64,000 bases of DNA from Fragilariopsis cylindrus CCMP1102. Its lineage: Eukaryota; Bacillariophyta; Bacillariophyceae; Bacillariales; Bacillariaceae. The stretch is from the NCBI GenBank assembly GCA_900095095.1, contig FMBT01000339.1:124001-188000 (forward strand). The letters are read 5' to 3'. The notes under the pieces were generated by a model. It did no database searches and was not told where the DNA came from. It saw only the letters and a program-made list of their open reading frames with translations. Each line of letters begins with the position of its first letter. Position 1 is the stretch's first letter. Position numbers and translations under genes: made by a program. Of the stretch, positions 1 through 64,000 are shown in pieces.

Positions 1-1060
1 ATCGTGCAAGTGGTTTTGATGATAGCAAAAGTGCAACTACAAAAGGTGTGTGTATGCGTGTGCGTATTGTGTATTGTGTGTGTGCGTGTTCTGAAGAGTT
101 TGTTTCACGAATGACAATACTCTTGTTGTCGAAATATAACCTGAATATTTTTGTTTATGTTTTCGTTTGCTCGACGATCATTGGTTAACAAAAAGGATGG
201 ATGAGGAATATGGAAGCATTTGGCGTCGGCGGAATAGATTACTTAGATCAAATCATGTTAGACTATCCTGGACCAAGTTGTGACTCGATCCGAGGGCAAT
301 GGAGTTCTTTCGAGGAGATGCATGCACAGAAACTAACAAAGAGTATATCAGTTTCGAATTTTAATCTAGATCAGTTAGACTGTGTCTTAAAGACAGCGAC
401 CGTCAAACCAGTCGTCAATCAACTTCCGTATAATGTAGCCTACCATCCTGGCAGTGTGACCGAAAATAGTAAGCGAGGGCTTTTGGTTCAAGCCTGGGCA
501 CCACTTGGTAAGTTTGTAATTACGTTGTATTACACATCTGTATCAATGATTATATTATTTTTACATATACTCATTTGCTTGCTTGTGCTTACATTCGTTG
601 TACCGTATTATACATCTAACGGTATTTATATTTGATTTTTGTTTCCTCGTGCTAATACTGTATACCACCAAACTTTATTAATATGACTATCATAGGTGGG
701 TCTACCGGACGCTTTGATTCAAGAATTAAAGATGCATGTTCGCTAATTGGGAAACAATACAACAAGTCGTACGCACAGGTAGGTTTGGAATGTTACTGTG
801 CGCTCTTTTCTCATTTTATCTTGTATTGTATTCCATTGTATTTGGTTTCTACTAACAACGTGCAATGACTGTAAAAAAAATCAAATCCAAATTCGACAAT
901 ATTAATATTTACTTCACAGGTTGCACTTCGTTGGATAATTCAGAACGGTGGATCATTTACAACGCAGTCAAAGAATAAAGACCATTTTTCTGAGGATCTC
1001 AATGTGTTTGATTTTGAGTTGACTCAGAATGAGATGCAAACATTGAATTCTCTCGCATAA
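1..1060 (+). CDS. Aldo/keto reductase, 3' part (partial, 4 exons seen)
   Basis: This is the C-terminal two thirds of an aldo/keto reductase, an NAD(P)H-dependent oxidoreductase with a TIM-barrel fold. I read exons at 1-45, 196-507, 696-778 and 920-1060; all junctions are GT-AG and phases agree, giving about 193 residues and a TAA stop at 1058. Family marks are a strand reading YLDQIMLDYPGP (the LIHWP position), RGQWSSFEEM, the KSISVSNF signature, QLPYNVAYHP, an APLG segment and C-terminal VALRWIIQNGG followed by QSKN (cofactor phosphate loop). The catalytic Asp, Tyr and Lys lie upstream of the window. The usual catalytic His before W/Y-P is Asp here. The first exon is inferred only from its phase and donor. 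Substrate is unknown. Confidence 0.85.
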
Positions 1061-1424
1061 AATAGGTATAATAATATGCGTTGTTGATACGACGAGTATA
1101 GTATGATATTCAAGAATAGAATATAGCAATTCTATGTAGCAAACATAATAGTACGAACTTCAATGGCATTATATATATATCTATAGACTCAAGTTGTGTA
1201 TTGTCTTGTCTTGTGTGTAGTTACAATTACTATCAATTTGCGTCGGAGAATAATGCTAGTGGTAGCCACTGTACTTTGATGTATGTAATGGTGTGTAATA
1301 TTATGTAGGTTGTGTAGTACGTTATACATTTCTAGAAGGTAGTTTGCAATATAAAGACAGAAAGAGAAGTGAAGAGAAGAAGATCTCTTCCGTTATTTCA
1401 TTCCGTATACAATATCACCCTGGA
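1061..1424. other. Intergenic, convergent 3' ends
   Basis: This AT-rich spacer lies between the 3' ends of the reductase and scramblase genes. It holds a short TA run and a CTTGT iteration near 1204-1217. I see no gene. Confidence 0.6.
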
Positions 1425-2642
1425 TTACTCCGAATTTTCAAAATACAAAGCATTAATCAAAATCGAAGATCCGAGGAGTAGACCCTTTTGATTCGTCGTA
1501 GCATCATTTGGGAATTGGATTTTGTAATAATTGGTTTCATTGTAAGTTTCACGTAATGTCTTTTTAGGGATTTTAGCCATCCTTCCACTATATAATAATA
1601 ATGATATTTTTTTGTTATCAAAAGACGTAAGAGAATGCACAAGGATTAGAGAGTATATGTAGAATCGGAACGAAATAAATTCTTTTAGATTTATGATATA
1701 AAAGTCTGTTCGAATATTGGAATGGAAAAAGAGGAAAAAAGAGAAGGAAAAAAGTGGAGAAAACTTACATACGATCAGTGTCCTCATTTGAACTGGGATA
1801 AATATCACAAGGGATCATGCAACATCCTTTGTTTTAGCAGCAGATATTATGAGAGAAGTAGAGCAAAGAATAAAATAAAGGAAGCAGAAAAGTTAGAGAA
1901 ATGCACTTGATGATCCAAAATATTTTCAAGCATCAGATGTTTGATCGTCGTGATAATCTTCACAGTATGAGATTTAGTGTTAGAACTTACCGTGAGGACA
2001 ACATAGATGTTTATCTCCCTCCGGGCCCGTGCAATCGATACACATACCATTCCAACAGGTAGGTGGACGAATCATGTAAATTTCTTGCTTTTCGTTATCG
2101 TATACTTTAAATGTTGGCACACAACACCAAAAAGATTCACGGATATCACCCAAATGATCATCACCACTAAAGATAGTAGCCTCTTGATTGCAACAACATT
2201 TGCATGTACCAACACAGCATCGGAATGGACGATTCACCTCAAGAAATTCTTCAGGACCAGTATCTTTATTCGTATCTTTAATTGTCATATCAAAAGCATG
2301 ACAAGGAGCAAAACAACAACGGCAGGGGAAAGTAAATTCCTCTTTCGATCTAGCAATTTCTATACTTTTGCTACTACTACCATCATTCGTCAAGTATCTG
2401 AAATCAGATTTTGTTATACAACAGAAACATTCTTGTAACCACCCTCTTCTATCTTGACGGATTTCAATTGTTTCGCAAGATTGTAGCGTATTCTTCATAA
2501 CATCTGTCCCTGATAAACCTCCTGAACCGCCTTGTTTATTATCGACACTGTTATTGTCGTCGTCGTCACTGCTGCTGCTCGAACCTCTATCCATACTTTC
2601 TTGCGCCGGGGTTGTGCCGGACTGAACCGATTTAGATGCCAT
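1425..2642 (-). CDS. Phospholipid scramblase family protein
   Basis: The gene encodes a scramblase-family (PLSCR, Tubby-like fold) protein, a class associated with Ca2+-dependent lipid movement between membrane leaflets. Exons on the minus strand are 1991-2642, 1769-1826 and 1425-1587, with GT-AG introns and matching phases, giving 290 residues. The N-terminus (about 1-50) is Ser/Asp-rich and probably disordered. The body has paired-Cys clusters typical of the family (CFCC, CRCCFAPCH, RCCVGTCKCCC, FWCC, HLCCPHG). It ends in IGRMAK, YKIQFPND and a terminal hydrophobic helix (GLLLGSSILINALYFE). I chose the ATG at 2642 because MASKS starts the disordered leader; upstream in-frame sequence is low complexity. 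The reading frame is intact. Lipid-scrambling activity is disputed for parts of this family, so function is by homology only. Confidence 0.9.
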
Positions 2643-4057
2643 CTTCTGATTGAATTGATTGATTCTGAAAAAGAGGTTTTTCTTTTTTGAATGACAGTAT
2701 GCAATGCGAAACTCCTTGCTGATGACTGAATACTGGATAATTCTACAGTCGTTTTCTTCTTCTTCTGCTTCTGCTTCTTCTTCTTTTCCTTCTCTAACAA
2801 TAGGAAAATAATCGTTGATAGAAGGATGGTTACGGTACAATACTCCTGTTGCAAGAAAGATGTTAATGGCAAGGTGCTCGACAAATAATAAGAATACTTC
2901 GACAAAAATTGAAAAGCACAAAAGCAAGCACGATCGAATTTCGGATTTTCACCGCACTGTAAAAATGTCACGAAAAAGTCATTTAAACTATTTTTAGTTT
3001 TTAAGCACACTGAAGTCATTATTTTTAAAAAAAGATTGATACTAATAATGGGTCTTGCATACAGTGTGGTTTCTAATGTATTTTTTAATAATGTGACAAA
3101 ATGTATGGTTTTATATGTCCACTTGCTGGATTTTGATGCTAATCAAATGCAAATACCGGCTACACCCCCCATACATATGCACTTCTTCAGCTGTCCATTT
3201 CATGCATGTAGGAGCTTTATTGCATTTATAATTGAAGTTCACCCTTTGTGCACTTTAGTCCTGTCCTTGTATGAAGCGCCTGCTTTGTTCATTGTATGAA
3301 GGTGGATTTTGTCACTATGTATTGTCAAATTGAATCACACGGGGCAAGGACAACTACTAGGAATTCCATAGTACAGTGACTGTGGATCTATCTGAGTGAG
3401 ATAATGAAAAAAGGCAACAGCAGTAAACTTTAAGATCATGCTAGATACCAGGTACCAGAAGAATTTCTTGATCTTGACAAATTTGAACGTATGCTTTTCA
3501 GTTCTGATTCATTATACATAATAATAATGCACATTGATTGCGTTGCATGTACAGTATAGTTTGAATTTAAGATTCAAATTATTAATATTATAGAGAAGAG
3601 CTATATTTTTTGATGATCTCTGAAGACAATTCAAGTGCGAAAGAACTTATGTAAGCACAATGATAGGAGATTGTTGAACTTATATTATCATAGACACACA
3701 TCATTGTAAACCAACTACAGTAAAACTACCAGATTGATGCACAATTTATTGACGCTCCACGATTTTAAATCTTCGAGAATTATTGCTAAAAAAGCTTTGA
3801 CATCAATTTTGGGCATTTAATATTAAATATAAACAACATGGATTTATAAGATACAAGGTAAACTTGATTATTCATTATTCGCCTTTCCGAAGAACCCAGA
3901 GAAGATAGCGAGAGACGAATAGTATATATCATTATCATATATATTAGATTGTATGGAAACTTCATCCATTAATATAGAAAAGAGACGTTCAGTCGTATCT
4001 TGTCGATTACAGTAGAATTTCGTTCAATTCTTCTTCTCTTACTATACACAAACATTT
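2643..4057. other. Intergenic, no gene recognised
   Basis: The part next to 2642 should hold the scramblase promoter; the far end is the 3' flank of the gene at 4058. An 87-codon open frame at 3036-3299 has no recognisable domain or codon bias and I do not call it. Confidence 0.5.
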
Positions 4058-4707
4058 TTATTTTTTCTCCGCAGGTGTTGCACCATTTGGTTTAATTGAT
4101 CCCGGTCCTTGTTGAAACAAATTAATAATTTTCCTCTTTGTTCTTCGTAAGAATCGATAAAGAAAAAGTGAAGGGAAAACAACTGCGTCCGTCAAAAATT
4201 TAATGCATAGTACTGCAAAAAACTTAATGAAAAGTGGTATGGTCAGTATGACGGTCATCGTAGTATTCTTCTTCTTCTTATTTTGTTCATCCGACATTGC
4301 TTCTTGGATCGTTCGTTAGGTTCTTCAAAAAATGGTACGTTGTTCGATGACGATGATGATAAATCTTTATCGTCGGCATGATCACCATCTTGATTGGAAT
4401 CATCCGCCGTCGTCATAGAAAGAGGCGTGTACTGCTGCTGTTGTGTTGCCGTCTTGGCCATCTCTGAGAATAACCGTTTTTGAATTCTGATCCTTGCTAA
4501 TGTCGGTCCTTGAATTTGTGTATTGTATTTTGTTGACTCCAATTTCATTACTCCCGACGATCGAATTTGCGATAGTGACCCAGACCCAGACCCAGACCCA
4601 GACAACGACAACGACAATGCCTCGCACGTAAAAAAAGCGAAGAATATGACAAGAAAAAGATTCATCGCGTGATGGTGTGGTTGCAATTGTCGTGTAAACA
4701 TCGTCAT
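4058..4707 (-). CDS. Small secreted or membrane protein, unknown
   Basis: I do not recognise this protein. Two overlapping open frames (4255-4707 and 4058-4297) look like one gene. The first begins with a basic stretch and a hydrophobic signal-like segment (NLFLVIFFAFFTCEA), then a Ser/Gly repeat, a Gln run and a Ser run. The second adds a Lys-rich linker, a long hydrophobic stretch of about 35 residues (probable membrane segment), then a basic tail. The frames meet around 4297, where one extra base would make them continuous; I found no fitting GT-AG intron. This is the same kind of frame change seen in several other host genes here, so a sequence error is likely. Coding status is moderately sure, function unknown. 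Confidence 0.5.
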
Positions 4708-5222
4708 ACTTTTCAGATCATCTCTCTTTGTATGCTCTATTTATTTATATTAATATCTACACTCCTATTATCTTTTCTCAAGTTTTAATTTGAACGAGAA
4801 TTGCCGTGTGTGGTGTGTGTGGCGTTGTCAAGTGAATTTTCTTAAATCCTCCTTCTTCAACAAAAGTTCGGTGCGTTCGTATGATTAATACCATTAAATC
4901 CTACAGTAGTGACAACTCAGAATTAAGAAGAGGTCGTGTAGTATCTGGTAAGCCTATGGATCATACCATAAGATCCAACGTTGGTAGGCATTCTTTATAT
5001 CGGACAAATGCAGAATTTTAACGAAGGAATGAATCGAATCAATCGAATCGAATCAATCAATCAACGGCGGGAAACACCACGCACACATGAACAACAGAAA
5101 GCAAACAGAAAACGAGGCATTTCAGAGTTTTTATTTTTAAAAACATCTCTGAAGCCGCTAAAAGCACTACATACATTGTCTGTCATACCATAAACAATAA
5201 AAGAAACAGTAAATAAGAAACG
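4708..5222. promoter_or_regulatory. Divergent promoter region upstream of SAR1
   Basis: The region separates the unknown minus-strand gene from SAR1. It contains an iterated AATCG/AATCA stretch at about 5031-5067. A short open frame at 4981-5193 lacks an ATG start and probably is SAR1 leader. Confidence 0.4.
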
Positions 5223-6008
5223 ATGGGTTGGTTCTCCCTCGATTGGATGTACAGCGCTCTAGCTAGTCTAGGTAGGTTCACAATAACAAACTAGAGAACC
5301 TCGCCTGCATCAGAACAAGGTTAAAATAAATTTTATTTCCACCTTAGTTTCCGTAACGTTACTTGTATTATATTTGGTTGGTTGATTATTTTTTATTTAA
5401 ATTTATACTAATCTTTCATCTATTTCCCTAATTCTTCTTCCTATTTATTCTCCTTTTACCACACTTTTTTAATAGGCCTCTACCACAAGAATGCAAAGAT
5501 TCTTTTTCTAGGTTTAGATAATGCAGGAAAAACAACCTTGCTTCATATGCTGAAAGAGAACAGAGTGCAGGTACACGTCCCAACGTTACATCCAAACACT
5601 GATGAATTAATCATTGGTAATATTAAATTCAAAACTTTTGATCTTGGTGGACATGAAACTGCACGTCGTTTGTGGGCAGATTATTTTACTACCGTGGATG
5701 GTGTTGTTTATATTGTTGATTCTATTGATAGAGGTCGATTCCCTGAAGCGAAGAAGGAATTAGATGCCTTATTAACAACTGAAGAATTACAAGATGTGCC
5801 ATTTTTGGTACTTGGTAATAAAATTGATATGCCAACTGCAGCCAGTGAAGAAGAATTAAAATTTGCACTTGGTTTAGGTGATACATACGGAAAGGATAAA
5901 GGTCCCGACGGTACCGGAACACGTCCAATTGAACTTTATATGTGTTCTGTCATTAGAAGGATGGGATACGCAGATGGATTCAAGTGGCTTTCCGCATTCT
6001 TGACTTAA
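5223..6008 (+). CDS. SAR1: Small GTPase SAR1 (COPII coat initiation)
   Basis: SAR1 starts COPII vesicle budding at the endoplasmic reticulum: in its GTP form it inserts an amphipathic N-terminal helix into the membrane and recruits Sec23/Sec24. Exons are 5223-5271 and 5476-6008, separated by one GT-AG intron in phase 1, giving 193 residues, the normal family length. The N-terminus [18 protein letters not shown] is the membrane helix and lacks a signal for N-myristoylation, as expected for Sar1 rather than Arf. GTPase motifs are GLDNAGKT (29-36), switch I PTLHP (52-56), DLGGH (72-76; His at the catalytic position), NKID (131-134) and CSV near the C-terminus. The frame is intact. Confidence 0.97.
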
Positions 6009-6828
6009 AAAGAAGGAAGGAAGATAAAATCGAACTTAAAACGAATTGAACTGGATTGAATTGAATCGAATCGTATATTATAATTTGCCGACGGCCGTTG
6101 GTTTTGATGCCGCAGACAGCACTTTGGCTTTCTTCAAGCAGATTTTTGTTTTTTCGTTGATAAATTAATATTTTTCGACCCAAAAAAATAAACGACCGGA
6201 GCAATTTTATGGCCGTATGTATGGAAATTAATGCGAAATAGTACCTCCCCTTCAAAAACAATTACAAAAACAGTTATATGTGCAAATGAAAAAAAAGTCC
6301 ATTTGGCAACTCTTATTTGCTATGTGTAGTAAAATCATTATTGCTCTTCATCATACACAATTTTTTTTTGTTTTGTGCTGAAATTGTGATCTCCCCCGGA
6401 GAAAATATCGCTTGGTTCTAAATGTTCATGCTAATGTAGTAGCTTATGCTTGCTCTTTCTTTAATTTGCAGTAATAGAATGTAATGAACGCATCATCAAC
6501 TCTCAACTTCAAACAGAGTTGCTAGGGAAGTGCACTTATAGCTTGATATTCGATTGATATTCGATCGTGCGTTCGTTTGATATGCATTTAAATACAAAAA
6601 ATGAACGATACTATGTTTATGTATATTGAACTTATTGTTTATTTTAGCAGCTCCCGCGTCGACTACCTTAAAAAGAATATCAGCCAGCGGTCGACTTGCT
6701 ACTTTCTAGTTAGGCATATGTTATACCATAATCACTGATAGAAACAAGACACAGGTGAAAATATCGAAAAATGTCATGAAATGTGCACCAATACTATTAC
6801 TTTATTTAACACTTCACATGAAGTAATT
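6009..6828. other. Intergenic, convergent 3' ends of SAR1 and ATG4
   Basis: It begins with GAATTGAATCGAAT-type iterations in the SAR1 3' flank and is otherwise AT-rich. I see no gene. Confidence 0.5.
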
Positions 6829-8418
6829 TCATAGTAGAACATAATCATCCTCATCACTAATTTCATCCTGTGGATCATCGAATACACCATCGTCATCCAG
6901 ATCATGCAGCATCATATCATTCGCCGAATCTGAAGACATGTAGTTCGGAAGCTTATCAAGGAATGAAACAAGTTTTGGTGCAGAAGAGTGTGGGTTTGTA
7001 CGTGTTAAGGCGTCTTCCAAGTCTAGAAAATCCTTTCTATTGCGGCAGTAGAAACCAAGAGCAATAGATGGATCCATCCGATTCAGGTCCAATAATTCGG
7101 GATATGTCGTATGTACCGACGCAAGATATTCATCAGTAAGATCAATACACTGTTCTTTCTCATTGTCTATTTTTGTTCCTTGGACCTTTTCTTTCATGTT
7201 TGGTGCAGATTGTACTGTATGGGGATCAAGTCCCAGAATCTTTGAACCATCTGCGTACGCCCCGTAGAACCAACGAGCTCCACGAGGACGTCCACCAAGT
7301 ATTCCTACCGATTGCGGTAAACTAAATATATGAGCGACACTTTGTACATATTCTTCATTGAATACATCAAGTCCCAATCGGAGTGGTATTAAAAGAAGTA
7401 GACTCGTATCCCATTCTAGATCTTTTAGCTCCAATTCTTCCAATTCGGGAACAACTTGATCTAATGGGTGTGATGGTTCTACCCCTCCTCCTGTTGTTGT
7501 TGTTGTTGTCGTCGTTCAAATTGTTGCTGCTCCTTTTCTTGGCCCCATCTTTAGTCATCAGTTCGTAAATCGTTTCTTATAGAGTGTTCCTTCCGATGAT
7601 ACGTGTACACGAAAGATATTTGTTTGTCGTTGCTGGTGTAATGCGACTAAGTCTCTCATTACATAACATGCCGTGCCTGGCCCGTACCATTCACCTTCGA
7701 TGTCCATGTGGCATAATATTGTAACGATAGAAGAATAATAATGGCACGAATAAAAGGGATATAAACTGGTGTAAGAAAGAGAAAGAATAAAGAAAAAAAG
7801 ATGATACATGCCAAACAAACGAACAAAAAAGGGACATACCTGGGAGAACTTCGTACTTTGCCAAACCAGCAGCGCACATATTGTGCAATGAGTAGATCGA
7901 TTGGCTCGTACTTGGAAAATCAGCAAACCATGTCAACAATACTTTTACAAAGTCGTCCTCTCGAGCTTTTGTGATGAGGTTTCTGCTTTCCAATGCCTCG
8001 ACTTGAAATGTATTCTTAGAGCATGAGTAAGCATCATTTGGGCCGACCGCAACATACACCCCCACCGGCATCAGATGTTATACAATACGGTTTGATTTCA
8101 GGAAAGTCGTATCGATACGTCCACCAAATAACGAAGCCTCATATTCCTTTCTTTCGTAGTAGTCATGAACAGGATGACAACGTCTACCGAGCATGTAAAG
8201 GTATGGTATCTGTTTTCTTCATTGTTCTTTGTCAAAACGTTGGTATAGATAGAATCAACATCATCTTCATCGTCTTCATTAGATTCGTCATAGAAGTATT
8301 CATAATCTTCTTTCTTCCTCTCTAGCTCTTGCTCCTGTTTCACTTCCATATTCAATATGTTTGTCGGTCGTCTGTCGTCGTCGGATAAACAATTATGAAT
8401 TACAACATACAACAGCAT
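6829..8418 (-). CDS. ATG4: ATG4-type cysteine protease (autophagy), frame disturbed
   Basis: ATG4 trims Atg8/LC3 to expose its C-terminal glycine and later releases it from phosphatidylethanolamine. In order the sequence shows an acidic N-terminal region, LGRRCHP, a WWTYRYDFPEI segment, the catalytic-Cys motif WGCMLRSAQMM (about 8020-8058), QSIYSLHNMC, EWYGPGTACYVM, the PLRLGLD strand, a GGRPRGARWF turn, LDPHT with the catalytic Asp and His, and an acidic tail ending DEDDYVLL. That tail resembles a C-terminal LC3-interacting motif (acidic residues then Y-x-x-L), as in human ATG4B. One clear intron has donor GTATGT near 7842 and acceptor near 7702. Conserved motifs sit in different frames: about seven frame changes, each equal to one missing base. 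Either the assembly lost bases or this is a young pseudogene. The start (8418 or 8348) is uncertain. Confidence 0.8.
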
Positions 8419-9764
8419 AACAGCATATACTGGCTATTTCTAAGAATTTCTCAACAGAATTTGCTATTTGCTGCATGATGGCTTGCGCTATTTGATATTG
8501 TTGACACGGACATTATTATTTAACAGCTCCTATCTTTTGAGTCCAAACAAGACTAACTTTTGAGACTGAAATAGCTCTTATTTATTATAATGTATAAAAC
8601 ACACACATTCTGCCCGTCACAACTAGTCTGCAATAAACAACTATACTACCGCACATAGGAGATTAGATTAACCACTCCTCATAGGAAGGGTTTTTGTTGG
8701 TCACCAGTGGTTAAATTGATACATCCTAAGCTGCTGCTTCTGCATGCACATCATGACATTTAACTGGTTATTTGGCCATTGCATGTTGTTAAAAAGTTCA
8801 TCCTTTAAGTAAGAAGTTGCTGCATCCATGTAAAACTCTACTCTAATATCTCTTTCTCCAAGCTGCATGCCGAGCAGCTAGAGTGATGAACCAAGCACAT
8901 CAGTTTGTTATGTATGCATAATATGATAAGATCACATACATCTAATAATTGGTTATTTGGCTATTGTATGTAGAAAGTCATCCTAGCAAGAGTAATTGCA
9001 ACGTATTTGCAAAGCAAGTTACATACAGAAATTTTAGGAAATAGGAAACGGGAAAAGGCTTGCTGAAAGTTGGGGATAAGAAGGAAGTCAACGTTTTTGT
9101 TCTGTTGAACTACAGATGTGGTCAATGGATGAAAGAATTGATGAGCAATTATACTACTAAGAAATATAGTGGTAATCGGGCAGTCAGAGTTCTAGTAGAA
9201 CTAATCATTTGTTGAAAAACTTCCCATGTGTCAGAAAAATATGGACTCAAGACATCATCAGAAACTGGTGGTGAAGGTCTACTAGGACCAGATGATAGTG
9301 AACAACAAGCCTTCAACGTAGTGAAATCCGTGGTTGACGACCACGAATTCTTCAGGTTGTTACTTGTATAAGCATGTTGGGAAGGTAAATTATGATAAAT
9401 AAGATCTCAAATTTCCATTTAAAAGCGCAAATACTACTAGCTGTAGTAATCTATGGTCAAAATTGTACCCTATGTGACATATTTTTCTATAAGACTGTGT
9501 GCTTAGAGGGTGACATGTTGTGAGTGAGCGCGTTCTTATTACTAGGACTGGCAAGGCTAAATTGAGTCCAGCATCCAGTCAGCCGTTAACAACATACAAT
9601 TTTTGTTGTGATGCAGCAATGATGCGGGTGGAACTGTAGTATACGGAATGTTCTACTAGCGTAGTGTTGAAGTAGTAGAAAATAAATGCAAATGCAAACT
9701 TAAAAACGTAGATGATATCATATACATTGTACTAGCAGTACTTGAATACTGTTAATTATTTCAC
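8419..9764. other. Intergenic with diverged direct repeat
   Basis: No gene is seen. Two diverged copies of a segment of about 40 bp containing GGTTATTTGG and TCATCCT lie at about 8761-8805 and 8945-8983. A weak inverted repeat with 9-bp arms (TTAACCACT at 8668-8676, AGTGGTTAA at 8706-8714) is also present. They may be remnants of a mobile element. Confidence 0.4.
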
Positions 9765-11871
9765 CTAGGAAAATCTTTGTCTCTTGAGCGGTCGTTCCTG
9801 TTCTTCTTCCGTTTCGCTTTTATCCTCAGCAAAAAAACCCCATAGATTCCAGATATTATTTTGAGGTTTTTCGACGGTCGGACGAAGTAGTGTGATCGTT
9901 TCTTTCTTCCCAAATTTACTACTCTTCAAAGCGTCAAGCAATAGTTTACCGTGCTCTTTAAAGCGTTCGTCGTCATCATTGAAACTAACTATTTGAGCGC
10001 CAACCAAGAATGTAGTATCGTCTACCCAAATAACATCAAAATTTACTCGTTGGTTACGAGAATCGAAAAGTCCAGAAAGGGAGTTTATAATGTCCCGTGA
10101 TGACACTGATGGATCGATATTAGCTATACGGAAAGTTGATTCATGAGACATACCCCTTCCAAGTGGATCTGACACTGGAGATTCGAAATCAATCGTGTAC
10201 GGCGATAAATGAAAGTATAGCTTGTTCCGCCCGTATAAGTACCTTGGAAATGTAAATTCATCGATGCAATAATCCCATAATTGAAATTTGGAGCTTGCGT
10301 CCACAGGTGGGATTTTTCTTTGGTTTTGAATAGTATAAGAAAGTTCACAGAACGCAACTCCCGTCATGTACGCATCATACGCGGCATCATGAGCCTGTTC
10401 ATCTTGTTGGACTTGTCCGTTGAGACAAAAGGCGCGATGCTTCCAATGCGGATGCTCAGCAACAGCCTGTTCATAAACATCCTCAAGGCGAGTCCTACGA
10501 GATGTGTTGTCCCTCAAACAATAATCCGAAGCTAAAATTTTCGTATCATATACCACTGGGAAATGAGAATGAATAAGACGTTTGCAATCATCCCAATCGC
10601 TTGGAAGTTTAGGGGAGTGGAAATGTGTCATAAGAAATAGGAGATCCATTAACCCATTGTGCACGACAAGAGGAATCTTTCTATTCGAAATGCACTTCCC
10701 TGGAGAGAATTCCATCAATGCGTCATTCGCATTAGGTGCCAAGATTACATGTTCGGCTATGTTTGCAATTGGTTCGCCGCTACATGCTTTTGACAATGCC
10801 AAAAAGATACGTTGTGCTCCAATTTTTGATTCAATCAACTTTTTATATCCCTCAACCAACAACCGTTGTGTCCGTCTTTCCCGTTCTTCATCCGTAAGTC
10901 GCCATACACGGATTTGCTCACTCTGAGTTTCGAGGACTAGATAAGGATAATCTCGTTCAATACTTTCATACAAAGAACGTCGTAAAAAGGAATTGCATCG
11001 TGGAAGTAAAAAACTAACACCCTCCGCCCCTTGTGCCCCAACAATGGGTGTATCCAACCATTCTCGCAGACTAGATGCGACTCTAGCATGAAACTCCTTA
11101 TCTTCGGCTTTAGTTAAGACAACCTTACGACGTTTATAGGCTGGTGATGATGTTGCAGTAGTGGGAGTTGAACCCATTTGCTTCTGACGTTTTAAAAATT
11201 TCTCTGCTAGTTTGGCGGCAGTATCTTTTGTGCAGAATGGGATTCCTTCTCGTGCCCATAGGTTAAGGTCCATGTTATTTTCTAGCAGAAAATGAATTGA
11301 CGACGGGTTCAATGTTATTTCTCGAGTAATATTAGGATCAGCTGGTGGAAATAGTGTGAATTTATACCTTCGCACATGAAAGGAAGCTGCATCAGACGTA
11401 TCTGTTTCCTGTGATGATTTATGTTCAAATAAACAAATTCCCAATTGAATAATAGCATAACGCTCCGGAACAAGCTTCGTAGTAGAATATCGATCCGCAG
11501 GTGACTCGTCTTTGCAGATCTTCTTGACGTCTCCTGGTGGTAAGGATATCCCAGTCATTTCCTCATCGATCGCGATCCAGGAAGCGTTGGGAAGGTTGCG
11601 TATGAAGTCATTGCTTTGTTCCAAGAAATCAGACCTGTAGAGAAATTTGCAATAAAATATCCATTAGTGTATCTGACGTCAACAAATAAAGGGCAAAAAT
11701 ATCGAACATATTCGTGGTGCTAAAATTTACGTACTGCGTGGAATTCACCATGATTGATTCTCCACCGTTCTGAGCCATATCTGTTGGGCGCTGAGGGCTA
11801 CTGCTACTATCAGTATTGTTATTAGCTCTAAATAACTGGTTTTGATGATGTGCCATGGTTAATTCCTCCAT
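9765..11871 (-). CDS. PARN: Poly(A)-specific ribonuclease, PARN type
   Basis: PARN is a DEDDh 3'-5' exonuclease of the CAF1 family that removes poly(A) tails and trims small RNAs. Exons are 11735-11871 and 9765-11634 with a 100-bp GT-AG intron, giving 668 residues in frame. Catalytic marks are AIDEEMTGI (first Asp and Glu, about residues 69-71), VVHNGLMDLLFL (third Asp) and HDAAYDAYMTG (His and last Asp). Between the first two lies an insert with GAQGAEGVSFLLPRCNSF and YPYLVLET, matching the position of PARN's R3H-like insertion. A C-terminal RRM-like region follows (FRIANIDPSV, then NFDVIWVDDTTFLVGAQ). The ATG at 11871 is the first in frame; 11856 is an alternative. It shares a divergent promoter with EMC8/9. 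Confidence 0.93.
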
Positions 11872-12235
11872 TGAAATGTTTATTTTTGTTTTCTCGCTTT
11901 CTTGAATAGATTTCAGATTTATTTTATGTGGTGGAACGACAATACAGCATGTAAGTTAAAAAAGTTAGTAGAATAATAGAGAAACAAATTGTTCGAAGAA
12001 TTCACAATCGCGACATGAAATCGCATACACATTTTTATTTGGGGGACGGAGGAGAGGAGGCGGTTAAAATAAAAAGGGGAAATGGATGAAACAAAAAAAT
12101 TAGAATGTAAATTACACAGACTTACCAAAAGCATTTACTTTCACAGCATGCTTCATGAGAGATCGCCGTTCTTATCACAACAACAACAACGAATTAATAA
12201 TTCATCTTCAATAGAGAACAATAAGACAATATAAG
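11872..12235. promoter_or_regulatory. Divergent promoter, PARN and EMC8/9
   Basis: This AT-rich spacer of about 360 bp separates two head-to-head genes and must hold both promoters. No defined motif is recognised. Confidence 0.5.
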
Positions 12236-12910
12236 ATGGTTGATAAAGGAAACAAAGATTCCGTTATAATTTCTACCGAAGTATTTGCTTTGATGGTAGC
12301 GCATGCTGCCAGTCATCCAACTACGGCAATCCACGGCGTGTTGATCGGCAATCGGAATAGTAGCACGAATAAGGTTGATGTTACGGATGCTTTCCCGATC
12401 TGTCATGAAAATCCAACAAAGCCACTTGTAGAGACTGCATTAGCATTAGTCCAATCAAATTTGGAGGGACAACAACAAAAAGATACTGATAAAAAAAGTT
12501 GTATTGTCGGATGGTATACAGCACCTGAATTATTATACGAAAAAAAACCAGGTCCAGTTGCGTTAAGGATTGTTGCTGGCTTGGCGGCGGCGTCATCGGA
12601 GGATAATGATTCTTCTTCTTTCTCCTCCTCGGGTGAGCCGATATTACTCGTTTTGAACAATGAAGTGATAGTTACTCTACTCGCGGAGCAAGAGAAAGTA
12701 GTAGCATCGAAAGTAGTTCAGGCTTACGGAAAAGATTTTGGTTTGCAATGGATGGAACCTCTCGATCTGACTGTATCAAACGAATCCGGAGCTGTCAAGG
12801 CCGTATCTGCCATTTTTAATGAAAAAGTCAATGTTAACGATCTTGTTGATCATTGGGATGAAGGTGCTAGTTCTGAATGGACCTCAGCCTCTAGAATTTC
12901 CATTTGCTAA
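12236..12910 (+). CDS. EMC8: ER membrane protein complex subunit 8/9
   Basis: EMC8/9 (formerly UPF0172/COX4NB) is a cytosolic cap subunit of the ER membrane complex, which inserts tail-anchored and multipass proteins. The 224 residues form one uninterrupted exon; family length is about 200-210. The order fits: VIISTEVFALMVAHAASHP, then IHGVLIGN, a VTDAFPICHE strand, LVETALALVQ, VGWYTAPE, and LLVLNNE. The fold is MPN-like but the zinc-protease motif is absent, as is normal for this family. A Ser-rich loop at about 120-132 is a local insertion. The C-terminus DLVDHWDEGASSEWT also resembles relatives. Animals have two paralogues, and the single copy here cannot be assigned to either. Confidence 0.88.
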   Translation: MVDKGNKDSVIISTEVFALMVAHAASHPTTAIHGVLIGNRNSSTNKVDVTDAFPICHENPTKPLVETALALVQSNLEGQQQKDTDKKSCIVGWYTAPELLYEKKPGPVALRIVAGLAAASSEDNDSSSFSSSGEPILLVLNNEVIVTLLAEQEKVVASKVVQAYGKDFGLQWMEPLDLTVSNESGAVKAVSAIFNEKVNVNDLVDHWDEGASSEWTSASRISIC

Positions 12911-13054
12911 AATAATAATAATGGATAGCGCAAAAAATGAATATTCAATAATTCAGCAAAACTGATATCAAAATAGTGTTATTTTCTTTTTAATTGTTAT
13001 TATTACTATTATTTCATTTCTTGGATTGTTTCTAAGTGGTTTTTGTTTTCGTCG

Positions 13055-15505
13055 CTATGATCCACTATCATTATTATTATTTTCTCTGTTTTCATTTTCA
13101 TTATTACTGTGAGATCTAGGTTTTATTACTCTCAATTGTACCGCAACATCTTCTACCACTACCTCTTCTGTTCGGAATGCTTTCATAGCCCGATCCACAG
13201 AATCGTCGTTCGTAAAACGAAGGATTCCAAATCCTCGTTCGTTGTGTGCAACGGCGGCTATTGTAACATCCCCGAATACGCTGAATGCTTTACGGATGTC
13301 ATTTTCTGTTGCTTTCTTTCTCATTCCCGATATCACTATTGTTGTGACCGGTATGTCCACTGCAAGTTGCAAACCAAGCAATCCTGCACATTCGTGGATA
13401 GTCCGCGAGGCGTCATTAGGACCAAGGACACCATGTCGAACACTTGCGGTCATCTTATTTAATGTTTCCTGCATAATTTCGCGTCTATGTATTATAAGCA
13501 AAAGAACATGGTGTCAGAGGTGGTCCGGTCCGGCTTACATTTACTACAATAAGAGTTGAAAAGGATCAATTATATCCCTCGCGGCACACAGCACGTACAC
13601 ACTTCACGCATACACAGACAAAATACTGAATGTACTGTACTTACTTTTCTCTAGCCGTTGCTTTATCGTTGCGCTTTAGCCAATCCATAATGATTCCCAA
13701 TGCACTTGCTTCAATTTCTGGACCGGTTACATTGTCTTTACCACCCCACAACACGTCGGAAACAGTTGTGATATCGTCTTCTTCTATTAAGGCCCGTGCA
13801 ACGGCTTGACTCATCATCCCATCACATCCCTCTAAATTTCCTTCTACATCCGCTCTCATTTTTTCTAAATTTTGATCTTTATATTGATCAAATTCGTCGG
13901 CAAATATCTGCGTCGTGTCTGCTTCATCTTTTGAATGCCCGCCCATAGAATTTCCTCTAGATAGGAGCGATTGATTTGATACTAATGATCCATTTGGTGA
14001 AACGACAACACCGTCCAACCCAGATGGACCATCCAAATGCTTCGAAAATGCGGATCCATATGCTTTTGTTTCGCCCGAAGACTTACCACCCCCTGCGTTG
14101 TCATATCTTGCTTTTGTTGCTGCAGCGGCGGCAGCACCACTACCCCATCCTCCTTCTGTGTGTTCATCACTACTGCGATGTCCTTCATGCCTACTACTTT
14201 TATTAACAGCATCAGCTTGGAGTTCAATCTCACGAGTTTGTCGTCGCTTTTTGCAGTAAATAAGTACACCGATTGCAACTATCGATAGTGCAATTATAAT
14301 AGAAACCACAATAATAGCAGTATTATTACTTTTTTCTTCTCAGTGACACTGTCATCACTGTTATCGGATTCCAGGCCAGCATCCTGGCAAGAGAAGTGGG
14401 TATCATGGATTCTAGACTGGGAATAAGCGTAGAGGGAGAGGCAGTTATAGTTGGTTTAACGGTCGGGGTTGCACTCGGAAAAGGCGACATTGAAGGTGCC
14501 GGTGTCGATACAACTATTCTTTTTGCTTTGCCACATTTGTGATATTCAAATTCAGTACATTCATTTGTTTCAGAATCGTATCGAGGTTTAGATTGGTCCA
14601 ATTCTGGAACATACGTGGATAATCAGATACATTATAGTATTTGCTATCATACTTCATAGTAAAGTCCACATCGATCACAACATCAGAGGGAACGGGGGCA
14701 GGAGCAGATGTAGCCTCTTCTGCTGCTGCTGCTACTTGTAAGTAGCGGTGCCATTTCCTCGTAGTTTTTGCGGTAGGGTTCCTTTTGAACTGACGAAATT
14801 ATCATTATCTTGTTCTAGAAGTAAGGATGTATTTCTATTTGTATTCGATCGCAATTGCAACTGCATCGCCTGCTTCGTCGTCGTTCTCCTGATTCGCCGC
14901 CGCCGTCGTCTTCGCTCTCTTCGCGCTTGAAACTGCTGGTTAAAAATAGTACAATTCGTATCGACTTTATCCGCCTCCCCCGTCGGTGCAAATTGGAAAG
15001 TGTGACCAGCATAAATCGTTTGAAATACTGTAACTTCATAGTCACTAAATATTCTTCCATTCCCGACCGTAAACGATTGACGAAACTTGTTTTCTTTTAC
15101 ACTCGGATTTTCTAATGTTGCTTGGTCGGTTGGACTCGTTGTCGGAGATACCGATGGTGGCATAGATACCGTTGGATATTGGGTCGGTCGGATACTTGGA
15201 ATACCTGATGGCTTCATTGTTGTACTAGGAGATACTGTAGTTATATTATTGTCCGTTTCCGCAATAGATGTTACTGGTTCTTCAAGTATTGACTGCGATG
15301 GTGCAATCGTAGAGTTTTGAGCTTGCACGATCGACGGTAATCCTACTACAATAAGGAAAAACATCAGTATACCAAACGAAGGCCGTAATGATATTCTCGG
15401 ACGTTTATTGAAATTGGAATTGGAATTGGAATTAGAATTGCACTTATTATACTTATTATTTGTATGTATTGATGTACATGATCTTCTCAGATATCTCCGT
15501 TTCAT
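13055..15505 (-). CDS. Single-pass membrane protein with cytoplasmic RRM
   Basis: The predicted protein starts with MKRRYLRRS, an Asn/Ser-rich stretch and a hydrophobic signal (FGILMFFLIVVGLPSIVQA). A Thr/Pro/Ser-rich ectodomain follows (PSIRPTQYP, PPSVSPTTSPTD), then a domain with VDFTMKYDSKYYNVSDYP that I believe is common in diatom surface proteins. A second Pro/Ser linker leads to a transmembrane helix (AIIVVSIIIALSIVAIGVLIYC), then basic KKRR. The tail (exons 13645 upward and 13055-13484, joined by a 160-bp GT-AG intron with matching phase) contains WLKRNDKATAREK and ends in an RRM: RNP2-like TIVISGM and RNP1-like RGFGILRF. About four frame changes, each one missing base, interrupt the ectodomain. 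The RRM link rests on the splice prediction; otherwise 13055-13501 would be a separate 148-residue RRM protein. Confidence 0.65.
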
Positions 15506-17080
15506 TTTCACATTTTGGGGATTTTCTGACCCACCATTTTCTTTTTTACGATGGGAAAAAATTGAACAATCTGTTCTCCAATTCCCAACGCAAACGGAAG
15601 AAAACTCGTCCATCAACATTGCAACGAGATAATAATGATGCGAAGATGATGGTGCGGATTCAATATGATGTAGTGAAGACCTTAAATTACAACAGATATT
15701 AGATTCTTCCGGTTCATCTGTACTGAAATTCATGAATGTTTTTTGTCTCTTTATTGTGATCGTTAGGATAGCTTGCAATATATTTTACAACAACATTAAC
15801 ATACATGGTCGAGTGGTGTTGCGGTACGTACAAATTTCTAATATTTTAATATGTTTGTTGTGTGTGCTGATTGGCACGATACGACCTCATGAACTCAAAT
15901 ACTGTATACTGAAAATACGTGCAAAAATTGCTGCTTGGATGGATGGACCTTCAACCTACGACTTGTAGAAACAACACAGCGCTACACTTTACTCACGTAC
16001 GACTACAGTCGTGCCGTTTTGCATGCCCTTTTGGTGTGTTTTTCACCTAATTATTTTTCAATTTTTAACGGTCCTCATTTTTAATTAAATACATTATTTA
16101 ATAACGCGCTAAACGCCCAAATTTTGAATTACAAGGAGCATGGGGAGCCGGAACTTTGCTTCAGAGAAGAAATATTTTATCAGTGAGTTAGCAATACTGT
16201 ACAATATTATGATGTGTTAGCAGAATAATAATAATAGGTCTAATGATGACAGTAATGGTGTACTCTTGTAGGGAAATTTCTCCAGTTCAATGTATACATA
16301 TGTCTAAAATAGATTGTGAATAGTCTAGCTATTGTGTCAATAGTAGTGAGAAATAAGTTCATAATATTATATCTTCTGACACATAGAGGAATTAATTAAT
16401 TGATTGATGATGAGTACAAAAAGAAGAGCCATTGTGACAATCTTATAAAACATGTAGATTGTGCGTTGGAAATCGTTTATACATATACATATATATATAT
16501 ATATATATATACATATATACATATATATCTACTACACACTCCTAGCTAAATCAAAAGTGGTATTTGTTACCACTAATACTATGAGCATGATGGTATGGTA
16601 GGCAGCTGTAGTGTAAGGATATTGTATTGGATAAGTGGGGCATGTGCTATCGGAGGGCTAGAAGATGGATGTGATATAGTACAGTGGAGAAAAAAATTGC
16701 AATTTCACCCCCAAGACAACCAATCAAAATTGAAGTTGATGAAAACTACAATGGAGATATTGTCTCTTTGTTTGCTTTTCATAGATAAAAAAGGAATACA
16801 GTTCAATTGATTCTCATCACAGAAATGGAGTACTAATTTGAAATGTTTTTGCACAGGATAATCGATCAATCATAGCTTGCCGTTTCCCCCCCTATTCTCT
16901 GTAAATATTATTATATACTTGTATATACAAGGCAAAGAATAATAAGTAAATGAACAAATACTTGCTAGCATGATGAAGTCATATACTTTTTCTTAGATTA
17001 TAGAATTGTGTGTTCTTGCATTTGTTAAAAGAAATGATACATGCCTTTTTTCCTCTGTTGCGTATTTCATACCCCGCTCA
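15506..17080. other. Intergenic with TA microsatellite
   Basis: The end next to 15506 is the leader or promoter of the membrane-RRM gene. A (TA)n tract lies at about 16480-16528. A 71-codon open frame at 16595-16810 has no recognisable features. No gene is called. Confidence 0.5.
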
Positions 17081-18831
17081 TCATCGATTCCCACTACTTG
17101 TCTTTTCTATTAACCAGCCCTCAAGTGCGGTTGCCGTCCGTGGAATTGAGTTTGGTACTTGGTTCAACGTTGCGCTGCTTTCGTTTTTCTTTCTTGAAAT
17201 TCCGAGATCAGTTCCACGACTTAAGTGGATGGAAGGTTTTTGAAAATCAAAGGTGGCATTAGCATTTCTCCGCGTTTGAGAAGTCATCATATCGGTAGTT
17301 TCTGACGGAAGCATTGGCTTAGGATGACTAGCAAGTTTTCCATCTCGTCCCCAAAACTTTTGACTACCACCAAAGTCTCCAAATGTTGCATTCTTTGGAC
17401 CCGATCCAAAGTCACCAGCATGAGGTCGACCAAATGACTTGAAACTAGTGAGACGGGCAGTTGTTGCCATCTTTTGGCGTTTAGGTGACGATATGGCGGC
17501 TGGCTTACCCTTCAAGTCTACATGGCCATCGAACTGAACGGATCTTGATTTCTTCATTTTATCGATAGATAAAGCATGCTTATCGGTGGTACTCGAAATC
17601 GGGGCGGCAGTCGAGAGCACGCTAATCAGTCTTAACGATGAGGATTTAGCCTTAAGGTTACGATGAGAAGGTCGATGCACTTCCCCATTCGTAACAGATT
17701 GCTGACCTCCGCCACCACCACTTGCAGCCTTACCTGAAGATGACGCTAATTTCAGAGCACTACTAAATCCTGAAAGTTGAGACGATGCATTCAACCTGCT
17801 CGGATCACTTATCTTTAAATCTGGATCTATTGACATTGAATTGGATGTAGAAGTTGCCTTCGCTACAGCATTGAAAACAACCATTCGGGCCTCCTTTACC
17901 ATAGATTCTAATAACGTTCCGGTATCCAATCTTATATCAACAGTTTTCAGTCCCATTCCTATGGCTTGGTCTGCAGTGTGATCAAAATTAGCTGTGGAAG
18001 GAAAAGAATAGAAAACGATGATATATAAGAATGAGTACATTGTACGTATAATCCCAAGGAAAAAAAGGAAAAAATAGGAATAAAATAGGTAAAAAAGTTC
18101 AAAAACTCACCAGAAACGGTACCTGGAGCTCTTAGTGTTACAGTGCATTCCTTCGATTGGACGATAATTTTCATATGGACTTCGAAAAGCAGCGGCAAGA
18201 TAATATCAGGATCGTCGTCTTTCCTTGGTAGGTTTTTACATGCTTCAGGTAATGGTTGGGTCTTGAATGCGATTTCTGCAGAATTAACTTTTATGATTGA
18301 TGCCAACATACTTAGCAGTCGGGAACGACTAGTTGAATCACCTGTTGTGAGAGAATGCCTTAACAAAAGCAAGGTCCAAGCTCTAACACGGGAGTCGACT
18401 AGAGAGGAAAATGAATTAGCGGCGTTTTCTGATATAGCGTTCGATGCGTACACCACAGATGATCTAGTCCAAGACGTTAATGAGCCAAGAGTTTGTGCTG
18501 CTTTCTGTTCCACCTGAGCTGCCTTAGCAGATGCATCGGCAGCATTATGAAGGACAGACGCCTCCATTTTCATTTGTGGAAAATGTTCCCCAACCTTAGG
18601 TAGTGGGTTCGTTTCTGGATCTTCATCGAGTTTCCTCATATCAAGAGATGGTAGTGTACACACAACCTCGTGGTGTTCAACAGATTTTGATATACACATT
18701 AATAATTTTCGTGAATTTGTTGCGTTTGGATCAGCTTTCAGCAATGATGAGGGAGCTGAGGATTGTTCAGACAATAGTTTCGTTCCTATAAGGGACGTAA
18801 ACGTCGTAACTACATCTGACTGGTCGATCAT
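17081..18831 (-). CDS. Hypothetical protein, 543 residues
   Basis: I do not recognise this protein. Two exons, 18111-18831 and 17081-17991, join through a 119-bp GT-AG intron in phase 1 to give an intact 543-residue frame. The N-terminal half is helical and moderately hydrophobic, with an Ala-rich segment (NAADASAKAAQVEQKAAQTL), a WTLLLLRHSL helix, and LPLLFEVHMKIIVQSKECTVTL resembling a beta-rich domain end. The second exon opens with a short helical part (DIRLDTGTLLESMVKEARMV), then turns into a basic, Ser/Gly-rich region without predicted structure, with SPKRQK that could serve as a nuclear localisation signal. No transmembrane segment or signal peptide is seen. The clean splice and long frame make coding near certain. 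Confidence 0.75.
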
Positions 18832-20265
18832 GATTTTATATTATTTATTTGTTTGGACCACACCGCCCCTCTAGCATCTCTCTATCTCTCTCTGTTCTAT
18901 TAATTCTTTTGACTTGAAACAAAAAAGGTTTAATAGAATAAAATATAGACGATGTGTAGCAAGTAAGTGTTCGTCTACAGTATTAGGATGGTAGCAGTAA
19001 TTGAAGAAACCTCGTCAAATCTCCCGTCAAGCATCAATAGATAGAGGTGAGACAAGGTTATTATGTTGTTCCGTCTCGAAATAATGTTCTGGAACTGGAA
19101 CTAGCTAACACGGCGTCCAATTATGATTGGATCGCCTACAGTACTTCGTGGTCGCATATTTTGTCCGCCGCTAACTCACCGGAACGATGAGAATGGTGCC
19201 ATGTCGTGGAAGAATTAAAATCTATAAGTAAAATAAGTCTTTTCGGAAAAATTAATTCGTGAGTCAACCATTCTTTATCTGGGGGAACAATTCTTATATC
19301 TCTGCGAGAATAAAATATTTCCCCTTTTACAATGAAAATCCTCTTTATATAATATTAATCCTACTAGTAAAAGAGAAATGGTCAGCATTGAATAGAAAAT
19401 CGAAAATCCAATTAAAATCGTGTTGAAAATAATTTCGGATCTATGGTTAAAAAAGGGCCACTTGCACTGCTCCTCAACAATGAATCATAGACAGATGACA
19501 TATGAAAGATCATTAAACCCTATTTACAATTCATAAAATTGATAAAATATCTACTATCAACTGACCATGGTTACTGGCGCGTTTTGGCTCAATGCGGTTC
19601 TTCATGTTACAAAAAACAAATACGCGATACCTTGCGGCAAGGAAAATTCTTTTACATTATTAAGAATTGAAATGGAAAATTATTCACATCATCATCATAA
19701 TGGGAATGGAATTGTATTGAATTGAACCTCCATGGATATCGATCTATTCAACAAAAGCTTATTAGACGAAATATAGATATCTCTACTCTTATTCCTCGAA
19801 TACTTGTGACAGTTATTACTCTGAGTAATGGGCTAACTGTATTCAAATTCAGATATATCGTTTTGGAAGCAAATGGGTCTGCAAAAGTTCTGAAAGTATG
19901 CAATTTGTAGGACACTTTGAAAGTTGAACTCAGAGGAATGGAGTATTCAGAAGATTCAAGGAAAGTTAGTGCTCATGTCTGCCAATTCATTTGAGGATTA
20001 TTTTGTAGGTGTAAAATGTATCTATTTGGTGGTGGTAACGCCTGGAAGATCAAATTCAATAGCAAAGACAAATCCCCAACAACCATCAAGTTGAAACAAC
20101 TGTAACAATTTACTTCAAAGTAACTTGTTACAGTTGTTGTTGGTTGTGGTTCTAAGGAAAGAATAGACTATTGCTATTCAAACCATAGTAGTAGTAATAT
20201 ATAGTAATAGTGTATTTTTGTTTTAGCAGAGTTCCAGATTTCAAAAACATTAATCATTATGTTAT
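18832..20265. other. Intergenic left flank of the retroelement nest
   Basis: This is the promoter side of the 543-residue gene, then AT-rich sequence up to the target duplication GTTAT at 20261-20265. A strong hairpin lies at 20095-20138. No gene is seen. Confidence 0.5.
20095..20138. repeat. Near-perfect hairpin, 21-nt arms
   Basis: Arm AACAACTGTAACAA (20095-20108) pairs with TTGTTACAGTTGTT (20125-20138). Inside them, TTACTT pairs with AAGTAA around a 2-nt loop, with a single T/C mismatch between the two stems. It lies 123 bp left of the target duplication of element A. It could be a small inverted-repeat element or a structured RNA; nothing else identifies it. Confidence 0.7.
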
Positions 20266-20496
20266 TGTTATAATCTAAGGTATTCTACAGTGCTAATCCG
20301 TAAAGTATCTAGAAGCAGTTAATAAAAGAAATAAGTTAAATCCTTTATAATGTTAAGTTATCAAATAACAATGATATATCATTGTCAGTCAGTTATTTCC
20401 ATATTTCCATACAGAGATTTTCCTATTACTAATTCAAGTAATTGAGTACGCGGTATAGTATCGCGGTATCCAGTAGAAACTAGATAAGTTCCAACA
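20266..20496 (-). repeat. 3' LTR of element A
   Basis: 231 bp, identical by eye to 42841-43071; ends TGTTATAATC...CCAACA on the plus strand. Confidence 0.95.
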
Positions 20497-20700
20497 CACT
20501 CCTACATTGTTAATGGTGTTATCATCATTATCAATGTATTCATTCATCTCAATCTAGCTTCGACTGGGCTGCCTCCTTGGCAGTCTTGTATGCATCAGCA
20601 TATCTAACGTAGTCACTGTGTGACACTCCCATAATAGCATTCCTATGTTGTCTAAACAAAGACCCTTGTAATGCTTTGGTAAAATAGTCTGATATCATTT

Positions 20701-21032
20701 TATTAGAAGTAAATACGAATACATACAGTAGTTTGTTAACTAGTTAGTATTAGAGTTACAATGATGTTAGAGATTAAAGTGAGCGCAGTATGTTGTTTAC
20801 ATCCTGTGATCTAATCTCATGTATTCGTGTTGCTTCTGTTCAAAGCTATCTTCATCTATTATTGAGTGATGTGGCGATGTGGCGATACGATAGGTCTTGT
20901 ATTTGGATCTTATAAGCCAAGCAAGCCAAGTGTGAATCATATCCCATAACTGTTATTTAACTGCACCTCGGTTGTATCACAGTTGGTGGATAGTTAATCG
21001 AAGTGGTCGACTATCGCGCTAATAATTGAACA
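20701..21032 (-). repeat. 3' LTR of element B
   Basis: 332 bp, identical by eye to 36601-36932 (offset exactly 15900). The pol frame ends just inside it. Confidence 0.93.
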
Positions 21033-21635
21033 CACCCTTGGATAGTTTTTGGACTTTTATTTTTTATATATAGGTAGATGGGTCTAACAGTACTATGGTG
21101 TTTACCAGAGTGATGTTTAGTCGGATAATCGGCTAGGTTTTCAATACCTGGTCCCCACACATAATCAAATTGTTTTTGTTCAAACCTGTCTTTTAACCAG
21201 TAAAATCTCATGTCAATTGCTTTTGACCTTTTTGTTTGATAGTACCAGTAATAATACCACGTGCTGTTGTGTTATCTGTTTTGATTGGTGTAGGTGGTTG
21301 TGGGTGTCCCATTTCAATGAGGCAATTCCGTTCTGATACAGCTTCTGTGGCGTTCAGGTAGATACCTGCCACTTCTGCTTCCGCTGCTGATGCCATAACA
21401 TTTTTGATAATTTTTGCTAGTACAAGGATGGGTCCATTGAATAATGTACCGTCTTTGCTTCCTAGATAATGGTAGCCACCTGCTCTGCTTCTTGCTTCAG
21501 GGCGCACTAAATATGCTGCATCTGAATCGATTCTGAGAATCATGTCGCTGGCTCTGTATATGATTTGACCATTTGGATTGCTTGCAGCATAATTAGGAAA
21601 TATCTTGTTGCTGCCAATGTTGCTTCAGTACCATT
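21011..21635 (-). CDS. Element B pol, RNase H part beyond element C
   Basis: Copia RNase H signatures are visible: IDSDAAYLVRPEARSRAGGY, ASAAEAEVAGIYLNA and KTDNTTARGI, then a tail DYVWGPGIENLADYPTK that ends just inside the LTR. It is separated from the rest of pol by element C and is not one open frame. Confidence 0.75.
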
Positions 21636-21853
21636 TGTAGGCGTAAGGCGAGTGTCACTATGGAATGACCGACCAGGACAGACCATATGAGGGGTATGAC
21701 CGACCAGGGTCAGACCACACATACACCGTACGAGTAGATATAGCCAATCATAGAGAGCTACTAAGCTCACTCTTCTAATAAACACTATTTACATACGTTA
21801 ATAGCATAGAAGGTCTTCAGTCTAGTGAACTTAGGTAGCTAGATACATTTACA
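21636..21853 (+). repeat. 5' LTR of element C
   Basis: 218 bp, identical by eye to 31002-31219. It contains a near-direct repeat: ATGACCGACCAGG followed by CAGACC occurs twice, about 33 bp apart, a possible transcription-factor site pair. Confidence 0.93.
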
Positions 21854-22100
21854 GGTTATGAGAACATATATCTTTTATCACTGTTAAAAGATAATATAAT
21901 AAAGATTAAACAACAGGGTTTCGTTATTAGCACACGACGTACATCGATATTAGCAACATCGGTGAAGACTTACGAAACAAGTTAGTGCACGTAAAACTGT
22001 ACCAAAGCATACAAAACAGCGCGTGCGTTGACATAAAATTGCAAAAATCGCTTAAATAATAAATAAAAGCACAACAACAAATTTCTACAATACTTGTACC

Positions 22101-25100
22101 ATGACTAAAAAGACCAAGATCTCAAGAAAGTCGGGTAAGATGCAGACAAGTACATTGGACACAATGCCAATGTCACCACCGAGGGGTGGTAGGACAATAC
22201 CTAAAGGTTTCATCCCTTATGAAGGAATCAGAGAGGAGGAGATCGAAGCACTAAAGTTAGTCTTTCCTCTGGACGGAAGCAATCCGTACAAGGATGACGC
22301 TTACAATATAAAACCTTTCATGCCATTTTCACGGTATGAAGAATCGGACCACCATGCACACCTCGTTACACTACATGATGAAGCACTGGAGGTAGACCTA
22401 AAGTATGTTGCCATCGAAAACTTAATAAAGCAGATGTTTAGTACACAACATGCATGGACCCCATCGACATGGACGACAGGAAGCAGATACCAGTATGCAC
22501 CACCACTTCATGCAACCCTATTTCAATCAGAGCCACCGTATGAGAGAGTAGGAAAAGCAATCCGAATCGTTAAATCACCACCTTCCTCAGAGCCACCGTA
22601 TGCGAGAAGAGGAAACGAACGTCGAATCATTGAATCACCACCAAAGATACAACTGAAGGATTTAGATGAGGAAACCGAACTTGACTCCAGTGACACCGGA
22701 AGTGCATGGACAGTGAAGAGTGCCAGGCAGAGAGAAAAGAGAGCAAGAGAAAGAGATGAAAGGAGCTCCTCTCGCCAAAAAGCAAAGCAGCGCCTAGCAA
22801 ACTCAAACTCACCACAGAAACTACCAACACAACGGGTACAAGACATATCATTACTATTCGATTCGGACGCAGAGGAATCAGAAGTAGAGAATGAAGAAGA
22901 GGTAGATGATGATGTAAAGGAAGAACAAGAGGAGTTAGACGATGATGAAAAGGAAGAACTGGATGATACAATCAACAGACTAGAACAGCAAGAAGAGGTA
23001 TACTTACAGGAACAAGAGGAAACCAAAAGTGAGGTGCTCAATGACAACGACAGCAACCACACCACCAGCGTACTAGGAACAGATAACGAAAGCAGTAGAC
23101 TTGGATCGAATAGCATAGACTTAGAAGAAATGATCGATAAGAGGATGGAAGAGATGATGAACAGAAAGATGGAAGTGAGATACAAAGATATGGACAAGAG
23201 GAACACCCGTATGCAACAGCTGGAAGAAAGTGCAAGTAAGCAATTGAAGATAACAAGACAAATGTTTACGGAAGCAGAATCAAAACTGTTGGAACTCACC
23301 TCAAAGATTGATGGAGTCACAAGTCGGATTGAGGAAGCAACCACAACAATTGCAGAAGCGGATGCGACCACAACAGTCCTTGCAGACCACCTGGAAGCAG
23401 CACAAGTAGCCATGCAACTCATCAATACATCCAGGCAATTAACAGCAGCAGATGCGACAGCCATGCGTTCGGGTGCAAAGAAACTGGCAAAGAGGTTAAC
23501 CGACCACACGGATGCACTAGTACAAGATCTCCAAAACCACAAGGATGCACTAGCACAAGATCTCCAATGGACCCTATCTCAGCTAGATCCATTGAGAATC
23601 AAAACATCACTGAATGAGGCCATAGTACGAATCAAATCAGCGAGTGATAGCTCCATCCTAGGACTGAGTGATATGGCACGATCAATCAATAAGGAAAGCC
23701 GGAAAAATATCATCGTGGAAAATCGATTACAATCCATTGCAACCAAGACAGAACTAGCGACCCTCACCAAGAAAGCAACGGATGACTTGGTTATTACATT
23801 GCAAATGATAGAAGACCAATCAAAAGCTGCATTAACAACCATAATCGACGGACCAGATTTTCGACAGATTATCAAAACTCAAATCCGGGCCTACATCAAA
23901 ACATTCCCACAGGAAATGTCTGACGCACTGATGAAATTCTCGATAGATTTCTTCAAGGACAATGATACAATCGACCATTATATCAGAGGAGTAGCATCCT
24001 CAGTCACAGACATAGGAGACATCACCGACAAGCTTGAAAGAGAAATCGATGGAATTGCCACGAAATGGATGAATAACAACGTAGGAGACATCACCACCGG
24101 CAACATTGAAAGAGAAGTAGACCGAATCGCGACGGAATGGATGCATACCAACGTAGATAAGGCAACGGATTGGACCAACGACGACAAGGAATTTCGACCA
24201 CGAGGAGGAGGACCACCTAAAACGGACCCAACTACAGAGGAAGAAAAATCGTACAACGAGAAAATGGGTGAGGATGATATTAGTACAGGAGAAACAGAAG
24301 AATATACTGGACTATTCTCAAAAGCACACAAAAGATTTCAGGAAGAACAAGCAACACGAAAGGCCCGACAGGCAGAGGAAGCAGCGCTAGCAGAGACTAA
24401 GAGATTGGGACATATCTCGAAATCGATAACAAGGTTTGGCACCATGCCAATGCACAAACATTGTATACCAGTAAAGACATTGGTGACGATGGAACAAGCA
24501 AAACAACTGTACAACGAGATGTATGATGACTGTCTCATAGAAACATACCCACTCACCGAACTAAAATACCTATCACCAAAAGGATCATGCATACCACCAA
24601 TGCACAATGAAACGGATACTACCATCGCTACTATCAGCCATGCAATCATGAGACGACTGAAAGTTATCATACCAATCACAAATACAGTGATGCTTGACAT
24701 AATCAGTCCATATCACGAAGAACGAAATGGGTATGGAGCACTGTACGCGATCATGAGAAGGTCATGTGCGTTCATGAAACCAACCACACAAGGATGGGGA
24801 CCAACCTGGAGCAAAACAATGACCCCAAGTGCATATGTAGTAGAACTACAGGCATCGGTAGCAGAGCATGAAATGAGGCATAACACCACATACTCGGAAG
24901 TTCAACAGTCACAAGAAATGCTCCACCAAGCACTTCAATCGTACAATACATCAATTGCAACGAAATTAAGTGGAGACTTCAATCAATGGGTCCTCGCACA
25001 CCCAAAGAAACCTCTACCCAATACTTGGAAGACAACAGGTCTGGCAGACCTATTTGCAGATTACCCCAACACATCCAACAACAAGATTAACACCTTGTCA

Positions 25101-25436
25101 ATCAACGCATTCGATGGAAAATCAAAGGAGAACGGATACTCAAAGGAAGGTAGCCAAAGATACTCCCTACGCAACAAGAAACAATGTGCATGTTGTAAGA
25201 TGGCAGGACACAGTATAGGTGATCAGATATGTAGAATTGGAGCTCAAATATCACACGCAACAAAATTCGCAACAACAAATAAGGAAACTTACGATACCAA
25301 TGCAGATAAGTACTACAAATCAAACCGTCCAGTAATGATCAACAGGGTCATGAGATCACTCCCAACCTATGCATCAGACGAAACAATAAGAGAAGAGTGT
25401 GAGGAATGGACCAAGGACGATGAAGAGGAAGAGTGA
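22101..25436 (+). CDS. Element C gag, 1111 residues
   Basis: An unusually long gag for Copia. A basic start is followed by a degenerate repeat (SEPPYERVGKAIRIVKSPP and SEPPYARRGNERRIIESPP, about 155-190), a long acidic Glu/Asp stretch (about 255-310), then extended coiled coil (about 340-560). The C-terminal half has a globular gag-like region (VIIPITNTVMLDIISPYHEE) and a short Cys/His cluster CACCKMAGHSIGDQIC that resembles a zinc knuckle. Confidence 0.85.
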   Translation: MTKKTKISRKSGKMQTSTLDTMPMSPPRGGRTIPKGFIPYEGIREEEIEALKLVFPLDGSNPYKDDAYNIKPFMPFSRYEESDHHAHLVTLHDEALEVDLKYVAIENLIKQMFSTQHAWTPSTWTTGSRYQYAPPLHATLFQSEPPYERVGKAIRIVKSPPSSEPPYARRGNERRIIESPPKIQLKDLDEETELDSSDTGSAWTVKSARQREKRARERDERSSSRQKAKQRLANSNSPQKLPTQRVQDISLLFDSDAEESEVENEEEVDDDVKEEQEELDDDEKEELDDTINRLEQQEEVYLQEQEETKSEVLNDNDSNHTTSVLGTDNESSRLGSNSIDLEEMIDKRMEEMMNRKMEVRYKDMDKRNTRMQQLEESASKQLKITRQMFTEAESKLLELTSKIDGVTSRIEEATTTIAEADATTTVLADHLEAAQVAMQLINTSRQLTAADATAMRSGAKKLAKRLTDHTDALVQDLQNHKDALAQDLQWTLSQLDPLRIKTSLNEAIVRIKSASDSSILGLSDMARSINKESRKNIIVENRLQSIATKTELATLTKKATDDLVITLQMIEDQSKAALTTIIDGPDFRQIIKTQIRAYIKTFPQEMSDALMKFSIDFFKDNDTIDHYIRGVASSVTDIGDITDKLEREIDGIATKWMNNNVGDITTGNIEREVDRIATEWMHTNVDKATDWTNDDKEFRPRGGGPPKTDPTTEEEKSYNEKMGEDDISTGETEEYTGLFSKAHKRFQEEQATRKARQAEEAALAETKRLGHISKSITRFGTMPMHKHCIPVKTLVTMEQAKQLYNEMYDDCLIETYPLTELKYLSPKGSCIPPMHNETDTTIATISHAIMRRLKVIIPITNTVMLDIISPYHEERNGYGALYAIMRRSCAFMKPTTQGWGPTWSKTMTPSAYVVELQASVAEHEMRHNTTYSEVQQSQEMLHQALQSYNTSIATKLSGDFNQWVLAHPKKPLPNTWKTTGLADLFADYPNTSNNKINTLSINAFDGKSKENGYSKEGSQRYSLRNKKQCACCKMAGHSIGDQICRIGAQISHATKFATTNKETYDTNADKYYKSNRPVMINRVMRSLPTYASDETIREECEEWTKDDEEEE

Positions 25437-25691
25437 CAAACATGCTGTCCTGAGAGATCGGTACAGCCTGCACGAAAGAAAACACCACACATACCATCGT
25501 CACCATCACCATCAGACAAATCAATAAAAGGAAATATAATCATCAACAAACTATCAAAACAACAACAACGACAAACGAAATCAAATGACGTACCACACCA
25601 CATCAACCATAACAATCATAACTACTGCTTTGTTGAAGCCCATACGAAGGATTTACAGGAACAACAAGCAGCAAATGATACCATCGTCCAG

Positions 25692-28600
25692 TTGAATAAA
25701 GAAAGGATGGCCATTGTCAATCGATTTAATCAATTATTATCTGAAACAGAGTGTAAAGATAATCTTTGTAACGAAAAGATAACTTGTAATGAATTCAATA
25801 ATATGGAAATGAAAAGTGAATATCTGGAAAAGAAAAATGAATATCTGGAAAAAGAACCAACAATCCTACCAACAGCCCGTAGAATTCTACAGGAAAAACA
25901 GAAAATTCAGAGCGTGGAAAATCTGGAGACGCAATCACGGGAATCAACAAAATCAGTTAAGACTACTCCAACGAATACGATTGAAAAATTACCAAATTCC
26001 GAGTCGGAGATGAAGACACATGTTTGTAAAGTATCGACGAATCCCCAATGCGGACAAGAACCAACAAACACGATTGAAGATTCCTTAACAAAAACACGTG
26101 GGAACGAAAACAAACAGAACAGTAATACACAACAAATACTTAACAATCATGAATCGGGAAACGAACAGAAAATTGATACACGTCTCATAATTAACACTAA
26201 GAGTACACGAACTGTAAAAGACTTCACGGACATCATCCGCGAATACAATACATATGGAGGGAGAACAATGCATGAGACAGGAGCTTATATCATCAACGCG
26301 ATTGAATATCGATACAACACGTGCAAGGCATATCAAAGCATAATCAGCGCGACTAAAGCAAAATCAAATTTTTCAATCACTTCAGCAGACCTCACTCCCG
26401 CGTACACGCCGGCCGACAGCCTAGGTTCAACACACGGACAACCATATAATATCAATGCAGTTAAACTACAGTCAACCTCAAATCGAAAATCAGTACGAGT
26501 AAAATTTAGAATCAAAAAGCTAAATAAGAGAGTCAATACAAACAATGAAGATGGGAATGAAATATTCAGTAAGAGTGAACAAGCACAATATACCACGGAA
26601 ATCAACGCACAAGGCGATACTGGAGCTAACTGCTCAGCAACTGACACGATTGATATCATACACAACTATGAAGAATTCGCAATCCCACAAGACGTTGGAG
26701 TCTTCTCCGACGATGAGACAAGTACAACTCTCCAAGCGTTGGGTGAAGGCGTGATTAAAATTTTGTCTGATCAAGGCTCTATTATGGAGTGGCCAGTGTT
26801 ATATACACCACTATCGAGTGGTACTGTACTATCCCCAGACAACTATCACTTCACTCATAAATTGAAATATTACGCGTTCTATCACCTTGGCACTAGTAAT
26901 AATACTGGTAAAATAGGATTTTTAGATTACAATCAAAATGAAATGGAATCGATTCAAATGAAAAGAACCAACAATGGCGAATGGTTGACATCTAATCAGG
27001 TCCTACTACCACACTCATTGAACAACAAACACATCATACGAGCAGTAACACGAAGATCGGATCGAATTCGGGACCTACAGATGGAGAGAAATGACAATAT
27101 GCAAGCAAAGGAAGATAGAATAATAATTGATCAACAAATCAATGAATCTTGGGCTACTGACATTGGAGCCCATCACTTCGAACAGATGAAGGAAGAAGCA
27201 CACCCAATATTCACTGACGTCAAGCTAAAGACAATGGATACACCACACCAATTATACACTCAGAAGATGAAGGAACTGGAACTATGGCATCAACGGATGG
27301 GTCATTGCTCAACAAGAACATTGAATGAGACAAGAAAATGTGTAGAAGGAATCCCTGATCTACCAACCAATACACCATTCTTCAAATGTCCATTCTGTGA
27401 AAGAGGCAAGATGGTCAAGAAGGGAGGCAAGAAAACAACAGATAAGGACAACTTCATACCGGGACAAGCGTATCATATGGATCTAGCCTTCGTAAGTGGA
27501 CCATCAAATCTGGAAATAGACGCAGGAAAGAATAGTGAAGCAAGACCAATCATCACAAAGAGTCGAGACGGATACATCGGATTCCTTACCATCATCGACG
27601 TATCATCAAGAAAGTTATGGACTCATCCAATCAAGAATAAAGATCCACCAATTGAATATATCAACAAGTTCCTCAAACGTCATGGTATTAGAACAACAAA
27701 CCCTTCCAAAGCAATTATAACAACGAGTGGTACTGGATATTTAGCCAAGTCAAGAGCATTCGACGAAGCAGTGACAGCACAACAGTACGTCATTCAACCA
27801 ACGGATGACGATATCGACTTCTTTGGAGACCTGCTACCAGACCAAGTTGGAGCGACGATCACTACAGATGGAGGAGGTGAATTATCCAAATCACATGAGC
27901 TCACAAAGCTATGTAACTCTCATGGATATGAAGTCAATTCAACAGCAGCGGACGCATCTTCACAAAATGGAATAGTGGAAAGACCACACAGGACGTTGAA
28001 GGAACGAATGCGATGTATGATGTACTCAGCAAGACTAGGAACAGAGTTTTGGGCGGATGCACTACTACATGCAACATGGCTGTACAACCGAACGTATCAC
28101 AGTAAGATCAAAATGACACCACTGCAAGCATTTTCAGGCCAAATACCAGCACTTGACAGCCTCATCACCTTTGGAGCTAAAATAACAGCGAAGAAGCCAG
28201 GTAGCCGACCAACGACATTGAACCCATGGTCGTATGATGGTATCTTCCTTGGATATCAAAATACTATGCACAACATCAAGTACTGGGATATCAACACAGG
28301 AGCAATCAAAACAGCTAAGCATGATTCAAAAGACGAGATACAGTATGGAGACAGACCAACGAATCGATCGCCAGCATCAAAACATCTTATGGAGGTATTT
28401 ACCGGAAGCGCCGACCATACTACTTACATGAACCCTGAAAGAGTAGATCTACACTTAAAAGATAAACTATCACCATCAGCAACAGAGATATTGGAAAGCA
28501 GCCTACTGAATTCACCATTACCATACACAGTAGCAGCAGCAGCAACGATGAACAGGAGACAACAACGATGGACGGATAGGAGGGTCAACAAACTAAAAAG

Positions 28601-31034
28601 AGCATTTCGACGACCAGAAATAGGAGATTTACAACATGAACTTGCAACATTAGATATATCAACAAACAAATATGTACACACCACATCACATACAATTCCA
28701 TTAAACGAAAAATCGTATCATCCAACATTAGGAATGATAGTAGCAACACACCCGGATATGAAACAAGCAATGGAATTAGTGGAGTTTCAAGTTGGAACAT
28801 CAACCCACCGTCATATTCGATCATGGAAGAGAAGATTAAGGGGGACAATAATATCAACAGTTAATAATCAACCAATTAAGACAGAGCAAGACATCATCAA
28901 CGCCATCCACCAAGCAAGAATTAACAATCAATCATCAATCAAATTAGAATTTGGATCATTAGTAGGCTTTGCAATGAGTGGAGAAGGAGTACCAACATTA
29001 CAATCGGATCAACTCAACGTAATCGCCCATCATCTCAACAGCATCAACAATGAAGAGGACATTTGGATAGACAAGACAAAATGGCCACAACAAATCGATT
29101 CAGGTGATTCAATTAGAGAAAAAGTAAGAATAAACATTATGAAACGTAACAAACTCAAGCTCACTCCAGAATGGGATGATTTCCTTAAATCAGAATGGAA
29201 ACAACTGGATCGTTACGAGAAAGTAGGCATGTTTGGAGAACCAGTAAAATCGGATCAATGGATGACAGTACTGCCATGGGTATGGTCTTATGTCAACAAG
29301 GAAGATCCACTAACCGGAGATACGATACGAAAATCAAGAGGCACATGCAATGGAGGACCACGATATGGAGCAGCAATCACACTTGCAGAAACATATGCAG
29401 CGTGTGTGGAACAGCCAGTCCACCGATTGACATGGGCAATATCAGCAGCAATGAATCTAATCTGTAAAGGATACGATGTAGGCAATGCGTTTGCAGAAGC
29501 ACCAGCACCAACATCTCCATTCTTTATGCGACCAGACGCCCAGTTTAAACAGTGGTGGGAGGAACACCTTGGAAAGGAGCCGATACCAGATGGATATGTG
29601 ATACCAGTTAGAAAAGCACTACAGGGACACCCGGAATCACCGCGACTATGGGACAAATACATCTCCAAGATGATCATTGATGAATTAGGCTTTACAGCAA
29701 CAGTACATGAACCCTGCCTCTATTACAAAAGAGATGACCAAGACAACTTGACACTCATCCTACGTCAAGTCGACGACTTTCTAGTGGCTAACAAAGATTC
29801 ATCACAGTGCGACCGAATAGGAAAACAAATACAAGATCGTATGACTAATCCACTTAATCAATTAGGTACAATTAGAAAATTCAATGGAGTTAATGTGGAG
29901 CAAACAAGATACTACAACCATGTCCATTGTGCAACATATATCGATAAGATTGTATCACATCATGGATGGAGTAATTTGAAAATTAGATCACCACCAACAC
30001 CAATGAAAAGTGATTCGAAGTACCAAGCAGATATACAGTCAAGTAGAGGACCAGAATCAATTAAAGAACAGAAGGAATTAGAAAAACGAATGGGTTTTAG
30101 TTACAGACAAACAATCGGTGAACTAATATATGCACTAACAGTATGTCGTGTGGATATATCAATAGCAGTAATAACGTTGAGTCAACACTCACATCACCCA
30201 GCTCAAATACATTATGAAGCAGTTAAGCAAGTATTTGGATACCTCCAGGCAACAAGAATGGATGGACTCACCTACTGGAGACCAAAACCTCGTATGGACC
30301 TTCCAATACGACCAGATCCATCACCAGTATCAGCACCATCTCAACTACATAAATTCGATGAGCAATGGAATGCATTAGAAATCACTGGATCCTGCGACAC
30401 CACATGGGCATCAGACAGAACTGAAAGAAGATCAATGGGTGGTATCATTATGATGTTAGCAGGAGCAGCAGTTTATTATCGAACGAGATTACAACCAACA
30501 ATAGCACAAAGCTCAACAGAAGCTGAATTCACGAATATGGCAGACGCTGGAAAAGCAGCTTTATACTTACGATGGATTTTAGAAGAAATTGGTATTATTA
30601 TGGATGCACCAACACCAATTCTAGCAGATAATCAAGGAGCAGTTCGTTTAGCGAACGCACAACAACCAACAAGAAGAACAAGACATGTAGAAATGAAACA
30701 CTTTATTATATTACAATGGACAGATGACAAGTTCATTGATTTTGTCGATACATCGACAGATGAAAATTACAGTGATTCTCTGAGCAAGCCAACAGGGAGG
30801 ACAAAATTTTACGAGCACACGGACGTCTTTATGGGAAGACGCAAACCGGCATATACTACCTATATTGATCATTCTAATGACAAAGCACACATAATCAATT
30901 ATGTGTCCGTCTCCACTTACAGATCTAACCCACTTATATCACTATTACAGTCTGCATCACAGTACAATTCCGATGCTCTAGATTCTGTAAGTGTGGGGAA
31001 GTGTAGGCGTAAGGCGAGTGTCACTATGGAATGA
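25692..31034 (+). CDS. Element C pol, 1780 residues
   Basis: Copia order. Protease motif GDTGANCSATD; pre-integrase zinc finger LWHQRMGHCS...CPFC; integrase core with Asp in YHMDLAF, Asp in TTDGGGEL and Glu in GIVERPHRTLKE. A PDZ-like segment lies at about 28700-28970 (LRGTIISTVNNQPI, then SSIKLEFGSL) before the reverse transcriptase (CKGYDVGNAFAEAP; LRQVDDFLVAN). RNase H has SCDTTWASDR, SSTEAEFTNM, ADNQGAVRLA and RHVEMKHFII. The first about 280 residues are low complexity and Asn/Thr/Glu-rich. Confidence 0.9.
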   Translation: MNKERMAIVNRFNQLLSETECKDNLCNEKITCNEFNNMEMKSEYLEKKNEYLEKEPTILPTARRILQEKQKIQSVENLETQSRESTKSVKTTPTNTIEKLPNSESEMKTHVCKVSTNPQCGQEPTNTIEDSLTKTRGNENKQNSNTQQILNNHESGNEQKIDTRLIINTKSTRTVKDFTDIIREYNTYGGRTMHETGAYIINAIEYRYNTCKAYQSIISATKAKSNFSITSADLTPAYTPADSLGSTHGQPYNINAVKLQSTSNRKSVRVKFRIKKLNKRVNTNNEDGNEIFSKSEQAQYTTEINAQGDTGANCSATDTIDIIHNYEEFAIPQDVGVFSDDETSTTLQALGEGVIKILSDQGSIMEWPVLYTPLSSGTVLSPDNYHFTHKLKYYAFYHLGTSNNTGKIGFLDYNQNEMESIQMKRTNNGEWLTSNQVLLPHSLNNKHIIRAVTRRSDRIRDLQMERNDNMQAKEDRIIIDQQINESWATDIGAHHFEQMKEEAHPIFTDVKLKTMDTPHQLYTQKMKELELWHQRMGHCSTRTLNETRKCVEGIPDLPTNTPFFKCPFCERGKMVKKGGKKTTDKDNFIPGQAYHMDLAFVSGPSNLEIDAGKNSEARPIITKSRDGYIGFLTIIDVSSRKLWTHPIKNKDPPIEYINKFLKRHGIRTTNPSKAIITTSGTGYLAKSRAFDEAVTAQQYVIQPTDDDIDFFGDLLPDQVGATITTDGGGELSKSHELTKLCNSHGYEVNSTAADASSQNGIVERPHRTLKERMRCMMYSARLGTEFWADALLHATWLYNRTYHSKIKMTPLQAFSGQIPALDSLITFGAKITAKKPGSRPTTLNPWSYDGIFLGYQNTMHNIKYWDINTGAIKTAKHDSKDEIQYGDRPTNRSPASKHLMEVFTGSADHTTYMNPERVDLHLKDKLSPSATEILESSLLNSPLPYTVAAAATMNRRQQRWTDRRVNKLKRAFRRPEIGDLQHELATLDISTNKYVHTTSHTIPLNEKSYHPTLGMIVATHPDMKQAMELVEFQVGTSTHRHIRSWKRRLRGTIISTVNNQPIKTEQDIINAIHQARINNQSSIKLEFGSLVGFAMSGEGVPTLQSDQLNVIAHHLNSINNEEDIWIDKTKWPQQIDSGDSIREKVRINIMKRNKLKLTPEWDDFLKSEWKQLDRYEKVGMFGEPVKSDQWMTVLPWVWSYVNKEDPLTGDTIRKSRGTCNGGPRYGAAITLAETYAACVEQPVHRLTWAISAAMNLICKGYDVGNAFAEAPAPTSPFFMRPDAQFKQWWEEHLGKEPIPDGYVIPVRKALQGHPESPRLWDKYISKMIIDELGFTATVHEPCLYYKRDDQDNLTLILRQVDDFLVANKDSSQCDRIGKQIQDRMTNPLNQLGTIRKFNGVNVEQTRYYNHVHCATYIDKIVSHHGWSNLKIRSPPTPMKSDSKYQADIQSSRGPESIKEQKELEKRMGFSYRQTIGELIYALTVCRVDISIAVITLSQHSHHPAQIHYEAVKQVFGYLQATRMDGLTYWRPKPRMDLPIRPDPSPVSAPSQLHKFDEQWNALEITGSCDTTWASDRTERRSMGGIIMMLAGAAVYYRTRLQPTIAQSSTEAEFTNMADAGKAALYLRWILEEIGIIMDAPTPILADNQGAVRLANAQQPTRRTRHVEMKHFIILQWTDDKFIDFVDTSTDENYSDSLSKPTGRTKFYEHTDVFMGRRKPAYTTYIDHSNDKAHIINYVSVSTYRSNPLISLLQSASQYNSDALDSVSVGKCRRKASVTME

Positions 31035-31219
31035 CCGACCAGGACAGACCATATGAGGGGTATGACCGACCAGGGTCAGACCACACATACACCGTACGAG
31101 TAGATATAGCCAATCATAGAGAGCTACTAAGCTCACTCTTCTAATAAACACTATTTACATACGTTAATAGCATAGAAGGTCTTCAGTCTAGTGAACTTAG
31201 GTAGCTAGATACATTTACA
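31002..31219 (+). repeat. 3' LTR of element C
   Basis: 218 bp, identical by eye to 21636-21853; the pol frame stops within it at 31034. Confidence 0.93.
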
Positions 31220-31224
31220 CCATT

Positions 31225-34200
31225 TGCTGTTGATGATGCGATGTCATTAATTGCATGTAGCATAGTGTCATCTATAGCTCTGGCGTAAAATAGGAATTTC
31301 CCTGTGACGCGTTGTATGAATTTGATTTGATCTTCATCTAATTTATTTGTCAAGTCTTCTTTTACATATTGAACTTTGACACCATAATCAGGTCGGTCGA
31401 TCTTGGAAGGTCCTGAATGTCGTTGTTTTGGGATGATGTGGTTGAATTCCTTCAGTGCTTGTTCTACATATCCATCCATGGAGCAGATGACTTCACGGTC
31501 AATATAGTTCCATTTTAGGTGAATCCCGATATATTGTTCAGCTTTCCAATCAACTTTTAATGGGTATTTATCTCGTAGTGCGGTAACTAGGTGTTCTACA
31601 TCCGCTTTGTCGGTGTACTTGATACCAAAATCATCCACCACTAGTGTAAAGTTGATGTCGCGTTCCTTGTGGCTGAATAAGCCATCAGTTCGTTTTTCTT
31701 TTACGTAACCATATTTTTCTAAGTGTTGTACCAAGTCGTCATGTGCAATCTTACCGGATTGTTTGAGACCATACCATGCTTTCTTGATTTTGGCATATAC
31801 AAATCCGTTAACTACTAACTTGTCTAATGAGTAGTGTTTGATTATATTCGGTGGTATCATATCATATTTGAATCTGACATATTCTTCGTCCGGCAATAGC
31901 GAGCATAAGTACATGTTCGATATATCTGCGGTGCAGTACTTGGCACCTGGAGTGGAAACGACTGAGTTCCAATGCATCTTGATTGTTTCCATTGAAGCTG
32001 TATGCGTTGTTACGTTGCCTTCGTAGTCAATCCTATCGCCTCCTGCTGTGATTCTAGTACGGTATGGTTCTGACTTTTCTGGTCTAACAGCAACTACATA
32101 TCTTGGATACGTTACTTGTTTGTTACTGGGTACGTCCCCTTTGCGGATCCAATCCAGTACATCTACTCCTTCAGTTTCACCATAACCTTGGAATAAACGG
32201 GCAAATTCGTTTTCTCCTGATTGGAGCCAACGATTCTTGATTACAGGATCCTTGTGGTTGATTAGATCTCGATACTTCGCCATCTTATTGAGGCTGTCGT
32301 CCCAGACGGCGCCTGCAGCTCCGAAAGCAAAGTTTGGTTGTAGCTGTTCTACTGCCTTGCTGTATCCATTGCTAAACCTATTTGGTTTTTGTTGCACTGT
32401 AGGATTTTGGTTATATCGGTTCAGACGTTGTACCTTTTTAGGACGTTGGCTTTTGGCTGTAGGTATATGAATGTTGGTTGGTACGTGATGCCGAATTGGA
32501 AGTAGTAGCAATGCCTTTTTGGTTGGTTTAGTATACTGTTGACTCTTCTTCCTGTATTGCTTGATTTCATTGTAGGTCATCTCTTCTGTATCACCATCTC
32601 GGTACACTATCTTGTAGTACTGTTCAATTGGATCATATTTTGTGATTTCTCCTTCGTGGTAGCCACTGCTGAATTTTCGTCGTACAATGGTACCGTTGAT
32701 AAACACTCTGTTTGTTTCTGTGCTGGACCTTGTTACTCTTTGGGTGGTATTGTTTATAGTTTCCACCCTTGGAGGTGGCACAGGACTTGTTGGTGCCTTA
32801 GTTGCTGTATCATCTACTTGTAAGCAGAGTATCTTCTGGATTGCAGTTATGGCTGTATGTAGGTCCGTACCTTGGTTCAGAAATGGAAAATAGCTTGGGG
32901 GTTGAGATAATACTTGATGGAGGTCTTGTAGTACCAAGGTTAGACGATCGATAGGTGTGACCTTGGGTAGCGAACAATGTGATGGAAAGAACTCAACCGT
33001 ATTGGAGATACGATTTTGCTTGGTATCACGCATGTAGCAAGTATAGTTTCTGTAGTGATGAGGGGCTCTTTCAATGTAAAACCCATGACTGCCATGGTTG
33101 GACCAGCTACCGCGTTCACCTCTTCGATCATGAACAATAACTTTACATCCAACTGGGGCCATTGGAGTTCGATTGAAATCAAATTCACCATGGACCAGTG
33201 TATATGCTGATATTAACGGGTTGATCCTTGATGGGCGCATTAGATTCATAGCTAATACTGTTTGTTTAATAAACAGGTCCCAACAGTTCTTCGGAAAACT
33301 CGGATCAGCGCCTTCTCTGAAAGCAATGAGCTTGGACTTGAAGGTTTGAATGGCACGTTCTGCATGGTTCAATCTATGGTCTCCTGGCGATACGATCTGG
33401 TAGTCTAAATTCAGTTCCCCTATTGCTGCAATAAGTTCTGTTGAGATTTCATTATCTAATCGCATTACACGCGCTGTGAAACCTCTTTCCTTGAGTTCAT
33501 CATAACAAAACTTGAATGCTGCTACGAGTTCACTTGACTTCCTTGATTTGAGAGGCACTGCATTGATGTAGTTAGTGTCATAATCGTACATAACCATGAT
33601 GTATTTGTGGCCTCTTGCTGATGTAACAGGATATCGTCCTGGCAAATCCATTGCAATTAGTTGTTTCATATCATTACCATCAATTAAGAAGGTACCTATG
33701 TCATGTAATTTCTTCTTAAGTTCAATACGTTCTTTTCTAACTGATAGGTCAATGATATTCGATGTTCTGACATTCTTCTTGATCATTTTCTGGTTCCCAA
33801 GAGTAGTTTGTTCTTTCTTGGTGCAGTGTTTTCGTACTCTATCTGCGCTCAGTCCCGGCCATGACTTGAACCAATTGTTGTTGATACAGTTGATCCATTC
33901 TGGTATAGAAGGTGAGCCTAACGTCATGTGAAAGAAGTTTGTCAATGCTGCGACTGTTTGCACTTCGTATGCGCTAGCTGCAGTAGCAATCCCTGCGGTG
34001 TGATTCACCCTTGGAAGTGCATCCACCCTTGGAAGTGTATGCGCCTCGTCGTGTATTGGCACCGAATAGAGCCCATTTTGCCGTCGTCCTTCCATAACGG
34101 TTGTACCAGTAAGGATTGGGGGCTTGTCGGTGACTGTCACTTTGTTTTGTGAAAATAGGACGTGTAAGTTGTTGTCACAGAGCTTTCCCACTGATAAGAG

Positions 34201-34686
34201 GGGCGTTGATACGTCATCAAACTTGTGGCAGGTACGTGCTAGTGGTGGGAGCTTTGCGAGCGACAGGACGTCTGTAGATGTGGACGTCATTATGGAGTTA
34301 TTTGCACACTTCACTTTCATGCCATTGGACGTCGCCTGATGGTTGTCTCCGTGGTACGTTGTTGGTAAGAAATGGTCTGTTGCTCCAGAATCAATAGCAC
34401 CTCTTGTTACGGGGTACCTGTCGATCAATACGTTGCAAACTTTTAAGGCTGCAGGTTTTCGTGTTGGTCCGCATATAAGATTGGATGGAAACGATACACG
34501 GAGTGATCTCCTGTTGGCATTCGGAGTGCATGGTACAAGTTGTTTACGATATACGGTAGGCGTACGTGGTTGTTGATATAGATTTCTCGAAGGGGATAGA
34601 TATGTAGTTGCTTTTAACATATAATTATTATTATTATTATTATTAATGGTTAATACACAGTCACTACATTTATCAATATCCATCAC
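31225..34686 (-). CDS. Element B pol, main part
   Basis: Protease motif GAIDSGATDHFLP; integrase core with Asp in IAMDLPGRYP, Asp in RLDNE and Glu in HAERAIQTFK; then a Tudor-like module at 32548-32705 (VRRKF, HEGEITKYDP, YYKIVYRDGDTEEM). Reverse transcriptase shows ADISNMYL, AWYGLKQSG and LVVDDFGI (catalytic Asp pair). The frame continues into the LTR of C, and RNase H lies beyond C. Confidence 0.85.
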
Positions 34687-34698
34687 CTTCCCACGTCC

Positions 34699-36567
34699 TC
34701 ATTCTGGATTGTCGTACGGCTTATGATCTACTGGGCTCCACCACTTGTTATGGAACTCGTTCCTGGATTCATTACCTCCCATAGGATTCTGCATGGTCGC
34801 GTCATCTTTATGGTCTTTCTTTTTCTTGAATGAATGGCAACCCTTGCTGTCATGGTTCAAGTTACAGCCACACGAGTAGCACCAGAACTTCCACTGACGC
34901 CATACGTTGTACAATTCCTTAGTTGCCTTTTCCTTCCTTCCTCCCTTTCCACCACCAGTATTGGTTGATTTCATGGTATTGATTTCAGCTTTTAGAGCCT
35001 TCACTTCACGGAGTAGATCGGACATTGCAGCTAACTGCATACCGGAGGCAGCAGTACCCGAAATGGATCCTGATACAGTACCGGTACCGTCGGTGTCAAC
35101 GACTGATGGGACGCTTGAAGATTGGAAGGCAGTCTCCAAATGTAGTTGATTGTTATTGAGGGTTTGCACTTCTGTCTCGTATTTCGATTCAAATGCGTCG
35201 ACGCGGGCGATGAGGGCTTGTTGAACACTCATTGCACTATTGTCAATACCATCTTCGGTTAGTTTCTGCAGTTCCTTAATGTACAGCTGCTTAAACCGTT
35301 TCCATCGACCGATGACGGGTTTGTGTAGCATATCGGCTTCCCACTTGTCTTCAATCAATCGGAGATACGTGTTGTTGTGGCTCCCACTACTACGGATCTT
35401 GGTCTGGCAGTTGATGATGAGGGTATCCCATGAATATTCAAATTCAACATTGGAACTCCCTGAAAGGATATCGATACAATGTTTATCATGTTCCATCTTC
35501 TTCAAGTATGATACCGGTCCTTCAGGTGATGGCACGTACGCTCGTGCAGTGATGCACCCCATTAGATCGATATATGCTTTCTGTTTCTTAACACGATCTG
35601 ATACTTTTCCTTCAATGAAGTTGAGAGCTAGGCGGACGGTATAGTTCAATGGAAGTGTTCCATAATCATTCATCTGCTCCTTCATGGTTTCGGGAAATCT
35701 TCTTACCGTCGCTTGTAGAGCTTCAGCATTCCAATGGGTCTCCTTCTCGTAGATCTTCTTCAGCGCTTCATACCTTCTCCATGTTCCACTGGCATCGCCG
35801 GTGGGTAAGGCCACTTTCTTTGCCGGTGGTGGCAGTCGGGCAAGATCGTCTCCATATCTCTCGCAGTTGCGCTTCAGGGTATCCACCAGATATGCATGTC
35901 CTGCATCTCTTTCGGTGTGTTGGCATCCTTCTAGTGCATTACCTAATGCCTCCCGGAATACAACAGCATCAGCAAAGTTGTAGTTGCTACTTGCTGGTGA
36001 TTGGAATTCCCGGCCTAGGTGATCATCGATCGATGGTAGATCCTTTCCCATACTGCCAATGCTGGATATCGATACAGTCGATGCCGTGTCGTTGTCGTCG
36101 TCGTGTGGTGTGTAGAGAGCTGGTAGTGAATCGTCAGGTACCGTGGTGTAGAAGTTTTCTAATATATTATCGATATATGGTTGGTTACGTAATACGGTAT
36201 ATTCTAATTGGGTTCCCACAGTAGGTACTAATTCTAAGTACTGTCTACTGATATCAACGGTTCGATACGCCGTTACGATGTGGTCTGTTGAGCCTGAATC
36301 TAGGACGCTTGTTGTTGTAGCTGCGATACGGTTTAACGTTGAAACCGGATCTACTAAATATGCTGCGTCGCTGTTGCCTTGTGCTGGTTCCACAACACTG
36401 GTGACACTGGATGTCGATGCGTCGTCTTCGGAGTCGGAATCTTCCAATAGACCAAATGGATTGTTGTTGTTGTTGTTGTTGTCTTGATCGTTGTCGTCTG
36501 GACTGATGATCCTGTTACGATTACGATTAGGTACAGTGTTCCAACCGGTAGGAGTTGTTGGTATCAT
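34699..36567 (-). CDS. Element B gag
   Basis: 622 residues. The start is Asn/Asp-rich. A protease-like motif VLDSGSTDHIV lies near residue 91. A helical gag body follows (TVRLALNFIEGKVSDRVKKQ; WDTLIINCQTKIRSSG), then a coiled-coil-like part (MSDLLREVKALKAEINTMK) and a zinc-knuckle-like CYSCGCNLNHDSKGC near the C-terminus. Confidence 0.8.
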   Translation of the reverse strand: MIPTTPTGWNTVPNRNRNRIISPDDNDQDNNNNNNNPFGLLEDSDSEDDASTSSVTSVVEPAQGNSDAAYLVDPVSTLNRIAATTTSVLDSGSTDHIVTAYRTVDISRQYLELVPTVGTQLEYTVLRNQPYIDNILENFYTTVPDDSLPALYTPHDDDNDTASTVSISSIGSMGKDLPSIDDHLGREFQSPASSNYNFADAVVFREALGNALEGCQHTERDAGHAYLVDTLKRNCERYGDDLARLPPPAKKVALPTGDASGTWRRYEALKKIYEKETHWNAEALQATVRRFPETMKEQMNDYGTLPLNYTVRLALNFIEGKVSDRVKKQKAYIDLMGCITARAYVPSPEGPVSYLKKMEHDKHCIDILSGSSNVEFEYSWDTLIINCQTKIRSSGSHNNTYLRLIEDKWEADMLHKPVIGRWKRFKQLYIKELQKLTEDGIDNSAMSVQQALIARVDAFESKYETEVQTLNNNQLHLETAFQSSSVPSVVDTDGTGTVSGSISGTAASGMQLAAMSDLLREVKALKAEINTMKSTNTGGGKGGRKEKATKELYNVWRQWKFWCYSCGCNLNHDSKGCHSFKKKKDHKDDATMQNPMGGNESRNEFHNKWWSPVDHKPYDNPE

Positions 36568-36586
36568 GTACTTGTTGTTGTAGCTC

Positions 36587-36600
36587 CTTTAATCTCTAAC
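36587..36600 (-). other. Primer-binding position of element B, self-complementary
   Basis: The 14 nt directly adjoining the 5' LTR (minus strand GTTAGAGATTAAAG) pair perfectly with the LTR segment at 36666-36679; 65 nt separate the sites in RNA sense. The arrangement matches that of element A, with an unrelated sequence. Confidence 0.75.
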
Positions 36601-36932
36601 TATTAGAAGTAAATACGAATACATACAGTAGTTTGTTAACTAGTTAGTATTAGAGTTACAATGATGTTAGAGATTAAAGTGAGCGCAGTATGTTGTTTAC
36701 ATCCTGTGATCTAATCTCATGTATTCGTGTTGCTTCTGTTCAAAGCTATCTTCATCTATTATTGAGTGATGTGGCGATGTGGCGATACGATAGGTCTTGT
36801 ATTTGGATCTTATAAGCCAAGCAAGCCAAGTGTGAATCATATCCCATAACTGTTATTTAACTGCACCTCGGTTGTATCACAGTTGGTGGATAGTTAATCG
36901 AAGTGGTCGACTATCGCGCTAATAATTGAACA
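36601..36932 (-). repeat. 5' LTR of element B
   Basis: 332 bp, identical by eye to 20701-21032. It contains GTTAGAGATTAAAG at 36666-36679, the inverse complement of the primer-binding position next to it. TTATAAG near 36810 is a possible TATA box in element sense. Confidence 0.93.
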
Positions 36933-39900
36933 CATTTCTTTAGTGGGTCGATACGAGACAGCCACTGTACCATCATTGACTTTGTCAGTGATGTAGAAAT
37001 ACCTAATGTTGATATGTCTTGTGCGCTGACCACATGACCTTCTTCCATTCACAGCCAACTTGATGGTGCTCGTGTTATCTTGTTCTGCAAGGTTCTTTGT
37101 GCCCAGCATCTTCAATGGATCGTCAACAGGGTAGTGTTTCACTTGGTCCTTCATGTAGAGGCTAATCCATTCAATAAATGTAATGGTATCATCAATGCCA
37201 ACCAGTTCGGATTCTGTCGAGCTCCTTGTAGTGATCTTCTGTTTAACAGATCCGGAGACAAGAGCTCCAGTTCCCATCGTTAGGGAGTAGCCTGTGTGGC
37301 TTTTCATATCCATGTGTACCGCGAACGCTGCGTCTATACTCCATGTAAGGATTCCTGACTCGTCCCATCCTAATACAAGAGGAAGGAAAATAGTATCTCG
37401 TATGTATTGGATAACCCTCTTCAACTTCTTGTAGTCGTCTTTATCTGGTTTAGCAACTCTTGTACATAAGAATGCTACAGCAGTTTGTAGGTCCGGTCTT
37501 GCCCTCTTGGATGCGAATAGTAGTCTAGCCACCGTCCTGTGGAAGTAATCAGCGACTTCATGGCTTAGCTTCTCACATTCTGCGTTCACTTTAAACAAGT
37601 GTTCACTGGCCACATTAACTGCAGTTCCATCCATATCATCAGGTGCTTCCACGATAATATCTTCAAGATAGTCATACATAGTTAGCTTAACTTTTCCATC
37701 TTCTGAATAATCGATAGTCATTCCCAGATACTCGTGGATATGCCCATAGCTGGCTGCTAGCTTCCTAATTTCACCAAACTCGGCATTCAACTTGTCAATC
37801 AGATCATCCAAAATCGATTGGTCCACATGAGACATCTTGAGGTCATCAACATGAAATTGTATGGTGCATTGTTTTCCATTAATCATCTTATTGAACGTGC
37901 ATTCGTCATAGTTATTTGCCTCATATCCCAATGATTCAAGGAAACCTCTTAGCTTGTCATAAAACAAACGAGCTCCTAGTAACGTTCCATATATGGCCTT
38001 GGTCACCTTACCAACTAACCATCTCTTTCCGTTTGTCGTAAATTTAATGAGCTTCTCGTATTCGGGTCTGATATCACATATCATATCAACCATCACTCCC
38101 TCAAACTTGATGTAACACTCTTTGCCTTCATCCTGTGGATAATCAGCCTGGAGGAAAGCTCCGGGGATATCGCCCACCACGACGCATCTTCTTTCAATTG
38201 CATCAATCAAACAACTGCACATTAGGGCTTGTGTTTTGACTGTGGGTGAACTTGATTCAGCTTTGGTGATATAATCTCTTTGTGACCGACCATCCGCACA
38301 GCCTCGCGCTTTTATCTTACCGCATCTCTTTCTTTTGAGAAACATGAGGTAGCTAAGTGACAGCTTGAACATATCATACGTCACTGATCGTGGGTGTAGC
38401 ATTTGTATCACGTCCCTACCAATCAGGTTCTCATCTAACTCTTTGATTGTAGCGTCGTAACCTGGGCCACCAAATATGGTCAGCCCTTTCTTGAATCCGT
38501 ACTGTGGCGTTGACAGAGTCGCTTCCAGATTACCAAATCCTTTTATAATGGATAAGCAATAGTTAGCTTCACCCTTTCTGTTCCAGTAGTTACCATCCAA
38601 TCCTTTCATTCTTGGTGGTTGCTCTTCTTCTTCTTCTTCTTCTGGCGGCTCTGCGCCTTCATCAACCTCGCTGATGCTGTCGTTGTCATCGCTTGGGTTC
38701 TCTTCAACGCTATCGTCACTTGCGTCGTCGTCATCTTCTTCTTCAACCACATTGAGCTCTTCAAGCATAGGGTCTTCATCGATATCGACGGCTGGTTCAT
38801 CTGGTGCTTGGTCCACTCCTGCTTCCTCATCATCGTATTGATGTGGGTTCATGTTGTGGTCATCAACGAGCACGCTGTCGTCATCCTCTGGCTCGTATGA
38901 CTGGTCCGATGCATCGTCGTCATCAAACTCTGGCTCTTCGCCTTCTTCGTTGCTTGGTTCTAGGTCAAGGATGGTTGTTAGATTGTCCATATCACCAAAG
39001 ATCAGCCCGTCTGGTTGGTTCTCGCTCCTTCCTTGTTCATTAATAGTATTAATGATTTCGTTCGTCATAGGTATGCCCTTTCCTTCGATCCCGATTACTC
39101 TTGGTACTGAATTTCGTTGCTTGGTGGTGATGTTGTACACAAAGTGCCCACCCCCTCCGTCATTTGGTCGTAAATACAGTGCATCAAACGTTCTGGATTT
39201 CTCCACACTGTTTGAGCTTCCACCGGGGACCCCATACACGTATGCACCGGGCATATATGGAGGGATAAGTAGTTTCTTGCCTGTTATGATTTGTCTAGGA
39301 GACATTGTAGGGTGCACTCCCCCTTTCCTGTTGATAGCATTCATTAGTTGGACTACTGTATAAATCACTTCCATAAGCAGTCTTTTTGGAATCTTCGTGA
39401 ACGGCATCATCGATCGGACACCTCGGATACGTTCCTTGGTGAACCTGATACACCTCTCAATGAAGTGCACATGTGCATTCCTGTCACAGCATATTAGGTC
39501 GATCTCTTGCAGGGCAAGTGCATCAAGACAGTGCTGGAAAGCTCGATCTGCATACATAGTTTTTATTTTAAAGCCTCGAAGCTTATAAATATTATCCATC
39601 TTTTTAATAGCTGCAATGTACATGTCGTCCGACTTGTTTCTAATACATATGCATTGGATGAACCTTATATGTTTGGAAGTGGCGATTAGAAACGCGACTC
39701 CATTTACGTGCATAACATCTATGCCGACAGTCACCTCAGAATAGTGCTTAAGTATCGAAGGTGGTACTCCGAGGATCTGATCTTCTCTGGGCATTCTGTT
39801 TGTTCTTTGGACAGTTTTACCTTGAACCGAATGCTTGTTGGGCCCGAAAATAGCCTTAGCTATATTTATGTTTCTACGACTCACACCACACTCCTTAATC

Positions 39901-40613
39901 GCACCTGTCTCTAGTCCATGTGCAAAGTCTTCATCAGAGGGGAGGCATAAGCAATCTTGGATGTACCTAGCCATCGTAGCCCGTTTCACATCTAGTGCTG
40001 AAAACAGTTTCTTCTCTTCTTCAACTGTAGTTAACAGGGTGGCTGGGGATGATCCGTCATCCACATGTAAACAGTATAGCCCATTTGGTTCCACTCCGAA
40101 TCTGACGTATTCGCCATTATCTTTGTAGACATAGAAGGCATTGTCAACTCTAGTATCAAGGGTGATACGATGAAGCTTAGAAAGCGCGGCGAGCGAAATC
40201 AGGTTTGCTACTCCATCTTTATGTAGGTGTAAATCGTCTTGTGGTAGAGGAAGTGTTTTTAGATCATCACATAGTTCTCCTACTTGGTTGTTAGACCAGG
40301 ATTTACCTCCACAGTGTATAGTCGTTGGATTTGAGTTAGCTTTCACTTTTTGTAGCATGTCCGCATTTGCGAACAGGTGCAGTGATGCTCCGCTATCAAG
40401 AACCAAAGCATTCAGTGAAATATTTCCACGGGAAAGTTTGTTGTGTCCACTCCTTGCTTCACTAGGTCTCATTGTTGGAAACAATTGGGCATTGGGAAGT
40501 ACTTCATTACTATCTTCTGCAAACTTGACTGTGGCGAATGCATAGGATGTTGGTGTTGCATCGGGGATATCAAGGATCGATGGCTGTTGATCCTCCCCCA
40601 CATTGATTACCAT
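36894..40613 (-). CDS. Element A pol polyprotein (Copia order)
   Basis: 1239 residues. A protease-like motif LVLDSGASLHLF lies near residue 70. The integrase core shows Asp in VGIDVMHVNG, Asp in MYADRAFQ and Glu in HFIERCIRFTKE. A very acidic linker (about 570-680) precedes the reverse transcriptase (VVGDIPGAFLQADYP; FHVDDLKM as the catalytic Asp pair) and RNase H (SIDAAFAVH, SSTESELVG, QDNTSTIKLA). Integrase before reverse transcriptase defines Copia/Pseudoviridae. The end of the frame runs into the LTR of element B. Confidence 0.85.
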   Translation of the reverse strand: MVINVGEDQQPSILDIPDATPTSYAFATVKFAEDSNEVLPNAQLFPTMRPSEARSGHNKLSRGNISLNALVLDSGASLHLFANADMLQKVKANSNPTTIHCGGKSWSNNQVGELCDDLKTLPLPQDDLHLHKDGVANLISLAALSKLHRITLDTRVDNAFYVYKDNGEYVRFGVEPNGLYCLHVDDGSSPATLLTTVEEEKKLFSALDVKRATMARYIQDCLCLPSDEDFAHGLETGAIKECGVSRRNINIAKAIFGPNKHSVQGKTVQRTNRMPREDQILGVPPSILKHYSEVTVGIDVMHVNGVAFLIATSKHIRFIQCICIRNKSDDMYIAAIKKMDNIYKLRGFKIKTMYADRAFQHCLDALALQEIDLICCDRNAHVHFIERCIRFTKERIRGVRSMMPFTKIPKRLLMEVIYTVVQLMNAINRKGGVHPTMSPRQIITGKKLLIPPYMPGAYVYGVPGGSSNSVEKSRTFDALYLRPNDGGGGHFVYNITTKQRNSVPRVIGIEGKGIPMTNEIINTINEQGRSENQPDGLIFGDMDNLTTILDLEPSNEEGEEPEFDDDDASDQSYEPEDDDSVLVDDHNMNPHQYDDEEAGVDQAPDEPAVDIDEDPMLEELNVVEEEDDDDASDDSVEENPSDDNDSISEVDEGAEPPEEEEEEEQPPRMKGLDGNYWNRKGEANYCLSIIKGFGNLEATLSTPQYGFKKGLTIFGGPGYDATIKELDENLIGRDVIQMLHPRSVTYDMFKLSLSYLMFLKRKRCGKIKARGCADGRSQRDYITKAESSSPTVKTQALMCSCLIDAIERRCVVVGDIPGAFLQADYPQDEGKECYIKFEGVMVDMICDIRPEYEKLIKFTTNGKRWLVGKVTKAIYGTLLGARLFYDKLRGFLESLGYEANNYDECTFNKMINGKQCTIQFHVDDLKMSHVDQSILDDLIDKLNAEFGEIRKLAASYGHIHEYLGMTIDYSEDGKVKLTMYDYLEDIIVEAPDDMDGTAVNVASEHLFKVNAECEKLSHEVADYFHRTVARLLFASKRARPDLQTAVAFLCTRVAKPDKDDYKKLKRVIQYIRDTIFLPLVLGWDESGILTWSIDAAFAVHMDMKSHTGYSLTMGTGALVSGSVKQKITTRSSTESELVGIDDTITFIEWISLYMKDQVKHYPVDDPLKMLGTKNLAEQDNTSTIKLAVNGRRSCGQRTRHINIRYFYITDKVNDGTVAVSYRPTKEMCSIISAIVDHFD

Positions 40614-40639
40614 TGGATTGGGCTGTAGACGCTTGGTAT

Positions 40640-42187
40640 TTAGTGCCTGCCCCTGCGAAAATCCTGATAATCGTGATCACTTGGATCGAGATACAAGTAA
40701 GCTCCAGCTGTATCCAAATGCATAACATCTTGTAAGGTGTCGAATTGGTCTGGAAAGATGCTTGTAGGAGGTCCCGATCTGCTTAGATATGGTAATAACT
40801 TGTAGAGAGTGAACTGTGTGGTTGATAGTCCAAGATATTTAGATTCTTTTCGATAGATTCGAATGTTACCACCAAATCTTTGCCTTACATCAATAAGGTT
40901 GACAATATTGGTCGACTTGTTGCCATTGATCATAGTCACTTTTGGTGTATCGACTGCAGTATACGTAAGGTATTGCCGGACGGATTGCTCCATCTTAATA
41001 GGTACGTTTAGCCTGGTGACGTTCATTGTACTACCTGTGTCAGTTAAAACACCAATATTGGTAATGACACTGTCGTCATGGGATGTGAAAGTAGCAGCAC
41101 TACTATCTTCATCCGTATCGCATACATACGATGCTTCACAGATAACTGTTTGAATGTTTCCATTGCCAACTGTGGTGCTCGCACTCGACACTGATGATGT
41201 CATAGACGTTCTAGATTGGAGGTCTGCCATTTCATCATCAATGGAGTCATCATAGGAAAAATCATCGTTGTCAAAATCCATTGAATCATTTGTCATGTAC
41301 GATGAATCGTCTTGGCCATCAATGTGGACAATATTAAATGGATCGTTTGAATCTTCTGACCCATCGCTTGAACTATCATCCGCCGCTCTGTCATGTAGGG
41401 ATGGCATCTGTTCATCATCACTTGGGTAGTAATGATCACCAATGATGATACACGCTACCTCACCGAGGTCCTCGGCCTCAAACTCTTCCTCAGTGATTGG
41501 TTCGAACGCATTTTCATGTAATATTCCATTGTCCACCACTGCCGCGAGTACCAATGCCCTGGTGGACTGGTCCTCACTCTCATGGATGTGGGCTCCTGCC
41601 ACGTTTCCATCATCATTGTTGCTGTTGGCGTTATTGGTGCTGTTGGTGTTGTTCCTGTTCCGGCCTCCGCGATTTCTTTGGTTTGGATTCGGATTGGTCA
41701 CCACATCTTCTTCGTATCTGTCAATAAGCTCGAATGCCTTTGAGGCAGTGACGGGGTATGCGTCCGTGTTGCCTGTTAGGAATTGGTTCTTCAAGTTAGT
41801 TTTCAAAGTCTTGCTTTTACATCCTTCTATCATCAATACTGAGACGATTAAATCATGCGCTTTCTTGTCATAGATCTTCTTCTCTGCTGGTGTCATTCCG
41901 AGGTAGGAGACCAGTGTTTCTCCTGCATCCAGTAAGAACGGTTCATAGAACTTGGTTCCGAATACAAAATAACCACCTGCTCTGCTTGCATTTCCAACAT
42001 ACACCGACAGATGTCGCTTGTACTGCGCAGTGTCCACTGCTGTTGGGGCGTTCTTGGGTTTCTGCATGTACGTAATTGACTTCCGAATGTGTCTCAGCCT
42101 GCCGAGTGGTTCCCACGTTGACGATTCGTTGGTGGAACAGGTTTCAAGTAGTAGCTCAATAAGTTCAATGGGGCATTGACCAGCCAT
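40640..42187 (-). CDS. Element A gag-like frame 2 with protease-like motif
   Basis: 515 residues. The N-terminal half is helical and gag-like (LDAGETLVSYLGM, FELIDRYEEDV) and is followed by an Arg/Asn-rich linker and a long acidic Asp/Ser stretch. Toward the C-terminus VLTDTGSTMNVT looks like an aspartic-protease active site (D-T-G). A separate D-S-G motif begins the next frame. Confidence 0.6.
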   Translation of the reverse strand: MAGQCPIELIELLLETCSTNESSTWEPLGRLRHIRKSITYMQKPKNAPTAVDTAQYKRHLSVYVGNASRAGGYFVFGTKFYEPFLLDAGETLVSYLGMTPAEKKIYDKKAHDLIVSVLMIEGCKSKTLKTNLKNQFLTGNTDAYPVTASKAFELIDRYEEDVVTNPNPNQRNRGGRNRNNTNSTNNANSNNDDGNVAGAHIHESEDQSTRALVLAAVVDNGILHENAFEPITEEEFEAEDLGEVACIIIGDHYYPSDDEQMPSLHDRAADDSSSDGSEDSNDPFNIVHIDGQDDSSYMTNDSMDFDNDDFSYDDSIDDEMADLQSRTSMTSSVSSASTTVGNGNIQTVICEASYVCDTDEDSSAATFTSHDDSVITNIGVLTDTGSTMNVTRLNVPIKMEQSVRQYLTYTAVDTPKVTMINGNKSTNIVNLIDVRQRFGGNIRIYRKESKYLGLSTTQFTLYKLLPYLSRSGPPTSIFPDQFDTLQDVMHLDTAGAYLYLDPSDHDYQDFRRGRH

Positions 42188-42196
42188 GACAGCAGT

Positions 42197-42784
42197 TTAC
42201 CTACCATCGTGTTGTAACTCATCCCATACCACTGTTTCGAACTGTCCCTTTATTGTAATAAAGATGTGAGTTGCATTCTTTTCATACTCAAGGAAAGCTT
42301 TAAGTGTGTGAGTGTACTCTGCCTTCCACATGTCGTACGCAATCCTGTATTCCTCCTCGCCAGTACCATTGTATGCAAATACATTATTGGTTACAGTACC
42401 GTACGTTCGTTGCGATGGTGGTGTTCCGATGAAATCATCTCTTTCCAATCTGGTTAAGTCAGTGATTGATTCTGCCCATCTACTGTAGCCTTTTGCGGCG
42501 CAGTACGTGATTAGTGCTTCTAGCACATCAACAATCTGTGTGGCTTGGTTGTGTCCTACAGTGACTGTTTTCTCATAGAGTGCCGTATCGGCTCCTGCAG
42601 CTCCTTTGAACTGGCTTTTCCTTGTGGACGCGTTGTTGTTGTTACGGTTACCTCTGTAACCTCGTCTGGCGCCATCGTTGTTGTTTCCTCCCGTAGCAGG
42701 GGGAGTGTTACCACTGGTTGGGGTAGAAGTCATTATTATTTTTGATATCGAAACCTTATCTATTCTAAGGAATAATGTGTACAA
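42197..42784 (-). CDS. Element A gag-like frame 1
   Basis: 195 residues with a Gly/Asn/Arg-rich start (GARRGYRGNRNNNN), then a helical region (QIVDVLEALITYCAAKGYSRWAESI). Position right after the 5' LTR supports a gag role. No zinc knuckle is visible. Confidence 0.6.
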   Translation of the reverse strand: MYTLFLRIDKVSISKIIMTSTPTSGNTPPATGGNNNDGARRGYRGNRNNNNASTRKSQFKGAAGADTALYEKTVTVGHNQATQIVDVLEALITYCAAKGYSRWAESITDLTRLERDDFIGTPPSQRTYGTVTNNVFAYNGTGEEEYRIAYDMWKAEYTHTLKAFLEYEKNATHIFITIKGQFETVVWDELQHDGR

Positions 42785-42825
42785 CAGACTCGTCGATGGT
42801 TTCCTCTATCACTATCTCTGTTCCG

Positions 42826-42840
42826 ATTGTTATTTGATAA
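42826..42840 (-). other. Primer-binding position of element A, self-complementary
   Basis: The 15 nt directly adjoining the 5' LTR (minus strand TTATCAAATAACAAT) are exactly repeated in inverse sense inside the LTR at 42933-42947. This is where a tRNA primer would normally pair. In RNA sense, 92 nt separate the two sites. Confidence 0.75.
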
Positions 42841-43071
42841 TGTTATAATCTAAGGTATTCTACAGTGCTAATCCGTAAAGTATCTAGAAGCAGTTAATAA
42901 AAGAAATAAGTTAAATCCTTTATAATGTTAAGTTATCAAATAACAATGATATATCATTGTCAGTCAGTTATTTCCATATTTCCATACAGAGATTTTCCTA
43001 TTACTAATTCAAGTAATTGAGTACGCGGTATAGTATCGCGGTATCCAGTAGAAACTAGATAAGTTCCAACA
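42841..43071 (-). repeat. 5' LTR of element A
   Basis: 231 bp, identical by eye to 20266-20496. It contains TTATCAAATAACAAT at 42933-42947, complementary to the primer-binding position outside it. Confidence 0.95.
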
Positions 43072-43076
43072 GTTAT

Positions 43077-44379
43077 TTAGTAATGGCTAATATGTATGTA
43101 GTATCATGGTGTTCTTCGTAAACTTTGAACATTGTTTTGGTGCCCAACAGTTAGATGTAACGTGGAAGGATTCACACCTATATATCCATCATATTTGTGT
43201 CAGCACATAGAATAAGATAAAATATCTAATTTATAAGCTTGTGTCCACATTAACATTGCATGCAATTTGTCTTGTTCTATTGTCCCTCCCATCCATTGGC
43301 AACAAATGTTCATTCACACTTTCTTCCAAGCTAATTTTTACTGCAGTGGAAAATGCTGGCTGGCTCTTTCTCATCTCATGATTTGGTGAGTCCTGCTTGA
43401 TCTTGTAGTCAAAACATCTACCCACCAGTATGATCCTTTACAGAGTATTCTACAGAGCTATCATCACCTGATAATGGATCATTGTTGTTATCTTTTGTAC
43501 ATATGGTAGGGGTACCACTATTATGTACTAGTGTGTTGGTTGTTACACAAGCTACTGTTGATGCATTATTCCATGATTATTCCTGTCATTTCATTTGCTC
43601 AACAATACAGTGGCAAGTATTGATGATATACCTTCTTTACTTGCAGGGTAGCAAGAAAAATATATGCTTTGAGTTAAATTAAATTTAGACATGATGAGTG
43701 ATTTTGTCCGAATTTAATGCTAATAATATGGAAGATAAAATAAATAAATATAATGTCTAATTTATGTGCTTGCGTCGAGATGTTAGCGCTAAGACCAACA
43801 CCTGAGCACCAAGCTGCAGGACCTACAAGGCCCACCTGTCTACTTTTACTGATAATAATATGGAAGATAGTAAAACTTTCTACCACATGTACCAATAGTT
43901 TGCAGAATAAAAAGATGAAGTTACTATCCCTTCTTAATATCCAAAGTATACTTTTATGGATTTTAGAAAGAATAGTCCAAACAACTGAAAATGACACCAT
44001 CAATCCTTTAATGATATTGTTGATATAATATGATGTACACTCGAGAATAATCGATAATTATCTGACCTTTAATAGACTGTAGGCTATGCGTTTTCACTCA
44101 CAACATCAGTAATGTGAACGTATAGAAAAGCCTACATCACCGAGAAATAATGGTCTGCATAGAAGTGGAAATTGCAATGGATTTCACTTGATCAATAAAA
44201 TGTCCAAGTCTACAATCCTAGTATGAATAAGATAGTAAAAAAGCAACATAGTCCGTGAAGGATAAACAAGTAATATAACTACGTTTTAATACCCTCCACA
44301 ATTTCGAGAATATTGAGATTATTTTGCTTAGTTTTGATTCGAACAAAATATTTCCAAAACTACTATATTAACCGGAGCT
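43077..44379. other. Intergenic right flank of the nest
   Basis: AT-rich. A 17-bp word, TAATAATATGGAAGATA, occurs twice (about 43722-43738 and 43853-43869), possibly from an old small repeat. Short open frames (for example 43482-43682) show no domain. No gene is called. Confidence 0.45.
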
Positions 44380-47300
44380 TTACGACCTTTTCAAGCGTTT
44401 GTTGCCTCGATGAACAACGGAGCTCATTTGCTCCACAGCCTGCCGGCGATTCTTCTTGGAATAGTTTCGACCGTCAAGCTGCATGTACGCATATGGTTCA
44501 AACTTTTGTCCCTTCTTTTTCGTATCACCACCTGCCTTCTTGGCCTTGTAAGCAGAACCTAGTCCATTGTTGGGCGCCTTCTTCTTCTTTTTCGTCGGAT
44601 CTCTAGTATCACGAGTGAGTGCCGATCTTTCGCTTGTAGTAGAGCGTTTACTCTTGAAGGAGAAGATTGTATCGCCATCACCCTTTTTGTTGGTCGAATC
44701 GAGCTCTCCCATATCATGCACAACAAGCTTTCCAGAGGAATCAAATTCCATGTCTTCTTCGAAGTCGCTCTCGTCAGAAGGCGACTCAGAAAATCTGACA
44801 GTCTTCAAATCCTTTACATCCGTAACATTACCGTCGGCGTCACTTTTAATACGCATTGTCGTCGACTTAGTCCTGCCAGATTTTGTCGACTGTGCAAATG
44901 ATGCTGTTTCCATATGCCCTCGTTTGAGAGTTTTCCCACTACTTATACGGGACATACGGGACATCCGTGTCATACCCGTAGCAAGGGTTCTACCATCATC
45001 TGAATCCTCTTCGTCTGAATCTGCCATAGCCTCGTAATCACGAGTGTCATCCCTTCGTTGGTTCCTTCGAGTATTCTTCCGTCTTGCTTCCCGTTCGGAA
45101 AGCTTTCTCATGTGCGTAAGAAGGCGGCTATCGGATGGCGGGACAAATGGCATCAGTGCGTCGAAACCAAATAACTTCACAAGTTTTTTAATTATAATCT
45201 TAATTTTCTTACGAAAGCGATCCTTGCCTCTATGATACTTCAACAGTCCGTTCAGGATATCAGATAAGAGAGGCTCGAGTTGTTCAGAAGAGGCAGCCGA
45301 CACCGAGACCCGTACAAACACAACCATACTCTTCGTAACCTCTCTTGAGGGATCTTCAGAAAGTATTAAAACTGTCTTTAAAAGTGCAGGAAGCATGTTG
45401 TGCACATCAATGTCTTCGGATGACAACACAAATACAAGTTTTGAAAGTGCCGTGACAGCAGCCGATCTCATATGCGAAGTTTTAGACCCGACTGCAGCAG
45501 CGACCATTCGTATGAAGTCTGCAGAGCTACCGTGTAGTTTATTCATCGAAAGAAGAAGCTTAAATCCGGCATCACGTGTTTTTGCGTTGTAATCTTTAAG
45601 ACACAACAATGTCTCTCCAATCAACGACGAGGTGATCCCCTTGAGATAAAAAAAGCAAAAAGAAGACGTAAGATACATTAATTCACTGTTTGATCTCACC
45701 AGCTTTGTGCATACGTGCTTTCTTACCTGACGAATATCCACTGCAGAGCCTTCAAAGCCATCAACGACAAAGGTCAAGCACTTTAAACGCATGAAACGAG
45801 CCGAGACCTGCGACGTTGCACTGGTTGATGACAAAAGTTCCATTACTTCCTTCAATCGCTCGGGTTCAGCAACAAATGAATGATACCTTTTACATATTTC
45901 ACTCATCACCTTATATGCGCGCTTTTGAATCCTTGACGGCGTTTCATCGGTTCGTATGATTGGCTTTAACGAACGATATAATAGAGAGATACCAGAATCG
46001 TCGAGACACTCTGAAATGACGAGAGCCTGAGACAGGGCAAGGAGTGAACACATTTTTTCAACCGTCTTTTTATCACCAGACTGAGATGATTCCAGCATTC
46101 TTTGAACAACTTTAGTAAACAGACGCTGTATTTGGGCAGTCGGTGCCACCCTTGCAATCGAAGCGATGGAGCGGGTGACTGCTAAAACTCCGGAGGCGTC
46201 CTTTTCAACGATAGATTCATTTGGTGTATCCATCTCATTATCATCCTCTGGATTTTTTGCAGATCCACTATTGATGTCGTGTAATGAATCAACAAGTTTA
46301 AATAAAGACGGAAGAAGTTTGAGGGAAACTTGTCCCATAACCTCGGCTTCCATGCGAACATGACTTCCTTCCTCTCCATCAATTAACTCCTTAAGTTCGT
46401 CCTTACGATCAAAAACACCGCTTGCCAGAATATCAAGGCCAGTACAAATAACAGTCTGGAAAACGAGTCAGGAGTAAAAGTTAGTATGAGTATCGTTTCT
46501 TCTTCACACAAATATGCAACTATGTGTTGTCGACGTTAATTTTTCTGTATGTATAAATTACTTACGACAAATTCGGGATATCTCTGATCATTCATTGCCT
46601 TGAGTATAATCGGTGCCAGCTTGGGAAGTGCAACATCTAGATCTGCCGGCATTCGACAGAAAACTGGGAATAGATTCCACAGATTAATTACTTGACTTCT
46701 ACAGATAGTGGTCCCTGTCGAGCCTTTTACAAAAATGGCATCGAACTCACGGCAAGTGGCAACACTTCGTCTTGAAAAAACGATAGATGCAATCGATTGT
46801 CCGAAACGATGAGACCGGATATCTTCATAACATCAATTACCCAAGAGTATTGGTTTGGAGTACCTTTCAATGACGTCTTGCACAATTTCGGAAAGTCAAT
46901 TATTTTCCAGAACTGTTCTAATCCGATCCCCTGAATCAAGGAAATCAATGCACCATCTATCTGTCGTTGAAGAGCTTCTCCAGTCGTATCGTCACAACGA
47001 AGTTTAATAAGCGAATGGATACATTTTACTACTTCTTCTTCTTCCATTTTCATTTGTTGTAAGAGTAAAGCCAGACAATCCAAAACGGGAGTGTACGTTT
47101 TATCGAAAGGAGAGTCAATTACCGATTTTAATACAGATAAGCAATCCCGCGAACAATTTTGATGTAACTTGGGATGATCCCGTAGTAGAGTTCGCATTTG
47201 AACACGGAGTAATTGAGAAACTTCGAGGAAGAGAGTCTCAGCAATACTATTATCCGAGTCTTCCTCCACAGGTCGAGAGAGACCGAGCAAATGCTGTAGT

Positions 47301-48449
47301 GTCATTGGTAAAAGTTTAGCTCCGATCTCTATGGTACTAGTAGTACTGTTCAAAATACGTTGAGATGAAGAAATTAAGATTTGCCCGTATATAGTACGTC
47401 CACTCTCAAGTAGATCAACGTCTGCCGCACCCTCCTGAAGGAAAGCGTCGGTCGAGCTTGGACTAAACTAGCCAAACTCTTGCTGCAAATGAATTGATCT
47501 TTTCGATATTTTTCTTTCCAACTTCATCATCTGCCTCCAACAGTGACAAAATGGTTGATAAGATAGAATTGATTGTTAAAATCTTCAAGGTTGATCCATG
47601 AGAATTTGCCACAAATACCGGACGAGATGGAGACGACAATGATTCTTCATTTAATAAATCCACCAAAATGGTCATTAGGCGCCCCCCTATAGCAGTAAAA
47701 TTAAGTGATACTAATGATGTACCCAAGAAACCTGTCAATTCGATCATGTTTTGGTTCTCATTCTGGTTGGAAGGATTTTTTAGATAATTGTCGATATGCA
47801 TATTAACGTATTTCGTCGTTGCTTTAAGAATTGCAGGATGGCATCGTGGAGAATTCATTAACAATAATCCACTCAACGAATTTTTAGCTGCATTTTGAAC
47901 TTTTTGCCTTGTATCCTGCAACAATCCTAGTATGGTTCCTGTCAATAGTTGCCTTACAGCAGCTTCTTGAACAGTTGATGGTGTTAGATTCCTCAATACT
48001 TCACCGACTGTATGACAAGTTTCACATAGTAATGTCGTCAGCGCACCAAGTCCATCATTTGTATCCAATAATGAGCCTTGACTGTCGTTGACGAGAATAG
48101 ATAAAGAAGAAGAAACTACTCCTCGTAGAACGCGTGAGGTCAATCCGATTGTTGCACCTAAAGTTGCCGCTGACACATGTGGTACCACAACACCCAAGAT
48201 CTTCAGTAATGCAGTCTGTGTTGTGAGTGAATCTAACATAATGTTGACATCACCATGGTCCTGATGCAGAGTTCCCTCAAGTGTAGTAACGGTCGATGCA
48301 TATACCTTCCCTGGAGTAACACCCCCTTGAATTACATCGGTGAGAGCCGATATGACATTCCCAACTCGAACGGATCGAGGATCTCGGCTATTCGTCGCTA
48401 AACTTTTTAGGTCATCTACAACCTCTGTAAAAGATCCTGCGTCGTCCAT
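44380..48449 (-). CDS. RRP12: RRP12-like ribosome biogenesis protein
   Basis: RRP12 is a HEAT-repeat protein that helps export and mature both pre-ribosomal subunits. The protein starts at 48449 (MDDAGSFTEVVDDLKSL) and runs through HEAT-like helices to a C-terminal signature FRKKIKIIIKKLVKLFGFDAL followed by SRLLTHMRKLSEREARRK and a long Lys/Ser/Asp-rich nucleolar-type tail. GT-AG introns are at 46456-46565 and 45640-45726; the latter is 87 bp, open and in frame, so naive translation includes it. The part from 46566 to 48449 shows three frame changes (near 47478, near 47418, near 46745), each fixed by one missing base, with family-like sequence continuing on both sides (FAARVW/SLVQARPTL; EVLPLA/REFDAIF). 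Total would be about 1250 residues, normal for the family. Confidence 0.88.
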
Positions 48450-49442
48450 TGTTAGTATTGAAACGCAGGAAAAATATTCTGTTTGGCAGATGAGACTGGA
48501 GGAACTAGTATATTTCTTTCAAAAAAAGTGTCGGATTTGATTTTAATGCTTTTATGCTTTTTGTTTTGTAAACTTTTAGTTTTTCAGTTTATTTTTGATT
48601 TTACTGGAGCAGACACCGTCTGTCTGTCATCAAGAGATTTTACTGCTAAGTAGCGCTAATAATATAAGATGTGGTGTTGCTCTGTTAGAATTTAGAATAG
48701 TTCCAACCTTTCTGAGACATACCTCAAATGTAGCAGTGTACTCCATGTATCTACTATGTTAATAAATTCCACTCTGTTGAACTCTTTGCAATAGTAGGTT
48801 TTGAAGTCTTGTTCGAAAGAAAATGATGATCCTGATAGCGTGCCGCAGCATCATCAATCATTACCACCACTACTCCTTTTCACCCTTTCTACCATAGAAT
48901 GTGTTGGAGCATCAGACTAGTGTTCATTTCAAACTTAGAGCGAGAGCAGATAATCTTGGAATTGGTTTTGGGTCCCAGTGCTTGATGGAGAGATCCATTC
49001 TTGGTTCACTTTGCCAGTATGCACAGTACAAGTGTGATTCCTTCATTCTTTTGATCACTGGTTCTAGAGGAGGGAGACAAACTATCTATCTATCTGTCAT
49101 CAAGAGATTTGATTCATTATGCTAGAATCCTTACCTCATATTTATGAGTCCCATTTATTTGATTGAAATCCAGTAAGATGTTGTCCCATCAATCTGACAC
49201 CAAGAATCATACCTTTTAATACATCCCCCATTAGATGGTAAGTATTACACACATAATAATGGTACACATATGACATGTTGCTCTATTCTTTCTCATTGCA
49301 CAGTCATTTGTTTTGACTGCCACTAAAATTGTAGGACTAAAAACCAGTTACAATGAGGATAATTACTAGTAGTTATATAAAGGTACAAGTTGAAATCGTC
49401 TGAGTGTACACTATAATATATTATTACGTCATTCTATTTTCT
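48450..49442. other. Intergenic with short direct repeat
   Basis: The RRP12 promoter lies at the left. CTGTCATCAAGAGATTT occurs twice (about 48624-48640 and 49095-49111), each after an iterated CTGT or CTAT run. A 74-codon open frame at 48901 has no features. No gene is called. Confidence 0.45.
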
Positions 49443-51951
49443 TCACCTCACCATCTTCTCCATAACATAAGAACCTGGATCATATAAAAGATACTCCCTT
49501 GTTTCATGCTTTGTCATCGTGTAACCTCTAATAGCTACAGTTTCTGGGTATTCGGTTCCAGCTTCGTTTTCTTTAAGCTCCCATCCTTTATTTTGCACTT
49601 TAAGACCGTCGACTGAAACATGCGTATCGTCCCCCGTTCTAATAACTAAAGCTCCGTCCAAATCAAGGTTTTTTATAGACAAATGATGTCCTTCCAAAAC
49701 AAGGGAAGAACGCTTTGTGATCTTGTTATCGTCTCCCTGTATTTTCTCGAGAATTTCTTCTTGTGAAACTGCAAATGCAGGGCACAGCACGATACGCGGT
49801 CCCGACGTGACAGGAATTCCAGCGACGGGAACTAGATCATCAATGTCGTCCACGGGTACGTCGACACCCGCAAACTTCATTTTGCGCTGGTTCTGTATGT
49901 ACTTATCAGATTCTGCAGAGGACATCGTACCAGGTGCATTATTCCCCTTTTCTACATCTTCAACGCCGGACTCGAGAGAATTCTGAAAAAAAAAAAAAAA
50001 AAACGTCTTCCAAGTTAGATTTTCTGTATTGCATCAGTGAGCGCGGATGGACTCGTATGGATTAATATTCGGTCGTACCTTCGCTGGAGAAAAAGTAAAC
50101 CATCTATCAAACATTGTAAATCCAATGTTAACGCTATTACCCAGCTCCTTTTGAAACAACTTTGGAATATCTTGCATCATGCATTCTAGCCGTGTTGGTT
50201 TCTTAAAATCAGTCCTCGTTTCATCTTTATATTTCGGATTTACAAATTCGAGTACTACGCCTTGATCCTCCCCACGTAAAGTCTTTGCATACGATCCTAA
50301 CTCTATTACTATATTATTTGCATTTCCGGGATACGGTGAATAACCTGTTGATGGATCGGCAACGTCTCCTTTACAATCCCCCTGAGAACGAAGGAGAGGA
50401 TCCAATTGATTATACTCGACATTGATCACCAAACTTTTGACGGATCAGATTTGTGCCTATGATTACAGTGAAATAAATTGAAAGTATTTAGGATGCGATG
50501 ATATATACAATATAAAATAACCCCTCATCAAACATCGATCAACAAACAACAGAAGGTAGTATACTTTCGACTACACTATACGTGTACTTACTCGAGTCGG
50601 GCAATGGCACCCGCGGCTTCGCCAGCTAGACGGGGGATACAAATACTGTTCATATGGAAGCCTTTGGATATGCTGACACCTAATACTGGCAGAACACTAT
50701 TAATAACGAGTGCGTTGGTATCTTGTAAGAAAACTACATGCGTCCTCCCTTCCTTTTCCCATTTGTCAACGATGCCCTCTCTGAAGAGCAGATGGTGAAC
50801 ATCTCCATGACCGTGTGGCTTGGTTTGGATTGACCAACGGTTGCTGTCATCAAGAGCCAAAGCTGCATTTCCGTCCTTCAATGCGGGGACCTTATCCTGC
50901 ATAACAATAGATACCATATCTATATCCATTCCGAAGTTATCATTATCCTTCAATAGCTGTCGGGTAGGCATATCTGTGTCTCCAGACGTCATAATCACAA
51001 GTGGAATTCGTATGTCATCACGACCAGTCTTCTTCCTTGCCATATACTGCATGGCCTTAATGTATTTAATATATACTTGTAGGTAACTAGCTTCCGTACA
51101 AAGGTTGGTTTCTAAACTTAATTTGATACCTGAGTATCCTAAACGTTCACCAAGTCCACCGGCAACAAGAACAAATGCAACACCTGACATTCCTTCGATA
51201 CCTAATTGTTCGGCTTCTGAAAAGGACATCGTACCTTCTCCGTCATAGCTCAATGTTTCACCTTCTGGAACAACTGCCTCGTACTCTTCAAATGGATTCG
51301 TACCATCGGCGCTTTCTTTCAACAATATTCTTGCTTTAGAAGTATATGTTGCTATGCCACCTGGGTACGAGCTATCTAAGTCGGCCAACTAAATAACAAC
51401 AATCAATAGCACATGTAAAAATCTATCGTGAGGGGGGAATCGAAAGTCTTTTTTTCTTCTTTTTTCGCCTCTATTTTAAAATTTCCTAGTAGTAGGATAC
51501 AAATACAAATGAAATAATGTTGGTGGATTTGTATTACAGTAATTGAACTTACCTGCTCTGCAAGTTGTTTCTTCCCTTCATCTTCGATTCCAGATTCAGG
51601 CCAATCTCCGTATACGTGTCTTTGAATTCCATCTACATCGCTTTCAATCAAACTAAGGATAGCATTTTTCCCTCGTTCTGACAATAATTCGAGATTTTCT
51701 GATGTGACTTCTTCTTCCACCGCCGCTGCTGAAGATGCACTCATCCTTGTCGTCGTTGATGATGTTGTGGTTGCTGTTCCGAAGGCATGATTAGTAGCAC
51801 CTCCAGAAGAAACGACGAAGGGAATTCGACTGCTGTAAGATGACGAAGAAGATCTATGATGAATCTTTTTTGGATTGTTTGAACCAAAAGATGATGCCAA
51901 AGTATTTAGAAGCAACAAAGTGAAGATTGCTGTGAATTGGAATCTCATCAT
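49443..51951 (-). CDS. USP: UDP-sugar pyrophosphorylase, probably plastid-targeted
   Basis: The enzyme makes UDP-sugars from UTP and sugar-1-phosphates (UGPase-like GT-A fold). Exons are 51553-51951, 50592-51388, 50079-50456 and 49443-49982 with GT-AG introns. The N-terminus MMRFQFTAIFTLLLLNTLASSF is a signal peptide followed by Phe after ASS, like the diatom ASAF plastid motif; a Ser-rich transit-like stretch follows. Family marks are LVAGGLGERLGYSGIKLSL (nucleotide loop), LQDTNALVINSVLPVLGVS, INVEYNQLDPLLR, GNANNIVIELGSYAKTL, FVNPKYKD, PTRLECMMQDIPKL and a C-terminal beta-helix part. The first bases of the third exon need one more base to keep frame (SDPSK/SLVIN), as in other genes here. 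An 18-A run at 49986-50003 is the pyrimidine tract before the last exon. Plastid location is inference. Confidence 0.87.
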
Positions 51952-52626
51952 GGTTTATATTCTTGCTTTTTTCCTTAGAAGTAAACTACGTTTTGCTATC
52001 CTGGTAGCTTTTTCTAAATCCAAGCGCCGACTACAATCAACAGTGTATGAAATGTACAGCTTCACAAATTATTTGTACAGAGCTGCTAGTATTACCTGCA
52101 ATAGCGCGCCAAACAAAAAATTCCTTCCTACGTATGCACTCGATGCATGTTGAAGTGTGTCTACACAATCGATGAATATTGATGATGTGCAGGTACTTTG
52201 AGACGGTATGATACATATAGTGCCTCGTAAACGGGGATTGTACAGTACTGTACAATGTACTGTCTACGTCTGTAGCACCCGGGAATAAATAATGTGTCTA
52301 CAACATTTCAACACAACAAATTGTACAAGTAGCGTCAGGTATGGTAGAGTGAATGATAACAAAAGATACCGGTCTTACATATAGATTCTTCGAAGAAGAT
52401 GTCCCACAATCAATATTCGAAGGAAGCAATATCTTTTTTTGTATGAGGTGTAAGGACTATTAGAATATTTGATAATATTACATTGCTCTAACTTATATTA
52501 AAATATTACGTATTAATCTATTGATGAAAGATGTATATCCTACTACAATATATATATATATATATATATATACAGTATGTATCATTTATTTCACTATAAA
52601 TAATTGCTATCTCTGTGTTTTTTCAT
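51952..52626. other. Intergenic with TA microsatellite
   Basis: The pyrophosphorylase promoter side, then a (TA)n tract at about 52548-52572 close to the transporter's 3' end. No gene is seen. Confidence 0.5.
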
Positions 52627-54780
52627 TCAAGAACGAAACATAGAATAAACTGTTACGGTAGTTGTCAATACGGCAATGATACTACCACAGATAACTAAAA
52701 CCCAACAACTGGTCCGAGTTCGGTCCAATTGTAGACCAAGTAAACCTGGTACGATAAAACCCAATAATGATGATGTTGTACCACCAAGTAAACCAAATAC
52801 GACAGAAATATTTGGTATAACAAGGGCAAAACCAAGAGCGGTACCAGCCAATAGAAGTGTCACCGCTAAATGTTGAAAAAAATGAAATTCTTCTTCATGA
52901 GTCTCTTCTTGTCGGACGTCGACGTCGACATCTATTATTATGTTTACATCGTGTTGTTGTTGTTGTTGTTGTTGTGTAATCGTTGACGGTGATCGAAGAG
53001 GATCTTCAATGTCCATCGTCGTATCTCCTACAGAGTTGTAGTCACTATACTATCATTTTTGTTGTGGTCTTTGATAGTAACGGTTGTTTCACTTGTTCTT
53101 CGATTTCATCACCACCACCAATACCACAACATAGATTTGTTGTTGTTGTTGTTGCTGTTGATCAATATTTGTTATCAAATTTCTTATTATTTTCCCACAT
53201 CATAATGATACTAACCCGAGCAGGGAATATATTTAACGGAATGCCATAACAACAGCTAATGCCATTGCTAAAAATGCAGTATGAAGTAATGGGTCACTTC
53301 GATTATGGAGTTCGTAACAAGAAATATATTTGGTTTCATGTCTTTACCAAAATCCAATATGTTACCAATGAAACACTTGCATATAATAATCCACATACTA
53401 GAACTCCTATTACAGTTACCAAATTCATATTTTTGATTTTTCCTTCACTGCTAGTAGCACTACTTGTACTACCAACTGGTGGTAATTCATGAAATTTGTG
53501 CAACATTAACTTGACAACTAAATGCATAAAAGAAGATGGGACATGCTTGTAATACTGACAACCAACTTCCATTTGCAGGACCAATAAGAGATAAAAAGGA
53601 TGGCGATGGTGAAACCAACAGTTCTTCTTCAACATTATGGTCATATTCGTGTCAATATCACTATTACCACCATGCTGTTCATGTATATGATGAATAAGAT
53701 GAACAGTTGCAGCAACCAGTAAAGTTATTATACTGATTATACCAACCGATGATGCACATTCTAAGCTTTTCATTGTTTTCAAACATGATAATGGTAGCAT
53801 AGCAACAAGCCAAACAATTGACATTGCTATCCGTTTTTGTCCTATTGTCATGAATGGAATAATGCGTTCCATTATATCACCAACAGCAATCACATATCCA
53901 ACCGCTGTTATTGTTGTAGTTGTAGCATAGTAGTTTAAGTATATTTAAAACAATAGTAGTGATAATAAAAATAAAGAGGGAGGGGTGGAAAAGATATACA
54001 AACGATTAGATAATGGAATTACATATACATATACACAATACTGTATATCATATATATATATATATATATATATACATTTATAAGATCTTAAAATATGTAA
54101 TAAACGTACCTGTTCCACAACAAAAAATAAGTATTGAAATTTCAACGATACGACGAGATTTATATCCCAATCCACGTTCCACAATTTTTTCATACGATGA
54201 TAGTTTATATTAGCGCATACTTCTACAAGTAGACCAATCGATGTGGATGTCGCCCAAGCACTTATCAGTAAAAGTAATGTACCACATAATATACCAGATT
54301 GGTAAAATGCATATGGTAAAGCAAGACTTTTTAATAGTAATATAATAATAATAATAACAACATTAATAAACAGGAGGTGGGTAGGAGAGGAAAGAAGAAG
54401 AAAGTGAGGACGAATTCGTTCTATATGTGTGGTTCTGTGTCAATTCTCCGTACACTATACTTACTACTACTATCACTACTACCATCTAACTACTACACTT
54501 ACATTCCTGCTCCTAAAGTTGCTGAGCATAAGTTAGCAATACTTCCGATTAAAGTAACAACAAGTGATCGTTCGTTATTATTATCATCATTGCTGCTATC
54601 TGTGGTACTACTAGTGGATGTTGTTGTAGATGATGATGACGATGCATCTGAATCATGCCGAACTAACACCAGTTCTTCCTGTTGTTGTTGTTGCTGTTGT
54701 TGAGATGATTCTCCTCCTCCTTCTTCCATCGCTCGTTCAGGATCGATGATACTTGTACTTCTTACTGTTACAGTGGACAT
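52627..54780 (-). CDS. Amino acid transporter, AAAP/SLC38-like
   Basis: A multipass carrier of the amino acid/auxin permease family. The N-terminus is acidic with Gln and Ser runs, then the first helix reads NLCSATLGAG, the family signature, followed across a GT-AG intron (donor near 54510) by LALPYAFYQSG and CGTLLLLISAW. A central part (53336-53893) holds IIPFMTIGQKRIAMSIVWLVAMLPLS, ASSVGIISIITLLVA and GVLVCGLLYASVSLVTYWI. The last part (52627-53016) has HLAVTLLLAGTALGFALVIP, then SVVFGLLGGTTSSLLGFIVPG, typical of the C-terminal helices. A long hydrophilic Gln-rich loop is encoded near 52960-53160. Exons between 53250 and 54500 are not fully resolved: a (TA)n tract (54050-54074) lies in an intron and several frame changes, each one missing base, occur. 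Substrate is unknown. Confidence 0.8.
54050..54074. repeat. TA microsatellite
   Basis: A (TA)n run in an intron of the transporter gene; similar tracts occur at 16480-16528 and 52548-52572. Confidence 0.9.
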
Positions 54781-55460
54781 GGTTATATGATATACTCGTT
54801 CACCAAGTCTTGTAATTGTACTTATGGGTTTACGTTAAGTTAGTGGAAAAATATTGATGTGTTTCGTTTCATTTTATTATGATGTTTCATTTTACTATGA
54901 TGGATTGATGTTGCCGATTGGTTGTGTTGGTGTTTTTGCCGGTAGTTTGAAATCGAGAATAAGAATTCGACAGAAATTCTGACAAGCTTTCACAATTTGC
55001 AGATTTTATCACAAGAGTTCTTTTGCATTTAAAATGTGACCAACGAAACTGAAGCGAGTTCGTGTTACGGGGAGGTCTCTAAAATTGGAGTTGAATGTTT
55101 ACCCGAGTCGAGTCAGTCGGCATTGCTCCTCTAAACTTTCTGAAACCCTTTTTTCCTTTGTAAGTAATCACACCAAACTGATATCCTCTAAATTAACCAA
55201 GTACTGCCCTCCTAAAATCAATCCAAGCTTTGCTTGGCGCGTGATAAATATAATGGTGCGCCGTATAGATTTTTCAGAGTTTTGGTCTTCTTCGCGGATC
55301 GAATCACTCGAATCTTCGTTCGGTGACAGCATGACAAAATAAATAATGATGATCAAGTAAGTCGTGAGTTTGTTGTTACTGGTATTATGACGATAATTCG
55401 ATCGATCTTGGTTTCATTCGAATATAATATTCATTAAATCTGTTATTGAAGTTTTCGAAA
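54781..55460. promoter_or_regulatory. Divergent promoter, transporter and repeat protein
   Basis: About 680 bp between two head-to-head genes. An open frame at 55085-55342 lacks an ATG and features. No motif is defined. Confidence 0.4.
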
Positions 55461-58176
55461 ATGAAAATGACCATGAAATTAGTATTAGTTGGAATCGTTG
55501 TTGGATTGCTTTCAACAGCACAAGCTGTCAACAACAGTAACGACATTGGATTTCTTCGTGGTGGGTCGAACGACGAAAAAGTTGAACAATTTGATTGTAC
55601 ATTAAACGGAGGACGTGAGTATTTTTAATTAAAAAAATTGGACTGAAATCAAAATAACAATAATATTATAATTCGGTCGTGTATTTCGATTTTTGTTTTT
55701 CTTCCATGGATGCAATAGGTCGATGCGGTATCACATATCATGTATACCTCTACTAGTACTTTCCAGTATGTTCTAAAATGCCAATCGGATTGAATCCATC
55801 GAATCAATCGAGTCTTTGAGTCGGCTTATCTCGACTTTTGTTGTATTTCGATGTATCATACCAAACTCTTTATCTTTTCTTACATTATGCCAAATGCCTT
55901 TTCTTTTAATCCTATCTCGTGCATTGCCGTTGATCTCGACTACAACATTTTTTTACTGAAAAATAAATACATAATTAACATACCACATGAAATAAATAAA
56001 AAAGAGGATCAAGGTACATGTGATGGAACTAAGTCCGAAAATGATACTGGTTGCGTTTGGTGTTCTGTGTCGTCGTATGGGGTATGTGTCTCGGAAGGTA
56101 CGTTATATAGATGTACATATATACTATACATATAGGACATATATAATCCTTGCGTTGTTGTTTTTGGTATCGTCGGTATCGTTGTTTGTGAAATCATCTC
56201 TCACACTCATTTTATCTCGTCGTCTTAAATAATATAATATAATATGATATAAAATATTTTTTTTGCTTTCACAAATGATTTATAAAATAAAGACATCGCG
56301 GAAGTAATTAAAGAAAAAATCCCGGGTATTACATGCGATGATGATACTAAAAATGACGATGATAGTACTTCCGCGGATGATGATAAGGCTCCATCACCTC
56401 CAGCAACCGATGACGATGCTACACCAAGTGATGATTCTACACCATCGATTATTGGGAATGTTTAATGACGTATAAAACTTCTGATACATGTGCTACCGCT
56501 GGATGTACCTGGTGTGTAAGTTATGATATCTGAATGTTATGTTATATGATGATGATATAGGTATCTGCACTAATTTTGGCAACTTCAGTAGAAGAAGAAA
56601 TAGATATGTACAACGAGAATCGTCCGTTTCTTTCTACTTTATTCATCTATTCCTAACAGTTGACATGATTCGGTTTTTGTATTTTGTAATTATATAGGAT
56701 ACTAAGGGTGGATATGGACTCTGTATGGATGCAAAGGCTGCCGGTACTGCATCGAAAGAGGATTGGTTTACATGTAAGATTACATCATCCAATAATTTGG
56801 AAGAAGATGCAAATGAAGATAAAGAAGCAGAGGGCATCATTTCCGATCCAAATGACCCCACCTGCGCTGTTGCAACTATGAGTGGAAGTGATCTACATGC
56901 AAAACAACTATGGATGCAGATGGAAAGGCTTGTGAATGGTGTTCTTTCAATGGTTTTGATTTCTGTGCAAACAATGACCAGGCTCAAATTGCAGAACAGG
57001 TTGGGCATCATGTAATGAAGACAAGGGTATTGATGTTGACATTGATGACCTTTCTGACCCAAATGACCCCACCTGTGCTGTTGCAACTATGAGTGGAAGC
57101 GCATCTACATGCAAAACAACAATGGATGCAGATGGAAAGGCTTGTGAATGGTGTTCTTTCAATGGTTTTGATTTCTGTGCAAACAATGATCAGGCTCAAA
57201 TTGTAGAACAGGTTGGTGCATCATGTGATGAAGACAGTGGTATTGATGTTGACAATAATGATGTTGATGACATTAAGACCTTTCTGACCCAAATGACCCC
57301 ACCTGTGCTGTTGCAACTATGAGTGGAAGTGCATCTACATGCAAAACAACTATGGATGCGGATGGAAAGGCTTGTGAATGGTGTTCTTTCAATGGTTTTG
57401 ATTTCTGTGCAAATGATGATCAGGCTCAAATTGCGGAACAGATTGGCGCATCATGTGATGAAGACAATGGTATTGATGTTGACATTGATGACCTTTCTGA
57501 CCCAAATGACCCCACCTGTGCTGTTGCAACTATGAGTGGAAGCGCATCTACATGCAAAACAACAATGGATGCAGATGGAAAGGCTTGTGAATGGTGTTCT
57601 TTCAATGGTTTTGATTTCTGTGCAAACAATGATCAGGCTCAAATTGTAGAACAGGTTGGTGCATCATGTGATGAAGACAGTGGTATTGATGTTGACAATA
57701 ATGATGTTGATGACATTAAAGACCTTTCTGACCCAAATGACCCCACCTGTGCTGTTGCAACTATGAGTGGAAGTGCATCTACATGCAAAACAACTATGGA
57801 TGCGGATGGAAAGGCTTGTGAATGGTGTTCTTTCAATGGTTTTGATTTCTGTGCAAATGATGATCAGGCTCAAATTGCGGAACAGATTGGCGCATCATGT
57901 GATGAAGACAATGGTATTGATGTTGACATTGATGACCTTTCTGACCCAAATGACCCTACCTGTGCTGTTGCAACTATGAGTGGAAGTGAATCTACATGCA
58001 AAACAACTATGGATGCGGATGGAAAGGCTTGTGAATGGTGTTCTTTCAATGGTTTTGATTTCTGTGCAAATGATGATCAGGCTCAAATTGCGGAACAGAT
58101 TGGTGCATCATGTAATGAAGACAATGGTATTGATATTGACGATAAGGATGCATTAATAACAACATCAACGAAATGA
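55461..58176 (+). CDS. Secreted Cys-rich tandem-module protein
   Basis: I do not know its function. Exons are 55461-55614, 56014-56097, 56293-56515 and 56698-58176, all GT-AG. It starts with a clear signal peptide (MKMTMKLVLVGIVVGLLSTAQA). All modules share one pattern: Cys, a short loop, C-x-W-C, about six residues, Cys. Exon 2 carries a first copy (CVWC, then GVC); the junction of exons 3 and 4 carries a second (CTWC, GLC) after an acidic Asp/Pro linker. Exon 4 has six tandem copies of about 70 residues with CKTTMDADGKACEWCSFNGF and FCAN. Three or four copies show one missing base relative to their neighbours, breaking the frame. An extracellular or cell-wall role is likely but inferred; start chosen at the ATG before the signal peptide. 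Confidence 0.75.
56851..58176 (+). repeat. Tandem repeat, six units, two-unit higher order
   Basis: Units begin at 56851, 57062, 57292, 57505, 57736 and 57949, with lengths 211, 230, 213, 231, 213 and about 228. Long units end in DNNDVDDIKDLSDP, short ones in DIDDLSDP. The pair 57062-57504 is identical to 57505-57948 except for one A, so a 444-bp two-unit block was duplicated very recently. Confidence 0.95.
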
Positions 58177-58536
58177 ACAAAACTAAAAAGAAGAGAGAAA
58201 AGTTAGAATATTGCTGGAGCTTAATGGAACAGTTCTCTGTCAATGCTAATGAATAAAGAAAGATAGATACAAAACGTGTAGTACTGAATATCCATAATAT
58301 TACCAATAGGGTATAATATTATTATTAGTCTAAATACAAACCAGGTACATATAAAGAATTATACGCACAAGTTTACTTCATATTCTTCCCCCAACTAGCA
58401 ACTATTTGATTATGGTAGTATAAATCAAAAGTAGATTAAGAATAAACAGCATTCCGTCTGATAGCATATCAGTGATTCTTACGTATCGTTAATCTACTAC
58501 TGTTACTGTTGTTCTTATTTCAATGTACTCCACGAT

Positions 58537-59225
58537 TCAGTGTATTATTTGACCCCCATCTGAATCTTCCTTTAACTTTGATTTAGCGATTTCTACCTTG
58601 ACCAGTTGTGAGCCAGGGATCATAGCCTGAGATATAAATCTAACGACTTTCTTTTTTCTTAAGATGCCATCATCTGGTACCGAGTTATCATCGTTGTCGT
58701 TAACATTGTCGTCATCATGATCATTGACCCGATATTTATAATCCGATGGATCAATTAAACGTTCTTCCTTAACAAAAGTAAGGATCATATTTTTTCTGTT
58801 CCAACGTATAGAGGAAGAGAGTGTGTGTATGAGAGAAAAGAGAGTGAGTGAGCGAGAGAGAGAGAAAAAGGAGAAGACATTCGATATACAAATACATCGG
58901 TAAAATTAAATGAGCTTGAACAAATTGTTCGATGCTTTATTTCTTGTTTTGAATTGTATGCGTATTTAAGTATATCATATCATGTAGACAAAGTTCTTGC
59001 AAACAAAGAACACTTTACTTACAGTCTATCAATACAAATAAGCTTTCCGGTTAGATTTCTACCGTCAGAAAGTGTTGTTTTCACTTGTTGACCGAGAAGA
59101 ACTGATTTCGTGTAATCGTAGGCTTGCTGTCGTCGTCTTAGATCGTTGCTTGCTGTAGTTGTTTCTACTGGTAGATCAGCAATTGACTGCTCCTTGTCTT
59201 TGTCCTCGTTCATCATCATCATCAT
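58537..59225 (-). CDS. NAA38: Sm-fold protein, NAA38/LSMD1-like
   Basis: Exons 59023-59225 and 58537-58795 join through a 227-bp GT-AG intron in phase 2, giving an intact 153-residue protein. The Sm fold is split by the intron: Sm1 is LLGQQVKTTLSDGRNLTGKLICID, continuing RLKNMILTFVKEE, and Sm2 is AMIPGSQLVKVEI. The loop between the two motifs is long and acidic (Asp/Asn-rich, about 85-110), and the N-terminus is Met/Asp/Glu-rich. The closest family by pattern is LSMD1/NAA38, an auxiliary subunit of the NatC N-terminal acetyltransferase, because Sm2 has PG before a V/I-K/S-E/I strand and the protein has a long leader. A canonical LSM of the U6 ring is a less likely alternative. It shares a divergent promoter with the sulfotransferase gene. 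Confidence 0.72.
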
Positions 59226-59634
59226 CGGTTAGTAAAGTTCAAAGTAGACACAAATTAATTTCTAATGCCATCTGAATCTTGATACATCATGTTGTTTTAA
59301 GCTAGCTAGCTTTTCGTGTTTCGTCGTGATTCATCATTCATTCTATTCGATTCCTTGATATCGGCTTGTTTCTGGTACTGTACTAGTGTTTCGATTTTGG
59401 GGATTGGATCAGACACAGTGTTTAAGGTAAAACAATGCGAAGCTGAAATGGGGGAGCGACATCATACCACAATTATTCTTTTCTCTAAATTTAATTACTG
59501 TACTTGATTTATTAGCGCCTACAGTATCACCTGTTTCATTAGCTACAGTATCAGCTATCACAATTATTGACAATGGTGCAGATAAACGGAAGAGAGTAAC
59601 AAAGTAATAGTCAAACAAAGTGTGCACCATTATT
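59226..59634. promoter_or_regulatory. Divergent promoter, NAA38 and sulfotransferase
   Basis: About 410 bp between head-to-head genes; no defined motif. Confidence 0.4.
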
Positions 59635-62287
59635 ATGAGTGACGAAAAGAGGAAGGAGACAACAGCAACGTCGACGTCGACGTCGACGACGAAGTCGATA
59701 CAAGCAAAGACGGTCACCGACGATGATGTACTACCTCTTGATGATTACGAACCATCAGTGATTACATGGTCTATCTTTGTTTATTGGATTCTTCCAGTAT
59801 TAGTGATTGCTTGTATGACTCGATTTGCGGCAGATCCAGATGCGGCGGTTGGATTAGGGATTGGACGGAAGCCAATAGATGCCAGTAGAATTCCCACACC
59901 AACACCACCGGTTACAAATAATGCGAAACCGCCTTCGTCTTACCCAACCTCCGCTGAAAATATTCAAACCCTCTCGCCGACCCCACAAAGACCAAAGAAG
60001 AAACTAACACCGCTACCGGCTCTCATTGCAGACAAGCCATCAAGTTATATAGATACAGTACAGGCTATTAATAATCGTCGCTTGGACCATGATGATAGCG
60101 GGTCACAGTCGACTACGACTTATTCAACTACTACTAGCAGCGATAACACTAATTCGAATGATGCAACAGTAGAGAACAAAGATAGTAATAGTAAAGTATG
60201 AATAAGGAATCTAATAGAATGGAACGACCACCACGCGGACCATCAAGTGATCCAGTACGGACACAACTACGTGAAAAGATCGATGATTTGAGGTCAGAAC
60301 ATGAGGTATGTAACGTTACTATGACGACTTAACAAAATTAAATGAAAGAAAATTATTTTTTTCTGATTTTAATGCATATTTTGCTGCTCTATGAATAACA
60401 AAGTGATAATAGATACATCATGGAGTGAAATGCGAATGATTATAATTCCATTTTTCAATTGTTTTTTTTTTAATTTTATGAATCTAACAGTTTCCTTTTT
60501 TTTCTTTGCGTTCTTCGTGTTTTCTTTTCAAAAATACATGAAGGGGGATCAAAGTAACCTACTCAAACTGGTCGACTTGGCAGATGCACTGCGACTATTT
60601 GACGTTCAATATCATGACGGTGGCTCTGCGCAACTGGAAGCTATTGAAACTTACAATAAAGCAATTTACATGGCCTTAAAGAAAAGAAATAAGAAACTGG
60701 AACTTGGTAAAGAAACAAATCGGAGTCTGGGGGGTACGGTAAACGTCCCCGAAGAAATCATTCTAGATTACTCTGCCCGAAGGTGGACGGAATCCTTTGC
60801 GCCTTGTACACATCCATAGGAAAAGTATACTTTATGGCTAACATGTTCGAAAAGGCTGTCGAATCGTATACGAAAGCACTGGTTGTTGAACCTTTCTATT
60901 TAGATGCGATGGCAGCTCGGGGCTCGTCTAGGATCATTCTAGGGGAATTCGAAGATGCTGCCCAAGATTTACTGTTGTTATGGAGAAAGATAGACCAGGT
61001 CGCTTTCTAGACGTTTTCACTGGACTTGCACGAATACTTCAAGCACGTGAGAAGGCTGTGCCTGGTGGATGGGAACCGATGATTGAAAGCGTAAAAGAAC
61101 TGATTTCCACAATGGAAACACAGTATGCAAATCTGAGTCATAATGTTGGTGGGAAAAACATGATAGCCAAGACTCTAAATCGTCTCTTGCATGTATTGTT
61201 TTTGTACCACGATGTTAAGACAAAGAACACCGACGCAGCATGGGAGAATATTTCCAAGTCCTATAGGTACAAAATGGGGGCACTTCCTCAATGGAATGCT
61301 GGTTTTGAAATGCAGAAGATTGCTGCCACTAAACAAATTTTAGTCGAGGTTTCTGGCCAGATGGAGTTGGAAGTAAATCATATGTCCCCATATTTATCAT
61401 TGGGTTTGTAAGAAGTGGCTCTACACTTTTGGAGAGAGTTCTAGACGCTCATCCGCGGATTGTAGGAACAGGAGAAAACTCAGTTTTTAACGGAAGACTT
61501 GATGAAATTCGAAATAAGATTGTTGAAACAAGCATTCAGGGAGATGCCAATGCGTTGTCGTCTGTTATTTCTTCTTGGCAGATGATGTAGTAGATGAAAT
61601 GCGACAACGGTGGAAAATGGTTTCCTCAGGGGAAGAACAAACAGCATTGGGAAAGAACCCGAACGGTTTGTTGATAAAATGCTCACAAATTATTACAACG
61701 TAGGTTTCATTCACATGCTTTTCCCGAACGCCTTAATTCTTCATGTTGTCAGGGAGCCAATGGATACTGTATGGTCTGCCTACAAACACGAGTTTCCTGG
61801 AGGGACGTTAGATTACACGTCAGACTTTTCCAGTTTGGCAGAACTTTACGCCTCATATCGCGATTTAATGGATCATTGGGATAGAGAATTACCAGGGCGT
61901 GTCACTCACGTTAGGTATGAAGATATGGTTCACGACATGCCGGGTGTAGCCAAAAAGATCGTCGATGCCACCAGCCTCGAATGGGATGATACGATCCTTG
62001 AATTTCATAAGAAAAAACAAGCCGTGAACACGCTTTCCACAACTCAAGTTAGAAAGGGAGTCTATAAGGATAGCCTACAAGCCTGGAAACGATACGAAAC
62101 ACATTTATCCCCATTGGTTGATTTACTTGGAGAGAGAACTACTTACAAGATCAAAACATCCCTTCATGGTTATAAGCAACCGTCTGTAGAAGAAAAGCGC
62201 GAAGAAGAAGTAGAAAATAAAGAATCGTCATCTACCGCTGGCTCCGAACAAGCAGATGAAGAGAGCCAGTTAAAAGACGAACTGTAG
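59635..62287 (+). CDS. Membrane-anchored TPR-sulfotransferase
   Basis: Sulfotransferases of this class move sulfate from PAPS to proteins or glycans. The order is: cytosolic Ser/Thr-rich start, one transmembrane helix (WSIFVYWILPVLVIACMTRF, about 45-65), a Pro/Ser/Thr-rich stem, TPR helices (QLEAIETYNKAIYMALKK; ANMFEKAVESYTKALVVEP), then a sulfotransferase domain with the PAPS phosphate loop FVRSGSTLLERVLDAHP, ILHVVREPMDTVWSAYKH (3'-phosphate site), VRYEDMV and VRKGVYKDSLQAWKRYE. This topology suggests a type II Golgi enzyme. Intron 60306-60543 is GT-AG. About six frame changes occur, each one missing base, with continuous family sequence on both sides; the first lies where the stem frame ends at 60201 and overlaps an ATG at 60198, so two genes are a possible but less likely reading. 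Confidence 0.8.
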
Positions 62288-62935
62288 AGTTACATATGTT
62301 CCAGTCTACTTTAAATAACAAAAATAAAAATCAGACTATGAAAAAAAAGATACAAACATTCAATAGACATGATGTTTTTAAGGAACAAATTAGGATTGAA
62401 TCAACATTTCACTACGTAATATCTCTTTCCTTTTTTTACTGTGTTGTATAATCAGCATATGAACGCTGTTCTACTGTAGACCTAGTCCTATTTCTTTTTG
62501 TTTCATATACCAGCGTCTAGTACTGACTTAGGCCCATAAATTGCCGTTTTTTTCTTTGCGGCACGCTCTATTCAAACTGCTTGAATTTTTAAATTAATTC
62601 AATTAATAAATGTGTATCGGTCGGTTTCTCCACGGACTAGTTATCCGTTTCCGAAAAACTGTTTCATCTGTTTCTCAAACTGTATACCTTCAAGTACAAC
62701 ATTAGAAGCTACCACTCCACGATCAAACATACCATCTCCCTCCAAATCGAAGAGTCAATCTGAAATCAGACAGTGGTAATAAATTTTTGGTACGCTGTTT
62801 TCGTTCTGCAACGAAACGCAACTCTATGACTCATAATCTCATTAAAAAATAAGCTTCCTTCTTTCCATTCCTCTCCACGATAACGACCATTTCATCTTTT
62901 CGAACTTACTATTTTGTGACATACAAGTACTCATC
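62288..62935. other. Intergenic
   Basis: Tandem genes on the same strand; holds the sulfotransferase 3' end and the rhomboid promoter. Nothing else is seen. Confidence 0.5.
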
Positions 62936-64000
62936 ATGCCGAAGAAGAGCAAGAACCAAATCGAAACCCATCATCAAGATGAGATAATGAGACAATCACA
63001 AAGAAGATCGAATAATAACGTTCCTGAGGACGACTTCGATCGTCATTATGACTTGACGCCGTTGGGTACGGATAGATCTAAAAGGAAAGAAGGGACGAGA
63101 TCGAAACATGCAATACATACGTCATCAGTAACACAACAATCATATCCCATTGATCCATGGGAAATTGCTTCACCAATAGAAAAAGAAAATGACGATTCAA
63201 ATGAATTAAAAAAGAAGAGTGAATTTCATTCTTCTAGTTGTCGGAACGGCAATGAGTCTGTTGAACACTACACTGACGAATGCTTATCCAGTGAGGATGA
63301 TGTTGAAGAAGAAGGAGAGGAGGAGCCACAGCATACATCCACATTCGTCATGCCGTCAGATATACATCCTAGGATGGAAGAAAAGGAGGACGAAATTGCA
63401 CAGTTGCGTCTTCTTGCAGGTAAATTGAACGCAGATTGGAGGGGCACAGATTTTATGGCACCAGCCCTTGCTCGTAGAATTCGAGACTTTCAATTTGCTC
63501 AAGAAAAACGAAGGAAAAAATTTGGTCATGAGAAGCCATGGGGAATTTTGGGACTGTACGATCATCTTGCCTCGATTCGTGTTGACGTTGAATGGGCAGA
63601 GGACGCTGCCTGGAGAAGAGCTAATGGACAACCGTAAGTACATATACATATCGTTCATCTTGTGCATAATTCTTCAAGCGTAATGATGATTGACTGTCAA
63701 TTAACTCCAATGTAAATTGTATCCTTATCGTGAACTCGTAGGTATCTTTCTTGGACAGACTTTGACGCCTCAAAGAAGAAGGGTGTGAACAGGCCATTTT
63801 TCACATACTTTCTTCTGTTCACATGTACTATTGCCCTCATTGTGTCTATTGCTTTGAATGGATGGAAGGTGAGCCACTAGATGTCAACCCCATGATCGGT
63901 CCCAGTGCGGAGACACTCATTATCATGGGTGCAAAAGATTCGTCCCTAATTGTTACCGAAAACGAGGTTTGGCGTCTTCTTTCATCCGCTATTCTCCATG
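62936..64000 (+). CDS. Rhomboid-family intramembrane protease, N-terminal part (partial)
   Basis: Rhomboids are serine proteases that cut within membrane helices. Exon 62936-63633 encodes about 232 hydrophilic, charged residues (KKSKNQIETHHQDE; a Glu-rich patch EEEGEEEPQH). After a 108-bp GT-AG intron, 63742 onward gives SWTDFD, a first membrane helix (FFTYFLLFTCTIALIVSIAL), then NPMIGPSAETLIIMGAKDS and EVWRLLSSAILH, the L1-loop and helix-2 entry of rhomboids. The catalytic Ser and His lie beyond the window end. After GWK the frame changes by one missing base (GWKV/EPLDVNP); a donor-like GTGAG there could instead be an intron, but the sequence continues at once in family fashion. The long cytosolic leader recalls plant and animal secretory-pathway rhomboids. 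Activity cannot be judged. Confidence 0.82.

Follow-up and report, generated by a model that had tools for sequence, protein, structure and literature searches.

How do two LTR retrotransposons, A and B, in a 64-kb window of the genome of the diatom Fragilariopsis cylindrus prime reverse transcription? Textbooks give tRNA priming as the rule, and what is known of self-priming comes from Tf1 and from a few groups in which it is predicted. The original prediction was that each element carries a primer-binding site (PBS) complementary to its own 5′ LTR and may prime with its own RNA. Identical LTR pairs and target site duplications (TSDs) delimited A and B and indicated an order of nesting in which B was inserted in A and a third element, C, in B (Table 1). 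The LTR of B terminates in TA rather than CA.

Table 1. Coordinates of the elements and of their predicted priming features within the window
Feature	Position	Strand	Remarks
Element A 5′ LTR	42841..43071	-	231 bp, TG...CA; 231/231 identical to 20266-20496
Element A 3′ LTR	20266..20496	-	Contains a copy of the primer arm at 20358-20372
Element A TSD	43072-43076 and 20261-20265		GTTAT
Element A predicted self-primer	42933..42947	-	Perfect complement of PBS; predicted RNA nt 1-15, 3′ end at 42933
Element A PBS	42826..42840	-	Directly after 5′ LTR; no tRNA match in the set tested
Element A gag and pol reading frames	36894..42733	-	RVT_2 in frame 36894-40676; ATG at 42733
Element B 5′ LTR	36601..36932	-	332 bp, TG...TA; identical to 20701-21032
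Element B 3′ LTR	20701..21032	-	Identical to 5′ LTR
Element B TSD	36933-36937 and 20696-20700		CATTT
Element B predicted self-primer	36666..36680	-	Predicted RNA nt 1-15; nt 2-15 pair
Element B PBS	36587..36600	-	Directly after 5′ LTR; no tRNA match in the set tested
Element B gag and 5′ part of pol	31183..36567	-	Split by element C; ATG at 36567
Element C, nested in B	21636..31219	+	LTRs 21636-21853 and 31002-31219; TSD CCATT
Element C PBS-like site	21854..21868	+	GGTTATGAG...; resembles a half-tRNA-Met site

The Copia-type reverse transcriptase (RT) profile RVT_2 matched all three elements, with 51.3 bits in A, 56.3 bits in C and, in B, exactly the cut-off score of 31.6 bits. Upstream of the RT, SH3_retrovirus scored 19.5 bits in B, below the cut-off of 27, and 25.5 bits in C, and gag_pre-integrs scored 29.1 bits in C (cut-off, 28.4). 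No integrase-side models were found in the element A frames scanned, and no gypsy RT or chromodomain models were found at E values up to 0.01 in the frames scanned. Both A and B belong to the Copia superfamily of LTR retrotransposons, and they share 22% identity across the aligned RT region. An Rfam scan and a tRNA scan of the window returned no result.

Perfect complementarity between the PBS and the 5′ LTR was confirmed over 15 nt in A and over 14 nt in B (36587-36600 with 36666-36679), as were the distances of 107 nt (A) and 79 nt (B) from the complement to the LTR end. The LTR edges assumed in the original prediction agreed with the LTR pairs and TSDs, and hence both stems begin with the base that immediately follows the LTR; misplaced edges were rejected on the same grounds. 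Pairing ends at the LTR edge in both elements, each of which thus has the arrangement of a self-primed element, a PBS directly after the 5′ LTR with its complement within that LTR. Only two distinct exact inverted repeats of 15 nt with a gap of up to ∼150 nt were present in the window, that of A and an AT-simple repeat at 12909, while four were present at 14 nt with the same gap limit, including one at 20095 and that of B. Shuffling of the upstream 230 nt with preservation of dinucleotides gave no anchored stem of this length in 2,000 trials for either element. Chance origin was rejected on the basis of these counts and shuffles. The predicted leader folds include the stem; the overall stability of the A leader was ordinary (z, −1.45).

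Alternatively, a tRNA or tRNA half could act as the primer, and the complementarity could form only a stem that hides the PBS or has a regulatory part in priming, packaging or dimerisation. Stem structures are known to surround retroviral primer sites, and the predicted leader folds would suit such a role. Pairing with the 3′ CCA end of a tRNA needs a PBS that starts with TGG, and neither the A nor the B site does. The tRNAs tested comprised 59 ARAGORN hits at partly overlapping loci (39 distinct strings), an incomplete set, which leaves this reading some room, and one in which tRNA-Met was present only on a contig of organellar appearance (C419). Comparison of 12 self-primers with this set yielded a longest 3′-anchored match of 7 nt and longest matches anywhere of 6 to 9 nt, against shuffle maxima of 8 to 10 nt (200 letter shuffles each). 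Exact searches of the assembly detected the A 15-mer four times, always in LTRs or PBSs of A, including a copy on contig C522. The B 14-mer occurred 56 times, with 52 occurrences at B-family places and none lying 200 nt or less from any of the 63 tRNA places listed. The check on host tRNAs therefore revealed no match to either PBS among the tRNAs tested, and standard priming by a tRNA 3′ end was rejected due to this result and to the absence of an initial TGG.

Element C served as a contrast case, having no anchored complement of at least 5 nt and hence no self-complementary PBS. Half-tRNA priming is known for Drosophila copia, and the GGTTATGAG site of C resembles a half-tRNA-Met site, the host initiator tRNA being outside the tested set. 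This site looks like those of the half-tRNA-primed Copia elements Osser and Bryco (PMC6317226), whereas A and B do not contain it.

Co-variation of the primer arm and the PBS was examined in 21 loci per family, with pairs counted by script and not from a MAFFT alignment of joined short strings. Junction and element interior were present in 12 of the A loci, while eight others and the unmapped L076, mostly picked as LTR-only matches, had no recognisable PBS; for B, 19 loci had the junction and two (L097 and L098) had no recognisable PBS. Between A and its relatives, three pairs were altered on both sides and 99.3% of cells were paired, each value being reached by 1 of 500 shuffles. Two pairs were altered on both sides in the B family, where neither the number of both-side-changed cells nor the covariation score was reached in 500 shuffles, but 66 of 500 still reached two both-side-changed pairs. 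These changes amount to one compensated event per family. Pairing extended to predicted nucleotide 1 in the B2 loci (L094 and L095), and the PBS of L061 was changed on one side only. The two sites thus change together within both families, as self-priming had been predicted to entail, whereas with a fixed tRNA as primer the PBS could not change between relatives together with the LTR.

Fifteen stretches containing more-distant relatives (38 to 62% protein identity) were then considered. A stem was present in 11 for the intended element and in one more for another element; the junction was not located in L121 (intended element), L124, L132 and L133, the last two of which end short of the junction by homology. 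The stems were of 12 to 17 nt or of 9 nt plus mismatches, with L126, L128 and L129 having nine exact pairs followed by a C-A mismatch. For a comparison set of 15 stems, which does not contain L128 and L036, 12 were never reached in 2,000 shuffles and three were reached once. The arms were separated by 42 to 145 nt, and in all but one of the 15 the pairing ended at the LTR edge, the exception, L122, adding one T-A pair. Stem sequences differed between groups while their position was constant, leading to rejection of a single conserved motif as the explanation; eight or nine groups, each with a different predicted self-primer/PBS pair, occur in one genome.

The LTR edge was verified through other LTR copies in seven relatives. 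Copies ended at the base before the stem in L120 (260/260), L125 (three LTR-only copies, 99 to 100%), L127 (L066) and L131 (L029), although one L127 copy extended 8 nt past. Four of five LTR-only matches of L119, including its own 3′ LTR, ended at this base and one ran 3 nt on; the 3′ LTR match of L130 ran 8 nt past the edge, where two other 99% copies stopped, and the L122 copy extended 2 nt beyond. The stem and the ...CA end served to place the edge in L123, L126, L128, L129 and an additional element in L121. Inverted repeats of 11 to 13 nt were also detected off the junction in L119, L120, L122, L124 and L127, and hence 12-nt stems are weak evidence on their own; a relaxed scan gave off-junction candidates in L126 (one), L127 (two) and L128 (one).

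A start-like YYA was located 15 or 16 nt before the stem 3′ end in 14 of the 15 stems, the next commonest offset being 9 (seven stems) and the exception being L125 (offset 18). A has an initiator-like TC/A context with the A at 42947, while in B the YYA is at 36680, one base from the earlier guess of 36679. The P value of ∼9e-6 for the offset is optimistic, as offsets 15/16 were picked post hoc and L123 may depend on A. The oomycete elements INR+FPR and FPR appeared to be absent from T. pseudonana (PMC3599244), and the YYA is a weak premise as a start site because diatom core promoters are little known. Stem length matches the distance to the YYA, as would be expected of a primer made up of RNA nucleotides 1 to 15 or 16. 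A masking stem fits less well with this match and with pairing that stops at the LTR edge, and tRNA priming with such a stem is improbable.

By far the best explanation of these observations, and very probably the correct one, is Tf1-type self-priming, in which A and B use their own RNA to initiate reverse transcription; the lack of a tRNA match in the set tested, the co-variation and the recurrence in distant relatives support this part of the original prediction. Transcription would start at the YYA inside the LTR (predicted positions: A, 42947; B, 36680), and the first 15 nt of the RNA (16 in some relatives) would fold back onto the PBS. The element RNase H would then cut after nucleotide 15/16, and the resulting 3′ end would be extended into U5. 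The primer could be copied during plus-strand synthesis and could thereby rewrite the PBS in each round, which would explain matched sites despite sequence drift.

Priming by a second RNA copy through its 5′ end, with pairing between the two packaged genomes, or by a small RNA cut from the LTR transcript is slightly less probable than priming by a tRNA. The sequence predicts the primer and is compatible with pairing within or between molecules, but arms 42 to 145 nt apart allow easy folding within one molecule, and Tf1 is reported to pair intramolecularly (PMC7175516). LTR ends do contain integrase sites, and inverted repeats of 11 to 13 nt occur elsewhere in the fetched stretches, but a DNA feature, such as a site for integrase or for regulation, or a palindrome due to chance is most improbable of all, given that one arm lies outside the LTR and not at the integrase-recognised element end, that sequences vary between groups at a fixed position, and that 12 of the 15 stems were unreached in 2,000 shuffles.

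Self-priming by A and B would resemble that of Tf1/Tf2 (Schizosaccharomyces pombe) and Tj1 in that the PBS is complementary to the predicted RNA 5′ end and the primer is predicted to be released by RNase H at the inner limit of the paired stretch. In Tf1, the first 11 bases pair with the PBS and the cut is between bases 11 and 12 (PMC7175516), whereas pairing of 15 to 16 nt is predicted for A, B and relatives; self-priming of Tj1 of S. japonicus is proposed from sequence (PMC4600332). Tf1 is a Ty3/gypsy element, and the RVT_2 matches place A and B outside the Tf1/sushi group. The view that self-priming would be unexpected for a Copia element was too strong, as it had already been proposed, from sequence, for the plant Ty1/copia TAR lineage (Houba and Osr-1), and A and B are not the first Copia elements for which it is proposed (PMC6317226). 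TAR differs in host kingdom, and its account, in the text available, contains neither co-variation nor start-site geometry (PMC6317226). The GalEa Copia elements of fungi, which carry a Conserved Hairpin Site, likewise have no recognised tRNA site and a hairpin at the place of the PBS, but both hairpin halves follow the LTR and, as far as the available text goes, a U5 complement was never found by the authors (PMC5445492).

A and B share host group and superfamily with the CoDi elements (diatom Copia), as shown by RVT_2 and by 27 silicon-transporter matches in the genome (the best scoring 756.9 bits), and are likely to be the same elements. The main text describing CoDi makes no mention of primer binding, tRNA or self-priming, "PBS" being used only for a buffer (Maumus 2009, PMC2806351), and no earlier proposal of self-priming for diatom Copia elements was found in the literature searched. 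Such families can escape annotation that is restricted to elements whose PBS is recognised, and one diatom genome paper filtered elements on PPT and PBS (PMC7466962). The compensated changes in two families and the near-constant distance to a start-like site make the mechanism directly testable through RNA and cDNA ends. It is reasonably likely that self-priming is a main and an old mode of diatom Copia elements, in lineages as distant as A and B, with a fixed 15- to 16-nt ruler from the transcription start and a primer that rewrites the PBS in each round, so that the priming sequence may drift freely and independently of host tRNAs.

Three Copia LTR retrotransposons are nested within one another at 20261-43076, with element C inserted in B and B inserted in A (see the table). 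All three insertions look young, as the LTRs of each pair are identical and each element is flanked by a target duplication of 5 bp. The Copia reverse transcriptase (RT) model RVT_2 matched A, B and C with 51.3, 31.6 and 56.3 bits, respectively (cut-off, 31.6), and A and B are only remotely related (22% identity over 296 aligned positions). The silicon-transporter family gave 27 matches in the assembly (67.9 Mb, eukaryotic), the best with 756.9 bits, indicating that the host is a diatom. Copies of the A and B LTRs with the same spacing as in window positions 20260-21000 were present at C522:100735-101475, a region that probably represents this locus in the other haplotype. Elsewhere in the window, a coding tandem array at 56840-58150, with units of ~213/444 bp, specifies a Cys-rich repeat protein.

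Positions of elements A, B and C and of their features in the window
Feature	Position	Strand	Details
Element A LTRs	42841-43071 and 20266-20496	minus	TSD GTTAT; LTR pair 231/231 identical
Element A stem	42826-42840 with 42933-42947	minus	15 nt
Element B LTRs	36601-36932 and 20701-21032	minus	TSD CATTT; LTR pair 100%; sits in A
Element B stem	36587-36600 with 36666-36679	minus	14 nt
PTM/DIR17-like Tudor domain of B pol	32557-32694	minus	residues 669-714 of frame 31186-34698
Element C LTRs	21636-21853 and 31002-31219	plus	TSD CCATT; LTR pair 100%; sits in B
Element C site after LTR	21854-21868	plus	GGTTATGAG

The original prediction was that in A and B the bases directly after the 5' LTR, the primer-binding site (PBS), pair perfectly with a segment inside the same LTR, and both stems were confirmed in the sequence. 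Pairing starts at the first base outside the LTR, and the bases on the LTR side of this edge do not extend it. When the upstream 230 nt were shuffled, anchored stems of the same length were obtained in 0/2000 cases for each element.

Searches with the pol of A or B found many further elements beyond close copies (~38-66% and ~32-61% identity, respectively), and 15 stretches were fetched at the expected 5' LTR edges of some of these relatives. Stems were detected in 11 intended elements and one extra: exact stems of 12 to 17 nt in L119, L120, L122, L123, L125, L127, L130 and L131, nine exact pairs plus mismatches in L126, L128 and L129, and a 14-nt stem in an extra element on the other strand of L121. 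The junction was not located for the intended element of L121 or in L124, and L132 and L133 end short of it. A further 12-nt stem, of the L127 kind, was present at a tRNA locus (L036). This search selects for pairing, so that the first nine pairs arise by construction and shuffling is the fair test; in 2000 shuffles, an anchored stem as long as the observed one did not arise in 12/15 cases and arose once in each of the other three. Inverted repeats of 11 to 13 nt also occurred away from the junction in five of the fetched stretches.

Other LTR copies in the genome are expected to match up to the LTR edge and not past it. Three copies of the L125 LTR (99-100%) stopped at the edge (267), as did two 99% copies for L130 (240), for which the match to its own 3' LTR reached 248. 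Single copies stopped exactly at the edge for L120 (260/260), L131 (copy in L029) and L127 (copy in L066), with a second L127 copy (L033) extending 8 nt past it and the L122 copy extending 2 nt. For L119, four of five LTR-only matches, including its own 3' LTR, stopped one base before the stem (query 294) and the fifth at 297. The stem and the ...CA end served to place the edges of L123, L126, L128, L129 and the extra L121 element, which are thus not independent; the ending ...CTCAACA is common to L127, L126, L128, L129 and this extra element.

The geometry was compared over 15 tabulated stems, including A2 (L059) and B2 (L094). Positions 1 to 9, 11 and 12 were paired in all 15, position 10 in 13, and positions 13, 14 and 15 in 11, 12 and 8, respectively. 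Further out, positions 16, 17, 18 and 20 were paired in 7, 6, 5 and 3 stems, and pairing at position 19 (11/15) was taken as chance. The pair just inside the junction was mismatched in 14/15 stems. An A after two pyrimidines (YYA, mostly TCA) was located 15 or 16 nt from the inner end in 14/15 stems, the exception being L125 (18 nt); the next commonest offset, 9, occurred in 7/15. Counted by groups of related sequences, this was 8/9 (nominal P of 9e-6, with offsets picked after seeing the data), or 7/8 when L123, whose PBS begins with the same 11 bases as in A's relatives, was merged. If the A of YYA is RNA nucleotide 1, the paired stretch would represent the RNA 5' end, always cut to the same length. 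The available text of one study gives the initiator (INR) consensus YYA+1NWYY as mammalian, the oomycete INR as narrower, and the oomycete INR+FPR and FPR as apparently absent from T. pseudonana (PMC3599244); an RNA start at YYA is, therefore, a prediction. When the predicted leaders of A and B were folded, the stem was included, and relative to shuffles the B leader was more stable (z of -2.73) and the A leader slightly so (z of -1.45). Within the A family, LTR conservation extends from the inner end to ~42952, just beyond where the RNA is predicted to start, and gives way to abrupt divergence upstream; such a change around 42948-42955 is what a U3/R border would be expected to show.

Paired changes were examined at 21 loci of each family, of which 12 (A) and 19 (B) had a junction with the element interior. 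Eleven A-family junctions differed from the window copy at three adjacent stem positions, and L094 and L095 differed from the remaining B loci at two, with both sides changed throughout; these counts are of sequences, not events, and represent one compensated event per family. The other 12 pairs of A were invariant except for one unpaired cell in L061, and in L079, of the B family, the pair at the inner end was a wobble. Three both-side-changed pairs were reached by 1/500 shuffles for A, and two by 66/500 for B, for which the number of both-side-changed cells and the covariation score were each reached by 0/500. Sliding the partners by 1 to 3 columns left no both-side change in A and at most 1/2 pairs in B.

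Neither PBS starts with TGG. From 2708 candidates in the genome, 63 tRNA places were listed, and ARAGORN gave 59 hits at partly overlapping loci, comprising 39 distinct strings, which 12 self-primers matched no better than shuffled letters did. The A 15-mer occurred four times in the assembly, always in A (including the C522 copy of its LTR). The B 14-mer occurred 56 times, 52 of these in B-family places and four elsewhere, and never within 200 nt of any of the 63 listed tRNA places.

A stem that masks the site would account for the pairing alone, whereas self-priming would jointly explain why pairing stops where the LTR begins, why the stems have their length, why sequences differ while the geometry is nearly constant, why both arms change together and why no tRNA was found to match. 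The way in which reverse transcription generally proceeds leads us to infer that the primer would be copied into the new PBS, and matched pairs would thus be self-maintaining. Available extracts describe the Tf1 primer as the RNA 5' end, cut at a constant 11 nucleotides (PMC7175516), the same constant-length scheme as that predicted for the diatom elements, with 15/16 nt. Self-priming is established for Tf1 and has been suggested for further gypsy elements. It has also been proposed for Copia elements of plants, in the TAR lineage (PMC6317226). The hairpin at the PBS of fungal GalEa Copia elements lies wholly after the LTR, with no U5 complement in the account accessible (PMC5445492), whereas the A and B stems have one arm inside the LTR. 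No report of self-priming in diatoms (Copia, CoDi or Phaeodactylum) was found in the portion of the open-licence literature available.

With respect to target choice, LTR matches to A, B, C or relatives were present in 7/30 tRNA loci of ~1.5 kb per side (L029, L030, L032, L033, L036, L045 and L046, the last two resembling one locus duplicated), compared to 0/12 host pieces of the window of similar size, which hints that elements insert close to tRNA genes, in a sample that is small and uncontrolled. At both C23:1065-3500 and C451:342129-343920, B-family copies have a tRNA gene at a distance of ~1.5 kb, with the same tRNA score at the two places, reflecting either duplicate loci or target preference. 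Between an SH3-like match and the RT, the pol of B contains a Tudor domain of the PTM/DIR17-like type (PF21743; 43.3 bits, with a cut-off of 27.2), and a domain that reads chromatin could influence where the element inserts.

Element C provides a contrast within the same window, as no anchored complement of at least 5 nt was found at its junction. The site following its LTR resembles the half-tRNA-Met primer sites that occur in other Copia elements. Such 1/2tRNA-Met sites are noted for the Copia elements Osser and Bryco in the text available from PMC6317226. Judging from the site in C, this genome seems to contain both self-primed Copia elements and Copia elements primed by tRNA.
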